A DNA stretch of 46,491 nucleotides from Sphingobacteriaceae bacterium (GTDB lineage Bacteria; Bacteroidota; Bacteroidia; B-17B0; Aurantibacillaceae). Shown piece after piece: positions 1 through 46,491 of the stretch (positions within the stretch are counted from its first letter, which is position 1; each line of letters begins with the position of its first letter). A program made the position numbers and the translations under genes. Below the pieces are notes generated by a model that saw only the letters and a list, made by a program, of their open reading frames with translations, did no database searches and was not told the origin of the DNA. The stretch is from the NCBI GenBank assembly GCA_023251725.1, contig JAHEYG010000015.1, positions 1 to 46,491 of the forward strand, in the 5' to 3' direction.

Positions 1-339
1 ATTAAATACAATACTGTAAGCAACGTTTGCTTTAAGTTTATTAAGCGTTAAGCCAAAAAATTGTTTTTCGATATCTTTTTTTAAAGATTCGTTTTTTGTT
101 TTTGCCAAAACAAAATCAACATTTCCGTTTTCGGAAGTGGTAAAAACAACTTCTACCTTTTCGTTTTGCGTTTCTGTTAAAATAGGATTCGAAAACTTTA
201 TGTGTTGTTTAATTGTTTTTTCGGTTTGCAGTGCAACTTCGTTTCCGTTATTTGCTTTAAGCAAAAAGGAGGCAAGTGTTAAAGTAACCACCGCAGTTAC
301 TTTTATGACTTTGTTCGGGATAGTTTTTAATTTTTTCAT
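1..339 (-). CDS. Secreted hypothetical protein, partial (runs off left edge)
   Basis: An open frame on the minus strand begins with ATG at 339 and stays open to base 1 (113 codons, no stop), so the 3' end lies outside the window. The N-terminus (MKKLKTIPNKVIKVTAVVTL) is a signal peptide: basic start, hydrophobic stretch, then a likely cleavage near LLKA. Residues 55-113 alternate strand-like segments (VEVVFTTSENGNVDFVLAK, then LKANVAYSIVFN), loosely like the short periplasmic TonB-C-like proteins of Bacteroidota; that resemblance is weak and no function is assigned. Before the transposon inserted, this gene and the TerC gene would have been divergent neighbours. A TATCTTTG -7 box at 427-434 lies upstream. 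Confidence 0.7.
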   Translation of the reverse strand, partial: MKKLKTIPNKVIKVTAVVTLTLASFLLKANNGNEVALQTEKTIKQHIKFSNPILTETQNEKVEVVFTTSENGNVDFVLAKTKNESLKKDIEKQFFGLTLNKLKANVAYSIVFN

Positions 340-426
340 TTCTAATTTTTTAATTTTCTTTTGTTTTTTAATTCTTCAATCTTAATTTTTTCAACCCTGT
401 TATGCTATAGCTATTAGTTGGTGATA

Positions 427-434
427 CAAAGATA
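427..434 (-). promoter_or_regulatory. Candidate -7 box (TATCTTTG) for the 1-339 gene
   Basis: The minus strand reads TATCTTTG, matching the Bacteroidota -7 consensus TAnnTTTG. An imperfect -33 element (GTTG) lies about 21 bp upstream. It would give a 5' leader of roughly 85 nt. Pattern match only. Confidence 0.4.
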
Positions 435-508
435 AGTGTATTTAAAGGTATTATGCAACACATAGTACTAAATAATTTATTAAGTTATTGAAAATCAATA
501 GGAATAAT

Positions 509-517
509 TTTAATGTG
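509..517. repeat. Target-site duplication, left copy (TTTAATGTG)
   Basis: TTTAATGTG abuts the left inverted end of the transposon and recurs at 4293-4301 abutting the right end in the same orientation. The match can be extended by GG because the element's left end begins with G and the right flank also reads GG. IS1595 elements usually duplicate 8 bp, so the true duplication may be TTAATGTG with one chance match. Confidence 0.7.
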
Positions 518-541
518 GGGTATATCCCCTCAAGACATTTT
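518..541 (+). repeat. Left terminal inverted repeat of the transposon
   Basis: It starts GGGTATATCCCCTCA and ends CATTTT. The core TATCCCCTCA (523-532) is the exact inverse of TGAGGGGATA at 4277-4286. After a 3-bp mismatch both ends read CATTTT. The end also holds a small hairpin, CTCAA (529-533) with TTGAG (541-545), followed by six T residues; this could weakly stop host transcripts entering the element. Confidence 0.65.
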
Positions 542-560
542 TGAGTTTTTTCGGAAATTT

Positions 561-791
561 TTAAGAAATTGATTCCAATAAAGACTCTATTTTAACCCCT
601 AAAGCTTTCGAGATTCTATAGAGAGTTTTAATTGTAGGATTAGTTTTTCCGGCTTCAATCCGGCGTAGATTTGGCGGTTCTATATCAATTGTTTCAGCTA
701 ACTTTTTTTGTGAAATGTTTTTTTGTTTTCGGATGCGCCCGATATTATAACCTAAATTGATAATATATTTTTCCTCTTCACCTTTAGCCAT
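561..791 (-). CDS. XRE-family HTH repressor, 76 aa
   Basis: A small single-domain helix-turn-helix protein. The HTH spans about residues 14-68, with the pattern IGRIRKQKNISQKKLAETID, then LRRIEAGKTNPTIKTLYRIS, typical of Cro/C1 (HTH_3) domains. It has no extra domain and is as short as a lone DNA-binding domain can be. It reads away from the 893 lipoprotein gene, and a perfect 16-bp palindrome sits between them (826-841). I infer that it represses itself and the lipoprotein unit. It is the outermost cargo gene at the left end of the transposon; its stop is about 20 bp inside the left inverted repeat. It could instead be a controller protein or an orphan antitoxin. Confidence 0.85.
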   Translation of the reverse strand: MAKGEEEKYIINLGYNIGRIRKQKNISQKKLAETIDIEPPNLRRIEAGKTNPTIKTLYRISKALGVKIESLLESIS

Positions 792-825
792 TACTCAATA
801 ATCAAATTTTTAGCCAAAATTTAGA

Positions 826-841
826 TTATCATATATGATAA
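826..841. promoter_or_regulatory. Perfect 16-bp palindrome, probable XRE operator
   Basis: TTATCATATATGATAA is fully self-complementary and lies in the 101-bp divergent region between the XRE gene (start 791) and the lipoprotein gene (start 893). Two-fold symmetry and location suit a dimeric XRE repressor. Regulation is inferred. Confidence 0.55.
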
Positions 842-892
842 GTTTGAAAATTTATTTACTTTTATAGCTAAATAACCTAAATCCAATTTACT

Positions 893-1279
893 ATGATAAA
901 AAGTATTGTACTTGGTATATTATGTATAATCATAATTATCACCACGGGATGTGCAACGATGTTTACTGGCACAAAACAAAAAATAACCTTTAATACCATT
1001 GCCGAAGGAACCGTTTACCAAAACTTATCTATGATTGGCAAAACAAATCAAGTAATTAAAGTACGGCGAAAAGACCTTGTTAAACTTTATACCGTTAAAG
1101 CCGAAGGTTATCACGATAAACAATTTGAACTTGACATTAGAACCAATCCTGCATTTTATTTAAATCTTCCATTATGTTTTGCTTTTGGTTGCGGAATTAT
1201 ATGGGCTTATGTTGATGTGGCGTATGGTGCTCAATTAAAAACTGATAAAATTATTAATGTTGAAATGGTAAAAAAATAG
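893..1279 (+). CDS. Small surface lipoprotein, 128 aa
   Basis: The N-terminus has a hydrophobic run (IVLGILCIIIIIT) ending in TTGC, a good signal-peptidase II lipobox with the lipidated Cys at residue 20, followed by ATMFTGTKQKITFNT. The motif CATMFxGTxQxITFxTxxEG resembles small PEGA-like lipoproteins found in phages and mobile elements, in which a short beta-rich segment follows the lipid anchor. Residues 90-110 (FYLNLPLCFAFGCGIIWAYVDVAYGA) are strongly hydrophobic with a glycine-rich centre, perhaps a membrane-associating turn. It is cargo of the transposon, divergent from the XRE repressor and probably controlled by it. The biological role is unknown; envelope modification or surface exclusion are possibilities without direct support. 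Confidence 0.8.
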   Translation: MIKSIVLGILCIIIIITTGCATMFTGTKQKITFNTIAEGTVYQNLSMIGKTNQVIKVRRKDLVKLYTVKAEGYHDKQFELDIRTNPAFYLNLPLCFAFGCGIIWAYVDVAYGAQLKTDKIINVEMVKK

Positions 1280-1302
1280 AATAAAATTATAATCTTTGTT
1301 AC

Positions 1303-1479
1303 ATGGGTCGCAAACCAAAAAAACATCCTAAAGAGGGAGATAAAAAGTCAATGAAAGAATTAACTGAAGACCATGAAGAGTTTATGAAAGGTCGTAATTC
1401 AAACAGGAAAGAAGAGGATGAAAACGCAAAAGAAAAATTTGAAGAACTATTAAAAAAAACGGTTAAGAAACGCCGTTAA
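1303..1479 (+). CDS. Small charged protein, 58 aa
   Basis: ATG at 1303 to TAA at 1477-1479 encodes a highly charged peptide beginning MGRKPKKHPKEG and ending ELLKKTVKKRR. It is basic at both ends, acidic in the middle (EDHEEFMKG, KEEDENAKEKFEE), and probably helical. It begins 23 bp after the lipoprotein stop, so the two could be co-transcribed, and a near-consensus promoter word (TAATCTTTG) lies just upstream. The last 17 bases overlap the 3' end of the convergent transposase gene (1463-1479). No family recognised. Codon use looks natural, which favours a real gene, but the small size leaves doubt. Confidence 0.5.
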   Translation: MGRKPKKHPKEGDKKSMKELTEDHEEFMKGRNSNRKEEDENAKEKFEELLKKTVKKRR

Positions 1480-2317
1480 GCATTATTTCAAACATTTTTT
1501 CCGGCACATTTCTATTATTATATCTAAAAACACATTCATCAATATATAATTGAATATGTTTTTTAGAAACCCAAATATGCGTTCCGCTAATCATTCTTTT
1601 AAGTTGGCTAAAGAACGACTCAACAGTATTCGTTGAAATTTCACCATCGACATATCTTTTTAATTGGTGCATAATTGTTTTATGAATATAGCCTAAGTCT
1701 CTTAGATTAACATATGACTTAAATTCGTCAGTCATTATTGTCGCAGCTTTATCAATATTTTCTTGTATTATTGGAAGCAAAGTTGTTTTTTGAGAGTTAT
1801 CTACTTTTTGAGCGATAACATTTCCTAATCGTTCTACCATAGCAAATACCGGCTGACGATCGGGTACTGTTCGCCCTAAATTTTTTCCGGGCGATCCGCC
1901 GACATAGCACTCATCCGCCTCCACTATACCGAATAATTGAGTTTTTTTATTTCTCCCCATTAATTCACGAATCATTTTTGCCATTCGCCAACTAGTTTTG
2001 TAAGTCACGCCCAAAACTCGCTCCAATTCTTTTGCAGAAACTCCGTTGCGAGTTACCGTCATTAAATACATTGCATAGAACCAATACGTAAGTGGTGTGG
2101 TAGTTTTTTCAAATACTGTTCCCGCGGTTGGATATAATTGATAATAACAGTCACGGCACTGATAACTTCGCCTATTACTTACCCTTTTAAAAGTAGGATT
2201 AACCACCGCACATTTAGGACAACATTCGAGTTTCCCATAGCGTAATTGAAATAATTTATCTAAACAGGTCGCATCATTCGGATAATCTTTTCTAAATTGC
2301 ATTATTGTGTATTTCAT
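1463..2317 (-). CDS. IS1595-family (ISXO2-like) transposase, 284 aa
   Basis: An N-terminal zinc ribbon (Cys33-x2-Cys36 and Cys54-x2-Cys57, around YQCRDC) is followed by a helical DNA-binding region with VSAKELERVLGVTYKTSWRM (about 93-112). The catalytic core follows: Asp135 in VEADECYVGG, Asp197 in IMTDEFKSY, Asn230 and Lys240 in TNTVESFFSQLKRMISGTH. This matches the DDNK active site of the ISXO2/IS1595 group, and HIQLYIDECVFRYNNR near the C-terminus is typical of it. Length is normal and no frame damage is seen, so it should be active. It lies in the middle of the element between two cargo groups rather than filling it. A divergent promoter region shared with the 2476 operon contains operator-like repeats. 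Confidence 0.92.
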   Translation of the reverse strand: MKYTIMQFRKDYPNDATCLDKLFQLRYGKLECCPKCAVVNPTFKRVSNRRSYQCRDCYYQLYPTAGTVFEKTTTPLTYWFYAMYLMTVTRNGVSAKELERVLGVTYKTSWRMAKMIRELMGRNKKTQLFGIVEADECYVGGSPGKNLGRTVPDRQPVFAMVERLGNVIAQKVDNSQKTTLLPIIQENIDKAATIMTDEFKSYVNLRDLGYIHKTIMHQLKRYVDGEISTNTVESFFSQLKRMISGTHIWVSKKHIQLYIDECVFRYNNRNVPEKMFEIMLNGVS

Positions 2318-2337
2318 AGCGTTCTAATTTTACAACA

Positions 2338-2345
2338 CAAATATA
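2338..2345 (-). promoter_or_regulatory. Candidate -7 box (TATATTTG) for the transposase
   Basis: The minus strand reads TATATTTG 20 bp before the transposase ATG. No TTTG -33 element sits at the right distance, so the promoter may be weak or controlled. The neighbouring repeats at 2364-2422 could affect both directions. Confidence 0.4.
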
Positions 2346-2363
2346 GGGCTTTTTATAATAAAA

Positions 2364-2422
2364 CACATATTTTAACAAAATATATGCACATATTTTAACA
2401 AAATAATATACACATAAATTTG
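2364..2422 (+). repeat. Tandem operator-like repeats, 23-24 bp period
   Basis: CACATATTTTAACAAAATA occurs exactly at 2364-2382 and 2387-2405. A degenerate third copy starts with CACATA at 2411. Each full copy contains a dyad, best seen as ATATTTTAACAAAATAT (2368-2384), with 7-bp arms around AAC. The third copy overlaps the -33 TTTG of the 2476 promoter. This is the layout of a multi-site autoregulatory operator, most simply for the XRE-ImmA protein of the same operon. Confidence 0.55.
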
Positions 2423-2450
2423 TTTTTTTTATGCGTGTGCCGTATATTTG
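2419..2450 (+). promoter_or_regulatory. Promoter of the 2476-4183 operon
   Basis: TTTG at 2419-2422 and TATATTTG at 2443-2450 are separated by 20 bp, an almost ideal Bacteroidota primary sigma promoter. The expected start is near 2454, giving a leader of about 20 nt before ATG 2476. Confidence 0.6.
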
Positions 2451-2475
2451 TACTCAGAAACCAAAATAAAAGCCT

Positions 2476-3105
2476 ATGAATAAGAATTATACGTTGTTTA
2501 ATCTCGATGAGTTAGAAAAAAGAAAAACATCCAATCAACAAGAATTTGAAGATAAAAATTTTCATTTATTAACCGCATTGCCCGACATGGTAAAACGCAG
2601 TTTTGAACGTCTTAATAAAGAAATTTTAGCGATTACTGAAATAGTAAGTCGTGAAAAAAACTTATCAGCAGATGCAATCAGCGGATATTTAAAGGGTGAA
2701 TTAATAAAGGCGTTTCCAGAATATTGCGGCGAGGCTACCCCTTCTCGCTTTAAGTTAAAAAGTCCGAATAATGGCGAATGGATTTATGTAAAAAAACTCT
2801 TTAAATGTAAAGGCGGTTACACACCTAAAAACGGATATTCAAAAAATAACGAAAAAATATATAATCAGCGTTCTGATGAACCGGCGGATATATCTCCAAA
2901 TATTTTTATTGGTTATGTAGCGAATGATGAAATGACAGATGCTATTGGAGTTTTTGCTATCTGTAAGGATGGCGATGAAATAAAATGGGTTTCTGATCTA
3001 AGTAGTTTAGCCGCGAAACAGAAAACCACAATGGTTATGGAGGTTGTGAAAAAAGAAACAAAACTGAAAGATGGATTATTAAAATTAAAAAAGAAAGTCA
3101 ATTAA
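2476..3105 (+). CDS. Unknown 209-aa protein, partner of XRE-ImmA fusion
   Basis: I do not recognise a family. Residues 1-80 look helical and charged (LDELEKRKTSNQQEFEDK, then MVKRSFERLNKEILAITEIV). Residues 95-170 look beta-rich and conserved in style (RFKLKSPNNGEWIYVKKLFK, ISPNIFIGYVANDEMTDAIGV, CKDGDEIKWVSD). The tail is lysine-rich (LKDGLLKLKKKVN). There is no signal peptide or membrane segment, so it is cytosolic. Its stop is 4 bp before the start of the XRE-ImmA gene and the promoter at 2419-2450 serves both. By analogy with pairs in which an XRE-ImmA/IrrE protein neutralises or regulates its neighbour, it could be a toxin, an antirepressor target or a mobile-element control protein; this is inference only. 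Confidence 0.75.
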   Translation: MNKNYTLFNLDELEKRKTSNQQEFEDKNFHLLTALPDMVKRSFERLNKEILAITEIVSREKNLSADAISGYLKGELIKAFPEYCGEATPSRFKLKSPNNGEWIYVKKLFKCKGGYTPKNGYSKNNEKIYNQRSDEPADISPNIFIGYVANDEMTDAIGVFAICKDGDEIKWVSDLSSLAAKQKTTMVMEVVKKETKLKDGLLKLKKKVN

Positions 3106-3109
3106 TTAA

Positions 3110-4183
3110 ATGAAAGTTTTTAATCCTCATATGCTATCAATCGCGCGTAACTCTCGCGGTCTTACGCAAAAGGCGTTAATAAACCTTTTGCCAAAAGTAA
3201 ATCAATCGACGATTTCAAGACTTGAAAGAGGAGAGCTTCGTGTTAGTGATGATATATTAAAAGCTATAGCTGATGCATTACAGTATCCGGTTGATTTTTT
3301 TTATCAGGTGGATACAAAAACGCCAGTTTCAAATATATATTTTAGAAAACGAGCGGCATTGAACGGCACCGATTTTAATAAAATAATGGCGGAAATAAGT
3401 ATTATTTTGAAAAGTATAGACACGTTACTTGAAGATGTTGAAATTAAAGAATATCCAAAATATATATTTGACATAACCGAGGGTTGGACGCCTGAAAGTG
3501 CTGCCTCTCGCATGAGAGAGATACTGCAAATTCCTAATGGAAAACCTGTAAAAGATATAATTAAACGTATTGAGGAATTAGGAATAATTGTTTTCTTTTA
3601 CGATAGCCCAAATTCGGAATTCGACGGACTTACGTCATATACCGATAATGGTGTGCCAGTAATTTTCGTTAATAAAAACAAACCAAATGATCGTATAAAA
3701 TTTACCGTTGTACATGAACTTTTTCATTTGGTCTTACATATTCCCTGTAACATACAGCCATGGCGAGATTATGAAGCAGAAGCTAATTTAGCCACTGGTG
3801 AGTTTTTTATGCCCGCAAATGATTGCGTGGGTGATTTGCGCGGACTTTCTTATAATAAATTAGCAAATTTAAAATCTTACTGGGGAATTTCAAAAGCATC
3901 AATTATTCATCGTGCAAAAGACTTAAATTTAATTACTGCGGAGACATTCAAATATTTAATGATTGAACTGGGAAGAAAAGGAGAAAGAAAAAATGAATTA
4001 GGATACGTAGACTTAGATCCTCCGCAAATTACATCAACAATTATAAATTTATTAAAAAATGAATTAAATTACACTAAAATCGATTTATCAAATAAAATGT
4101 ATTTATCAGCGAACGATTATATGGGATTTTTTGAACCACAAATTAATGGAGTTAAATTAAAAGTTATAAGTAAATCGGCATAA
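3110..4183 (+). CDS. XRE HTH fused to ImmA/IrrE metallopeptidase, 357 aa
   Basis: An N-terminal XRE domain (about residues 5-62: LSIARNSRGLTQKALINLLP, STISRLERGELRVSDDILKA) is joined to an ImmA/IrrE (COG2856) zinc peptidase. The motif HELFH at 202-206 and EAEAN at 222-226, followed by ATGEFFMP, supply the two His and one Glu zinc ligands and the usual downstream signature. The last 70 residues form an extra tail (LGYVDLDPPQITSTIINLLK onwards). Known relatives are ImmA of ICEBs1, which cleaves its repressor, and IrrE/PprI, which cleaves DdrO; fused forms also act as antitoxin-like regulators. It is the second gene of a two-gene operon, probably autoregulated through the repeats at 2364-2422. 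The protease's target is unknown; the 209-residue partner or the second XRE protein of the element are candidates. Confidence 0.9.
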   Translation: MKVFNPHMLSIARNSRGLTQKALINLLPKVNQSTISRLERGELRVSDDILKAIADALQYPVDFFYQVDTKTPVSNIYFRKRAALNGTDFNKIMAEISIILKSIDTLLEDVEIKEYPKYIFDITEGWTPESAASRMREILQIPNGKPVKDIIKRIEELGIIVFFYDSPNSEFDGLTSYTDNGVPVIFVNKNKPNDRIKFTVVHELFHLVLHIPCNIQPWRDYEAEANLATGEFFMPANDCVGDLRGLSYNKLANLKSYWGISKASIIHRAKDLNLITAETFKYLMIELGRKGERKNELGYVDLDPPQITSTIINLLKNELNYTKIDLSNKMYLSANDYMGFFEPQINGVKLKVISKSA

Positions 4184-4234
4184 TTTAGATGATGATAACA
4201 TATAGAAAAAATTAAATATTATTTATTTTTAAAG

Positions 4235-4258
4235 AGTTCTATTAAAAGAACTTTTTTT
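4235..4258 (+). terminator. Rho-independent terminator after XRE-ImmA gene
   Basis: AGTTCT (4235-4240) and AGAACT (4247-4252) form a 6-bp stem with a 6-nt loop, followed by a run of T. It lies inside the right end of the transposon and would shield the host TerC gene from cargo transcription. Confidence 0.6.
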
Positions 4259-4266
4259 ATTTTTTT

Positions 4267-4292
4267 GAAAATGCTCTGAGGGGATAAGTGCC
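4267..4292 (-). repeat. Right terminal inverted repeat of the transposon
   Basis: Read inward on the minus strand it begins GGCACTTATCCCCTCA and continues to CATTTTC. It matches the left end at the TATCCCCTCA core and the following CATTTT, with GG at the tip. About 18 of 24 positions agree with a 1-bp gap near the tip. Confidence 0.65.
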
Positions 4293-4301
4293 TTTAATGT
4301 G
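4293..4301. repeat. Target-site duplication, right copy (TTTAATGTG)
   Basis: Identical in sequence and direction to 509-517. It places the insertion 31 bp upstream of the TerC start codon and 18 bp upstream of its -7 box. Confidence 0.7.
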
Positions 4302-4318
4302 GGTCCTTAAAAAAAGCG

Positions 4319-4326
4319 TAAATTTG
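4319..4326 (+). promoter_or_regulatory. -7 box (TAAATTTG) directly before terC-like gene
   Basis: TAAATTTG ends 6 nt before ATG 4333, so the transcript would be leaderless or nearly so. The position expected for the -33 element falls in the duplicated target site, which offers TTTA rather than TTTG. The box supports ATG 4333 over an upstream GTG at 4288 that lies inside the transposon end. Confidence 0.5.
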
Positions 4327-4332
4327 TATTCA

Positions 4333-5124
4333 ATGAACACTTTTCAGCAGAATTTAGAGGGTCTTTTAAGTATAAACGGAATAATTAGTCTCTTAACCTT
4401 ATCGGTATTAGAAATTGTACTGGGCATCGATAACATCATTTTTATTGCCATCACTGCCGATAAATTACCGCGCAATTTCCAGGGCAAGGCCCGAACAATT
4501 GGTTTGATTTTAGCTTTGGTTGTAAGATGTATTATGCTTTTTTCGATTGCGTGGATTGCCGGCATGAAAGATCCTTTGTTTCATATTGGTATTTACGGCG
4601 CATCGGGCAGGGGAATAATTTTATTTATTGGAGGTATATTTTTATTATACAAAACCTGGAAAGAAATTCAGGAAAAAATTAGCGGCGATGAAAGTGAATT
4701 CAGCAGTAAAGGAAAAAATACGTTTAACTCGGTAGTTTTTCAAATTGTAATTATTGATATTATTTTTTCGTTCGATTCAATTTTAACAGCGGTGGGATTA
4801 TCGGGTAATATTTTAATTATGGTTTCGGCCGTAATAATTTCGATGATATTAATGATGTTGTTTTCGGGTGTGGTTTCTGATTTCATCAATAAAAATCCCG
4901 GCATAAAAATGGTAGCGCTAGCATTTTTATTAGTGATAGGAGGTTTGTTGGTGGGAGAGGCAATGGTGGATAGTTATAACTCGACCGTTATAAACGAGGC
5001 TGACCGTGTTGAAATAAATAAAAATTACGCGTATTTAGCTTTAGGATTTGCTTTATTAATAGAACTCTTTAACATGAAAGAGAAAAAATTACGCCGCAAA
5101 AAAGATTTTAATCCTGATAAATAA
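4333..5124 (+). CDS. TerC-family integral membrane protein, 263 aa
   Basis: A TerC/Alx-type inner-membrane protein with about seven hydrophobic segments. The family hallmark VLEIVLGIDNIIFIAITADK lies near the N-terminus, and a second acidic intramembrane motif, FQIVIIDIIFSFDSILTAVG, follows near residue 140. These paired Asp-containing helices are characteristic of the family, whose members handle metal ions (manganese efflux in several characterised cases; tellurite resistance gave the name). ATG 4333 is chosen because the longer reading from 4288 starts inside the transposon and because a TAAATTTG promoter box lies at 4319-4326. The transposon insertion upstream may have changed its expression. 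Substrate here is inferred, not shown. Confidence 0.9.
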   Translation: MNTFQQNLEGLLSINGIISLLTLSVLEIVLGIDNIIFIAITADKLPRNFQGKARTIGLILALVVRCIMLFSIAWIAGMKDPLFHIGIYGASGRGIILFIGGIFLLYKTWKEIQEKISGDESEFSSKGKNTFNSVVFQIVIIDIIFSFDSILTAVGLSGNILIMVSAVIISMILMMLFSGVVSDFINKNPGIKMVALAFLLVIGGLLVGEAMVDSYNSTVINEADRVEINKNYAYLALGFALLIELFNMKEKKLRRKKDFNPDK

Positions 5125-5129
5125 TTTTT

Positions 5130-6119
5130 TTAAGATTTTATTTTCTTCGCCAGTTTCTCCTCTTTTCTTAATTTCTTTTTCGCTTTCCATTTGTCGAAAT
5201 CCCGTTTCAAATCACTTTTTATATTTCCCGGAAATAATTGTAAACCGGCTTGCCAATAAAAAGCGTTAAAATCATCACCTAAATTCGCGGCACTTTCATA
5301 TAAAACATATCTGTATCCAAAGGCAGCAGACAAACCAACATCTTTTGAAAGATTTATCATCATTGCTGCCCCAATTTGAGATGGAATTAGATAACTGTCT
5401 GATTTCCCTAACTGACCAGATTTTGTAATGAGAGGAATATTTTCTCCGCTTGTATTATCTGTTAAAAGAAGTTTACTGTATCCAACTCCAATTTCTAAAG
5501 GAATACTTAAATCTAACCATTTAGATTTATAATAAGCATATTCAAAACTGGGAGTAATATAATATAATTGCATGTTGTAATTAACTAAATAAACTTTTCC
5601 TTGCGACAAAGTATATATTTGCGCATTAGGGGCCTGTTGTTGAATTATTGGATTATATTTATATAAAATGGTTTTCTTCCCACCTACATTTGAAAAATAA
5701 CCCCCGGCACCAATTCTAAATCTTCCTTTATGGGTCCAACCTAAACTTAATCCTATTATAGAAACTGCGGAGGAAGAGAATTCGCTTGTGGTAGAATTAT
5801 AATAAGACGTTCGTTGATCGAGTTGTAAATCGAAATTCCATTTTTTTTGAGGAATCGCCGGTTCAGGAATATTTTTTTTTACCAAACTGTCGTAATTTTT
5901 CAGCAAAACATAATTATTTTTTGTGATACTGTCGGTTCTGGTAATTAAAGTATTTGTTTTTTTTAGGAGACTATCGTTACTTTTAATTAATTTATTAATG
6001 GTACTTACTAAACTATCGTTGTTGGTTTGGGATTTCGCAACAAATGAAAAGAAAATAAAAAATACTATTGCAGAAATAATAGAACTGAAATTTTTTATTT
6101 TGAGACAGAAATATTTCAC
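5130..6119 (-). CDS. Outer-membrane beta-barrel protein with N-terminal coiled coil, 329 aa
   Basis: The start codon is GTG at 6119; no in-frame ATG gives a better signal peptide. A signal peptide (FSSIISAIVFFIFFSFVAKS) is followed by a short repetitive helical segment (NDSLVSTINKLIKSNDSLLK and similar, about 33-82), probably a periplasmic coiled coil or trimerisation stalk. The rest has alternating amphipathic beta strands rich in Tyr and Gly (ISLSLGW, RIGAGGYFSNVGG, SAAFGYRYVLYES), as in small Bacteroidota porin-like barrels. The last 30 residues are very lysine-rich (DFDKWKAKKKLRKEEKLAKK), odd for an outer-membrane protein and perhaps a periplasmic tail. Converges with terC-like gene, 5 bp apart. 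Confidence 0.7.
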   Translation of the reverse strand: MKYFCLKIKNFSSIISAIVFFIFFSFVAKSQTNNDSLVSTINKLIKSNDSLLKKTNTLITRTDSITKNNYVLLKNYDSLVKKNIPEPAIPQKKWNFDLQLDQRTSYYNSTTSEFSSSAVSIIGLSLGWTHKGRFRIGAGGYFSNVGGKKTILYKYNPIIQQQAPNAQIYTLSQGKVYLVNYNMQLYYITPSFEYAYYKSKWLDLSIPLEIGVGYSKLLLTDNTSGENIPLITKSGQLGKSDSYLIPSQIGAAMMINLSKDVGLSAAFGYRYVLYESAANLGDDFNAFYWQAGLQLFPGNIKSDLKRDFDKWKAKKKLRKEEKLAKKIKS

Positions 6120-6237
6120 AGTATAAATATAGCTTAATAATTAGACTGAAAAAATGGGGAAGGGTTTAATGTAAATTAATTAAAATCAAACTTTCAATCA
6201 GAGAGCATTCATCGCAGTTTTTTTTTGGTAAAAAATC

Positions 6238-6903
6238 CTACCTCACCCCTCCCAATTTCTTTTTCGCTTCTTCCACTATTTTTTTCTGAGCTTCTATTTC
6301 CGCTTTTTTCTTCACCTGATTTTCTTCGTTGGTTTTTACATCGGCCTCCGCTTTTTTAATTTTATCCTGGTAATCAACTATGTCGCGTTTTAAATTTTTA
6401 TTGGTGCCTTCTAAATCTTTTTGGTTATCGTTTAATTTCGATAAAGCTTTCTCTACCTCCTTAACATGATCTTCCATTGGTTCTTTGGTCATTTTTATAG
6501 CAAACTCTTTCATTAATTTTGCCATATAATCGTATTTTGCTTTGTCAGACGAAGTTAAATACGCTCCTCCCAAATCAACAGCCACGGCCATTTTAAGGGT
6601 TTTATCGCCCTTGTTCTCTTCAAAATGCGCGTAAATATCCACCGTATTATTTCCCCAATCTTTAATTAAAATATTATCGGCAATTACTTCATCACCTTTA
6701 ATATTTACTTTATTGTCCTTAAAATCATTCATCTTATCTTTCCATCCCTTCTGCGCATCGTTTTTACCGGCTTCGTAAATAGTAACAATCATTGCAGGGT
6801 GACTTCCATTCGAAAAATTTTCGCTGCCGTCGCTCACTTTTATTTCTTGTGAAAATGAAAATCCGTAATAAATGATCCCGATAAGTGTTAGAGTTTTTTT
6901 CAT
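6238..6903 (-). CDS. Secreted coiled-coil protein, 221 aa, function unknown
   Basis: MKKTLTLIGIIYYGFSFSQ is a signal peptide ending in the FSQ cleavage site usual in Bacteroidota. Residues 20-130 form a compact region (SHPAMIVTIYEAGKNDAQKG, then VDIYAHFEENKGDKTLKMAV). Residues 145-217 are a continuous heptad coiled coil rich in Lys and Glu (KEVEKALSKLNDNQKDLEGT to AEIEAQKKIVEEAKKKLGG). No catalytic motif seen. Probably periplasmic. It lies 27 bp downstream of the PspC gene and may be co-transcribed with it, suggesting an envelope role. Confidence 0.7.
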   Translation of the reverse strand: MKKTLTLIGIIYYGFSFSQEIKVSDGSENFSNGSHPAMIVTIYEAGKNDAQKGWKDKMNDFKDNKVNIKGDEVIADNILIKDWGNNTVDIYAHFEENKGDKTLKMAVAVDLGGAYLTSSDKAKYDYMAKLMKEFAIKMTKEPMEDHVKEVEKALSKLNDNQKDLEGTNKNLKRDIVDYQDKIKKAEADVKTNEENQVKKKAEIEAQKKIVEEAKKKLGGVR

Positions 6904-6930
6904 AATAAAAAATTAAAGAATAAATAAAAA

Positions 6931-7170
6931 TTAAAAATCCAAATCCCAAACGCTTTTACGTTTTTTTAAAAAGCGCGGTTTAAAATAGTTTTTATGTTCT
7001 AAAATAAAAGCCATTATAAAATAAATAATAACCGGACTGCCAAATGTAAAAAAACTGAGATAAATAAAATACATACGAATCTTGGTGGTTCTTATACCTA
7101 GTTTTTTGCCCCACCATTCGCACACTCCGAATGCCTGCTGCTCAAACCACGATGCAATTTTGTTTACCAT
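6931..7170 (-). CDS. PspC-domain membrane protein, 79 aa
   Basis: A short PspC-type protein: FGVCEWWGKKLGIRTTKIRM matches the family pattern GVCxWLxxxLGIxxxxVR, followed by one or two membrane helices (FIYLSFFTFGSPVIIYFIMAFIL). PspC proteins sense envelope stress in enterobacteria; in Bacteroidota they are often small and stand beside DUF2851 genes, as here. The C-terminus WDLDF is encoded by a GGGATTTGGATTT-like word also found in the intergenic repeat at 8579-8600, so the last residues may have been gained from repeat sequence. Confidence 0.75.
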   Translation of the reverse strand: MVNKIASWFEQQAFGVCEWWGKKLGIRTTKIRMYFIYLSFFTFGSPVIIYFIMAFILEHKNYFKPRFLKKRKSVWDLDF

Positions 7171-7257
7171 AACGAATCGAATTGTTTACTAATATACGAA
7201 TGAATCCGAATATTTATTGTTGTTATAATACTTAATTGTTATAAAAAGAGGATAAAT

Positions 7258-8532
7258 TCAGCTTTTGGTTAATAAATTTGCCGCCACACCACACTTAATG
7301 CATTGTTTCTTATTGCAATAATTATCGTATAAATTAATGAGGGCCTGACTATCGCCGGAGTTTTTAAATTTTAAGCCGGCCTTAACAAATTGCTTTGTTT
7401 TATGATTGTCTTCAAATTTTAATTTATCGAAACTATTTAAAGCCGCTTCACAAAAATCTTCTTTGGCGGTTTGTTGTCCGTAAAAAAATAAAAAAGGCGC
7501 CATGGTGTTAATTACAATATTTTGCACCGAACTTTCTCCCAAAGCTTTCGTGTTTTTTGTGGCCTCGTCGTCAAATTTATAATGGTTTAACCAATAACCA
7601 TTCGGTTCAACGCAAATGGATTTTTTTAAAACTTTAAAATCTTTATAGAGAATTGGATTTGAAAACAATTGTGCAGCGTGATGAATGATTAATGCAAATT
7701 GCGATAATCTTATAGTAGGAAAATTAGCAGGACGTAACCTTAAAAATTTCCACAAATTTTTTTTAATAGGTTTTAATCGGTATTTATTTTTTAAAAATTC
7801 GAATTCGTTTTGCAATTGTTGCGCGTATTTGTGTTTGTAAGATTGTTCGAGGAAACCGGCGGTGCCAAATAACAAGGCTTCCAATTGTAATAAACTGTCT
7901 TTGTGTTTTAATAAAATCTCTAATGGTAAATTTTTAGCCAATAACTCAAACACTTCCGAATTTACTTTAAAACCAAAATTACGTGCGAAGAGTAAATAAA
8001 AAGTCTGAGCATAATCGTGCCCTGATATTTCAAATATTTGTTTTATGTATTCGGTCTTTACTTGTAAACGTTCAATCTGCATTCGCTGTAGCCACGAATT
8101 TAATTTTATTAGGGGAACCGATTTTATTTGGTTAGAGCAGGGGATATTTTGTTTGGAAGAAAGCAGTTTATTATATTTTTGCAAAATAGTTTTATCAATT
8201 ATTTTTTTTAATTCTAAAACTTCTACATTATGATTAGTGTTTTGCAAAATGGATTTATCATGCTCATAAACTACATGCAAAATTAAATTATTATAAGAAT
8301 TATCGTTTTGATGTTTATGTTTTATCCAGTCGGATGATTTTGTGTGAATCTCCACATTCCCAGCAAGGGTTATATTACCAATTTTAATTTTAGCATTAAA
8401 AAAATCAGGACCCGAATCCGAATTTAATTCACCTGGATGAATAATTTTTATTTTGTTTCCATTAACAGAGATTAATTCCTGAGGTTTTATTAATCTATAC
8501 TTCCAGATGAAGTGAAGTAATTCTTCTTGCAT
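7258..8532 (-). CDS. DUF2851 family protein, 424 aa
   Basis: The N-terminal pattern MQEELLHFIWKYRLI, then IIHPGELNSDSGPDFFNAKI and NVEIHTKSSDWIKHKHQND is the signature of DUF2851, a cytosolic family nearly restricted to Bacteroidota. The HPGxxNxxxGPDFxxAxI and EIHxxxSDWxxHxH segments carry conserved acidic and histidine residues that look like a metal or nucleic-acid site, but no activity is established. The C-terminus has a Cys cluster (NYCNKKQCIKCGVAANLL) that may bind zinc. Length is full for the family. Lies between YdcF-like and PspC genes on the same strand. Confidence 0.85.
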   Translation of the reverse strand: MQEELLHFIWKYRLIKPQELISVNGNKIKIIHPGELNSDSGPDFFNAKIKIGNITLAGNVEIHTKSSDWIKHKHQNDNSYNNLILHVVYEHDKSILQNTNHNVEVLELKKIIDKTILQKYNKLLSSKQNIPCSNQIKSVPLIKLNSWLQRMQIERLQVKTEYIKQIFEISGHDYAQTFYLLFARNFGFKVNSEVFELLAKNLPLEILLKHKDSLLQLEALLFGTAGFLEQSYKHKYAQQLQNEFEFLKNKYRLKPIKKNLWKFLRLRPANFPTIRLSQFALIIHHAAQLFSNPILYKDFKVLKKSICVEPNGYWLNHYKFDDEATKNTKALGESSVQNIVINTMAPFLFFYGQQTAKEDFCEAALNSFDKLKFEDNHKTKQFVKAGLKFKNSGDSQALINLYDNYCNKKQCIKCGVAANLLTKS

Positions 8533-8578
8533 TGTTGGTATTAATTATTTCGTGTTCAGTTCCTAATCTTAATTTTTA

Positions 8579-8600
8579 ATCCTAAATCCCAAATCCTAAA
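8579..8600. repeat. Short intergenic repeat (ATCCTAAATCC units)
   Basis: The plus strand alternates TCCTAAAT and CCCAAAT. The stop codon of the YdcF-like gene lies inside it. A related word (AAATCCAAATCCCAAA) forms the end of the PspC gene at 6935-6950. Such quasi-periodic words are seen between genes in many Bacteroidota. Confidence 0.4.
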
Positions 8601-9363
8601 TATACCCCTTCATTTTATAAACGATCCATCCCAACCATTCGTGAATAATAAAATTAAAATTATAAAGCGATTCAAAATTGGGAACAAACAAATGATCGAG
8701 TTCGTATCTTCTTACGCCACTTAAACGATTGGTTAAATACGGTGTAATGTTTTTAAACCCTGCTTTTTTAAAACAAGCTATTGCGCGTGGCATATGGTAA
8801 GCAGAAGTTACCAGCAAAACGGAGCCGTTAAATTTTGAACTATCGAGTATTTTTTTTGAAAAAACAGCGTTCTCATAGGTGTTTCTCGATTCAGATTCAA
8901 TAATTAAATTAGAATCAGCTATGTGGATGTTATTTAAATATTTTTTTATATATATGCCTTCTTTGTGATCCGGAAAAGTTAAACTTCCTGAACCACCGCT
9001 GAATAATATTTTTTTTACTCTTCCCAAATGATAAAGTTCAATGGTTTGAAATAATCGGTCGCCCGAAAATAAAAAATCGAAACGTTTTTGTCTTTCATCC
9101 ACTCTTCCGATCCCACCCAAAACAATGGCCACATCATATTTTGAGCTCATTAAATAATAATCGGGTGTAACAGGCTCGAGCGAACGCGCCATTTCATCAA
9201 TAATAAACGGATTGCTGAAAATGTACAAAATAGCAATAGCGGTAATTTGTAAACGGCGCTTTCTCTTATCAATTTTAGTTTTAAGCGACCATAAAATGAG
9301 AATGAAAAACCAAACTAAGGGCGATAATAAAAAGGTTAATATTTTTGAGAAGAAGAAAAACAT
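8596..9363 (-). CDS. YdcF/ElyC/SanA-type (DUF218) membrane protein, 255 aa
   Basis: Two N-terminal membrane helices (about 1-25 and 38-52) lead to a DUF218 domain on the far side of the inner membrane. Family motifs are visible: DVAIVLGGI near residue 81, FSGDRLFQTIELYHLG, ILFSGGSGS, IIESESRNTYENAVFSKKIL, and VLLVTSAYHMPRAIACFKKA. Relatives ElyC and SanA affect envelope polysaccharide or peptidoglycan precursor use and vancomycin barrier function in E. coli; the enzymatic activity is not firmly established. First gene of the minus-strand run that continues through DUF2851. Confidence 0.88.
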   Translation of the reverse strand: MFFFFSKILTFLLSPLVWFFILILWSLKTKIDKRKRRLQITAIAILYIFSNPFIIDEMARSLEPVTPDYYLMSSKYDVAIVLGGIGRVDERQKRFDFLFSGDRLFQTIELYHLGRVKKILFSGGSGSLTFPDHKEGIYIKKYLNNIHIADSNLIIESESRNTYENAVFSKKILDSSKFNGSVLLVTSAYHMPRAIACFKKAGFKNITPYLTNRLSGVRRYELDHLFVPNFESLYNFNFIIHEWLGWIVYKMKGYI

Positions 9364-9483
9364 TTAAGCCCGAAAGTAGCAATAATTAAATAAGAGTAAA
9401 AGTTTTTGTGAAATGAGGTATTTCGCCTTCAAATTTGGTTTTAACAAAATTTATTAATTTAGGGACACAAATTTGGCACAATA

Positions 9484-9515
9484 TTTGGGAATAGCTTTAC
9501 ATCTAATTATATTTG
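9484..9515 (+). promoter_or_regulatory. Promoter of the 9555 gene
   Basis: TTTG (9484-9487) and TATATTTG (9508-9515) are spaced by 20 bp, an ideal Bacteroidota promoter. The expected leader is about 35 nt. Immediately upstream, TTGGCAC (9474-9479 core) resembles a sigma-54 -24 element, but the -12 position reads GG instead of GC. Confidence 0.6.
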
Positions 9516-9554
9516 AAAAGCAACATTTACCAATAATAATATTAAAAATAAAAA

Positions 9555-11057
9555 ATGAAACAATTGATACTTCCTTTTATTCTATTTTTTAGTGCAAAAT
9601 CTTTTTCACAAGGGTACGAAATCAAAATTAATTTTAAAAATGCACCTGACTCTATAGTTTATCTCGCTAAATACGTTTTAGACAAACAATATGTAGTAGA
9701 TACCTGCAAAAAAGTAAAAAACGGCACTATTATTTTTAAAGGTAAAGCATCGCTCGATAAAGGTGTTTATTTTTTAGTTAGCGAGGGAAAAGCAAAATAT
9801 TTCGATTTTTTTGTGAATGAAGATTCAAAATTTACCATTACCAGCGATGTGATGGACATGGTAAATTCGTTTAAGTGCGTTGGTTCCAAAGAAAATGAAT
9901 TGGCTTTTGGGTATTTAAAATTTATGACCAACATTAATAGGGAATTTGGAAAGGTGGCCGAAAAAACAAAGGGAATGGCCAAAGCGGATTCAGTTAAGTT
10001 GGTAAGCGAAAAAACAAAATCTCTTCACGAAGAAGTGGTGAAATTCAATGCCGATTTTCGAAAAACAAATGAGGGTTCTTTTTTTGCGGCGTTTTTAAAT
10101 TTGCAAACCGAAAAAACCGCAGTGGATGTTCCCAAATCAAAAAACGGCCGACCCGATAGCATTTTTTATTCTAATTATTATCGGGCACATTTTTGGGATG
10201 GTGTTAATTTTGCCGATGAAAAAATTTACAGAACGCCATTCTTCTCCGACCGTTTTAAACGTTATTTCGATCAGTGCGTGTACATGATTCCCGATACAGT
10301 AATCAAGGAACTCGATAAAATATTGATTCAATGTAAAACGGATGTGGAAGTAACAAAAGCATTTTTAGCGCAAATTACTTTTGATTACGAAACAAAAAGC
10401 AGCAAGTTTGTTGGTTTCGATAAAGTATTCGTTCATTTAATCGACCGTTATATAAGGGCTGGTTGGTTAAAAGGGTATTATACCGATGAAACAATTGAAA
10501 AAATAAAAGACCGCGGCGATATTTTAAAGCCTTTGCTTTTAGGAAGTGTAGCTCCCGATTTATTAATGATGGATACTATCAATGGTAAAATTGCCAATAA
10601 AATGGGATTCGATAGCGCCAATACAAGTGCGGCAGTTTCACATTTGTATTACAAAAATTTGGATAAGATAAATACATTATATACCACTCTTCATCAACTA
10701 AAAGCAAAATATACTATTTTAGTTTTTTGGGACGTTGAATGCAGTCATTGTTTAACTGAAATTCCTAAACTATTGCAAACGTGGCACGAATTAAGAAAGA
10801 CTTATGATATAAAAGTGTTTTCGGTTTATTCTCAACACGAATTTGATAAATGGCGTAAATTTATTATTGAGAAAAAGTATGATTTTATTAACGTATTTGA
10901 TGCCGTACATATTAATAATATAAAACAGAAATATGATATTTTTTCGACGCCAAAAATTTATATTTTGGATAAAAATAAAACAATAAGAAGCAAAGGAATT
11001 GCGCAAGAACAGATTCCTGAAATAATTAAAATGATGGAAGCTGATGATAAGAAATAA
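9555..11057 (+). CDS. DUF4369/thioredoxin-fold secreted protein, 500 aa (paralogue A)
   Basis: A signal peptide (MKQLILPFILFFSAKSFSQ) precedes a DUF4369-like beta domain (YEIKINFKNAPDSIVYLAKY to about residue 100), a helical middle (DUF5106-like, about 100-330), and a C-terminal TlpA/AhpC-type thioredoxin domain. The redox motif is Cys396-Ser-His-Cys399 in FWDVECSHCLTEIPKL. The cis-Pro region follows at STPKIYILDKN. Such proteins are periplasmic thiol-disulfide proteins in Bacteroidota. The next gene is a close paralogue. The neighbouring operon encodes Cys-rich surface proteins, possible clients, although this link is inferred. Confidence 0.88.
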   Translation: MKQLILPFILFFSAKSFSQGYEIKINFKNAPDSIVYLAKYVLDKQYVVDTCKKVKNGTIIFKGKASLDKGVYFLVSEGKAKYFDFFVNEDSKFTITSDVMDMVNSFKCVGSKENELAFGYLKFMTNINREFGKVAEKTKGMAKADSVKLVSEKTKSLHEEVVKFNADFRKTNEGSFFAAFLNLQTEKTAVDVPKSKNGRPDSIFYSNYYRAHFWDGVNFADEKIYRTPFFSDRFKRYFDQCVYMIPDTVIKELDKILIQCKTDVEVTKAFLAQITFDYETKSSKFVGFDKVFVHLIDRYIRAGWLKGYYTDETIEKIKDRGDILKPLLLGSVAPDLLMMDTINGKIANKMGFDSANTSAAVSHLYYKNLDKINTLYTTLHQLKAKYTILVFWDVECSHCLTEIPKLLQTWHELRKTYDIKVFSVYSQHEFDKWRKFIIEKKYDFINVFDAVHINNIKQKYDIFSTPKIYILDKNKTIRSKGIAQEQIPEIIKMMEADDKK

Positions 11058-11068
11058 TTACAAATAAT

Positions 11069-11114
11069 TACGAATTACTACGAATATACGAATGAGGATT
11101 ACGAATTTACGAAT
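11069..11114. repeat. Intergenic TACGAAT repeat cluster, five copies
   Basis: TACGAAT occurs at 11069, 11079, 11087, 11100 and 11108 within 46 bp between the two thioredoxin-type paralogues. The 13-mer AATATACGAATGA inside it also occurs at 7191-7203. Unequal spacing and no unique spacers exclude CRISPR. Confidence 0.55.
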
Positions 11115-11163
11115 TAAGTTGCCTATAAGCAATAAGCCATAACTAAAGTATAAAATATTTTAC

Positions 11164-11171
11164 TAAATTTG
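11164..11171 (+). promoter_or_regulatory. -7 box (TAAATTTG) abutting ATG 11175
   Basis: TAAATTTG ends 3 nt before ATG 11175, implying a leaderless transcript if used. No TTTG sits at the -33 position, so this may be a chance word, and the gene may depend on read-through from paralogue A. Confidence 0.35.
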
Positions 11172-11174
11172 AAT

Positions 11175-12680
11175 ATGAAAAAAACGATCCTTTCTCTAAC
11201 AGTATTTATCAGTGCCCATTGCTTTTCTCAGGGCGGTTACGATATTAAAGTAAATATTAAAAATTGTAAAGATACAGTGGTGTATCTGGCTAAATATACC
11301 TGGGATAAACAGTATATCGTTGACACCTGCAAAAAAATAAAAAATGGAAATATTGTTTTAAAAGGTAAACGTGAACTGGATAAGGGTGTTTATTTTTTGG
11401 TGAGTCAGGATAAAGTAAAGTATTTCGATTTTTTCGTGAATGAAAGTGCTAAGTTTTCGATTACTTCCGACATGAACGAATTAGTGAAAAGTTTGAAGTG
11501 CATCGATTCAAAAGAAAACAACGACATATTCACTTACATGCGTTTTCTTACTGAGAAAAATAAAGAATTTGGTGAATTGAGAGGTAAAACAAAAGGACTT
11601 TCAAAAGCAGATTCAGTAAAGTTTATGGCGGATAGAATGAAAACGCTTAACGCCGAAGTTCAAACATTTGAGGCTGATTTCGTAAAAGCGCATTTGAATA
11701 CATTCACAGCAGATTTCCTCAATTTAAAAACCGAAAAGGAAGCCAAAGAAATTCCCAAAGCAAAAAATGGTCGCCCCGATAGTGTTTTTGCTTATTTATA
11801 TTACAAAACACATTTTTTTGAAGGTGTAAATTTTAAGGATGATAGAGTATTGCGTACACCTTTTTTCGCCGATCGTGTAAAACGTTATTTCGATAAAATA
11901 ATTATTCAAATACCGGATACCATCAGTAACGAAATTGATAGGGTAATGGCAAAGTGTACGCCAGGAACAGATATGTATAAATTTTTGTTGGCCTATTTTT
12001 TACCTACTTACGAGCAAAGTAAAATTATGGGCTTCGATAAAGTATTTGTGAATTTAGCCGATAAATATGTAAGAACCGGTTTGGCAAAAGGAGTTTACGA
12101 TGATAAAACAGCGGAAAATATTATTAAGCGCATCGAAATTTTAAAGCCATTGTTGCTCGACAGTCAGGCACCCGATTTATTAATGATTGATACCATAAAT
12201 GCCAAAATTGTAAATAAAATGGGATTTGATACTGCGAAATCAAGCACAGGGGTTACCAAATTGTATTACGATAATGCACAAAAATTAACTCCATTATTTA
12301 CCACTTTATATGGCGTAAAAGCAAAATTTACAGTGCTGGTTTTTTGGGATGTGGATTGCGGACATTGTAAAACCGAAATCCCGAAACTTTTAGAAACGTA
12401 TCATGAACTTAGAAAAAAATACGATGTAAAAATATTTTCGGTGTACACTCAACAAGAATTTGATAAGTGGCGCAAATATGTCATTGAAAACAAATTGGAT
12501 TTTATTAATATTTACGACCCGGTTCATATCAATAATTTAAAAGAGAAATACGATATTTTTTCTACTCCGGTTATTTATTTATTGGATAAAAATAAAATTA
12601 TTAAAGCAAAACGCTTAGCTCAGGAGCAAATTCCGGATATGATAAAAATGTTCGACGCACAGGACAAAGACAAAAAATAA
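11175..12680 (+). CDS. DUF4369/thioredoxin-fold secreted protein, 501 aa (paralogue B)
   Basis: Tandem paralogue of the 9555 gene with the same order: signal peptide (MKKTILSLTVFISAHCFSQ), DUF4369-like domain (YDIKVNIKNCKDTVVYLAKY), helical middle, thioredoxin domain with Cys395-Gly-His-Cys398 in FWDVDCGHCKTEIPKL. The active-site dipeptide differs (GH against SH in paralogue A), which usually shifts redox potential; the consequence is inferred. I start at ATG 11175; an in-frame TTG at 11169 would add only two residues. A strong terminator follows at 12706-12740. Confidence 0.88.
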   Translation: MKKTILSLTVFISAHCFSQGGYDIKVNIKNCKDTVVYLAKYTWDKQYIVDTCKKIKNGNIVLKGKRELDKGVYFLVSQDKVKYFDFFVNESAKFSITSDMNELVKSLKCIDSKENNDIFTYMRFLTEKNKEFGELRGKTKGLSKADSVKFMADRMKTLNAEVQTFEADFVKAHLNTFTADFLNLKTEKEAKEIPKAKNGRPDSVFAYLYYKTHFFEGVNFKDDRVLRTPFFADRVKRYFDKIIIQIPDTISNEIDRVMAKCTPGTDMYKFLLAYFLPTYEQSKIMGFDKVFVNLADKYVRTGLAKGVYDDKTAENIIKRIEILKPLLLDSQAPDLLMIDTINAKIVNKMGFDTAKSSTGVTKLYYDNAQKLTPLFTTLYGVKAKFTVLVFWDVDCGHCKTEIPKLLETYHELRKKYDVKIFSVYTQQEFDKWRKYVIENKLDFINIYDPVHINNLKEKYDIFSTPVIYLLDKNKIIKAKRLAQEQIPDMIKMFDAQDKDKK

Positions 12681-12705
12681 GGCGAAAAATCTGAAAATAC
12701 AATGG

Positions 12706-12740
12706 AAAAGCCTTCTTTCGTTAAGAAAGAAGGCTTTTTC
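12706..12740 (+). terminator. Strong rho-independent terminator
   Basis: AAAAGCCTTCTTTC (12706-12719) pairs perfectly with GAAAGAAGGCTTTT (12725-12738) around a 5-nt loop, a 14-bp stem flanked by T on the 3' side. It separates the thioredoxin pair from the surface-protein operon and works on either strand because of the flanking A and T runs. Confidence 0.85.
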
Positions 12741-12758
12741 TTTAACATTTTTTAAACT

Positions 12759-12775
12759 TTGGCACGTTTATTGCC
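12759..12775 (+). promoter_or_regulatory. Sigma-54-type promoter of the surface-protein operon
   Basis: TTGGCACGTTTATTGCC matches the RpoN consensus TGGCACG-N4-TTGCW with the essential GG (12761-12762) and GC (12773-12774) 10 bp apart. Only the final W is missed. It lies between the terminator and the first gene; transcription would start near 12785, about 30 nt before ATG 12816. An activator of the AAA+ type would be needed and is not encoded in this window. Confidence 0.55.
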
Positions 12776-12815
12776 TTTTAGTTTATAAATTTAGAGATAA
12801 ACTAAATCCATTCCT

Positions 12816-13289
12816 ATGTCATTATTCAAAACCATAAGTTTATTAAGCTTAGCTTTGTTTTCAACGCTGGTAACAATATCCCAAACTAGCGAGCAAGCAA
12901 AAGGGTTTATTAATAAAAGCAATATTGCCGTTTGTAAAGTTCAGAAAGAAATGATTCGTGCTTCTGAAACAACTTCGGCAGCAGATTTTAAACAAGCCAT
13001 TCAATTTCAGGCAGCGGCGGTAAAAAGTTACAAAGCCGGTAACTTACAAGAAGCTGTTGAATATTCTTACAATTCGAGATTGCAATCCATTACACTACTC
13101 GAAAATCTTTCAAAATCAAGCGCCGAATATTTTAAATTGAATGAAGAAGAAAAATTGTTTTTCAATCCCAAAGAAAATGCAAAACTTTTATCGAAAAATA
13201 ATTTGACTGATAACGAAAAAAATAAAATCGATGAATTAGACATTCTCAACGCTCAAAAATTAAAAGAAATTGAATTAAGTATTAACTAA
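12816..13289 (+). CDS. Secreted helical protein, 157 aa, first gene of surface operon
   Basis: A signal peptide (MSLFKTISLLSLALFSTLVTISQ) precedes a mature region that looks all-helical: a repeated Ala-rich segment (DFKQAIQFQAAAVKSYKAGN, LQEAVEYSYNSRLQSITLLE) resembling one to two TPR-like hairpins. The tail is rich in Asn, Lys and Glu. No enzyme motif and no T9SS sorting domain, so it is probably periplasmic. It starts the operon that continues 14 bp later with the first giant stalk protein. A chaperone or assembly role for the giant proteins is possible but unsupported beyond position. Confidence 0.65.
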   Translation: MSLFKTISLLSLALFSTLVTISQTSEQAKGFINKSNIAVCKVQKEMIRASETTSAADFKQAIQFQAAAVKSYKAGNLQEAVEYSYNSRLQSITLLENLSKSSAEYFKLNEEEKLFFNPKENAKLLSKNNLTDNEKNKIDELDILNAQKLKEIELSIN

Positions 13290-13303
13290 AATAATTTCCC
13301 CCG

Positions 13304-16300
13304 ATGAAAAAGTTTTTCAAATATAATTTTCCAATAATTGTTCTTCTTATTTTTTTTGCAAACAAATCATTTTCTCAGGGTGCCCCTTTCTGCCCATCCA
13401 TAGTTGCATCTGGTCCTCCGTCGCCCGTTTGCCTTGCCGGATGCAGCACGCTTACTGCGAATGTGGTTCCTGTAAATTCAACCACTAATTATTCAATTCA
13501 AGCCATACCGTATGTTCCTTACGCCTATACAGGCGGAACTCCTGTTTCTGTAGGAACAGATGATATTTGGAGCACAGTTATTAATCTTCCTTATAAATTT
13601 TGTTATTTCGGAAACACCTATACGCAATGTATTATCGGTTCTAATGGACAGATTTGTTTTAATTTAGGAACAGCAGGTGGATACGATGGTTGGCCTGTTA
13701 CTACTGCACTTCCAAGTTTAGTAGATATGCCGGGTAATACAATCTGCGCCGCTTTTCGAGATATCGATCCTTCTTTCGGAGGCACTGTCGGATATTACTT
13801 TACCGGTACTGCTCCCTGCCGGGCATTAGTTATTTATTGGGCAAACATTCCTTTATATTCTTGCGGCCCTCCTAATTCAACGTTTGAAGCGGTGTTATAT
13901 GAAAACACAAATTACATCGATATTTATTTACAGAGTAGTTCAAATAGCTGCGTATCCTGGCAGCAAGGAAAAGGAATTATTGGTATTCAAAATGCTCCTG
14001 CTACTGTTGCCTATTGTCCGCCTGCACGTAATTTTCCTTCTAACTGGACTGCCACCAACGAAGCCTGGCGTTTTGTTCCAACCGGAATCCCATCTTACAC
14101 GGTGGATTGGACCGGCCCTGGCGGATACATTGGTTCTGGTTTAACACAAACAGTTTGTCCGGCTTCAACAACAGGTTACACCGCCACAATGAACGTAACA
14201 AGTTGTTCAGGTGTAACAAGTACATATACTTCTCCGGTGACCGTTAGTGTGAGTCCTAATCCTCCTCCGGTAATTACTTCAACTGTTTCGCAGTTTTCTT
14301 GTGCAAGTCCTACTGCTAATGCAGGAAGTATTAATATTACTTCCGGTACACCGGGATACACAGTTAATTGGTCGCCTGTTGCGGCATTTAGCGGTTCTAC
14401 TGCTAATACTTGGTCGGTTACCGGATTAACAATCGGAATTAATACTGTTATGGTAATTGATGCGCAAGGTTGTTCTAATACCGCAACAGTAAATGTAACA
14501 GGAGCACCTCCGGTCTCGAGTTTTAGTTTAAGTGCTCCTTCGGGGACCGTTATAGGATGTAATCCGCCAACTTTGCCTCTTGTAGCAACAAATACTTCCA
14601 CACTTGGGAACATGACTTTTACATGGACAAGTGCAACCACCGGAACTGCAACAGGCACAAACATTAATGCCACTGCACTCGGCGGAACCAATACCTATAC
14701 AGTTTATGGAAATGATTTAACGGCGGGTGCTTGTCAGGCAATACAAGTAATAACTGTTACTCAAAATACAACTGTTCCATCGGTTACTGTAAATCCTATT
14801 AGTGGCAATATAACTTGTAACGGTGCGCCGGCTTGCTTTACCGCTGTTTGTAGTCCAACGGTTAACGTACAAGGACAATGGCTGGACCCGAGTTTGTCGC
14901 CTATTGGAGGCCTATCTAATTCGCCGGTATTATTGTGTGCAAATCAACCTGGTGTTTATACAGCTTCTTTTACAAATATTACAAATGGATGTTCCCGTAC
15001 ACAAACTGTTTCTGTAACTTCATCTTCTGTAATTCCAACTATGACGATTAATGCATTGAATGGTTACGTCATAACGTGTAATCAGCCTTGTTTAACAATG
15101 AACATAAGTACCAGTTCAACATTGGCACCCAAATCCTATTCATGGACGAATCTTTCCACAACGGTCACCACCACTCCTCCAACAGGCGGTTACACTATTT
15201 GTACTCCTGGAAATTATTTAGCGGAGTTTATGGATGGAAATTTCTGCCGTATTTCTCAAATGATAACGATCTCAATAGATACCCTTCGTCCTTCGCCTTC
15301 GGCCATTAGTGGATTACCGAGTAACAGTTATACTCTAAATTGTTATAATGCTTGTATTACACCAACTGCCATTTCTAATCCATTATTATCACCCGGAAGT
15401 TATAGCTGGACTACACCACCAAACTTAACAGTTAATTCCAATACAGTATCCATTTGTTTGGCTAATATTAGTTCGAGTATAACTGCCACAAATTACACGG
15501 TACTTGCAATTGGATCTAACGGTTGTATTGGAAAGGCGAAGATTCAATTCTTTAAAAATATTTATGTGCCACCTTATACAGCAGTGTTTACACCGAGTGC
15601 AATAACTTGTGCCAATCCGTGCGTGGCAATGTCGCCACAAACAACCACATCAGTAGCTGCAACATTTACATTTGTGTCACCGGCACCTACAACAACAGCC
15701 AACACAGCGGGAGCATTGTTCTGTGTTCCGGGTGCCTACACTATGAATTATAATAATGTCAGTAATGGTTGTCAGGGCACTTATACAAATATTAATGTCC
15801 AGGTAAATGCAACCCCTCCTGCAACGGTTGTTTTACCTCCCATAATGTTGCCATGCGGTTCTAATACAGCGGTGATCAATTCCGGATTAGTGTCGAGTGT
15901 ATCATGTACTTTTATTTGGAAAGGACCACTCGGATCAGGATTAAGTAATCCGAACGGATACACCACAAGTGTAAATATGACAGGGAATTATAATGTAATT
16001 ATCACCAATACAATAAATGGTTGTACAGCATTGAATTCGGTGGCTGTTGTACCCGGAACAATTACTGCAAATTTTACACCCAATCCATCGCAAGGATTTT
16101 CTCCGTTGAGTGTTAATTTTAATAATACAAGTGTTTTGGGTTCCAGTTCTACAGGCACTGTTTATACCTGGTGGGGTTATGGCAATGGAAGCACAAACAC
16201 TTATACAAACATTTCGGCGGGTGGGTCACCTAACGGTTTCGCTATGTACCCTACCGCAGGAACATACTCTGTTTTGTTAGTAGTAACGCAATCGGTAACC

Positions 16301-16645
16301 GTGGCAGGAAATACCACAGGTTGTACTTCAACGGCTACCGCTCTTATTGTGGTGGATTTGCCTTCTAAATTAATTGTTCCAAATATTTTTACGCCTAATG
16401 GTGATGGAATTAATGATGTGTTTTTTGTTCAAAGCACCAATCTGGCCGAAATTACCTGTGTGATTTTTGATCGCTGGGGAGTTAAAATGTACGATGTAAG
16501 TTCAACTACAGGAAATATTTCTTGGGATGGCAAAACTTTATTTGGAAAAGATACTCCTTCGGGAACTTATTTCTACATTTTAAAAGCTACCGGAAAAGAT
16601 GGAAATACATTTGAAGAAAAAGGAAGCTTGAGTTTGTATAGATAA
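13304..16645 (+). CDS. Giant T9SS type B surface protein 1 (NIDO-like head), 1113 aa
   Basis: A signal peptide (to about FSQG, residue 25) precedes a head (about 55-260) with nidogen-like features: DDIWSTVINLPYKFCYFGNT, IGSNGQICFNLG, FRDIDPSFGGTVGYY, FEAVLYENTNYIDIYLQ. Two Ig-like modules follow, then the shared stalk (residues 487-1113): five Cys-containing Ig-like modules, a PKD domain (NFTPNPSQGFSPLSVNFNNT), and the type B sorting domain VPNIFTPNGDGINDVF with FDRWGVKMYDV. Type B domains direct export by T9SS. The stalk is nearly repeated in the genes at 17188 and 20402. Likely a surface-anchored or released adhesin or structural protein. Confidence 0.88.
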   Translation: MKKFFKYNFPIIVLLIFFANKSFSQGAPFCPSIVASGPPSPVCLAGCSTLTANVVPVNSTTNYSIQAIPYVPYAYTGGTPVSVGTDDIWSTVINLPYKFCYFGNTYTQCIIGSNGQICFNLGTAGGYDGWPVTTALPSLVDMPGNTICAAFRDIDPSFGGTVGYYFTGTAPCRALVIYWANIPLYSCGPPNSTFEAVLYENTNYIDIYLQSSSNSCVSWQQGKGIIGIQNAPATVAYCPPARNFPSNWTATNEAWRFVPTGIPSYTVDWTGPGGYIGSGLTQTVCPASTTGYTATMNVTSCSGVTSTYTSPVTVSVSPNPPPVITSTVSQFSCASPTANAGSINITSGTPGYTVNWSPVAAFSGSTANTWSVTGLTIGINTVMVIDAQGCSNTATVNVTGAPPVSSFSLSAPSGTVIGCNPPTLPLVATNTSTLGNMTFTWTSATTGTATGTNINATALGGTNTYTVYGNDLTAGACQAIQVITVTQNTTVPSVTVNPISGNITCNGAPACFTAVCSPTVNVQGQWLDPSLSPIGGLSNSPVLLCANQPGVYTASFTNITNGCSRTQTVSVTSSSVIPTMTINALNGYVITCNQPCLTMNISTSSTLAPKSYSWTNLSTTVTTTPPTGGYTICTPGNYLAEFMDGNFCRISQMITISIDTLRPSPSAISGLPSNSYTLNCYNACITPTAISNPLLSPGSYSWTTPPNLTVNSNTVSICLANISSSITATNYTVLAIGSNGCIGKAKIQFFKNIYVPPYTAVFTPSAITCANPCVAMSPQTTTSVAATFTFVSPAPTTTANTAGALFCVPGAYTMNYNNVSNGCQGTYTNINVQVNATPPATVVLPPIMLPCGSNTAVINSGLVSSVSCTFIWKGPLGSGLSNPNGYTTSVNMTGNYNVIITNTINGCTALNSVAVVPGTITANFTPNPSQGFSPLSVNFNNTSVLGSSSTGTVYTWWGYGNGSTNTYTNISAGGSPNGFAMYPTAGTYSVLLVVTQSVTVAGNTTGCTSTATALIVVDLPSKLIVPNIFTPNGDGINDVFFVQSTNLAEITCVIFDRWGVKMYDVSSTTGNISWDGKTLFGKDTPSGTYFYILKATGKDGNTFEEKGSLSLYR
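14762..16642 (+). repeat. Common stalk, copy 1 of 3
   Basis: Codes residues 487-1113 of protein 1. From NTTVPSVTVNPISGN to the C-terminus it aligns almost without gaps with copies 2 and 3. DNA differs mostly at silent sites, with islands of near identity to copy 2 (around 15238-15302 against 18959-19023). Confidence 0.8.
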
Positions 16646-16694
16646 TATTGTTTTATAATTTATAAGTTTGATTTAAATATTAATTTTTTTAACC

Positions 16695-17186
16695 ATGATT
16701 TCAATCAGAAAAATTGTACACTTATGTTTGTTGCTTTTAATTGCACCATTCATTAAATCTCAAACCGAAGGCTTAGAAGTAAGAAATAAAATTCAATTCG
16801 CAATTCCAGATTTAAATCTCGAGAATAAAATACTTTTTATCAATGTTTGGCAATCAGGCGATTTTTTGTCACGGCAAAACAACAAGGAGTTTTTGCGGGT
16901 GAGCGAAATTTATAAGGGCGCTAAATTAAAAAATGGTTTAAAAGGAGTTTGTTATATAAATATTTCTTTAGATAACGATAACACCATTTGGGAAATTAGT
17001 TTAAAGAAAGATTCGGTAATGAGCCACAACAGTTTTAATACCGATTCGAAACGTTTTGATGAGGTGCTTAAGTATTTTGGGAATAAAACCGGGAGCAGAA
17101 TCGTAAACAGTAATGGTGAAATAGTTTCCAAAGATGTAAAGAAAGAAAATTGCTTTAATTTATTCAGATCACTTATAACTCGATAA
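16695..17186 (+). CDS. Secreted thioredoxin-fold-like protein without Cys pair, 163 aa
   Basis: A signal peptide (IVHLCLLLLIAPFIKSQ) is followed by a domain whose strand-helix order fits TlpA-like thioredoxins: ENKILFINVWQSGDF in place of the usual FWATWCxPC motif, then EIYKGAKLKNGLKGVCYINI, SLDNDNTIWEISLKKDSVM, and GSRIVNSNGEIVSKD. The redox Cys pair is absent, so no disulfide chemistry is expected; Cys residues remain only at GVCYI and ENCFN. It sits between giant proteins 1 and 2, ending 1 bp before the start of protein 2. A redox-dead chaperone for the Cys-rich stalks is an attractive but untested idea. Confidence 0.6.
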   Translation: MISIRKIVHLCLLLLIAPFIKSQTEGLEVRNKIQFAIPDLNLENKILFINVWQSGDFLSRQNNKEFLRVSEIYKGAKLKNGLKGVCYINISLDNDNTIWEISLKKDSVMSHNSFNTDSKRFDEVLKYFGNKTGSRIVNSNGEIVSKDVKKENCFNLFRSLITR

Positions 17187-17187
17187 A

Positions 17188-20100
17188 ATGAAAAAAAATA
17201 TTTTAATTCTTGGCGTTTTAATCTTTTTTAGTTTTAGAACCATCGCGCAGGTTACAGCAAAGGATTGTACAGTAGCGGTTAACGTTTGTACCAATGCTTC
17301 ATTTTCGGTTTCACCTGCGGGTGGAGGATTTGTTGATTTTACTACCGGAAACACCATTTCAAATCCAATTGGTAATCCTGTAGGCGTGGTGCCGGCCGGT
17401 GGACAAGGTTGTTTAAAAGCAGGAGAATTAAATCCAACCTGGATGATTATCAATATTCAAACAGCTGGTACATTAGAATTTTCGATGGGAGCAGGGGTTG
17501 GTGCAGGAGCGCAATCGGGTTGTTACGATTGGATTATGTGGGCTTATCTTCCCACTACATGTAGTGGAATAAATGCCAATACACAACCGCCTGTTCGTTG
17601 CTGCTGGAACTCGCTTTGTTCTGGTGGTACCGGATTAGCATCAGCCGCTAATTTACCGGCCGGAGGAAGTGCATTAGATTTTGGTGCCCCATTAAATGTA
17701 AACTGCGGCGATAAATACATTATGTGTTTTTCAAATTATAGCGGCGTAACTACTTTGGTGCCTCTCAATTTTTTTGGCACTTCTATTGTTTCATGTAGCC
17801 CGGTTTCAAATACACTTTCAATTAACAGCGCTTCCATTTGTCCGGGCAGTATTGCAACACTCTCCGTTGCGTTATCGCCCGGAACTACTTATACCTGGCA
17901 GCCCGGTGGTTCCAATAGTACAACCATTAATGTTTCTCCGGCTTCCACCACCATTTATACATTATCAGCCACCAATATTTGCGGCACCTTAACCGGAACT
18001 ACTTCTGTCTTTGTTTCTCCACCGTTAGCTTTGTCGTTAAGCGCAACAAATGGAAATTGCGCTTTAGGAACTTTAGGTTCTGCTACCGTTACTCCTTCTG
18101 GAGGAACGCCCGGCTATACTTATTCCTGGTCGCCAGTTGGCGGTGTAACCAACAATGCTTCCGGTCTTACCACCGGAACTTATTCTGTAAAAGTAACTGA
18201 TGCCTTAGGTTGTACTGCCGTTACCTCCACTAATATTCTGGCTCCGGCACCAATATCATTTTCGGTGAATTCAACTTCAGGCTCTTACACATTAGTTTGT
18301 AATCCAAACACTCAAACTTTAAACGCTGTAAATACTTCCACTTTAACCAATGTGACTTTTACTTGGACTCCGGGCGGTTTCGTTGGGAATTCTTTCATAG
18401 TAAATACACCAGGTGTTTATGTTGTTACGGGGCAAGATCAGATTGTTGGTTCTTGTATTGCAACACAAACCATTTCGGTTGTTCAAAATACAACCGCTCC
18501 AACAGTTACTGTAAATCCTATTACCGGAAATTTATCCTGTAACGGTGCGCCGGCTTGTTTTACGGCTGTTTGTACACCAACGGTCAATGTACAAGGACAA
18601 TGGTACAATCCTAGTTTATCGCCCATTGGTGGTTTAAGTAATTCACCAATTTTATTATGCGCCAATCAGCCCGGTGTATATACCTGTTCTTTGCTTAACA
18701 TTACCAATGGATGTGTTGGTACAGGAAGTGTTTCAGTAACTTCAGCATCAGTAGTTCCAACCATGACTATCAATGCCTTGAATGGCTATGTAATTACCTG
18801 CTTTCAACCGTGCCTCACTATGAATATTTCAACGAGCTCAACACTGGCTCCAAAATCTTATTCATGGACAAATATGAGTACAACGGTTACCACCACTCCT
18901 CCAACCGGTGGTTATACTATTTGTACGCCCGGAAATTATTTGGCAGAGTTTATGGATGGAAATTTCTGCCGTATTTCGCAAATGATAACGGTCTCTATAG
19001 ATACCCTTCGTCCTTCGCCTTCGGCTATAAGCGGATTACCAAGCAATAGTTATACTTTAGATTGTAATCACGCCTGTATCACTCCAACGGCGATTTCAAA
19101 TCCATTATTGTCGCCGGGAAGTTATAGCTGGACTACACCGCCTAACTTAACAGTAAATTCTAATACCGTTTCTATTTGTTTGGCAAATATAAGTTCAAGT
19201 ATAACAGCTACTAATTACACAGTAATAGCAATTGGAGCTAACGGTTGTATAGGAAAGGCAAATATTCAGTTTTTCAAAAACATTTATGTTCCCCCATACA
19301 CGGCAGTGCTTACACCAACTGCAATTACTTGCGTAAATCAATGTGTGGCCATGTCTCCGCAAACTACAACTTCGGTAGCAGTTACATTTACATTTGTTTC
19401 GCCGGCACCAACTACAACTAACAATACTGCGGGCGCACAGTTTTGCGTTCCGGGAGCATATACTATGAACTACACAAATGTTAGCAATGGTTGTCCGGGT
19501 ACTTATACCAATATTAATGTTCCGTTAAATGCAACACCGCCCGCCACTGTTGTTTTATCAGCAACAACTATACCTTGTGGTTCAAATACGGTTGTATTGA
19601 GTGCGGGCACAACAAGTAATCTGGCAACTTATCAATATAACTGGATCGGTCCGCTTGGTGCGGGATTGAGCAATCCTAATGGTTACACCACAAGTGTTAA
19701 CACTGCGGGTTATTATTTAGTTACCATCACCAATACAGTAAACGGATGCAGAAGTACCAATGAAGTAAATGTTTCGATGGGCGGATTAAATGTAAACTTT
19801 ACACCTAATCCTTCGCAGGGTTTTTCGCCGCTTGTTGTTAGTTTTAATAATACAAGTGTACTAGGCGCTGTCGGAACAGGAATTATTTATACCTGGTGGG
19901 GTTATGGTAATGGTGCTACTAATTCTTTCACAAATACATCATTAACAGGTTCACCTAACGGTTCAGCAACGTACCCCACAGCCGGAACTTACACGGTGTT
20001 GCTGGTGGTAACTCAATCGGTTACTGCTGGAGGAAATACTACAGGTTGCACGGGAACTGCTACTGCAGTAATTGTGGTGGATTTGCCTTCTAAAATGAAT

Positions 20101-20370
20101 GTTCCAAATATTTTTACCCCTAATGGCGATGGTGTTAACGATGTGTTTCAATTACTAACCACTAATCTCTCCGATATTTCTTGTGTAATTTTTGATCGAT
20201 GGGGAGTTAAAATGTACGATGTAACTTCTGCAACAGGAAATATTGGTTGGGAAGGAAAAACATTATTTGGAAAAGATGCTCCTGCCGGAACCTATTTCTT
20301 TATTATAAAAGCTACCGGAAAAGATAGTAAAACATTTGAAGAAAAAGGAACCGTGGGTTTGTATAGATAA
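17188..20370 (+). CDS. Giant T9SS type B surface protein 2, 1060 aa
   Basis: A signal peptide (to about TIAQ) precedes a head (about 24-205) with CTVAVNVCTNASFSVSPAGG, LNPTWMIINIQTAGTLEFSM, CYDWIMWAYLP, PVRCCWNSLCSGGTGL and CGDKYIMCFSNYSG. This Cys-rich, Trp-containing head is met at the N-terminus of other Bacteroidota type B secreted proteins and is unrelated to the head of protein 1. Two Ig-like modules (to about 430) lead to the shared stalk (433-1060), PKD domain, and sorting domain VPNIFTPNGDGVNDVF. Third last in a tight operon: 1 bp after the preceding gene, 31 bp before the next. Function probably adhesion or surface structure. Confidence 0.88.
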   Translation: MKKNILILGVLIFFSFRTIAQVTAKDCTVAVNVCTNASFSVSPAGGGFVDFTTGNTISNPIGNPVGVVPAGGQGCLKAGELNPTWMIINIQTAGTLEFSMGAGVGAGAQSGCYDWIMWAYLPTTCSGINANTQPPVRCCWNSLCSGGTGLASAANLPAGGSALDFGAPLNVNCGDKYIMCFSNYSGVTTLVPLNFFGTSIVSCSPVSNTLSINSASICPGSIATLSVALSPGTTYTWQPGGSNSTTINVSPASTTIYTLSATNICGTLTGTTSVFVSPPLALSLSATNGNCALGTLGSATVTPSGGTPGYTYSWSPVGGVTNNASGLTTGTYSVKVTDALGCTAVTSTNILAPAPISFSVNSTSGSYTLVCNPNTQTLNAVNTSTLTNVTFTWTPGGFVGNSFIVNTPGVYVVTGQDQIVGSCIATQTISVVQNTTAPTVTVNPITGNLSCNGAPACFTAVCTPTVNVQGQWYNPSLSPIGGLSNSPILLCANQPGVYTCSLLNITNGCVGTGSVSVTSASVVPTMTINALNGYVITCFQPCLTMNISTSSTLAPKSYSWTNMSTTVTTTPPTGGYTICTPGNYLAEFMDGNFCRISQMITVSIDTLRPSPSAISGLPSNSYTLDCNHACITPTAISNPLLSPGSYSWTTPPNLTVNSNTVSICLANISSSITATNYTVIAIGANGCIGKANIQFFKNIYVPPYTAVLTPTAITCVNQCVAMSPQTTTSVAVTFTFVSPAPTTTNNTAGAQFCVPGAYTMNYTNVSNGCPGTYTNINVPLNATPPATVVLSATTIPCGSNTVVLSAGTTSNLATYQYNWIGPLGAGLSNPNGYTTSVNTAGYYLVTITNTVNGCRSTNEVNVSMGGLNVNFTPNPSQGFSPLVVSFNNTSVLGAVGTGIIYTWWGYGNGATNSFTNTSLTGSPNGSATYPTAGTYTVLLVVTQSVTAGGNTTGCTGTATAVIVVDLPSKMNVPNIFTPNGDGVNDVFQLLTTNLSDISCVIFDRWGVKMYDVTSATGNIGWEGKTLFGKDAPAGTYFFIIKATGKDSKTFEEKGTVGLYR
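18484..20367 (+). repeat. Common stalk, copy 2 of 3
   Basis: Codes residues 433-1060 of protein 2. Same modules in the same order as copies 1 and 3, length within one residue. Confidence 0.8.
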
Positions 20371-20401
20371 AATAAATTTTGTTTAATTTAATATTTTCAT
20401 T

Positions 20402-23400
20402 ATGAAATCAAAAATTATCGTTACAGGAATTATTTTCCTATTGTCGTTAGGCCTTTCGGCAAAGAACAATCCTTTTACAAAAGGAAATGATGTTTTTGGA
20501 AGCCGCGTGTTTATTGAAAACAAAGGCCAATTCAACCACGAAGCAAAAACTTCGGAACCCATAATGTACGCCCTCGATAATGGTGATGAGAAAATATATT
20601 TTACCGCTAAGGGACTTATTTATAAATTAATAAAATATGCCGAAGTCACTGAAAAGCAAATGGAGGCCATGGAGCAAGGGAAAAAATTAAAACCTGCTGA
20701 TGTTTATTTTGTAAATATGAGTTGGGCCAATGCCAATCCTGACATTCAAATTGAAGAGAGCGATAAACAAAGACATTATTTTACTTACGGACCTTCCGAT
20801 TTAAATTCTTCCTGCTTTAAAAAAATTACTTACAAAAATGTGTATAAGGGGATTGATATTGAATATACCATTCCTGAAAATAAAATATGCGGAGTTAAGT
20901 ACTCAGTTATCTTACATCCGGGCGCTAATCCGGCCGATGTACAAATAATTTATTCGGGCGATGTGAAAAAAATAATTCAGCGGGGCAATGATGTCATTGT
21001 TAAAACACCGTTAGATGATATTATAGAGCATGCACCTTCCAGTTTTTATGAGGGTGGAGAAGAAGTAGCTTCCAATTTTGTTATGTCGGATAATAGTATT
21101 GGTTTTCAATTCCCTGCCGGTTATCAGAATAATAAAACACTCATTGTTGATCCCTGGGTAACTAATATCACCACTTTATCAACCAATAATTATGGTTACG
21201 ATGTAGATTATGATTTGAATGGAAATTTATATGTTTTCGGAGGATTTAATCCTAAAGTTTCTAAATACGACAACATCGGAACTTTGTTATGGACCTTTGG
21301 CGGGGTAGTAGTTGCACCACCTTGGAATTCTATGGGTAATTTCGGTCCGAGTTTAAAAATTGTGGGAAATTTTGTGGTGGATAAACTTACCGGAAAAACA
21401 TACGTGGGCGAAGGTTATAATAGTACAGGCACTCAGGCCATACGAATTGATGGTGCCGGTAACTATAATACTTTTATCAGTACAAAAGTATCCACTTGGC
21501 AGGAAATTTGGGATATGGGCTTTCATTGTGCAAGTGGAAAAGTGTATGGTTTAGGAGGTGGAACCAATTCAAATTTATCAGTAGGATTAATTGATACCAC
21601 AACGGGAAGTTGTGCTCCAATTACACTACACCCTACTGGTCCGGTGGCGGGACAAGATATTGCCTGCAATACCATTGATGATGCAGGTAATGTGTTTGTT
21701 TATTATGCTTCCGGTAATCCGGCATTAAATAATAATATAGCCAGAGTAAATGCAGCATTTACCGCTACAGTTTGGGGCGCATTTTGCACATACAATTCTT
21801 TAAATGAAGGCCAGAATAAAAATAATTACGCCGGTGCAGGCGGATTATTTTCGAATGGATTTAATTGTTTAGCAGTGAATAGTAATTTTATTTATTATTA
21901 CGATGGATTTAATTTAGCAGCCTTCAGTAAAACCACCGGAGTAAAAATTGGTTTTACCACCATTCCCGGAAACGTTATTAAAACGCAAGGAGGAATTGCC
22001 GTTGACGATTGTGATAATGTTTACATTGGAGGAAACGGAAATATTGATTCCTATCATTTTAACGGTACTTCTTTTACCGCATTACCAAGTATTGCACTGG
22101 GAGTGGCCAATCCGTTTAAGTACGTTTACGACATTAAACTCGATAAAAATTATAATTTGCTTTACATTACAGGAAGCGGATTTGTGGGAACGTATTCGGC
22201 TATATCGAGTTTAACCTGTACCAGCAATCAATTTGTTATTACAACTAATTGTGTGGGAAATAATAACGGTACTGCAGTTGCCAGTGTAACCACTACGTTA
22301 GCTTCGCCTTTATATACCTATTTATGGTCTAACGGTGGAGGAACAGTGTCGGTAACCAATAATACCACTTCGGCCACCAATACAGTTACGGGTTTAACCA
22401 ATGGCATTTACACCGTTACCATAAAAGTAAACGCACCGTGCGGACCAATATACAGCGGTACTGTAAATGTTAATTGTATTACCGTTTGTGCGGGAGTGGC
22501 ATTCGCACAAACCGGATGCAGCGGAGCCAATACAACATTTTCATTAAATTTTGGTACCACAACCGGATTTACTTCAACACCCACCTATACATGGACAGGC
22601 CCTGGTGCATTTAATTCAAATTTACAAAATCCTGTTTTTACCAATGGTGCGTTTGGTGTTTATACCATTACCGCAAGCGATGGAAATTGTACATATTCAA
22701 CAACTGTAAATACTGTAAACTCATTGGTTAATCCAACTATTACACCAACCGGAACAGTAACTTGTACTTCCGGTGCCACTTTAACCGCCAATTTTGTAAA
22801 CGCGCCATATACTTATAACTGGAGCGGCCCAAGTATTGTTGGTCCTAATAATTTACAAAGTGCCATTGTCAACATGGGAGGAACTTACTCTGTTTCTATA
22901 ACTAATACCCTTACCGGTTGTGTGGGAACAGCTACAGTTAATATTTCTCAAAATGCTGCGGTACCTTCGGTGACGGTTAGCCCGATTTCCGGAAACTTAT
23001 CGTGTAACGGAGCTCCGGCTTGTTTTACGGCAGTTTGTTCACCAACCGTTAACGTACAAGGACAATGGTTCGATCCGAGCATTGCCCCAATAGGAGCCTT
23101 AAGTAATTCGCCTGTTCTGTTGTGCGCCAATCAGCCCGGTGTTTATACCTGCTCGTTTGTAAATATTACCAATGGTTGTGTTGGAACCGGAACTGTGACT
23201 GTAACTTCCAATTCTGCTATTCCTACAATGACAATTAATGCTTTAAACGGTTATGTGATTACTTGTTCAAAGCCTTGTTTGGTGATGAATATTTCCACCA
23301 GTTCTACTTTAGCTCCAAAATCTTATTCGTGGACGAATATGAGTACAACGGTCACCACCACTCCTCCAACCGGAGGCTATACCATTTGTACTCCAGGAAA

Positions 23401-24832
23401 TTATTTGGCCGAATTTATGGATGGAAATTTCTGTAGGATTTCTCAAATGATAACAATTTCTATTGATACAGTTCGACCTTCACCAAGTGTACTTACCGGT
23501 TTACCAAGCAATTCTTACACTTTAGATTGTTATCATCCATGTATTACGCCAACAGTAATTTCAAATCCGTTACTGTCACCTGGAAGTTATAGTTGGACTA
23601 CACCGCCCAATTTAACCGTGAACTCCAACACGGTTTTAATTTGTTTACCGAATATTGCTTCGAGTATCACGCCAACAACTTACACTGCTATTGCCATTGG
23701 AGCTAACGGTTGTATAGGAAAGGCAAAAATTTTATTTTATAAAAATATTTATGTGCCTCCTTATACTATTGTGTTTACGCCGACTTCCATAACTTGTTCA
23801 AATAATTTTGTGGCTATGTCTCCGCAAACTACTACTTCGGTAGCGGCTACTTATACATTTATTTCTCCAGCGCCAACAACTACTTCTAATCTTTCGGGAG
23901 CGTTGTTTAATATACCGGGAACTTATACCATGAATTATACGAATGTTAGTAATGGTTGTACAGGATCAGTTACAACTAATGTTCCCATAAATATTACACC
24001 ACCACCAATTGTGCCTTTGGCAACTGCAACTTTAGTGTGCGGTTCAAATACAGTGTTGTTATCGGCTGGAACAACTTCTAATTTGACGAATTATCAATAT
24101 TCGTGGACCGGCCCACTTAACGCTGCTTTTACAACACCTACTTTAAATACTACACAAGTTAATATGCCGGGAACTTATTTTGTAAGTATTACCAATACAA
24201 TAACGGGTTGCAACAGTGTTAATCAGGTGGAAGTGGTGCTGGGCGGAATAAGTGTGAGTTTTACACCTAACCCTTCGCAGGGTTTTTCGCCATTGAGTGT
24301 TACGTTTCCAAACAATACAATTTTAGGTTCAGCAAGCAGCGGAACGGTGTATACCTGGTGGGGATATGGTAACGGCGCCACTAACTCTTATACTAACGCT
24401 TCGGCATTTGGTTCTCCTAACGGTTCCGCAACCTACCCCACAGCAGGCACCTATACGGTGTTGTTAGTGGTAACGCAATCGGTAACTGTTGCCGGAAATA
24501 CAACAGGATGTACTGCAACGGCAACGGCTATAGTAGTGGTAGACTTACCTTCTAAATTAACCGTACCAAATATTTTTACGCCTAACGGTGACGGAGTAAA
24601 TGATTTCTTCATTGTACAAAGCACCAATATTACCGAAATTGATTGCATTATTTTTGACCGCTGGGGCGTGAAGATGTACGATGTAAAATCAAACACCGGA
24701 AACATTTCGTGGGATGGAAAAACTTTATTTGGGAAAGATGTACCCGCAGGAACTTATTTTTACTTAATAAACGCCGACGGAAAAGACGGAGCAACTTATA
24801 AGCAAAACGGAAGTTTTAGTTTATATAGGTAA
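20402..24832 (+). CDS. Giant T9SS type B surface protein 3 (DUF7948-like head), 1476 aa
   Basis: After a signal peptide, residues 35-250 form a DUF7948-like head (FIENKGQFNHEAK, KKITYKNVYKGIDIEYTIPE, YSVILHPGANPADVQIIYSG, TLIVDPWV), homologous to the N-terminus of the SBBP protein at 26306-28942. Residues 250-610 look like a beta-propeller (YDVDYDLNGNLYVFGG, GGIAVDDCDNVYIGGNGNID, YDIKLDKNYNLLYITG). Ig-like modules follow, then the shared stalk (850-1476), PKD and sorting domain VPNIFTPNGDGVNDFF. Last gene of the operon. In stalk module d two Cys found in copies 1 and 2 are replaced together. Confidence 0.88.
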   Translation: MKSKIIVTGIIFLLSLGLSAKNNPFTKGNDVFGSRVFIENKGQFNHEAKTSEPIMYALDNGDEKIYFTAKGLIYKLIKYAEVTEKQMEAMEQGKKLKPADVYFVNMSWANANPDIQIEESDKQRHYFTYGPSDLNSSCFKKITYKNVYKGIDIEYTIPENKICGVKYSVILHPGANPADVQIIYSGDVKKIIQRGNDVIVKTPLDDIIEHAPSSFYEGGEEVASNFVMSDNSIGFQFPAGYQNNKTLIVDPWVTNITTLSTNNYGYDVDYDLNGNLYVFGGFNPKVSKYDNIGTLLWTFGGVVVAPPWNSMGNFGPSLKIVGNFVVDKLTGKTYVGEGYNSTGTQAIRIDGAGNYNTFISTKVSTWQEIWDMGFHCASGKVYGLGGGTNSNLSVGLIDTTTGSCAPITLHPTGPVAGQDIACNTIDDAGNVFVYYASGNPALNNNIARVNAAFTATVWGAFCTYNSLNEGQNKNNYAGAGGLFSNGFNCLAVNSNFIYYYDGFNLAAFSKTTGVKIGFTTIPGNVIKTQGGIAVDDCDNVYIGGNGNIDSYHFNGTSFTALPSIALGVANPFKYVYDIKLDKNYNLLYITGSGFVGTYSAISSLTCTSNQFVITTNCVGNNNGTAVASVTTTLASPLYTYLWSNGGGTVSVTNNTTSATNTVTGLTNGIYTVTIKVNAPCGPIYSGTVNVNCITVCAGVAFAQTGCSGANTTFSLNFGTTTGFTSTPTYTWTGPGAFNSNLQNPVFTNGAFGVYTITASDGNCTYSTTVNTVNSLVNPTITPTGTVTCTSGATLTANFVNAPYTYNWSGPSIVGPNNLQSAIVNMGGTYSVSITNTLTGCVGTATVNISQNAAVPSVTVSPISGNLSCNGAPACFTAVCSPTVNVQGQWFDPSIAPIGALSNSPVLLCANQPGVYTCSFVNITNGCVGTGTVTVTSNSAIPTMTINALNGYVITCSKPCLVMNISTSSTLAPKSYSWTNMSTTVTTTPPTGGYTICTPGNYLAEFMDGNFCRISQMITISIDTVRPSPSVLTGLPSNSYTLDCYHPCITPTVISNPLLSPGSYSWTTPPNLTVNSNTVLICLPNIASSITPTTYTAIAIGANGCIGKAKILFYKNIYVPPYTIVFTPTSITCSNNFVAMSPQTTTSVAATYTFISPAPTTTSNLSGALFNIPGTYTMNYTNVSNGCTGSVTTNVPINITPPPIVPLATATLVCGSNTVLLSAGTTSNLTNYQYSWTGPLNAAFTTPTLNTTQVNMPGTYFVSITNTITGCNSVNQVEVVLGGISVSFTPNPSQGFSPLSVTFPNNTILGSASSGTVYTWWGYGNGATNSYTNASAFGSPNGSATYPTAGTYTVLLVVTQSVTVAGNTTGCTATATAIVVVDLPSKLTVPNIFTPNGDGVNDFFIVQSTNITEIDCIIFDRWGVKMYDVKSNTGNISWDGKTLFGKDVPAGTYFYLINADGKDGATYKQNGSFSLYR
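22949..24829 (+). repeat. Common stalk, copy 3 of 3
   Basis: Codes residues 850-1476 of protein 3. The most diverged copy: NPC/NQC becomes NNF (codon 23807) and FCV becomes FNI (codon 23909). Confidence 0.8.
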
Positions 24833-24871
24833 ATAAAAAATATAACTCCTAAATGAATTTGCTGATTTTTT

Positions 24872-26221
24872 TTATTCCTTAACGAATTTAGAAAAATATA
24901 AGTATTGATGTGTAGTTGTTATTTTTAAATTATAAATTCCGCTTGATAATTTTGAAACATCTATTTCTTTTACGAAAGGCATTGACAAAACCGTTCGGCC
25001 AATATAATTTATTATTTCAATTTGTGAATTTTCGAAATTATTTTTCCCAATAGAAATATTTAAAATATTTTTAGAAGGGTTTGGATAAATATTGATTGAA
25101 TTGGATATTTGTTCTATTTTATTTATGCCTGCTAAACAAGCACTTGGACAGATGACTCTTACGATATCGTTTCCGTAATCGCAAAAATAAATATTTCCTG
25201 AGGCATCGAGCGCTATTCCCTTTGGCGTATTAAGTGTTGCTAAGGTTGCGAACCCACCATCACCAGAATATCCTGAACCACCATTACCCGCAATCGTACT
25301 AATTACTCCGAAGGTGTTTATTTTCCTGATTACATTATTTCCTTGGTCCGAAAAATAAATATTTCCTAAAGTATCTAAGGTAATTCCATTTGGCTGGAAC
25401 ATTTTAGCTGCAATTGCAGGCCCGGCATCACCTGAATATCCTGCAAATCCTGTGCCTGCAACAGTATTAATAATACCTGAGGTATTTATTTTTCTTATAC
25501 AGTGACTTTGGTAATCACAAAAGTATACATTACCAGAAATGTCGGTAGCCACGCCAGTAGGTGCATTAATTTGTGCAGATATGGCAGGACCGCCATCACC
25601 AGAATATCCTGCAGTACCGGTTCCGGCTATTGTAAACATCAACCCTGTATTAACAACTTTTCTTATCCTTGCATTAAGCTGATCGGCAATAAAAATGTTA
25701 TGCGCGGTATCAATTGCAATTCCAACAGGAGAATTAAGTTGCAGCGCATTTGCAAACCAACCGCTCCCGTTGTAGCCAGCAATTCCGTTGCCTGCCAAGG
25801 TTGAAATTATTCCTGTTTTGTTTATTTTTCTAACCCGATTCCCGTTATATTCAGAAAAATAAACATTCCCTGAATCATCAACAGCAATTTTAGACGGCAA
25901 ATTAATTAAAGCTGAAGTTGCGATTCCTCCGTCGCCAGAATATCCCGCAACACCTGTTCCAGCAATTGTTGTAATTATTCCTGAATTATTTATTTTTCTT
26001 ATTCTATGATTATTAGCATCAACAATATATTTATTACCGGATGTGTCTATTGCAATACCGTTAGGAGAGTAAAACTTCGCTAAAATAGCAGGACCACCAT
26101 CTCCGGAATATCCTGGCCAATAACTACCGGCAAAAGTGTAAATATTTTGAGCACAACATATATTGAACAATCTTAAGGAAAACGTCAACAGGAAAATATT
26201 TTTTAAAAGAAGTCTTTTCAT
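24872..26221 (-). CDS. Secreted six-bladed NHL propeller with T9SS type A tail, 449 aa
   Basis: A signal peptide (to about CCAQ) precedes six NHL repeats, each close to 56 residues, with the pattern IITTIAGTGxAGYSGDGG, PxGIAxDxSGNVYFxD, NxRIRKINxxG. Six blades make a closed propeller. The tail IYPNPSKNILNISIGKNNFE to SKLSSGIYNLKI and FSKFVKE is a T9SS type A sorting domain. The protein is therefore exported and probably surface-attached; propellers of this kind bind proteins or glycans. It converges with the giant operon (39 bp gap, no clear terminator seen). Confidence 0.88.
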   Translation of the reverse strand: MKRLLLKNIFLLTFSLRLFNICCAQNIYTFAGSYWPGYSGDGGPAILAKFYSPNGIAIDTSGNKYIVDANNHRIRKINNSGIITTIAGTGVAGYSGDGGIATSALINLPSKIAVDDSGNVYFSEYNGNRVRKINKTGIISTLAGNGIAGYNGSGWFANALQLNSPVGIAIDTAHNIFIADQLNARIRKVVNTGLMFTIAGTGTAGYSGDGGPAISAQINAPTGVATDISGNVYFCDYQSHCIRKINTSGIINTVAGTGFAGYSGDAGPAIAAKMFQPNGITLDTLGNIYFSDQGNNVIRKINTFGVISTIAGNGGSGYSGDGGFATLATLNTPKGIALDASGNIYFCDYGNDIVRVICPSACLAGINKIEQISNSINIYPNPSKNILNISIGKNNFENSQIEIINYIGRTVLSMPFVKEIDVSKLSSGIYNLKITTTHQYLYFSKFVKE

Positions 26222-26305
26222 TATTAATTTTTTAAAATTTATTCAGTTGCAATCTTGCCGTTCGTAAAAAAGTTTCATTAATAATATTTGGTAGAATAAT
26301 AAAAT

Positions 26306-28942
26306 CTACTCCCTTACAAACTTCCGCTCCAAAATTTTATTATTCACGCGAGTGCGTAAAAAATAAATACCAGCGGCGAATTTTTTCGTGTCGGCATTAA
26401 AAAAAGATTCTTTCGTTTGGGAAGCAAAAACTAATTCTCCCAACGAAGAATAAATCTCAATACTAATAATTTCTCCCTGAGAAACATTTTTTAAATCTAA
26501 ATAAATAAAATCATTAGCGGGATTAGGGTACAAATTAATGGAGAAATTATTTTCTAATTCAGCAATTCCGGTACAGGCGTTCACCATTACTTTAAGGGTA
26601 TCTGATGTTCCTGTGCATCCAAAACCATCACTAACGGTCACCGCAAAAGTATAGGTGCCCGGAGAGAAAGTAGAAGTAACCAGTGGATTTAAATTAGAGC
26701 CTCCGGTCCAAGTGTAAGTAGGAAATCCGGCTGTTGCTGTAATAGTCGCAGTATTGGTAATACACATTGTATAAATTCCCGCAGGAGTTAGCAAGGGTTC
26801 GGGCGCTACGCAAAATTTAGCCAAAAAAGCATCGCCTCCTCCACCGGGCGCAACATTTAAAAATGCGCCAATACTTGCAATAGAAACGGTACTTGTTGTT
26901 TCTCCTGCCAAATAAACTTTTCCTGCATTGTCAATCGTCATTCCTCGGGCGTTATCGTTTCCGTCGCCGCCAAAATAAGTACCGAGTTTTCTTGTACCGG
27001 CCATCGAAAATTTTTCGAAATACGCATCGTAATTTAATGTAGTAGTGATGGTGTTCTGATAAGCTCCGGCTGTACTAATGTTGTTTGTACTTTCGGTTTC
27101 GCCGCAAAATAAAATATTATTATTTACATCTAAATTAATATCAAAAATGTAATCTACATCGTTCCCGCCAAAATACGTTCCCCATTGCCGAACTCCCAAA
27201 TTATTAAACCGAACCAAAAAACCATCGTCGGCACTTGCTAATGCAGTTTGGTAAGAGCCGGGACTGTTAATATTATTGGTGCTGGTGGTGTTTCCTCCCA
27301 CAAAAATATCTCCGGTATTGCTTATTTCAATGGACGTTCCTCCATCTAAATTAGAACCACCGTAATAAGTTCCCAATAATAAATTAGTACCGGCAGGATT
27401 AAATTTGCACATAAACGCATCCTGTAAACCGCCCATAACGGTTTGGTGAGCTCCGCCGGTGGCAATGTTAAAGGTACTTTCTGTAAATCCGGTAAAGTAA
27501 ATATTATTGGCGGCATCACAATCGATACCATACGCTTCTTCAATGCCGGTATCGCCAAAATAAGTACCCCACTGCCTTACGCCGCTGCTGTTAAATTTAG
27601 CAATGAAAACATCGGTGGTTAAGGTATAAAAATTCATATAGGCCGAAGGTGTGGCAATACAATTTGCGGTATTTGAACTTTGTGTGTGGCCTCCAAAAAT
27701 AATATCACCGTTATTATCCACAGTAATTGCCGAAGAAATATCATGAAACGCACCCCCGTAATAAGTAGCCCACTGAAGCTGACCGTTAGTATTAAATTTT
27801 ACAAGTGTGGCATCATCTATGCCTCCTCCGTACGCTGTTTGGTGGGCACCAATAGAAGCCACACCCGAAGGACTATTAGTATCGCCGGTGGCATAAATAG
27901 TACCGTTGGGCAAAACAAACAGGGCGTAAAAAACTTCCAGTCCGCTGCCGCCAAAATAAGTTGACCATTGTAGCACACCGTTAGAGTTAAATTTGGCAAG
28001 ATAGGCATCATAAGTTCCGCCGAATATGTTTTGATAAATACCTACCGTTGCAATATTGGCCGTACTTGAGGTATAACCTGCTATATACACATTATTGGAA
28101 GCATCGGAGCCAGTTGATGTGCAATAATCTAAACCGGTATCACCAAAATAGGTTCCCCAAATGCGATTGGTGGAGGGATCGATAATAAAAGTTTTACTTT
28201 TATCGTAATTGGCAGAAAAAGAAATTAAATTATTGTTTAATTTAAAACTTACTTTTTTATTTTCGGTTGGAGAGTTGGCATAATAACTAAATGGAATAAT
28301 TTCATTAATAATACCCATTGGATTAGTTATACTGATGCCGCTGTTATCGGTTGTAATAGAAGAAGCCCCTTTGCATAATATTTGCACCTTATTAATATCA
28401 GCCCCGGGGTGCAATATAATATTGTATTTAAAAGGTGATGTTTCGTTAGCTGATAAAATAAATTCAATATCCGTATTAGGAAAAACATTTTTGTAGGTTA
28501 TTTTATTATAGGAAGCAACGTTTGAAATTTCTTTTCCTTCAATAAAGTAATTACGGTATTCTGATTTTTTTTGAGAGGCAATAATTTTAGTATTAGAATT
28601 CATCTCATAAAAATCCATATCAATCCTATAATTATTAACCGTAGTTTTTAATAAATCGGTAATAGGCGAACATTTTTTTTTACCTGACTTTAGGTTAGGA
28701 ACATTATTATGCGCAAATAATTCGTAAGAATAACCGCCCTTCCTTAATTGAATTTTAATTCCTTTTCCAACATACATATATAATACGTCTTTATTAAGGT
28801 GATTGTTTTGATCCACTATCTGTCCTTTATTTTCAATAAATGAACTTCCAGAAAACGTTTTATTTTGCGAAAACCCAACAAAGTTCCCACCAACAAAAAC
28901 ACAGAAAATAATAAAGGAAATGTTGTTTAAAATACGCTTCAT
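26306..28942 (-). CDS. Secreted SBBP-repeat propeller with DUF7948 head and type A tail, 878 aa
   Basis: A signal peptide (to about GFSQ) is followed by a DUF7948-like head (about 35-255: FIENKGQIVDQNN, NKITYKNVFPNTDIEFILSA, YNIILHPGADINKVQILCKG, TFIIDPST). Seven SBBP repeats of about 57 residues follow, each with WGTYFGGxGxD, DxxxNIYxxGxTxST, AFLAKFNxxG. A PKD/Ig-like module (TPAGIYTMCITNTATITATA) and a type A sorting domain (SINLYPNPANDFIYLDLKN, FAAGIYFLRTRVN, KFVRE) finish it. Its head is homologous to that of giant protein 3, joined here to a different body and tail. Function probably binding or scaffold at the surface. Confidence 0.88.
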   Translation of the reverse strand: MKRILNNISFIIFCVFVGGNFVGFSQNKTFSGSSFIENKGQIVDQNNHLNKDVLYMYVGKGIKIQLRKGGYSYELFAHNNVPNLKSGKKKCSPITDLLKTTVNNYRIDMDFYEMNSNTKIIASQKKSEYRNYFIEGKEISNVASYNKITYKNVFPNTDIEFILSANETSPFKYNIILHPGADINKVQILCKGASSITTDNSGISITNPMGIINEIIPFSYYANSPTENKKVSFKLNNNLISFSANYDKSKTFIIDPSTNRIWGTYFGDTGLDYCTSTGSDASNNVYIAGYTSSTANIATVGIYQNIFGGTYDAYLAKFNSNGVLQWSTYFGGSGLEVFYALFVLPNGTIYATGDTNSPSGVASIGAHQTAYGGGIDDATLVKFNTNGQLQWATYYGGAFHDISSAITVDNNGDIIFGGHTQSSNTANCIATPSAYMNFYTLTTDVFIAKFNSSGVRQWGTYFGDTGIEEAYGIDCDAANNIYFTGFTESTFNIATGGAHQTVMGGLQDAFMCKFNPAGTNLLLGTYYGGSNLDGGTSIEISNTGDIFVGGNTTSTNNINSPGSYQTALASADDGFLVRFNNLGVRQWGTYFGGNDVDYIFDINLDVNNNILFCGETESTNNISTAGAYQNTITTTLNYDAYFEKFSMAGTRKLGTYFGGDGNDNARGMTIDNAGKVYLAGETTSTVSIASIGAFLNVAPGGGGDAFLAKFCVAPEPLLTPAGIYTMCITNTATITATAGFPTYTWTGGSNLNPLVTSTFSPGTYTFAVTVSDGFGCTGTSDTLKVMVNACTGIAELENNFSINLYPNPANDFIYLDLKNVSQGEIISIEIYSSLGELVFASQTKESFFNADTKKFAAGIYFLRTRVNNKILERKFVRE

Positions 28943-29141
28943 TGTAAGATATTTTTACCTGATTTTTTAAAAAGTCTAATACTCAAATATAATAAAATCA
29001 TTCTAAAATCTAAACGATATATCCTTGTTTAGCCTTGATTTATAAGGCATTTGGGTGAATAGCTTAAAAAATTGAGTGGGGTATCGCAGGCAATGAATAA
29101 AAAATAATGCCCCTTCACTAAAACGAGCGTAATATTGTAAC

Positions 29142-32100
29142 ATGTTAAACTATAAAAATGCCCCCATGTTAAAAAACACCGAAAAAAAATCGAACTGTAA
29201 TGTTCTTGCAAAAACATTTATTAAAAACATATACATCGTTTTGTATAGTGCTGTTTTTATTTTTGGAATTAATTTTACTTCCAAAGCTTGCTCGCCGCTT
29301 ACTGTTCCCATTTTAGTAAGTCAAAGTATTGTTGGAACTAATTTATTGTTGCAATGGAATTCTACTACATTATATAAGTGTCCGGATATTATGGTTGTTG
29401 AAATTGCCTGCGCTGGTAAACCGTATACCGGTTTAGCAGCTTATTCATATACATCAGCAGTTATAACCGGAGTGGGTGCTACTTATTCTTATCCAACCAT
29501 GACTATTAATATCGCTGCACTTTGTCCGGGTTCAAATTATATTTTCCGTTGTAAAGAGCAAAATAATCCTGCCGGTGCTTCCAGCGCATGGACCGCCAAT
29601 TTTTCATTTACAACTCCGGGCGTTTTTATTACCCCAACTGTAAACATTACTGCAACTCCTCCAATTATTACTCTTTGTCCGCAAGGCGCTTCTCAACTTT
29701 CTATTACATGTGTTAGCTGTTGTGGTCCGCCTCCCTACAACTATAGCTGGACACCTGCTGCAAGCTTAAACAATGCAACTATTTGTTGCCCGATAGCTAC
29801 ACCAACCATCACTACTATTTATACTTTAACAAGTACCGGCAATCAATTAAGCTGCTGGGTAGCCACCAATACGGTGCAGGTAACGGTCATCACCACTCCT
29901 CCAACTATGGGTGTGGCAAGTGTTAATCCGCCAAGCATGTGTGCGGGTGGTACTGCAACATTAAGTATGACTTCCTACACTGGCGCATTGCAGTGGCAAT
30001 CGGGCCCAACCGCCGCAGGGCCATGGACAAATATTGCGGGTGCAATTACAGGTTCGTTTGTCGTCGGGCCATTAAATACAACCACATTTTATCAGGGTTC
30101 TTTAGTAGGTTGCGGTGCAACACTTCTTTCTAACGTTGTTAGTGTGGTGGTTAATCCTAATCCAACCGTTACTGTTAACTCACCTGTTATATGTGCCGGA
30201 CAAACTGCAAATATTACCGCAAACGGTGCAGCAACTTATGTATGGTCGGCCGGTGCTGTTACAACAGGTGTAAATACTGCTACCGCAAATCCGGGCGCAA
30301 CAACCATGTATACTGTAACAGGAACCACTGCTGCCGGATGTACAGGAACTGCTGTAGCTACTGTTAGTGTAAATCCATTACCAATTCCAATTGCAAATAA
30401 TAACGGCCCTGTTTGTACAGGAGGCGCTTTACAACTTACCGGTGGTGGTGGCGGAACTTATCAGTGGGTAGGCCCTGCTGCATTTTCTTCTGCTGTTCAA
30501 AGTCCGCTTTTACCGGGTATTGCAACTACTAATGCAGGTTTATATACCGTTACGGTTACTTTAAACGGATGTACAGCTGTAGCATCAACTAACGTAGTGG
30601 TTACAACTCCAACTGCTGCCGCTATGAATACAGGCCCTTATTGCGATGGAGCAACCTTATCTTTAAATGCTACTGCGGGTGGAGGCTTAGGTTATACCTG
30701 GAGCGGACCGGGTGGTTATACTGCTTTCATTCAAAATCCTACTACAGCTAACGCCCCGCCAACAATGTCGGGCTTATATACAGTAACTGTTAACTTGGGT
30801 TCTTGCATTGCAATGGCTACAACTTCTGTAACCGTTAATCCATTACCAACTCCAGTGGCTTTAAGTAATGCCCCAATTTGTGAGGGACAATCTTTAAACT
30901 TGACCGGAAGTGGTGGTGTGAGTTATAACTGGACAGGTCCATCTTTTAGTTCTAATGCACAAAACCCCGGAATACTTGTTGCCGGATTACCCAATGCAGG
31001 AAATTTTGTTTTAACTGTTACCGATGTTAATGGATGTATTAATTCAATTACACTTCCTGTTGTAATTAATCCTTTACCGGTTGTTGCCGTTGCCGGATCA
31101 ACAGTTTGTACAAACATACCAATAACTTTAGGTGCCACCGGTGGAAATATTTATAGCTGGTCTGGTCCTGCCGGATTTACATCTACTCTTCAAAATCCTA
31201 CTATACCAAATTCTAACATTAGTATGGCCGGCGTTTATAATGTTACGGTAACTAATGGTAATGGTTGCGTGAATACAAATTTCACTAATGTAACCGTTAA
31301 TCCTTTGCCTGTGCCAACTGCCATAAATAACGGACCGTTATGTTTAAATCAGGTGTTAAATTTAACTGCAACTGGTGGTTTAAATTATTCTTGGACCGGT
31401 CCTGCAGGATTTTCATCATCCGCACAAAGTTTAACAATTGCAGCCAATGCAGTTAATATGAGTGGGAATTATCAGGTAACTGCTTTCGATAATTTAGGAT
31501 GCGCAGGAATTGCTGTTACTGCTGTAATTGTAAATCCTCTTCCTAATGTATCAGTTGTTGCAAGTAACAATAAAGGTTGTGTGCCATTGTGTATGACATT
31601 TACTTGTGCCACTTCTCCGGGTGCAACTGTAAATTGGGCGTATGGCGACGGCGCTTCGAGTGGCGGTGTTTCCTCTAATAATTGCTACAAAACTGCGTCT
31701 GATTATACTGTAACGGCAAGTGTAACCGATATTAACGGGTGTTTCAATTCTAATACGTATCCGGTAAGTGCTTATCCGATTCCGGTGGCTGATTTTAATT
31801 ACGCACCGCTAAGGCCAATTGAAAAATTAGATGATGTTGTATTTACAGATGCTTCTTATGGTGCTAACATTGCAGGATGGAACTGGTATTTTACCAATAA
31901 TGCAAGCGCGCAGAACCAATCTAATTTGCAAAATCCTACTTATTTGTATGACGAGCAGGGAGAATACGCCATAGTAATGGTAGTGAAAAGTGATAAAGGT
32001 TGCATGGATACTATTATAAAAACTATAATTGTAGGTGAAGATTATGGAATTTATGTTCCGAACAGTTTTACTCCTAACGGTGATGGTATGAATGATGTAT

Positions 32101-32315
32101 TTCAACCGAAAGGTTTTGGTGTGACAAAATATTTACTTGAAATTTTTAATCGCTGGGGCGAGAAAGTATTTAGCACCACAGATTTTAAACAAGGATGGGA
32201 TGGCACCATTAAAGGAATTAATATAAAAGATGAGACTTTCATTTGGAAAATTAATGCAGTTAACGTTTATGGTAAAGCATACGAATTAAAAGGGCATGTA
32301 ACTCTCATAAAATAA
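29142..32315 (+). CDS. T9SS type B surface protein with Ig-like repeats, 1057 aa
   Basis: A hydrophobic signal (IYIVLYSAVFIFGINFTSKA) lies 29-48 residues from the first ATG; ATG 29166 would shorten the n-region by eight residues and is equally possible. Residues 50-165 resemble a fibronectin-like module. Six Ig-like repeats of about 80 residues follow (about 340-810), each with NNGPxCxGxxLxL, YxWxGPxGF, QNPxxxxA, GxYxVTVxxxxGC, VNPLP. Two PKD domains (ATVNWAYGDGASSGG; ADFNYAPLRP) lead to the type B domain VPNSFTPNGDGMNDVFQPKG. Related in plan to the giant operon proteins but not sharing their stalk. A terminator follows. Confidence 0.85.
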   Translation: MLNYKNAPMLKNTEKKSNCNVLAKTFIKNIYIVLYSAVFIFGINFTSKACSPLTVPILVSQSIVGTNLLLQWNSTTLYKCPDIMVVEIACAGKPYTGLAAYSYTSAVITGVGATYSYPTMTINIAALCPGSNYIFRCKEQNNPAGASSAWTANFSFTTPGVFITPTVNITATPPIITLCPQGASQLSITCVSCCGPPPYNYSWTPAASLNNATICCPIATPTITTIYTLTSTGNQLSCWVATNTVQVTVITTPPTMGVASVNPPSMCAGGTATLSMTSYTGALQWQSGPTAAGPWTNIAGAITGSFVVGPLNTTTFYQGSLVGCGATLLSNVVSVVVNPNPTVTVNSPVICAGQTANITANGAATYVWSAGAVTTGVNTATANPGATTMYTVTGTTAAGCTGTAVATVSVNPLPIPIANNNGPVCTGGALQLTGGGGGTYQWVGPAAFSSAVQSPLLPGIATTNAGLYTVTVTLNGCTAVASTNVVVTTPTAAAMNTGPYCDGATLSLNATAGGGLGYTWSGPGGYTAFIQNPTTANAPPTMSGLYTVTVNLGSCIAMATTSVTVNPLPTPVALSNAPICEGQSLNLTGSGGVSYNWTGPSFSSNAQNPGILVAGLPNAGNFVLTVTDVNGCINSITLPVVINPLPVVAVAGSTVCTNIPITLGATGGNIYSWSGPAGFTSTLQNPTIPNSNISMAGVYNVTVTNGNGCVNTNFTNVTVNPLPVPTAINNGPLCLNQVLNLTATGGLNYSWTGPAGFSSSAQSLTIAANAVNMSGNYQVTAFDNLGCAGIAVTAVIVNPLPNVSVVASNNKGCVPLCMTFTCATSPGATVNWAYGDGASSGGVSSNNCYKTASDYTVTASVTDINGCFNSNTYPVSAYPIPVADFNYAPLRPIEKLDDVVFTDASYGANIAGWNWYFTNNASAQNQSNLQNPTYLYDEQGEYAIVMVVKSDKGCMDTIIKTIIVGEDYGIYVPNSFTPNGDGMNDVFQPKGFGVTKYLLEIFNRWGEKVFSTTDFKQGWDGTIKGINIKDETFIWKINAVNVYGKAYELKGHVTLIK

Positions 32316-32338
32316 AATTAAGAATATTTATAAAAATT

Positions 32339-32367
32339 AAGGCTGTCCGAATGGATGGCCTTTTTTT
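32339..32367 (+). terminator. Rho-independent terminator
   Basis: AAGGCTGTCC (32339-32348) pairs with GGATGGCCTT (32353-32362) through ten pairs including two G-U, with a GAAT loop and a T run. It ends the 29142 gene. Confidence 0.8.
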
Positions 32368-32426
32368 ATTGGAAGAGTTTTTAGAATATGTTTAGATTTT
32401 TTTTATTTTTTTTGAAATAATTTTTT

Positions 32427-32814
32427 ATGAAGAAAAACATTTTAATATTTTTTTTAGTTTTTAGCATTTGCACTGTTTCATTCGGGCAAAACCAAACAAT
32501 CGATTCTTTAAAACAAGTTTTAATTCACTTAAAAAATAACACCAATAAAGTAATAGTTTTAAACGAACTAGGTAAAAGATTAATCAATGTTGGGCTATAT
32601 GATATTTCAATAAAATATGCAGAAGAAGGATTAAAAATTGCTGATAAATTAAATTATAAAAAAGGGCAAATACGAGCGAATACTAATATTGGATTAGTGT
32701 GCTATTATAAGGGAGATTTTAGATTCAATACATTATGCAAAGCGCATACAAACCGCATTAATTACCAATGAAAAATACATTGATAAAAAATTGAACCACC
32801 TCTCCGGTAGTTAA
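32427..32814 (+). pseudogene. Relic of a TPR-SpoIIE phosphatase gene with internal deletion
   Basis: The first frame (32427-32771) begins with a signal peptide (ILIFFLVFSICTVSFGQ) and one TPR unit (VIVLNELGKRLINVGLYDIS, IKYAEEGLKIADKLN), then breaks off after YYKGDF. In the +1 frame from 32713 the sequence reads EILDSIHYAKRIQTAL and ends at TAA 32812. That is the linker just before the SpoIIE domain, as in the intact gene at 43135 (EIVDSINYAKRIQNTLL). The other TPRs, membrane helix and whole phosphatase domain are gone. The junction lies in AAGGGAGATTTT, where the TPR reading (GGA GAT TTT) and linker reading (GAG ATT TTA) overlap, consistent with deletion at short homology. The phosphatase catalytic residues are absent, so it is not functional as such. 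Confidence 0.75.
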
Positions 32815-32816
32815 GT

Positions 32817-33914
32817 TTAATCTCCTTTAACAATTTTATAATTCTTATTCTCAATCTTTAAAAAATAAACTCCTTTAGGATAATTGGCAGTATTGATTTT
32901 AAGATCATCGGGTGCAAGAATTTTTCTATTCAATAATTCTGTTCCAAATATGTCGAACAATTGTAAACTTTCAATGTCATTTCCGCTGACAGTAAATTGC
33001 TGGAAAGAAGGATTAGGATAAATAATTACATCATCGGTATTTGTTTCACTGCAATTATTTACCGAAATAATATCCGAATTGACATTAAATTTATTAAAAT
33101 CAGTTTGCTTTAGGCGATAGTAAACAATTCCCCTCAATGGTTTTTCATCCATAAAAGAATACTTGTGAATACTATTTGAATTTCCTGCACCATCTACAAT
33201 ACCAATGGCCTGCCAACTTTCGGCATCGCGACTACGTTCAATAGTAAAATAATCGTTCCCTTTCTCGCTGCCGGTTTTCCAATTCAATTCAACTGCATTT
33301 TTTCCGTTGCAATTGGCTTTAAAATCGCTTAATTCTATAGGTAAAACACAAGAACCTGTGCCTTTTACAAAACAATCTAAAAGTGTTACGCGAGAGCCAG
33401 CCCCCAAACCGTTATGTGTCATCGAATATACTGTAGCGCCACCCGGATTACTTACAGTGATGATAGAACCCAAGCCTGCAGTAGGTCCGGCTGTTAAGGT
33501 GCCGCCTACCGAAGTAAAACCAACAGTACAAAAATTACTCAGCGAAATGGCACAAGTGCTATTGGATACAATATAAAACACCTCAGTGGCGTTGGTTCCG
33601 TTTATTAAATAGGTTAAACTTGTAACAGGCGATGAAAAGGTAATGGTAATAGTTTGAGTGGCCCCGTTGAGCCACCAGGCCGGACTAGCGCCGGCGTAAA
33701 AATCGGGTCCGCAACTATAACTTGAGTTAGCTAAAGTGGGTACACCGCCAAAAGTAGCTGCTGAAACAGTAAGTGTAGGGGCACTTGTAGCAACGTAAGG
33801 ATAAGAAGCAAGTGGGATACGCACCGCCGCTAAATAATTTGCCATAGTACATTGCGAACTTAATGCTAAAGGAAAAAGCAATAAAAAAAGATAAAAAACA
33901 AATTTCGTACGCAT
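32817..33914 (-). CDS. Secreted protein with T9SS type A sorting domain, 365 aa
   Basis: A signal peptide (FVFYLFLLLFPLALSSQ) precedes a beta-rich domain (about 20-190) containing APTLTVSAATFGGVPTLANS and NGATQTITITFSSPVTSLTY, which looks like a jelly-roll or carbohydrate-binding-like sandwich. Residues 190-285 carry the common Bacteroidota segment LPIELSDFKANCNGKNAVEL, then WKTGSEKGNDYFTIERSRD and GIVYYRLKQTDFN. The tail VIIYPNPSFQQFTVSGNDIE to NYPKGVYFLKIENKN is a type A sorting domain. Function unknown. It converges with the phosphatase relic, 2 bp apart. Confidence 0.82.
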   Translation of the reverse strand: MRTKFVFYLFLLLFPLALSSQCTMANYLAAVRIPLASYPYVATSAPTLTVSAATFGGVPTLANSSYSCGPDFYAGASPAWWLNGATQTITITFSSPVTSLTYLINGTNATEVFYIVSNSTCAISLSNFCTVGFTSVGGTLTAGPTAGLGSIITVSNPGGATVYSMTHNGLGAGSRVTLLDCFVKGTGSCVLPIELSDFKANCNGKNAVELNWKTGSEKGNDYFTIERSRDAESWQAIGIVDGAGNSNSIHKYSFMDEKPLRGIVYYRLKQTDFNKFNVNSDIISVNNCSETNTDDVIIYPNPSFQQFTVSGNDIESLQLFDIFGTELLNRKILAPDDLKINTANYPKGVYFLKIENKNYKIVKGD

Positions 33915-34060
33915 TGTTTAATATTTGATATAGTAAAAATAGCATTTTTATTCTAACAAACAAATATTAACGAAATATAATTTTTAACCTGAATCTAGAC
34001 CCCACTCAATAAGCTATAACCCTAAAGGATTGTTATTGAAAATAAATATTTTACCTTCTT

Positions 34061-35989
34061 CTAATTATTTTTTAGATTATCTTTATTTGGAGAATCCTTC
34101 GTTTTATTCCGGTCAATTATTCCATCCAGCAATTGCAAACCGAGTAAACCACTGATGGGGCCGTTAGCTCCATCCCCACCTGTAATTAGTACTTCGGGAA
34201 TAACTTTTATTTTTTCTTTACCAATGGCTTCTGTCACTTTTAGTTTTGTAAAATTATCTCCGCCCATAGCGCTAACCGCTAATTTATACGATTCGGCGCT
34301 TGATTTACCAATGGCTAATATTTTTGCAGCTTCGGCATTACCGGTAACATTAATTTTTTCGGCTTCGGCATTGGCAAGCGCTTTTATTTTTTCTGCTTCA
34401 GCATTAGCACTCACTTTTGTTTTTTCCGCGTCAGCATTCGCAATTACTTTTAATCTGTTTCCCTCGGCTTCAGCAGATATTTTTACACTTTGTGCTTCAC
34501 CGGTTGCTTTTTTTACCGCCGCATCGGCAATGCGTTCCGAAATTAAAACTCCCTGGTCGGCTTTTACAATTTCTTTTTGCATATCGGCTACAGCCGTTTC
34601 TTTTTCTAATGCCTGACGAGTTACCTCCGCTCGTTTTTGTGTTTCGAATGTTGTGTTTTGTTCTTCTGCAATTTTACGATCCGTTAAAGTTTTCATTAAC
34701 GATTCGGGCGGAACAATATCTCCAATCAAAGTATCTACACCATTTACATTATATTGGTCTAACACTTCGCTGATACGTTTTTTGGCAGCGTCTTGCCTTT
34801 CTTTACGCGAACTTAAAAAAGCAATCACATCGCTGTCCTGCGCCGAGTTTCTGAAATAATTTCCAATGGTAGGCTCTAAAACCTGTCCCACTAAATTCAT
34901 CATGCTTCCAAAACGCGCAATTACTTTCGGGGCTTCGGTGGTGGGAATATGAATAATTTGCGACACATCTAAATTAAAAGGGAAACCATCTTTAGAACGA
35001 ACTGTAATAGTAGATAAATTTTTATCCAACTGATGTGATTCGCTTCTGGCATTAGCCCAGTTTAAAACTAAATTGGTTGTAGGAACTAATTCAACACGCA
35101 TGATAAAAGTATTTACAGGATATTTTCCGGGACCTAACGGTTCGGCCCATACTCCTTTTTCGCCTTTGCTTACAATGTTACCGTGTTTAAATTCGATACC
35201 GCTTAAATCTTTCCCTTCTTTACCGGTATAAGAAATTACAACTCCCACATAACCTATAGGAATTTCGGTCATTTTTATTTGTTCTACTTGTATGAACCAC
35301 GGATTTAAATAATAAGATCCCGCTAAAATTACTTCGGGTTGCAAACCTTTGTTACCGTTTCCGCTCAAAAAAGCATCCGCATTCTGAAAATTATTATGAC
35401 CCGCAACAGGTTTACCGGCAATGTTTCCTACTTCAATAGGTAAACCATCCAAAGTAGTAACAATTCCCACCATGTTTTCGTTTACCGAAATCATATCGCT
35501 GATGATAATATCAAACATAAACGAATTAATACGGTAAGTACCCGAAGTCATAAATGCAGTTTGACGACCTTTTCGCCCACCATTACGAATAAATGCTTCG
35601 GTGTTTTGAAACGAATCACATTCTACTTTGCGGGCTAAAATACTACCGCTTTCTAATTCTTTACCGTCTTTCGCCACAACAAGTCCTATTTTCCCTTCGG
35701 GAATTATCATAAATGGCTGTCGTTTTATTTCGAATTGCCAAATCCATTTCCAGAAATAAATTCCCGGTGCCAATGGCTGGGCCTGAAATCCGGCTTCACC
35801 GTCCACCGCAATAATTCTCCCCGATGGTAATTCTTTATGCGCTCCGAAAAGCACAAATTTTTTGGTAACCAATCCAATTTTATCTTCGGGAATAATAATA
35901 ATTCCGAAAATACGGAAAATGAGTTTGTAAAAAAGAAGTAAAAAAACCGGAATAATGGTCCACCAATAATTACTGAAAAATTCTGTCAT
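34061..35989 (-). CDS. SPFH/flotillin-like protein with four N-terminal repeats, 642 aa
   Basis: One N-terminal membrane helix (about 9-30) is followed by four tandem repeats of about 65 residues (31-90, 94-162, 167-236, 241-300), each opening with a strand like IIPEGKIGLVVAKDG, SVNENMVGIVTTLDG or EIPIGYVGVVISYTG and ending with an APGIYFWKWI or LGPGKYPVNT turn. An SPFH domain (300-430) and a long helix follow. Residues 505-570 repeat every 11 residues (ANAEAEKIKAL, ANAEAEKINVT), a hendecad coiled coil. Flotillins build membrane cages; repeats-SPFH-helix also recalls major vault protein. ATG 35989 is chosen because the 26 extra residues of a longer reading are unlike a signal or helix and cover promoter-like sequence. 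Confidence 0.88.
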   Translation of the reverse strand: MTEFFSNYWWTIIPVFLLLFYKLIFRIFGIIIIPEDKIGLVTKKFVLFGAHKELPSGRIIAVDGEAGFQAQPLAPGIYFWKWIWQFEIKRQPFMIIPEGKIGLVVAKDGKELESGSILARKVECDSFQNTEAFIRNGGRKGRQTAFMTSGTYRINSFMFDIIISDMISVNENMVGIVTTLDGLPIEVGNIAGKPVAGHNNFQNADAFLSGNGNKGLQPEVILAGSYYLNPWFIQVEQIKMTEIPIGYVGVVISYTGKEGKDLSGIEFKHGNIVSKGEKGVWAEPLGPGKYPVNTFIMRVELVPTTNLVLNWANARSESHQLDKNLSTITVRSKDGFPFNLDVSQIIHIPTTEAPKVIARFGSMMNLVGQVLEPTIGNYFRNSAQDSDVIAFLSSRKERQDAAKKRISEVLDQYNVNGVDTLIGDIVPPESLMKTLTDRKIAEEQNTTFETQKRAEVTRQALEKETAVADMQKEIVKADQGVLISERIADAAVKKATGEAQSVKISAEAEGNRLKVIANADAEKTKVSANAEAEKIKALANAEAEKINVTGNAEAAKILAIGKSSAESYKLAVSAMGGDNFTKLKVTEAIGKEKIKVIPEVLITGGDGANGPISGLLGLQLLDGIIDRNKTKDSPNKDNLKNN

Positions 35990-36146
35990 AGTTTTAAGTT
36001 TTGAGACATTAAATGTACACGGGTTTATAAAGGTCAAAGTAAAAACATATTGATAGGTTTTAAACAAAAAACATGAGATTAATTGTTTTTAACACCAAAA
36101 CGTACATAAACGGTAAATTATTTCTTCAAATCAGTAACCAATGCAT

Positions 36147-36154
36147 TAAATTTG
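36147..36154 (+). promoter_or_regulatory. -7 box (TAAATTTG) of the PorE-like gene
   Basis: TAAATTTG lies 23 bp before ATG 36178. Downstream, AGGAG at 36161-36165 is one of very few Shine-Dalgarno-like words in the window, but 12 nt from the start codon is long for use. Confidence 0.45.
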
Positions 36155-36177
36155 CATTATAGGAGATCGAATTAATT

Positions 36178-38223
36178 ATGAAAAGTTATTTTTTACTGAT
36201 TTTATTGTTTGGAGTTTGCAAGATATTTTCACAGGAAGATGAAGGTGGAGAAAAAAAATATTGTGTCGAAGTAAGCAAGGAAGCTCAGAAACTTTATGAG
36301 AAAGGGGCCGACCATAAAAAGTATCACAAACCCGAGCGCTTAGAATTTTTAAGAAAGTGTTTAGAAGAGGAACCCGATTTTGCCGAAGCCAATTTAGCAA
36401 TGGGTTTCGAAATTATTGTGCATTGTAAATTAGAAAACAAACCTTTTTCACCCGCTATTCCTTATTTTTTGAAAGCCATAAAAAATTGCCCGCAAATTCA
36501 CTCAGAGCCTTATTATTATATTGGATTTGACTTTTACGATCAGCAAAAAGACGATTCAGCATCTAAGTATTTAAATAAATTTATAAAGTTTAAAGACAAC
36601 GACGAAAAAAAATTCGCCAAAGATTATGAAGGCGAATTGTACAACGCGAAAGAAATGTGCAAACAGGTAAAAAAAGAAAGTGCCTTAAAAAGCAAACCTC
36701 CTGTTCCGTTTGATCCCAGAGCGGTGCTTGGAGTTTCTACTACGCAAGACGAATATTTAGCTTACGTTTCGCCCGACGATAAAAAATGTTTTTTTACCCG
36801 TAAAGTTCCAAAAAACAGCAAGAATCAGGTGTATGCATCCGATAAGGAAAAAGAAGTTTTTATGCGAGCCGAACGGGATGCCACCGGAGTTTTTAATGTT
36901 GGTGAACCAATGGATTGGCCCTTTAATGAAACCGACGATAACCAGGGCGGCTGTACCATTACGATTGATAATAAACATTTGTATTTCGCTATGATGAAAA
37001 CGGAAGGCGGCAATGATAATTGCGATTTGTATGTGAGTAATGATAAAGAAGGTGCCTGGCAGCCCTTCACAAAATTGAGTGCATTGGTTAACGATCCTGT
37101 ATATTGGGATTCGCAACCGACAGTGTCGGCCGACGGTAAGTCGATTATTTTTGCGAGTGATCGTCCAGGTGGTTTCGGCGGCATTGATTTATACATTACG
37201 CGTTTGGATACTGCCAATGGGGAACCCGTGTGGCGCAAACCGTTAAATCTGGGACCAAAAATTAATACAGCAGGCCACGAGAAAACACCTTTTTTACATA
37301 GCGATAGTCAAACACTTTATTTTAGTAGCGGGCCGGGCGGAAAAGGAGAAGGTCATTTTGGTTATGGGAAAATGGATATTTTTTATGCGCGTAAGAATGA
37401 GAAAGGCGAGTGGACGGAGCCGGTAAATATTGGTCAGCCCATTAACTCGGAAGGCGACGACACCGGATTTTTTGTGAGCAGCGATGCTCAAACCGGTTAT
37501 TTCTTTTCGTACGATGAAGGAAAAGTGAGGGGCAGGGGTGTGGGCCGTTATGACTTGTATTCGTTTCCTTTGTACAAGGAAGCGAGGCCGGATGCTACGA
37601 TGCTTGTAAAAGGTCAGGCGGTAGATCAGTATGGCGACGGGGTTCGTAACGTAGAAGTGGAAGCAAGAAATTCGAAAACCAATGAAATTTTGTCGACCAT
37701 AACAGATGCCAGAACAGGGGAGTACATGATTGCCATGAGTGAAAAAATTAAGGAAGATGTAATAATTACCGTAAAAAAAACCGAAAATGCATTTAGTTCT
37801 ATTGTAATAAAAGCGCAAAACGCAACTTTTGCCAATCCACCGAAACCGCCTCCCATCATTAGCGATGTGGCGGAGGTAGGGAAATCGTTTGTGATAAATA
37901 ATATTTATTATAATTCTAACAGCGCCGATTTAATGGAAGAATCGAAAGTAGTATTAAAAACTTTTGCCGAGTATTTAAAAACGAATCCTAAAATGAATAT
38001 CGAAATTCAGGGACATACCGATAATGTGGGAAGTGCTTCGGCCAATCAGGCACTCTCCGAAAACCGGGCTTACACAGTAAAATCGGTTTTAGAAAAATTT
38101 GGTATTGAACCAGATCGTATTTCTGAAAAAGGGTATGGCTCCAGCAAACCTCTTACCGATAATTCAAGTGAAGCAGGAAGAGCAAAGAATAGGAGAACAG
38201 AATTTTTGATTTTATCTAATTAA
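36178..38223 (+). CDS. PorE-like OmpA-family protein (TPR, PD40, CRD, OmpA), 681 aa
   Basis: A signal peptide (SYFLLILLFGVCKIFSQ) precedes TPR-like helices (about 25-160: AQKLYEKGADHKKYHK, EANLAMGFEI, EPYYYIGFDFYD). Five PD40 propeller motifs follow (about 185-470, such as VSADGKSIIFASDRPGGFGG and LHSDSQTLYFSSGPGGKGEG), then a carboxypeptidase-regulatory-like domain (about 478-550: GQAVDQYGDGVRNVEVEARN) and an OmpA C-terminal domain (about 570-681: EIQGHTDNVGSASANQALSE, NRRTEFLIL) that binds peptidoglycan. PorE of the type IX secretion system has this same order and size. PorE is a lipoprotein, whereas the Cys here lacks a good lipobox, and paralogues are common, so PorE identity is not certain. 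Confidence 0.75.
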   Translation: MKSYFLLILLFGVCKIFSQEDEGGEKKYCVEVSKEAQKLYEKGADHKKYHKPERLEFLRKCLEEEPDFAEANLAMGFEIIVHCKLENKPFSPAIPYFLKAIKNCPQIHSEPYYYIGFDFYDQQKDDSASKYLNKFIKFKDNDEKKFAKDYEGELYNAKEMCKQVKKESALKSKPPVPFDPRAVLGVSTTQDEYLAYVSPDDKKCFFTRKVPKNSKNQVYASDKEKEVFMRAERDATGVFNVGEPMDWPFNETDDNQGGCTITIDNKHLYFAMMKTEGGNDNCDLYVSNDKEGAWQPFTKLSALVNDPVYWDSQPTVSADGKSIIFASDRPGGFGGIDLYITRLDTANGEPVWRKPLNLGPKINTAGHEKTPFLHSDSQTLYFSSGPGGKGEGHFGYGKMDIFYARKNEKGEWTEPVNIGQPINSEGDDTGFFVSSDAQTGYFFSYDEGKVRGRGVGRYDLYSFPLYKEARPDATMLVKGQAVDQYGDGVRNVEVEARNSKTNEILSTITDARTGEYMIAMSEKIKEDVIITVKKTENAFSSIVIKAQNATFANPPKPPPIISDVAEVGKSFVINNIYYNSNSADLMEESKVVLKTFAEYLKTNPKMNIEIQGHTDNVGSASANQALSENRAYTVKSVLEKFGIEPDRISEKGYGSSKPLTDNSSEAGRAKNRRTEFLILSN

Positions 38224-38873
38224 TCTTTTAATCTAAATATAATCGCCTCCGCGTAACGCGAATTCCCATCTGTAAAAAAAGTTTCAAAACCTTTATGGCT
38301 CCACACTTCTTTAAATTGTGGATTCATATAAACGATGTAAATATCTCTTTCATAAGATCTAAAACTCCGTAAAATATTATCCGCCACTTTTTGCATAATG
38401 TTATCCGAAAACGGATTGAAAAAGAAAAACACTTGCGCTTCATTAGGAATTTCAAAATCTAAAGCGTTTTGATGAACAAAAATAAATTTACTCTCTTTGC
38501 GTTTTTTAGAATAAGTTTTAATATTTTGCATGGCTTCATCAATTAATTCTTTATCCAGTTCAACTCCCAGCAAATTATTAAACCCGGTAAATTCGGCGCA
38601 AAACAAAACGCGGCCTTTTCCGCTACCGTAATCCACAAAAATTTTATTTTTTAATTCTCCGGGCAATTTTTTTAAAAGCTCAAGTAAAATCAGATAACTC
38701 GCTCCCTGATAATGAAAATTATCCTTATCATCCGATTTTTTAATTTGAAGGGTTTTAATATTAAATATTTTTTCGTAACGACCTTCCCACCGCAATAAGC
38801 GAATGGTTTTAAACAAACCGCGGTAATAAACCGACCTAAAAAAATAAAAAATATATAAGAAAACTGTCTTCAT
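38220..38873 (-). CDS. Class I SAM-dependent methyltransferase-like protein, 217 aa
   Basis: The SAM-binding motif I is FVDYGSGKGRVLFCAEFTGF, followed by an acidic residue at the end of strand 2 (LGVELDKELIDEA). The motif IV region reads VFFFFNPFSDNIM, an NPF-type tetrapeptide seen in amino-methyltransferases, and not sufficient to name the substrate. The N-terminus (VFLYIFYFFRSVYYRGLFKT) is hydrophobic and basic and may associate with the membrane. Its stop overlaps the stop of the PorE-like gene by 4 bp, tail to tail. Substrate unknown. Confidence 0.8.
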   Translation of the reverse strand: MKTVFLYIFYFFRSVYYRGLFKTIRLLRWEGRYEKIFNIKTLQIKKSDDKDNFHYQGASYLILLELLKKLPGELKNKIFVDYGSGKGRVLFCAEFTGFNNLLGVELDKELIDEAMQNIKTYSKKRKESKFIFVHQNALDFEIPNEAQVFFFFNPFSDNIMQKVADNILRSFRSYERDIYIVYMNPQFKEVWSHKGFETFFTDGNSRYAEAIIFRLKD

Positions 38874-38890
38874 TTTAGTAACTTTATACT

Positions 38891-38945
38891 TTGATTCAGG
38901 TGATTTGTATGAGGACTATGATGATTTTGTGATTTTTAATGATTC
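38891..38945. repeat. Degenerate GATTTGT/ATGAT intergenic repeat
   Basis: Words TGATTTGTATGA, TATGATGATTTTGTGATT and TTAATGATT follow one another between divergent genes. On the minus strand they read as AATCA-type units. It resembles the quasi-periodic spacer sequences of other Bacteroidota; no function is known. Confidence 0.35.
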
Positions 38946-39025
38946 GTAAATCTATTAATATTAAAGCTAAATTAAATTAAAATTAAACTGTGTAAAAGTA
39001 CTAAATCAAAAACAATTACCCGCCC

Positions 39026-41233
39026 ATGCAAATTGATGTTGCCGCCGAACGAAAAGAAATTCTTGCCCGCTATAGGGCGCTGATAAAGGCATGCAAGCGG
39101 CGTTTAGAGAAAGGCGACAAGGAAATGATACGTAAGGCTTTTGAAGTGGCAGTGGAGTATCATAAAGAAATGCGCCGCAAATCGGGCGAACCTTACATCT
39201 ATCATCCCATTGCCGTAGCTACCATTTGTGCCGAAGAAATTGGTTTAGGCGCCACTGCCATTGTGTGCGCGCTGCTGCACGATACGGTGGAAGATACAGA
39301 TTTAACTTTGGATGATATTAAAGGTTTATTCGGACCAAAAATTGCGCAGATTATTGACGGGCTCACAAAAATTTCGGGAGTTATTGATAACACCGCTTCC
39401 ATTCAAGCCGAAAATTTCAGAAAAGTGTTATTAACCATGGCCGAAGATGTGCGGGTAATTTTAATAAAACTCGCCGATCGTTTGCATAACATGCGTACAC
39501 TCGAACACATGAAGCGCGATAAACAGGTAAAAATTGCGAGTGAAACACTTTATATGTACGCGCCGCTTGCGCACCGTTTGGGATTAAATACCATTAAAAC
39601 AGAGTTAGAAGATTTGGGATTAAAATATACCGATGAACATTCTTACTTGGAAATTGCCAATAAATTAATTGAAACAGAACCGGAAAGAAAAAAATTTATT
39701 CAAAAATTTATTGAACCGCTTAAAGAAATTTTACAAGAGCAAGGATTTAATTTTAAAATTTACGGCAGGCCGAAATCTATTTTTTCTATTTTTAATAAAA
39801 TAAAAAATAAAGGTGTTCCCTTCGAGGAAATTTACGATTTATTTGCCATAAGAATTGTAATTGATGCGCCCCTCGAGCAGGAAAAATCTGATTGTTGGAA
39901 AGTATATTCCATCATTACCGATTTTTATCACCCAAGTCCCGAACGGTTACGCGACTGGATATCTACTCCTAAAAGTAATTCTTACGAAAGTTTACATACA
40001 ACGGTAATGGGTCCGGAAGGAAAATGGGTGGAAGTACAAATTCGTTCGTTGCGGATGGATGAGTTGGCCGAGAAAGGTTATGCTGCTCATTGGAAATACA
40101 AAGAATCGGCCGCAGAAAAAGAAAATAAATTAGAAGAGTGGTTGAAAAAAATCAGAGAGATGTTGGATAATCCGGATGCCAATGCCTTGGAATTTATCGA
40201 CGATTTTAAATTAAATTTATTTTCTGACGAAATTTTTGTGTTTACTCCTAAAGGCGACATGAAAACATTACCAAGTGGCGCTACTGCTTTAGATTTTGCA
40301 TTTGACATTCATACCAAAATAGGAGAGCAGTGCATTGGTGCAAAAGTAAATCACAAGTTGGTTCCGTTGAGTTACGAATTAAAAAGCGGCGACCAGGCCG
40401 AAATTTTAACTTCGGGTAAACAAACACCAAAAGAAGACTGGTTACATTATGTTATTACAGCACGTGCTAAATCAAAAATAAAAAATGCGCTTAAGGAACA
40501 ACGAAAAAAAGTAGCCGATACCGGAAGAGAAATCTTAGAAAAAAAATTTTATAAAAGTAAAGTTGATTTTACTTTGCAAAACGTAAAAGATTTTTGTAAA
40601 TATTTGAAATTGCCCACTTCACAGGAATTATTTTACAGAGCTGCGTTAGGAAATGTGGATGTAAAAGAAATTAAAGAATTCATTAAGTGGAAAGAAAATC
40701 CAAAAAAAATTGTTCCCCGAAAAACCGATTCGCAAAAAATTGAGCAGTTAGTTACCAACGCGCGCGGCGGTAACGATATGTTGGTGATTGGAGATGATAT
40801 GCAGGAGCTCGATTATAAATTATCGCCTTGCTGCAATCCCATTCCCGGTGATGATGTGTTTGGTTTTGTGACTGTTAGTGAGGGGATAAAAATTCACAGG
40901 GTAAATTGTCCTAACGCCATTAAATTATTATCCAACTATGCTTACCGTGTGGTAAAAGCAAAATGGATGAACGAACATTTGATTTCGTTTTTGGCGGGCA
41001 TAAAAATTATTGGTAGCGATGAATTAGGAATTGTAAACAACCTGACTAAAGTTATTTCCAACGAAAATAATATTAACATGAGGTCGATAACATTTGATAC
41101 CGACGATGGATTGTTTGAAGGCACCATTATGGTTTATGTGCACGATACAAAACACTTAAATCATTTGATCGACAATTTAAAAAAAGTAAAAGGGGTAAAC
41201 GGTGTTGTGAGAATTGATGAGAAAAAAAATTAA
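39026..41233 (+). CDS. spoT: Bifunctional (p)ppGpp synthetase/hydrolase, RelA/SpoT (Rsh), 735 aa
   Basis: Long RSH protein with all domains. The HD hydrolase includes YIYHPIAVATI and HDTVEDT (His85-Asp86), so ppGpp hydrolysis is expected to be active. The synthetase domain (about 240-370) has YGRPKSIFSIFNKIKNKG, IYDLFAIRIVID, YESLHTTVMGPEGKWVEVQI and EKGYAAHWKYKE. A TGS domain (about 400-460: DEIFVFTPKGDMKTLPSGAT), a Cys-containing segment (SPCCNPIPGDDVFGFVT, HRVNCPNA) and an ACT domain (about 660-735: GIVNNLTKVISNENNINMRS) follow. It makes and degrades the alarmone that governs growth and starvation response. First gene of a cluster with a glycosyltransferase and RluE. Confidence 0.95.
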   Translation: MQIDVAAERKEILARYRALIKACKRRLEKGDKEMIRKAFEVAVEYHKEMRRKSGEPYIYHPIAVATICAEEIGLGATAIVCALLHDTVEDTDLTLDDIKGLFGPKIAQIIDGLTKISGVIDNTASIQAENFRKVLLTMAEDVRVILIKLADRLHNMRTLEHMKRDKQVKIASETLYMYAPLAHRLGLNTIKTELEDLGLKYTDEHSYLEIANKLIETEPERKKFIQKFIEPLKEILQEQGFNFKIYGRPKSIFSIFNKIKNKGVPFEEIYDLFAIRIVIDAPLEQEKSDCWKVYSIITDFYHPSPERLRDWISTPKSNSYESLHTTVMGPEGKWVEVQIRSLRMDELAEKGYAAHWKYKESAAEKENKLEEWLKKIREMLDNPDANALEFIDDFKLNLFSDEIFVFTPKGDMKTLPSGATALDFAFDIHTKIGEQCIGAKVNHKLVPLSYELKSGDQAEILTSGKQTPKEDWLHYVITARAKSKIKNALKEQRKKVADTGREILEKKFYKSKVDFTLQNVKDFCKYLKLPTSQELFYRAALGNVDVKEIKEFIKWKENPKKIVPRKTDSQKIEQLVTNARGGNDMLVIGDDMQELDYKLSPCCNPIPGDDVFGFVTVSEGIKIHRVNCPNAIKLLSNYAYRVVKAKWMNEHLISFLAGIKIIGSDELGIVNNLTKVISNENNINMRSITFDTDDGLFEGTIMVYVHDTKHLNHLIDNLKKVKGVNGVVRIDEKKN

Positions 41234-41245
41234 ATCCGCCGTAAT

Positions 41246-42436
41246 ATGACGGATAAAGAAATCACAAAAATAAAATTCAAATGGCTGCACGTCTGTGTTC
41301 TTATTCCTACCTATAATAATGCTGCTACTTTAAAAAATGTTATTAATAATACGTTAGAGTATTGCGATGATGTGATTGTGGTAAACGATGGAGCTACAGA
41401 TTCAACGCCGCAGATTTTACAGCAATTTGATAATTTGAATATTGTAAACCATCGTAAAAATATAGGTAAGGGAATGGCTTTGCGAAACGGTTTTAAAAAA
41501 GCGGTGGAGATGGGTTTTGATTATGTGATTACCATTGATAGCGACGGGCAACATTTCCCTGAAGATTTTATTGATTTTTTAGATAAGGCCGAAGAACAAC
41601 CTGGCAGTTTAATTATTGGCGCGCGTAACATGGGTGCAGATAACGTTCCGGGTAAGAGTACATTTGGAAATAAGTTCAGTAACTTTTGGTTTTGGGCTGA
41701 GACACATATTAAATTGCCCGATACACAAAGCGGATTCAGATTATATCCGGTAAAAAAATTAGAAAAAATATTTTTGTTTGGCACTAAATTTGAATTTGAA
41801 ATTGAAGTGATAGTAAAAGCGGCGTGGCGTGGAATTTCTGTAATTTCAATTCCCATAAAAATATTTTATGCGCCAAAAGAAGAACGTGTTTCACATTTTA
41901 AAGTAGGAAGAGATTCAGTGCGCATCAGTTTATTAAATACTTATCTCGTTATTTTAGCTGCTTTATTTTGGCGGCCGGTAATGTTAACCAGAAAATTTAC
42001 GTGGACGAACATAAAACGTGTTTGGAAAGAAGATATAGTTGCTGCGCATGAAACGGCTATGATGAAATCGGTTTCGGTAGGCGTGGGATTATTTTTTGGA
42101 ATTGTTCCTATTTGGGGATTTCAATTTGGTTTGGCCATTTTAGCTGCGTATTTATTAAAACTAAATAAAGTTATTGTTGGTGTATCTGCAAACATAAGTG
42201 TGCCGCCAATGATACCTTTTATTTTATATTTCAGCGTAAAAACGGGCGAAATTGTTTTGAATGAAAAAGTAAATTTAAGTCTGAGTAAAATGTTAAGTGT
42301 ACAAACATTAAAAAATGTTTATGTTTACGTAATCGGTGCTTGTGTGTTATCGGTGGTGGCGGCTATGGCGGGATTTGTTCTTACTTTTTTACTTCTTAAA
42401 ATATTTAAATACAATCCAAAACAAAAAAATGGATAG
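41246..42436 (+). CDS. Family 2 glycosyltransferase with DUF2062 membrane domain, 396 aa
   Basis: The N-terminal half is a GT-A fold of the dolichol-phosphate-mannose synthase type: VLIPTYNNAATLKNVINNTL, VIVVNDGATDSTP, GKGMALRNGFKKA, YVITIDSDGQHFPED with the DSD metal motif, DTQSGFRLYPVKK. The C-terminal half (from about residue 270) is a DUF2062 domain with membrane helices (SVSVGVGLFFGIVPIWGFQF, ISVPPMIPFILYFSVKTGE). This fusion is common in Bacteroidota. It probably transfers a sugar to a polyprenyl-phosphate or membrane lipid; donor and acceptor are not evident. Starts 12 bp after the Rsh gene and overlaps the next gene by 8 bp. Confidence 0.88.
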   Translation: MTDKEITKIKFKWLHVCVLIPTYNNAATLKNVINNTLEYCDDVIVVNDGATDSTPQILQQFDNLNIVNHRKNIGKGMALRNGFKKAVEMGFDYVITIDSDGQHFPEDFIDFLDKAEEQPGSLIIGARNMGADNVPGKSTFGNKFSNFWFWAETHIKLPDTQSGFRLYPVKKLEKIFLFGTKFEFEIEVIVKAAWRGISVISIPIKIFYAPKEERVSHFKVGRDSVRISLLNTYLVILAALFWRPVMLTRKFTWTNIKRVWKEDIVAAHETAMMKSVSVGVGLFFGIVPIWGFQFGLAILAAYLLKLNKVIVGVSANISVPPMIPFILYFSVKTGEIVLNEKVNLSLSKMLSVQTLKNVYVYVIGACVLSVVAAMAGFVLTFLLLKIFKYNPKQKNG

Positions 42437-43031
42437 GTATTTTATTATTTACAAGCCCTATAAAATGGTTTCGCAGTTTGTGAGTTCTCATAAAGTAAAA
42501 TTATTGTGTGATTTGGAATATGATTTCCCCGAAGGCACTCACGCTATCGGAAGATTAGATTCAGATAGCGAAGGATTGTTATTGTTAACTACAGATAAAA
42601 GTATTACAGCGCGCTTATTGCATCCCAAACATCAGCACAAGCGCACTTACATTGTGCAGGTAGAAAAATGTATTACCGAAGAGGCATTGAAAAAAATACG
42701 AAGCGGTATTGAAATTTTGGTGAAGACTAAGGGAAGTTATTTGACGCAACCTTGTGGGGTGACCGTTATTGACAAACCGGTTGATTTGCCAGAGCGCGGA
42801 CATGAATTCAGAGCTGATTTACCTCAAAGCTGGATCGAAATTACTTTAACCGAGGGTAAAAACCGCCAGATAAGAAAAATGTGTTCGGCGGTAAGGCACG
42901 ATTGTAAACGATTAATTAGAACAAGTATTGTTAATTTAAAGTTAGGAAATCTTAAGCCCGGCGAAGTAAAAGAAATTCCTAAAGAAGAATTATTAAAATT
43001 GTTGGAATTAAAAGATGAAATAATATTTTAA
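42429..43031 (+). CDS. rluE: 23S rRNA pseudouridine synthase, RluE type, 200 aa
   Basis: Catalytic motif HAIGRLDSDSEGLLLLTTD, with the essential Asp in GRLD, followed by KRTYIVQVEK and ITLTEGKNRQIRKMCSAVRH, the RsuA/RluB/E/F signature. It lacks an S4 domain and opens directly with YFIIYKPYKMVSQF, as RluE does. RluE modifies U2457 in helix 89 of E. coli 23S rRNA; that site is assumed by homology. ATG 42429 is chosen because it gives this standard N-terminus; it overlaps the glycosyltransferase by 8 bp, suggesting translational coupling. Confidence 0.9.
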   Translation: MDRYFIIYKPYKMVSQFVSSHKVKLLCDLEYDFPEGTHAIGRLDSDSEGLLLLTTDKSITARLLHPKHQHKRTYIVQVEKCITEEALKKIRSGIEILVKTKGSYLTQPCGVTVIDKPVDLPERGHEFRADLPQSWIEITLTEGKNRQIRKMCSAVRHDCKRLIRTSIVNLKLGNLKPGEVKEIPKEELLKLLELKDEIIF

Positions 43032-43134
43032 ACATAGTTTAGTGGGATTTAGTGCATTAGTGTTTTGGTGGCAATAATAGCCTGCTGTTTGTTATAAATA
43101 TTCAATATATTTAACCTAAGATTGTAAGCTCATA

Positions 43135-45321
43135 ATGAAAAAAAACATATTAATAATTTTTATTTTCTTTCTATCCTCTTTGTTTTATTCACAGAACATT
43201 GATTCACTTCTTAACGAATTAAACAAATCAAAGGTAGATAGTGTTAAATTCGCGGTATTAATAAAAATCACTGATTATTATGACAATGTTAAGCCGGAGG
43301 TATCATTTAACTATTTAAATCAGGCTTTAAAAATTGCAGTTCTTTCAAAAAATAAACTTATGGAGGCCGTTGTATACGGAAGGATAGGGCACAGCATGAG
43401 TAATGAAGAAAAGTTTGATACAGCCATTCTGTTTTTTGAAAAAGCAAAAATTATTTATAAATCAATTGATAATAATCTAAAAGAAGCAGACATGAAACTT
43501 AATATTGCTGCTATGCAATGCTCTATTGGTAAAAACGATGAAGCTTTAATAGGTTTAAACGAAGCCTTAAATTATTACAAAGCTAATAACCAAATCGAAA
43601 GGGAAGCGATGGTTTACTCTAATATTTCAGAAGCATATGATAACCTTGGTCAGCTCAACAAAGCCATAGGGTATTTGCTGAAAGCCCTTACCATTTATGA
43701 TAAAAATAATTTGAACAGTAGAAAGGGAAAAGTATTAAATGATTTGGCAAATATTTTAAGTGCGAAACGAGATTACAAGAAGGCTCTGGATTATGCGTTT
43801 CAAGGTTTAAAAATACGTCAAGAAAATAATGATTTTGTTTCGATAGCTTCCAGTTACGTAACCTTGGGTAGTATTTTTGGAGAAATGAACGATAATAAAA
43901 ATGCAATTGTTTACATGCGCAAAACAGTTGATTTGTACAAGGAGCTAAACATTGAAACCGGCGTGGCTGTTTCTTATAACAACCTTGGAATTGTTTACGA
44001 AACAATTAATATGGACAGTTCGGTTTATTTTTATAAAGAGGCATTAAAAATTCATAGAAAATTTCAAAACCAGTATGATATTGCTTCGTGTTTAACCAAT
44101 CTGGGGCGGGTTTATTTAATTATGAAAATGTATAAGGAAACTCTCGAGTGCATTGAAGAATCTGGTGAGATTTCGGTAAAAACAAAAAATCATTTGCATT
44201 TAAAAGCAGTTTATAACCTGGCGGCCGATTATTATTATAATTTAAAAGATTACAAGAAGGCCTACGAATATTTCGCTAAATTTTCGATTATTAATGATTC
44301 AATTCTGAATACCGAAAGTAGCAGGCAAATGTCGGAGATGGAAGCTAAATATCAAAATGAAAAAAAATCGTCCGAAATAAATATGCTTCAAAAGGAATCC
44401 ACGATTCAGGAAGCGGAAATTAAGAAACAAAATGCTTTTAAGCTGGCCTATGGTATTGGGTTTGGATTAATGATAATATTGTCGGTAGTAATTTTCAGAA
44501 GTTACCGTCAGAAAAAAAACGACCATAAAATAATTTTATTTCAAAAAGAATTGGTAGATGAGAAGCAAAAAGAAATTGTTGATAGTATTAATTATGCTAA
44601 ACGTATTCAAAATACATTATTGGCGCATAATTCATTATTGAATGAAAATTTACCTGAATATTTTGTGTTCTTCCATCCTAAAGATATTGTGAGTGGCGAT
44701 TTTTATTGGGCAACTAAAAAAGCCAATAAATTTTATTTAGCAGTGTGCGACAGTACCGGTCATGGCGTGCCCGGTGCATTTATGAGTTTACTTAATATTT
44801 CTTTTTTGAATGAAGCCATAAATGAAAAAAATATTGAAGCTCCTAACGAAGTTTTTAATTATGTTAGATCGCGATTAATCGCCAACGTTTCGCAAGAAGG
44901 TGCGGCCGATGGGATGGATGGAATTTTATTATGCGTTGAAACCGATAAGGGGGGAGAGGTTAAAACCGTTACTTACTCGTCTGCAAATAGTGCTCCAGTT
45001 GTAGTTTCAAGTAATGGAATAATAGAATCAGAAAAAGATAAAATGCCCGTTGGTAAAGGCGGAAGAGAAGAAGATTTTAAAAATTATAGTTTAACTGTGA
45101 CAAAAGGCGACATGCTTTTTTTATACACCGATGGTTTTGCTGACCAGTTCGGTGGACCAAAAGGAAAAAAATACAGGAATAAACAACTTAACGAATTATT
45201 ACTTACAGTTTCAACGCAACAAATACATGAACAAAAAGAAAAAGTAGAACAAGAATTTTTAAACTGGAAAGGAAATGTTCAGCAAATTGACGATGTGTGT
45301 GTAATAGGAATTAGAATATAA
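43135..45321 (+). CDS. TPR sensor with SpoIIE-type protein phosphatase, 728 aa
   Basis: A signal peptide (ILIIFIFFLSSLFYSQ) is followed by about nine TPR units (about 30-400, such as AIVYMRKTVDLYKELN and ALKIHRKFQNQYDIASC). A membrane helix (FKLAYGIGFGLMIILSVVIF, about 437-456) leads to a short coiled coil ending in EIVDSINYAKRIQNTLL. The cytosolic PP2C-like SpoIIE domain has HPKDIVSGDFYWA, CDSTGHGVPGAFMSLL, GAADGMDGILLCVE and LYTDGFADQFGG, with the metal-binding Asp residues present. A periplasmic TPR input and cytosolic phosphatase output is common in Bacteroidota; partners are probably anti-sigma-factor antagonists, not encoded nearby. A relic of a paralogue lies at 32427-32814. Confidence 0.9.
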   Translation: MKKNILIIFIFFLSSLFYSQNIDSLLNELNKSKVDSVKFAVLIKITDYYDNVKPEVSFNYLNQALKIAVLSKNKLMEAVVYGRIGHSMSNEEKFDTAILFFEKAKIIYKSIDNNLKEADMKLNIAAMQCSIGKNDEALIGLNEALNYYKANNQIEREAMVYSNISEAYDNLGQLNKAIGYLLKALTIYDKNNLNSRKGKVLNDLANILSAKRDYKKALDYAFQGLKIRQENNDFVSIASSYVTLGSIFGEMNDNKNAIVYMRKTVDLYKELNIETGVAVSYNNLGIVYETINMDSSVYFYKEALKIHRKFQNQYDIASCLTNLGRVYLIMKMYKETLECIEESGEISVKTKNHLHLKAVYNLAADYYYNLKDYKKAYEYFAKFSIINDSILNTESSRQMSEMEAKYQNEKKSSEINMLQKESTIQEAEIKKQNAFKLAYGIGFGLMIILSVVIFRSYRQKKNDHKIILFQKELVDEKQKEIVDSINYAKRIQNTLLAHNSLLNENLPEYFVFFHPKDIVSGDFYWATKKANKFYLAVCDSTGHGVPGAFMSLLNISFLNEAINEKNIEAPNEVFNYVRSRLIANVSQEGAADGMDGILLCVETDKGGEVKTVTYSSANSAPVVVSSNGIIESEKDKMPVGKGGREEDFKNYSLTVTKGDMLFLYTDGFADQFGGPKGKKYRNKQLNELLLTVSTQQIHEQKEKVEQEFLNWKGNVQQIDDVCVIGIRI

Positions 45322-45323
45322 TT

Positions 45324-45755
45324 TCACTGAGCTGTAAACATCCCACCACTTGTATTATAATATTTAAAAATAATTTTGTTCAGTAAATTCAATTCATTTT
45401 TTTTTATAACAGTGGTAATATCTTCCAACGGCATCCCTTCGTACAGTTTTTCAAAATCGGAAGATTCTATATTATAATTCTTGGCCGTGTTCTCAAAAAA
45501 GGAATTAGATTGATTTAAGGAAGCTTTTAAATTTTCGACATCTTTCGATAATAAAATTAATTTATCAATTTCACCTGCTATTTTTTTTATATCGGGTAGG
45601 CTAGAGCTGGTTTGAAGAGTAGATTGAGCAATTACATGCAGTCGTTCAGTAATTTGCTGCTCCAGATATTCGTTATTAGCGGTGTTTGTATTAAGTGAGT
45701 GCCTGCAATTAAATAATAATGCGGCCAGAAAAAGAAAATAATACTTTAATTGCAT
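45324..45755 (-). CDS. Probable small lipoprotein, 143 aa, function unknown
   Basis: The N-terminus MQLKYYFLFLAALLFNCRHS is hydrophobic and ends at a Cys; LFNC is only a relaxed lipobox, so lipidation is likely but not certain. The mature part is helical and acidic (EYLEQQITERLHVIAQSTLQ, PDIKKIAGEIDKLILLSKDV, NLKASLNQSNSFFENTAKNY). No family recognised. The start codon shares one base with the stop of the upstream T9SS gene (TAATG), indicating coupled translation. It may assist or anchor that exported protein. Confidence 0.65.
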   Translation of the reverse strand: MQLKYYFLFLAALLFNCRHSLNTNTANNEYLEQQITERLHVIAQSTLQTSSSLPDIKKIAGEIDKLILLSKDVENLKASLNQSNSFFENTAKNYNIESSDFEKLYEGMPLEDITTVIKKNELNLLNKIIFKYYNTSGGMFTAQ

Positions 45756-46491
45756 TACTCAACAATAACTACTTTTTTATTAACGCTTCCCTTTTCGGTG
45801 TTTACCTTAATAAAATAAATCCCATTGCTGAATTCACTCAAATCAATCTGTAAATTATTTTTATCAGCAAATAATAATTGTCCATTCAAAGAATGAACTT
45901 CCACGTTAAAATTTCCGCTTATCCCGTTAAGGTTTAAATTAAATTTACCGTTACCCGGATTAGGAAAAATTTCGATGCGATTAACTTCTTTAGCTAAGTT
46001 CGAAAGCCCTGTTACCACATAAGTAAAATAATTAGGGTCGGAATAATAAAACGCACAAGCATTAATATCGGTAATGCGAATTAAATACACTCCACTTGCC
46101 GTTGGAACATAAGATTGCAAAGTTCCGGTGGGAATAGCATTGCCGTCTAAATACCACTGATAAGTTACAGCACTCGTGCAAACTAAACTAGCGCCAGAAA
46201 CCGAAATGGTGGGTTGCGCAGGTGCAGCGAAGGTTATAAAACATGGTGTATAACGGTGTGCTTGCGGGGTCAGTCCGCCGGTATTATAACTCCACAATGT
46301 TGTTCCGGCCGCATTCGTTTCGTAAACAATACCGCTGGGCGCTAGATCAATTAACCTATTACCGTTCGGATATTCCTCAGCACTGCTCCATCCCGAACTA
46401 TAGCCTGTACAAACATATCGTGAAGTAAAAGAAGAGGGTGTAAATGCGCTGCCTAAGGAAACAGTATAATTATAGCCGGAGCGGGGAGGAT
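45755..46491 (-). CDS. Arylsulfotransferase-like T9SS type A protein, partial (runs off right edge)
   Basis: The frame stays open from the stop at 45755 to the window edge, so the start lies beyond 46491; the internal TTG at 46297 is not the real start. The visible N-terminal part (GYNYTVSLGSAFTPSS, WSSAEEYPNGNRLIDLAPSG, IVYETNAAGTTLWSYNTGG) resembles the last blade of Bacteroidota aryl-sulfate sulfotransferase-like (ASST) propellers. An Ig-like module follows (TISVSGASLVCTSAVTYQWY), then a type A sorting domain (RIEIFPNPGNGKFNLNLNG to FSNGIYFIKVN, KKVVIVE). The enzyme part is outside the window, so activity cannot be judged. Translationally coupled to the lipoprotein gene. Confidence 0.75.
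   Translation of the reverse strand, partial: PPRSGYNYTVSLGSAFTPSSFTSRYVCTGYSSGWSSAEEYPNGNRLIDLAPSGIVYETNAAGTTLWSYNTGGLTPQAHRYTPCFITFAAPAQPTISVSGASLVCTSAVTYQWYLDGNAIPTGTLQSYVPTASGVYLIRITDINACAFYYSDPNYFTYVVTGLSNLAKEVNRIEIFPNPGNGKFNLNLNGISGNFNVEVHSLNGQLLFADKNNLQIDLSEFSNGIYFIKVNTEKGSVNKKVVIVE

Follow-up and report, generated by a model that had tools for sequence, protein, structure and literature searches.

The reference for the IS1595 family is reportedly Siguier 2009, and MTnSag1 and tISCpe8 are said to be cargo-bearing members. To our knowledge, an N-terminal zinc ribbon occurs in all IS1595 groups but IS1016. According to two sources (PMC8101967, PMC5704250), the family is characterized by a transposase with a zinc ribbon and a DDE domain and by 8-bp target duplications; MTnSag1 and tISCpe8 have 25-bp inverted repeats, and GG tips are stated for the Merlin elements, which are related to IS1595. 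Two further systems are relevant here. RmrA together with diverse toxins forms an established anti-phage toxin-antitoxin system, RosmerTA (PMC10440598), and Tn3-family transposons may carry a toxin-antitoxin pair beside their transposition genes, where it is proposed to stabilize the element (PMC7157771).

We analysed a window, i.e., the whole stretch of 46,491 nucleotides of contig JAHEYG010000015.1 from a Sphingobacteriaceae bacterium, which holds an element with both ends, an 8-bp duplication, intact catalytic residues, an empty site in the genus and a single copy in the assembly, all of them directly observed. Probably it is a self-contained IS1595-type cargo transposon with a RosmerTA-like toxin-antitoxin operon on the 5' side of its transposase gene. 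It shares with the IS1595 family the zinc ribbon and DDE transposase and the 8-bp duplication. The literature presents MTnSag1 and tISCpe8 as mobilizable elements, whereas inspection of our element by eye revealed no mobilization gene; tISCpe8 is, by the title of a cited work, a lincomycin resistance element, whereas ours carries a toxin-antitoxin-like pair, and, in contrast to both, this pair lies on the 5' side of the transposase gene. As in RosmerTA, an XRE-ImmA protein of the RmrA type is encoded directly downstream of a partner gene, but the partner matches no toxin model among those scanned and the carrier is an IS1595-type transposon. As in Tn3-family transposons, the pair is embedded next to a transposition gene, but the transposase family and the toxin-antitoxin type are others and there is no resolvase among the ORFs. 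The element is of a known kind, and its probable RosmerTA-like pair lies in an unusual position beside the transposase.

Boundaries and insertion site of the element

The element spans positions 517-4292 (3,776 bp), as given by the alignment of its two ends, and comprises, with its flanking duplication, the following features:

509-516 (+), target-site duplication, left copy (TTTAATGT)
517-541 (+), left terminal inverted repeat, on the 3' side of the transposase gene
561-791 (-), 76-aa XRE/Cro-type regulator (HTH_3, 5.1e-16)
893-1279 (+), 128-aa putative lipoprotein (ORF with a lipobox-like N-terminus by eye)
1303-1479 (+), 58-aa basic ORF, uncertain gene, convergent with and overlapping the end of the transposase gene
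1463-2317 (-), IS1595-type transposase, 284 aa, with D135, D197, E233 and K240
2338-2345 (-), candidate -7 box TATATTTG of the transposase promoter (pattern match; a matching TTG upstream at the usual distance is lacking)
2364-2405 (unstranded), two exact 19-bp tandem repeats (2364-2382 and 2387-2405), candidate HTH operators, each with TATTTT-N3-AAAATA symmetry
2420-2450 (+), candidate promoter of the gene pair, TTG-N20-TATATTTG (pattern match)
2476-3105 (+), 209-aa RmrA-partner protein, putative toxin
3110-4183 (+), 357-aa XRE-ImmA (RmrA-like) protein, putative antitoxin/metalloprotease, with an HELFH motif
4268-4292 (-), right terminal inverted repeat, on the 5' side of the transposase gene
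4293-4300 (+), target-site duplication, right copy (TTTAATGT)

The termini, GGGGTATATCCCCTCAAGACATTT on the left and GGCACTTATCCCCTCAGAGCATTT on the reverse strand of the right end, are imperfect inverted repeats (17/24 identical) with GG at both tips. The first-pass annotation had reported a direct repeat TTTAATGTG at 509-517 and 4293-4301 and the sequence TATCCCCTCA at 523-532, inverted at 4277-4286; both are present there, and so is the target duplication; a length of 9 bp for the latter was rejected, since the aligned ends give an exact duplication of 8 bp. When end pairs up to 6 kb from the transposase gene were searched, this was the only one combining an 8/8 duplication with ends of at least 15/24. 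The best results in 20 block-shuffled copies were 17/24 with 7/8 and 15/24 with 8/8, so that this control is thin by itself. Stronger support comes from matrices derived from the ends of 30 relatives alone (see below): among 92,936 window positions, 4292(-) ranked first with all three matrices, and 517(+) ranked second with the 3'-end matrix, fourth with the 5'-end matrix and third with the all-ends matrix. A pattern built from the two window ends, allowing up to two mismatches, found these two sites only in the whole assembly. Ends closer to the transposase gene, at about 1300-2400, had been named as a possible objection to the annotation; with none of the end matrices did such a site rank in the top six, and ends adjoining the transposase gene were rejected on that basis.

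The transposase matched the catalytic domain models PF12762 (DDE_Tnp_IS1595, 2.7e-38) and NF033547 (2e-58) and, at its N-terminus, the zinc ribbon PF12760 (5.8e-8). Its DDE/K residues are intact, D135, D197, E233 and K240 being kept in 37-38 of 38. No close relative was found at 1e-50 in 86 other genomes of the family; elsewhere the best full-length identities were 53% (L076), 51% and 50%, and a partial match reached 54% (L084). Because no full-length relative above 53% was found, mobility rests on this single insertion.

With the element and one copy of the duplication removed, the joined flanks aligned across the junction in all seven other genomes of the genus, in one piece in six and in two pieces in L009, where the larger piece spans the junction. 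These empty sites, whose search the annotation had suggested, agree with the called junctions; the insertion point lies just upstream of a terC-like gene. They also bear on the idea of an assembly or binning artefact: the assembly comprises 132 contigs at 75% completeness, but a single contig contains the whole element together with its exact duplication, and in 7/7 genus genomes the host flanks adjoin each other, which makes such an artefact extremely improbable. Family models, catalytic residues, end type and empty site thus support the view that the locus is a complete IS1595-type transposon which bears cargo and has kept both ends and its target duplication.

Layout and cargo of closed relatives

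Relatives were drawn from 59 genome and 10 viral loci, of which 11 partial matches were excluded; the remaining 58, plus four of six genus and own-genome loci, were scanned for ends. An element counted as closed when its ends had GG tips and matched at 15/24 or better and its duplication at 7/8 or better, criteria that favour GG-tipped elements; loci with flanks cut by contig ends were not closable. We retained 26 closed elements, 25 with 8/8 and L050 with 7/8, excluded L083 as a copy of L082, and treated the remaining pairs with 7/8 and 15-16/24 as chance. Also excluded was L124, with an exact 8-bp repeat but ends of just 11/24. Four of five phylum loci were added to reach 30 relatives, among them L127, accepted by its end motif; apart from one tip of L127, which is GT, all had GG tips.

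Relatives normally have one end 47-113 bp from the transposase gene, unlike the window element. This was the 5' end of the element in 28 of the 30, with the cargo downstream, and the distance was about 500 bp in the other two; in the window, 1,975 bp, including the gene pair, lie on the 5' side. Judged against these relatives, a layout with the cargo pair on that side is unusual. It could stem from two related IS1595-type transposons that fused, with the pair and the right end representing the 3' half of a second element that had lost its transposase, in which case both ends would be of the 3' type and cargo would lie on both sides, as the long 5' distance would suggest. Both window ends do score as 3'-type (-11.8 and -6.9), on a scale that in leave-one-out tests was positive for 28/30 5' ends and negative for 25/30 3' ends, and TTGAC, present in 28/30 5' ends and 3/30 3' ends, is in neither. 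However, the matrices come mostly from relatives of other phyla, and L123, which is among the closest (48-51% identity), has nearly identical ends that both score as 5'-type, so that the type of end may differ between lineages. Nor was any remnant of a transposase seen, and we consider a fusion possible but rather doubtful; it would account for the origin of the element and leave its function unaffected.

The cargo of the relatives was varied, and in 30/30 the stretch downstream of the transposase gene measured 889 bp or more. When 25 cargo ORFs (24 from closed elements and one from L124) were scanned, six reached the Pfam cut-off, two gave sub-threshold rows alone and 17 gave none. With PADLOC, 25 cargo proteins scanned as one set gave, among 25 listed of 87 families, PDC-S33 for L020 (5.8e-124) and PDC-S42, mad2, methyltransferase and specificity-subunit models with one bearer each; 10 of the 25, scanned individually, had no PADLOC match. 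Such variety, and the few cargo ORFs that reach a Pfam family, would fit an ordinary IS1595 cargo transposon in which the module is a chance passenger with no role in maintenance or control. We hold this to be a serious possibility, somewhat short of an even chance, against which stand a position and a shared control region (see below) that are atypical of the relatives.

The XRE-ImmA protein and its upstream partner

The XRE-ImmA protein matched 14 PADLOC RmrA models, the best at 1.9e-48 over residues 4-336, i.e., near full length, as well as Peptidase_M78 (9.4e-10) and HTH_3 (6.8e-9) in Pfam; a HEXXH motif was spotted by eye. The gene for the 209-aa protein lies directly upstream with a gap of 4 nt. 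It adjoins as an RmrT toxin gene would, but the protein had no PADLOC match at 0.1, nor any Pfam or PHROG family, and gave one sub-threshold NCBIfam row (0.0084). Single-sequence searches with it found no relatives in plasmids, phages, viral contigs or 86 family genomes, and two marginal matches (0.006 and 0.009) in a phylum sample.

In a sample of 395 genomes of the phylum, three RmrA relatives besides that of the window passed 1e-46 (35-37% identity), each with a gene of 191-214 aa directly upstream. In a search of 3171 ORFs (overlapping loci counted more than once), a profile of these three partners alone recovered the window protein at 2.7e-6, followed by upstream neighbours of RmrA on a Roseicitreum plasmid (5.9e-6), a Polaromonas plasmid (1.2e-4) and an Acinetobacter phage (0.002), all ranking before every unrelated ORF of the set. 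The window protein scored 25.0 against 8.5 for the best shuffle, and none of 2000 shuffles reached its score. In the reverse test, with a profile of the three plasmid/phage proteins, 3/2000 shuffles were as good; a profile of all six partners gave 11.0 against 9.2 for the best shuffle, leaving out L140 gave 2/2000 shuffles as good, and hhalign gave E 0.23. The tie of the window protein to the plasmid/phage branch is thus weaker than that to the phylum branch. The family phrog_15813, of unknown function, was matched by the three plasmid/phage members and not by the window protein or the three phylum members. Two further RmrA neighbours (Hymenobacter, Neorhizobium) showed no tie to the family in the profile and shuffle test. 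On a viral contig (L168), a relative of the Acinetobacter partner (66% identity) and its RmrA gene lie between lysis-type genes and an integrase, functions assigned by eye.

XRE-ImmA proteins often occur without this partner, since in the host's own family 25 of 28 distinct XRE-ImmA loci (30 given, two of them repeats) had no ORF of 60 aa ending just upstream, the remaining three having short or dissimilar ones. The predicted structure of the 209-aa protein was unusable (pLDDT 46.8); that of the Acinetobacter homologue (pLDDT 61.3) found nothing at 0.001 in PDB or BFVD with Foldseek, and the weak matches, several restriction-endonuclease-like folds among them, are too weak for naming an activity.

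On profile evidence, the 209-aa protein is a member of a divergent family whose genes immediately precede that of RmrA, and together with the XRE-ImmA protein it probably forms a RosmerTA-like toxin-antitoxin module. The two had been annotated as cargo, an unknown protein and an XRE-ImmA protein; profile and adjacency refine them to one two-gene unit resembling RosmerTA. This marks the protein and its relatives, including phrog_15813 and the Acinetobacter phage protein, as a likely family of toxins linked to RmrA, and the element would be a small, defined and apparently intact vehicle for a probable anti-phage module.

Control region and possible roles of the pair

The 19-bp tandem repeats sit between the candidate promoters of the divergent transposase gene and gene pair. 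The promoter consensus has a -7 box TATATTTG; the pattern TTG-N20-TATATTTG occurred at 8 sites in the whole window, and 106/5000 shuffles of the intergenic region contained one. The repeat sequence was absent upstream of the pair in seven relatives, four of which had shorter or imperfect direct repeats. As a candidate operator, the repeat could couple the antitoxin to the transposase.

In the preferred reading, the transposase would recognize both ends and insert with an 8-bp stagger, and the 209-aa protein would be an RmrT-like toxin restrained by the XRE-ImmA protein as RmrA-like antitoxin. The latter would repress its own operon through its HTH domain at the tandem repeats and, because these lie between two divergent promoters, may also damp the transposase. 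Phage infection or a disturbance of the antitoxin would free the toxin and arrest the cell, and the module would also penalize loss of the transposon. A stronger version, in which the antitoxin bound at the tandem operators shuts off both the transposase and its own operon, so that one event such as phage attack would free a new type of toxin and also release transposition out of a doomed cell's chromosome, seems unlikely. The element offers a concrete test case of whether a toxin-antitoxin antitoxin can control a transposase.

The exact repeats between the divergent candidate promoters, a separate small XRE regulator at 561-791 and the lack of a detected toxin fold in predicted structures and Foldseek searches would also suit a regulatory pair, in which a protease and its partner or substrate, as in ImmA/ImmR of ICEBs1, switch transposase expression after stress; according to PMC10440598, ImmA acts as an anti-repressor by cleaving a repressor of the HTH type. 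The near full-length similarity is to RmrA, however, and the partner family adjoins RmrA in plasmid and phage regions without an annotated IS1595-type transposase, and we judge a purely regulatory pair distinctly improbable.

In the preferred toxin-antitoxin reading, the 76-aa regulator and the lipoprotein would be cargo on the opposite side of the transposase gene. The 58-aa ORF matched no Pfam, PADLOC or PHROG family and gave one sub-threshold NCBIfam row (0.0068). The putative lipoprotein, which had no Pfam family and no relatives in plasmids or phages, gave a weak match to phrog_6823 (0.0011).

Delimitation of the IS1595-type element

The window contains a mobile element of a known kind that could be delimited in full; its layout is unusual, and it carries a probable anti-phage toxin-antitoxin module beside its transposase (features below; IS1595 family characters used for comparison come from PMC8101967 and PMC5704250).

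Features of the element and its right-hand neighbour
517-4292: IS1595-type element, 3,776 bp, flanked by TTTAATGT copies at 509-516 and 4293-4300
1463-2317, minus strand: IS1595-type transposase, 284 aa, assigned by family models
2318-2475: intergenic region separating transposase and gene pair, candidate control region
2345-2338: candidate TATATTTG box ahead of the transposase
2364-2382 and 2387-2405: CACATATTTTAACAAAATA, repeated exactly at a spacing of 23 bp
2420-2450: candidate promoter TTG-N20-TATATTTG ahead of the pair
2476-3105, plus strand: 209-aa protein, putative toxin
3110-4183, plus strand: XRE-ImmA protein, RmrA-like putative antitoxin
4288-5124: terC-like gene next after the element, mechanical ORF (PF03741, 6.2e-47)

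The two ends of the element are identical at 17 of 24 positions, and in all seven other genomes of the genus the flanks are joined without it. It is single-copy in the 3.1-Mb, 75%-complete assembly. Its G+C content is 31.7%; the part of the window lying to the right of it has 36.2%. The first GTG of the terC-like ORF falls within the element's end. The left end (516-541) can pair with itself (GGGG-TATAT-CCCC); together with the run of T that follows, it has a terminator-like score.

Residues D135, D197, E233 and K240 of the transposase were conserved in 37-38 of 38 aligned transposases. No match at 1e-50 was found in 86 other genomes searched within the family; two transposases with 35% identity lie elsewhere in the same genome, and the best matches among 395 sampled genomes from the phylum showed 51% and 50% identity.

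As for the rest of the window, its bases 1-119 recur exactly at the end of a second contig in the assembly (G000:C17:1-119), where the assembly may continue. A row of three secreted-type proteins, all very long, occupies 13304-24832; read by eye, they contain near-identical internal stretches, and their C-termini resemble the gliding-motility type. Judging by C-termini of this type in the window, the host is probably one of the Bacteroidota.

Ends and layout compared with relatives

A scan of 67 loci (62 + 5) for closure gave 30 distinct closed relatives with matching ends and duplication, whose consensus was GGTAATTATCCCTTGACAaCAaGT on the 5' side of the transposase and GGcAAtTATCCCcTCAcgaCAaGT on the 3' side. 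With matrices derived from these ends, window excluded, 4292(-) ranked first of 92,936 positions every time, and 517(+) ranked second (3' ends), fourth (5' ends) or third (all ends). Positions 22655 and 22403, both within a coding region, also scored high and were taken as chance.

The transposase start lies 47-113 bp from the 5' end of the element in 28 of the 30 relatives and about 500 bp from it in the other two; all 30 have 889-3,229 bp downstream of the transposase, and none is a cargo-free copy. The window transposase, in contrast, has 1,975 bp on its upstream side and 946 bp downstream, and both window ends resemble the 3' type. Compared with the relatives' layout, this points to an addition of the gene pair on the transposase's 5' side, which may have come about when the 3' half of another element was fused to this one. 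The fusion reading is limited in that lineages may differ in end type, an example being the relative L123.

A 50%-identical relative (L124:6011-8917) has the exact 8-bp repeat CCTCTTGA on both sides and an ORF of 175 aa lying 5' of its transposase, but its ends are poor (11/24). Cargo genes of other related elements (L020:2841-4112, L076:7121-9493, L056:5465-6325 and L082:6942-7775) include a RelA/SpoT-domain protein (PADLOC PDC-S33, 5.8e-124), an N-6 DNA methylase, whose HSDR_N match is below threshold, and DUF3800 proteins.

A candidate control region

Each CACATATTTTAACAAAATA copy has the symmetry TATTTT-N3-AAAATA; 300 shuffles produced exact repeats of 12 at most. TTG-N20-TATATTTG, the promoter consensus of the host's phylum, occurs in full eight times in the whole window and was present in 106 of 5,000 shuffles of the control region. 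Because the symmetric repeats lie between the two candidate promoters, they are placed where they could bind an HTH dimer able to act on both. The CACATATTTTAACAAAATA sequence was absent in the seven relatives examined, although in four of them the pair is preceded by direct repeats that are shorter or imperfect.

The gene pair as a probable toxin-antitoxin module

The XRE-ImmA protein (357 aa, HELFH motif) matched PADLOC RmrA models across nearly its full length (best 1.9e-48). The 209-aa protein gave no match at 0.1 in Pfam, PADLOC or PHROGs, and a single sub-threshold row (0.0084) in NCBIfam; its family stands under no function in the libraries searched.

RmrA neighbourhoods were read at eight loci (seven plasmids and one phage). 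Five have an annotated gene of 196-227 aa directly upstream of RmrA: the Roseicitreum, Acinetobacter phage and Polaromonas proteins form one family, to which no link was established for those of Hymenobacter and Neorhizobium. A Devosia homologue of this family was located upstream of its RmrA by tblastn, and the remaining two regions have no same-strand gene directly upstream. In the 395-genome sample, three RmrA relatives besides that of the window passed 1e-46, each with a gene of 191-214 aa upstream. A profile of these three upstream proteins recovered the 209-aa protein at 2.7e-6 among 3,171 ORFs, followed by the three plasmid/phage proteins. No shuffle of 2000 scored as well; the controls were weaker with plasmid/phage proteins only (3/2000) or with L140 left out (2/2000). 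Adding the 209-aa protein to the profile yielded no loci in the 395 genomes beyond its own four training members. Counting against the pairing, among 28 distinct XRE-ImmA loci from the host's family, 25 lack an ORF of 60 aa ending just upstream. The pair is probably an anti-phage toxin-antitoxin module.

According to PMC10440598 and PMC12421847, RmrA pairs with diverse toxins (RosmerTA) and Acinetobacter baumannii prophages contain complete RosmerTA systems, so part of the partner family may already have been counted as toxin there. Toxin-antitoxin pairs occur in Tn3-family transposons (PMC7157771). Among the titles listed in literature searches, which covered few subscription papers, none described this combination of an IS1595-type element with a RosmerTA-like pair.

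Relatives of the partner protein from the Acinetobacter phage were present at 27 viral-contig loci (L143-L169); in one of them (L168:1599-6229) the partner gene and RmrA sit between lysis-type genes and an integrase.
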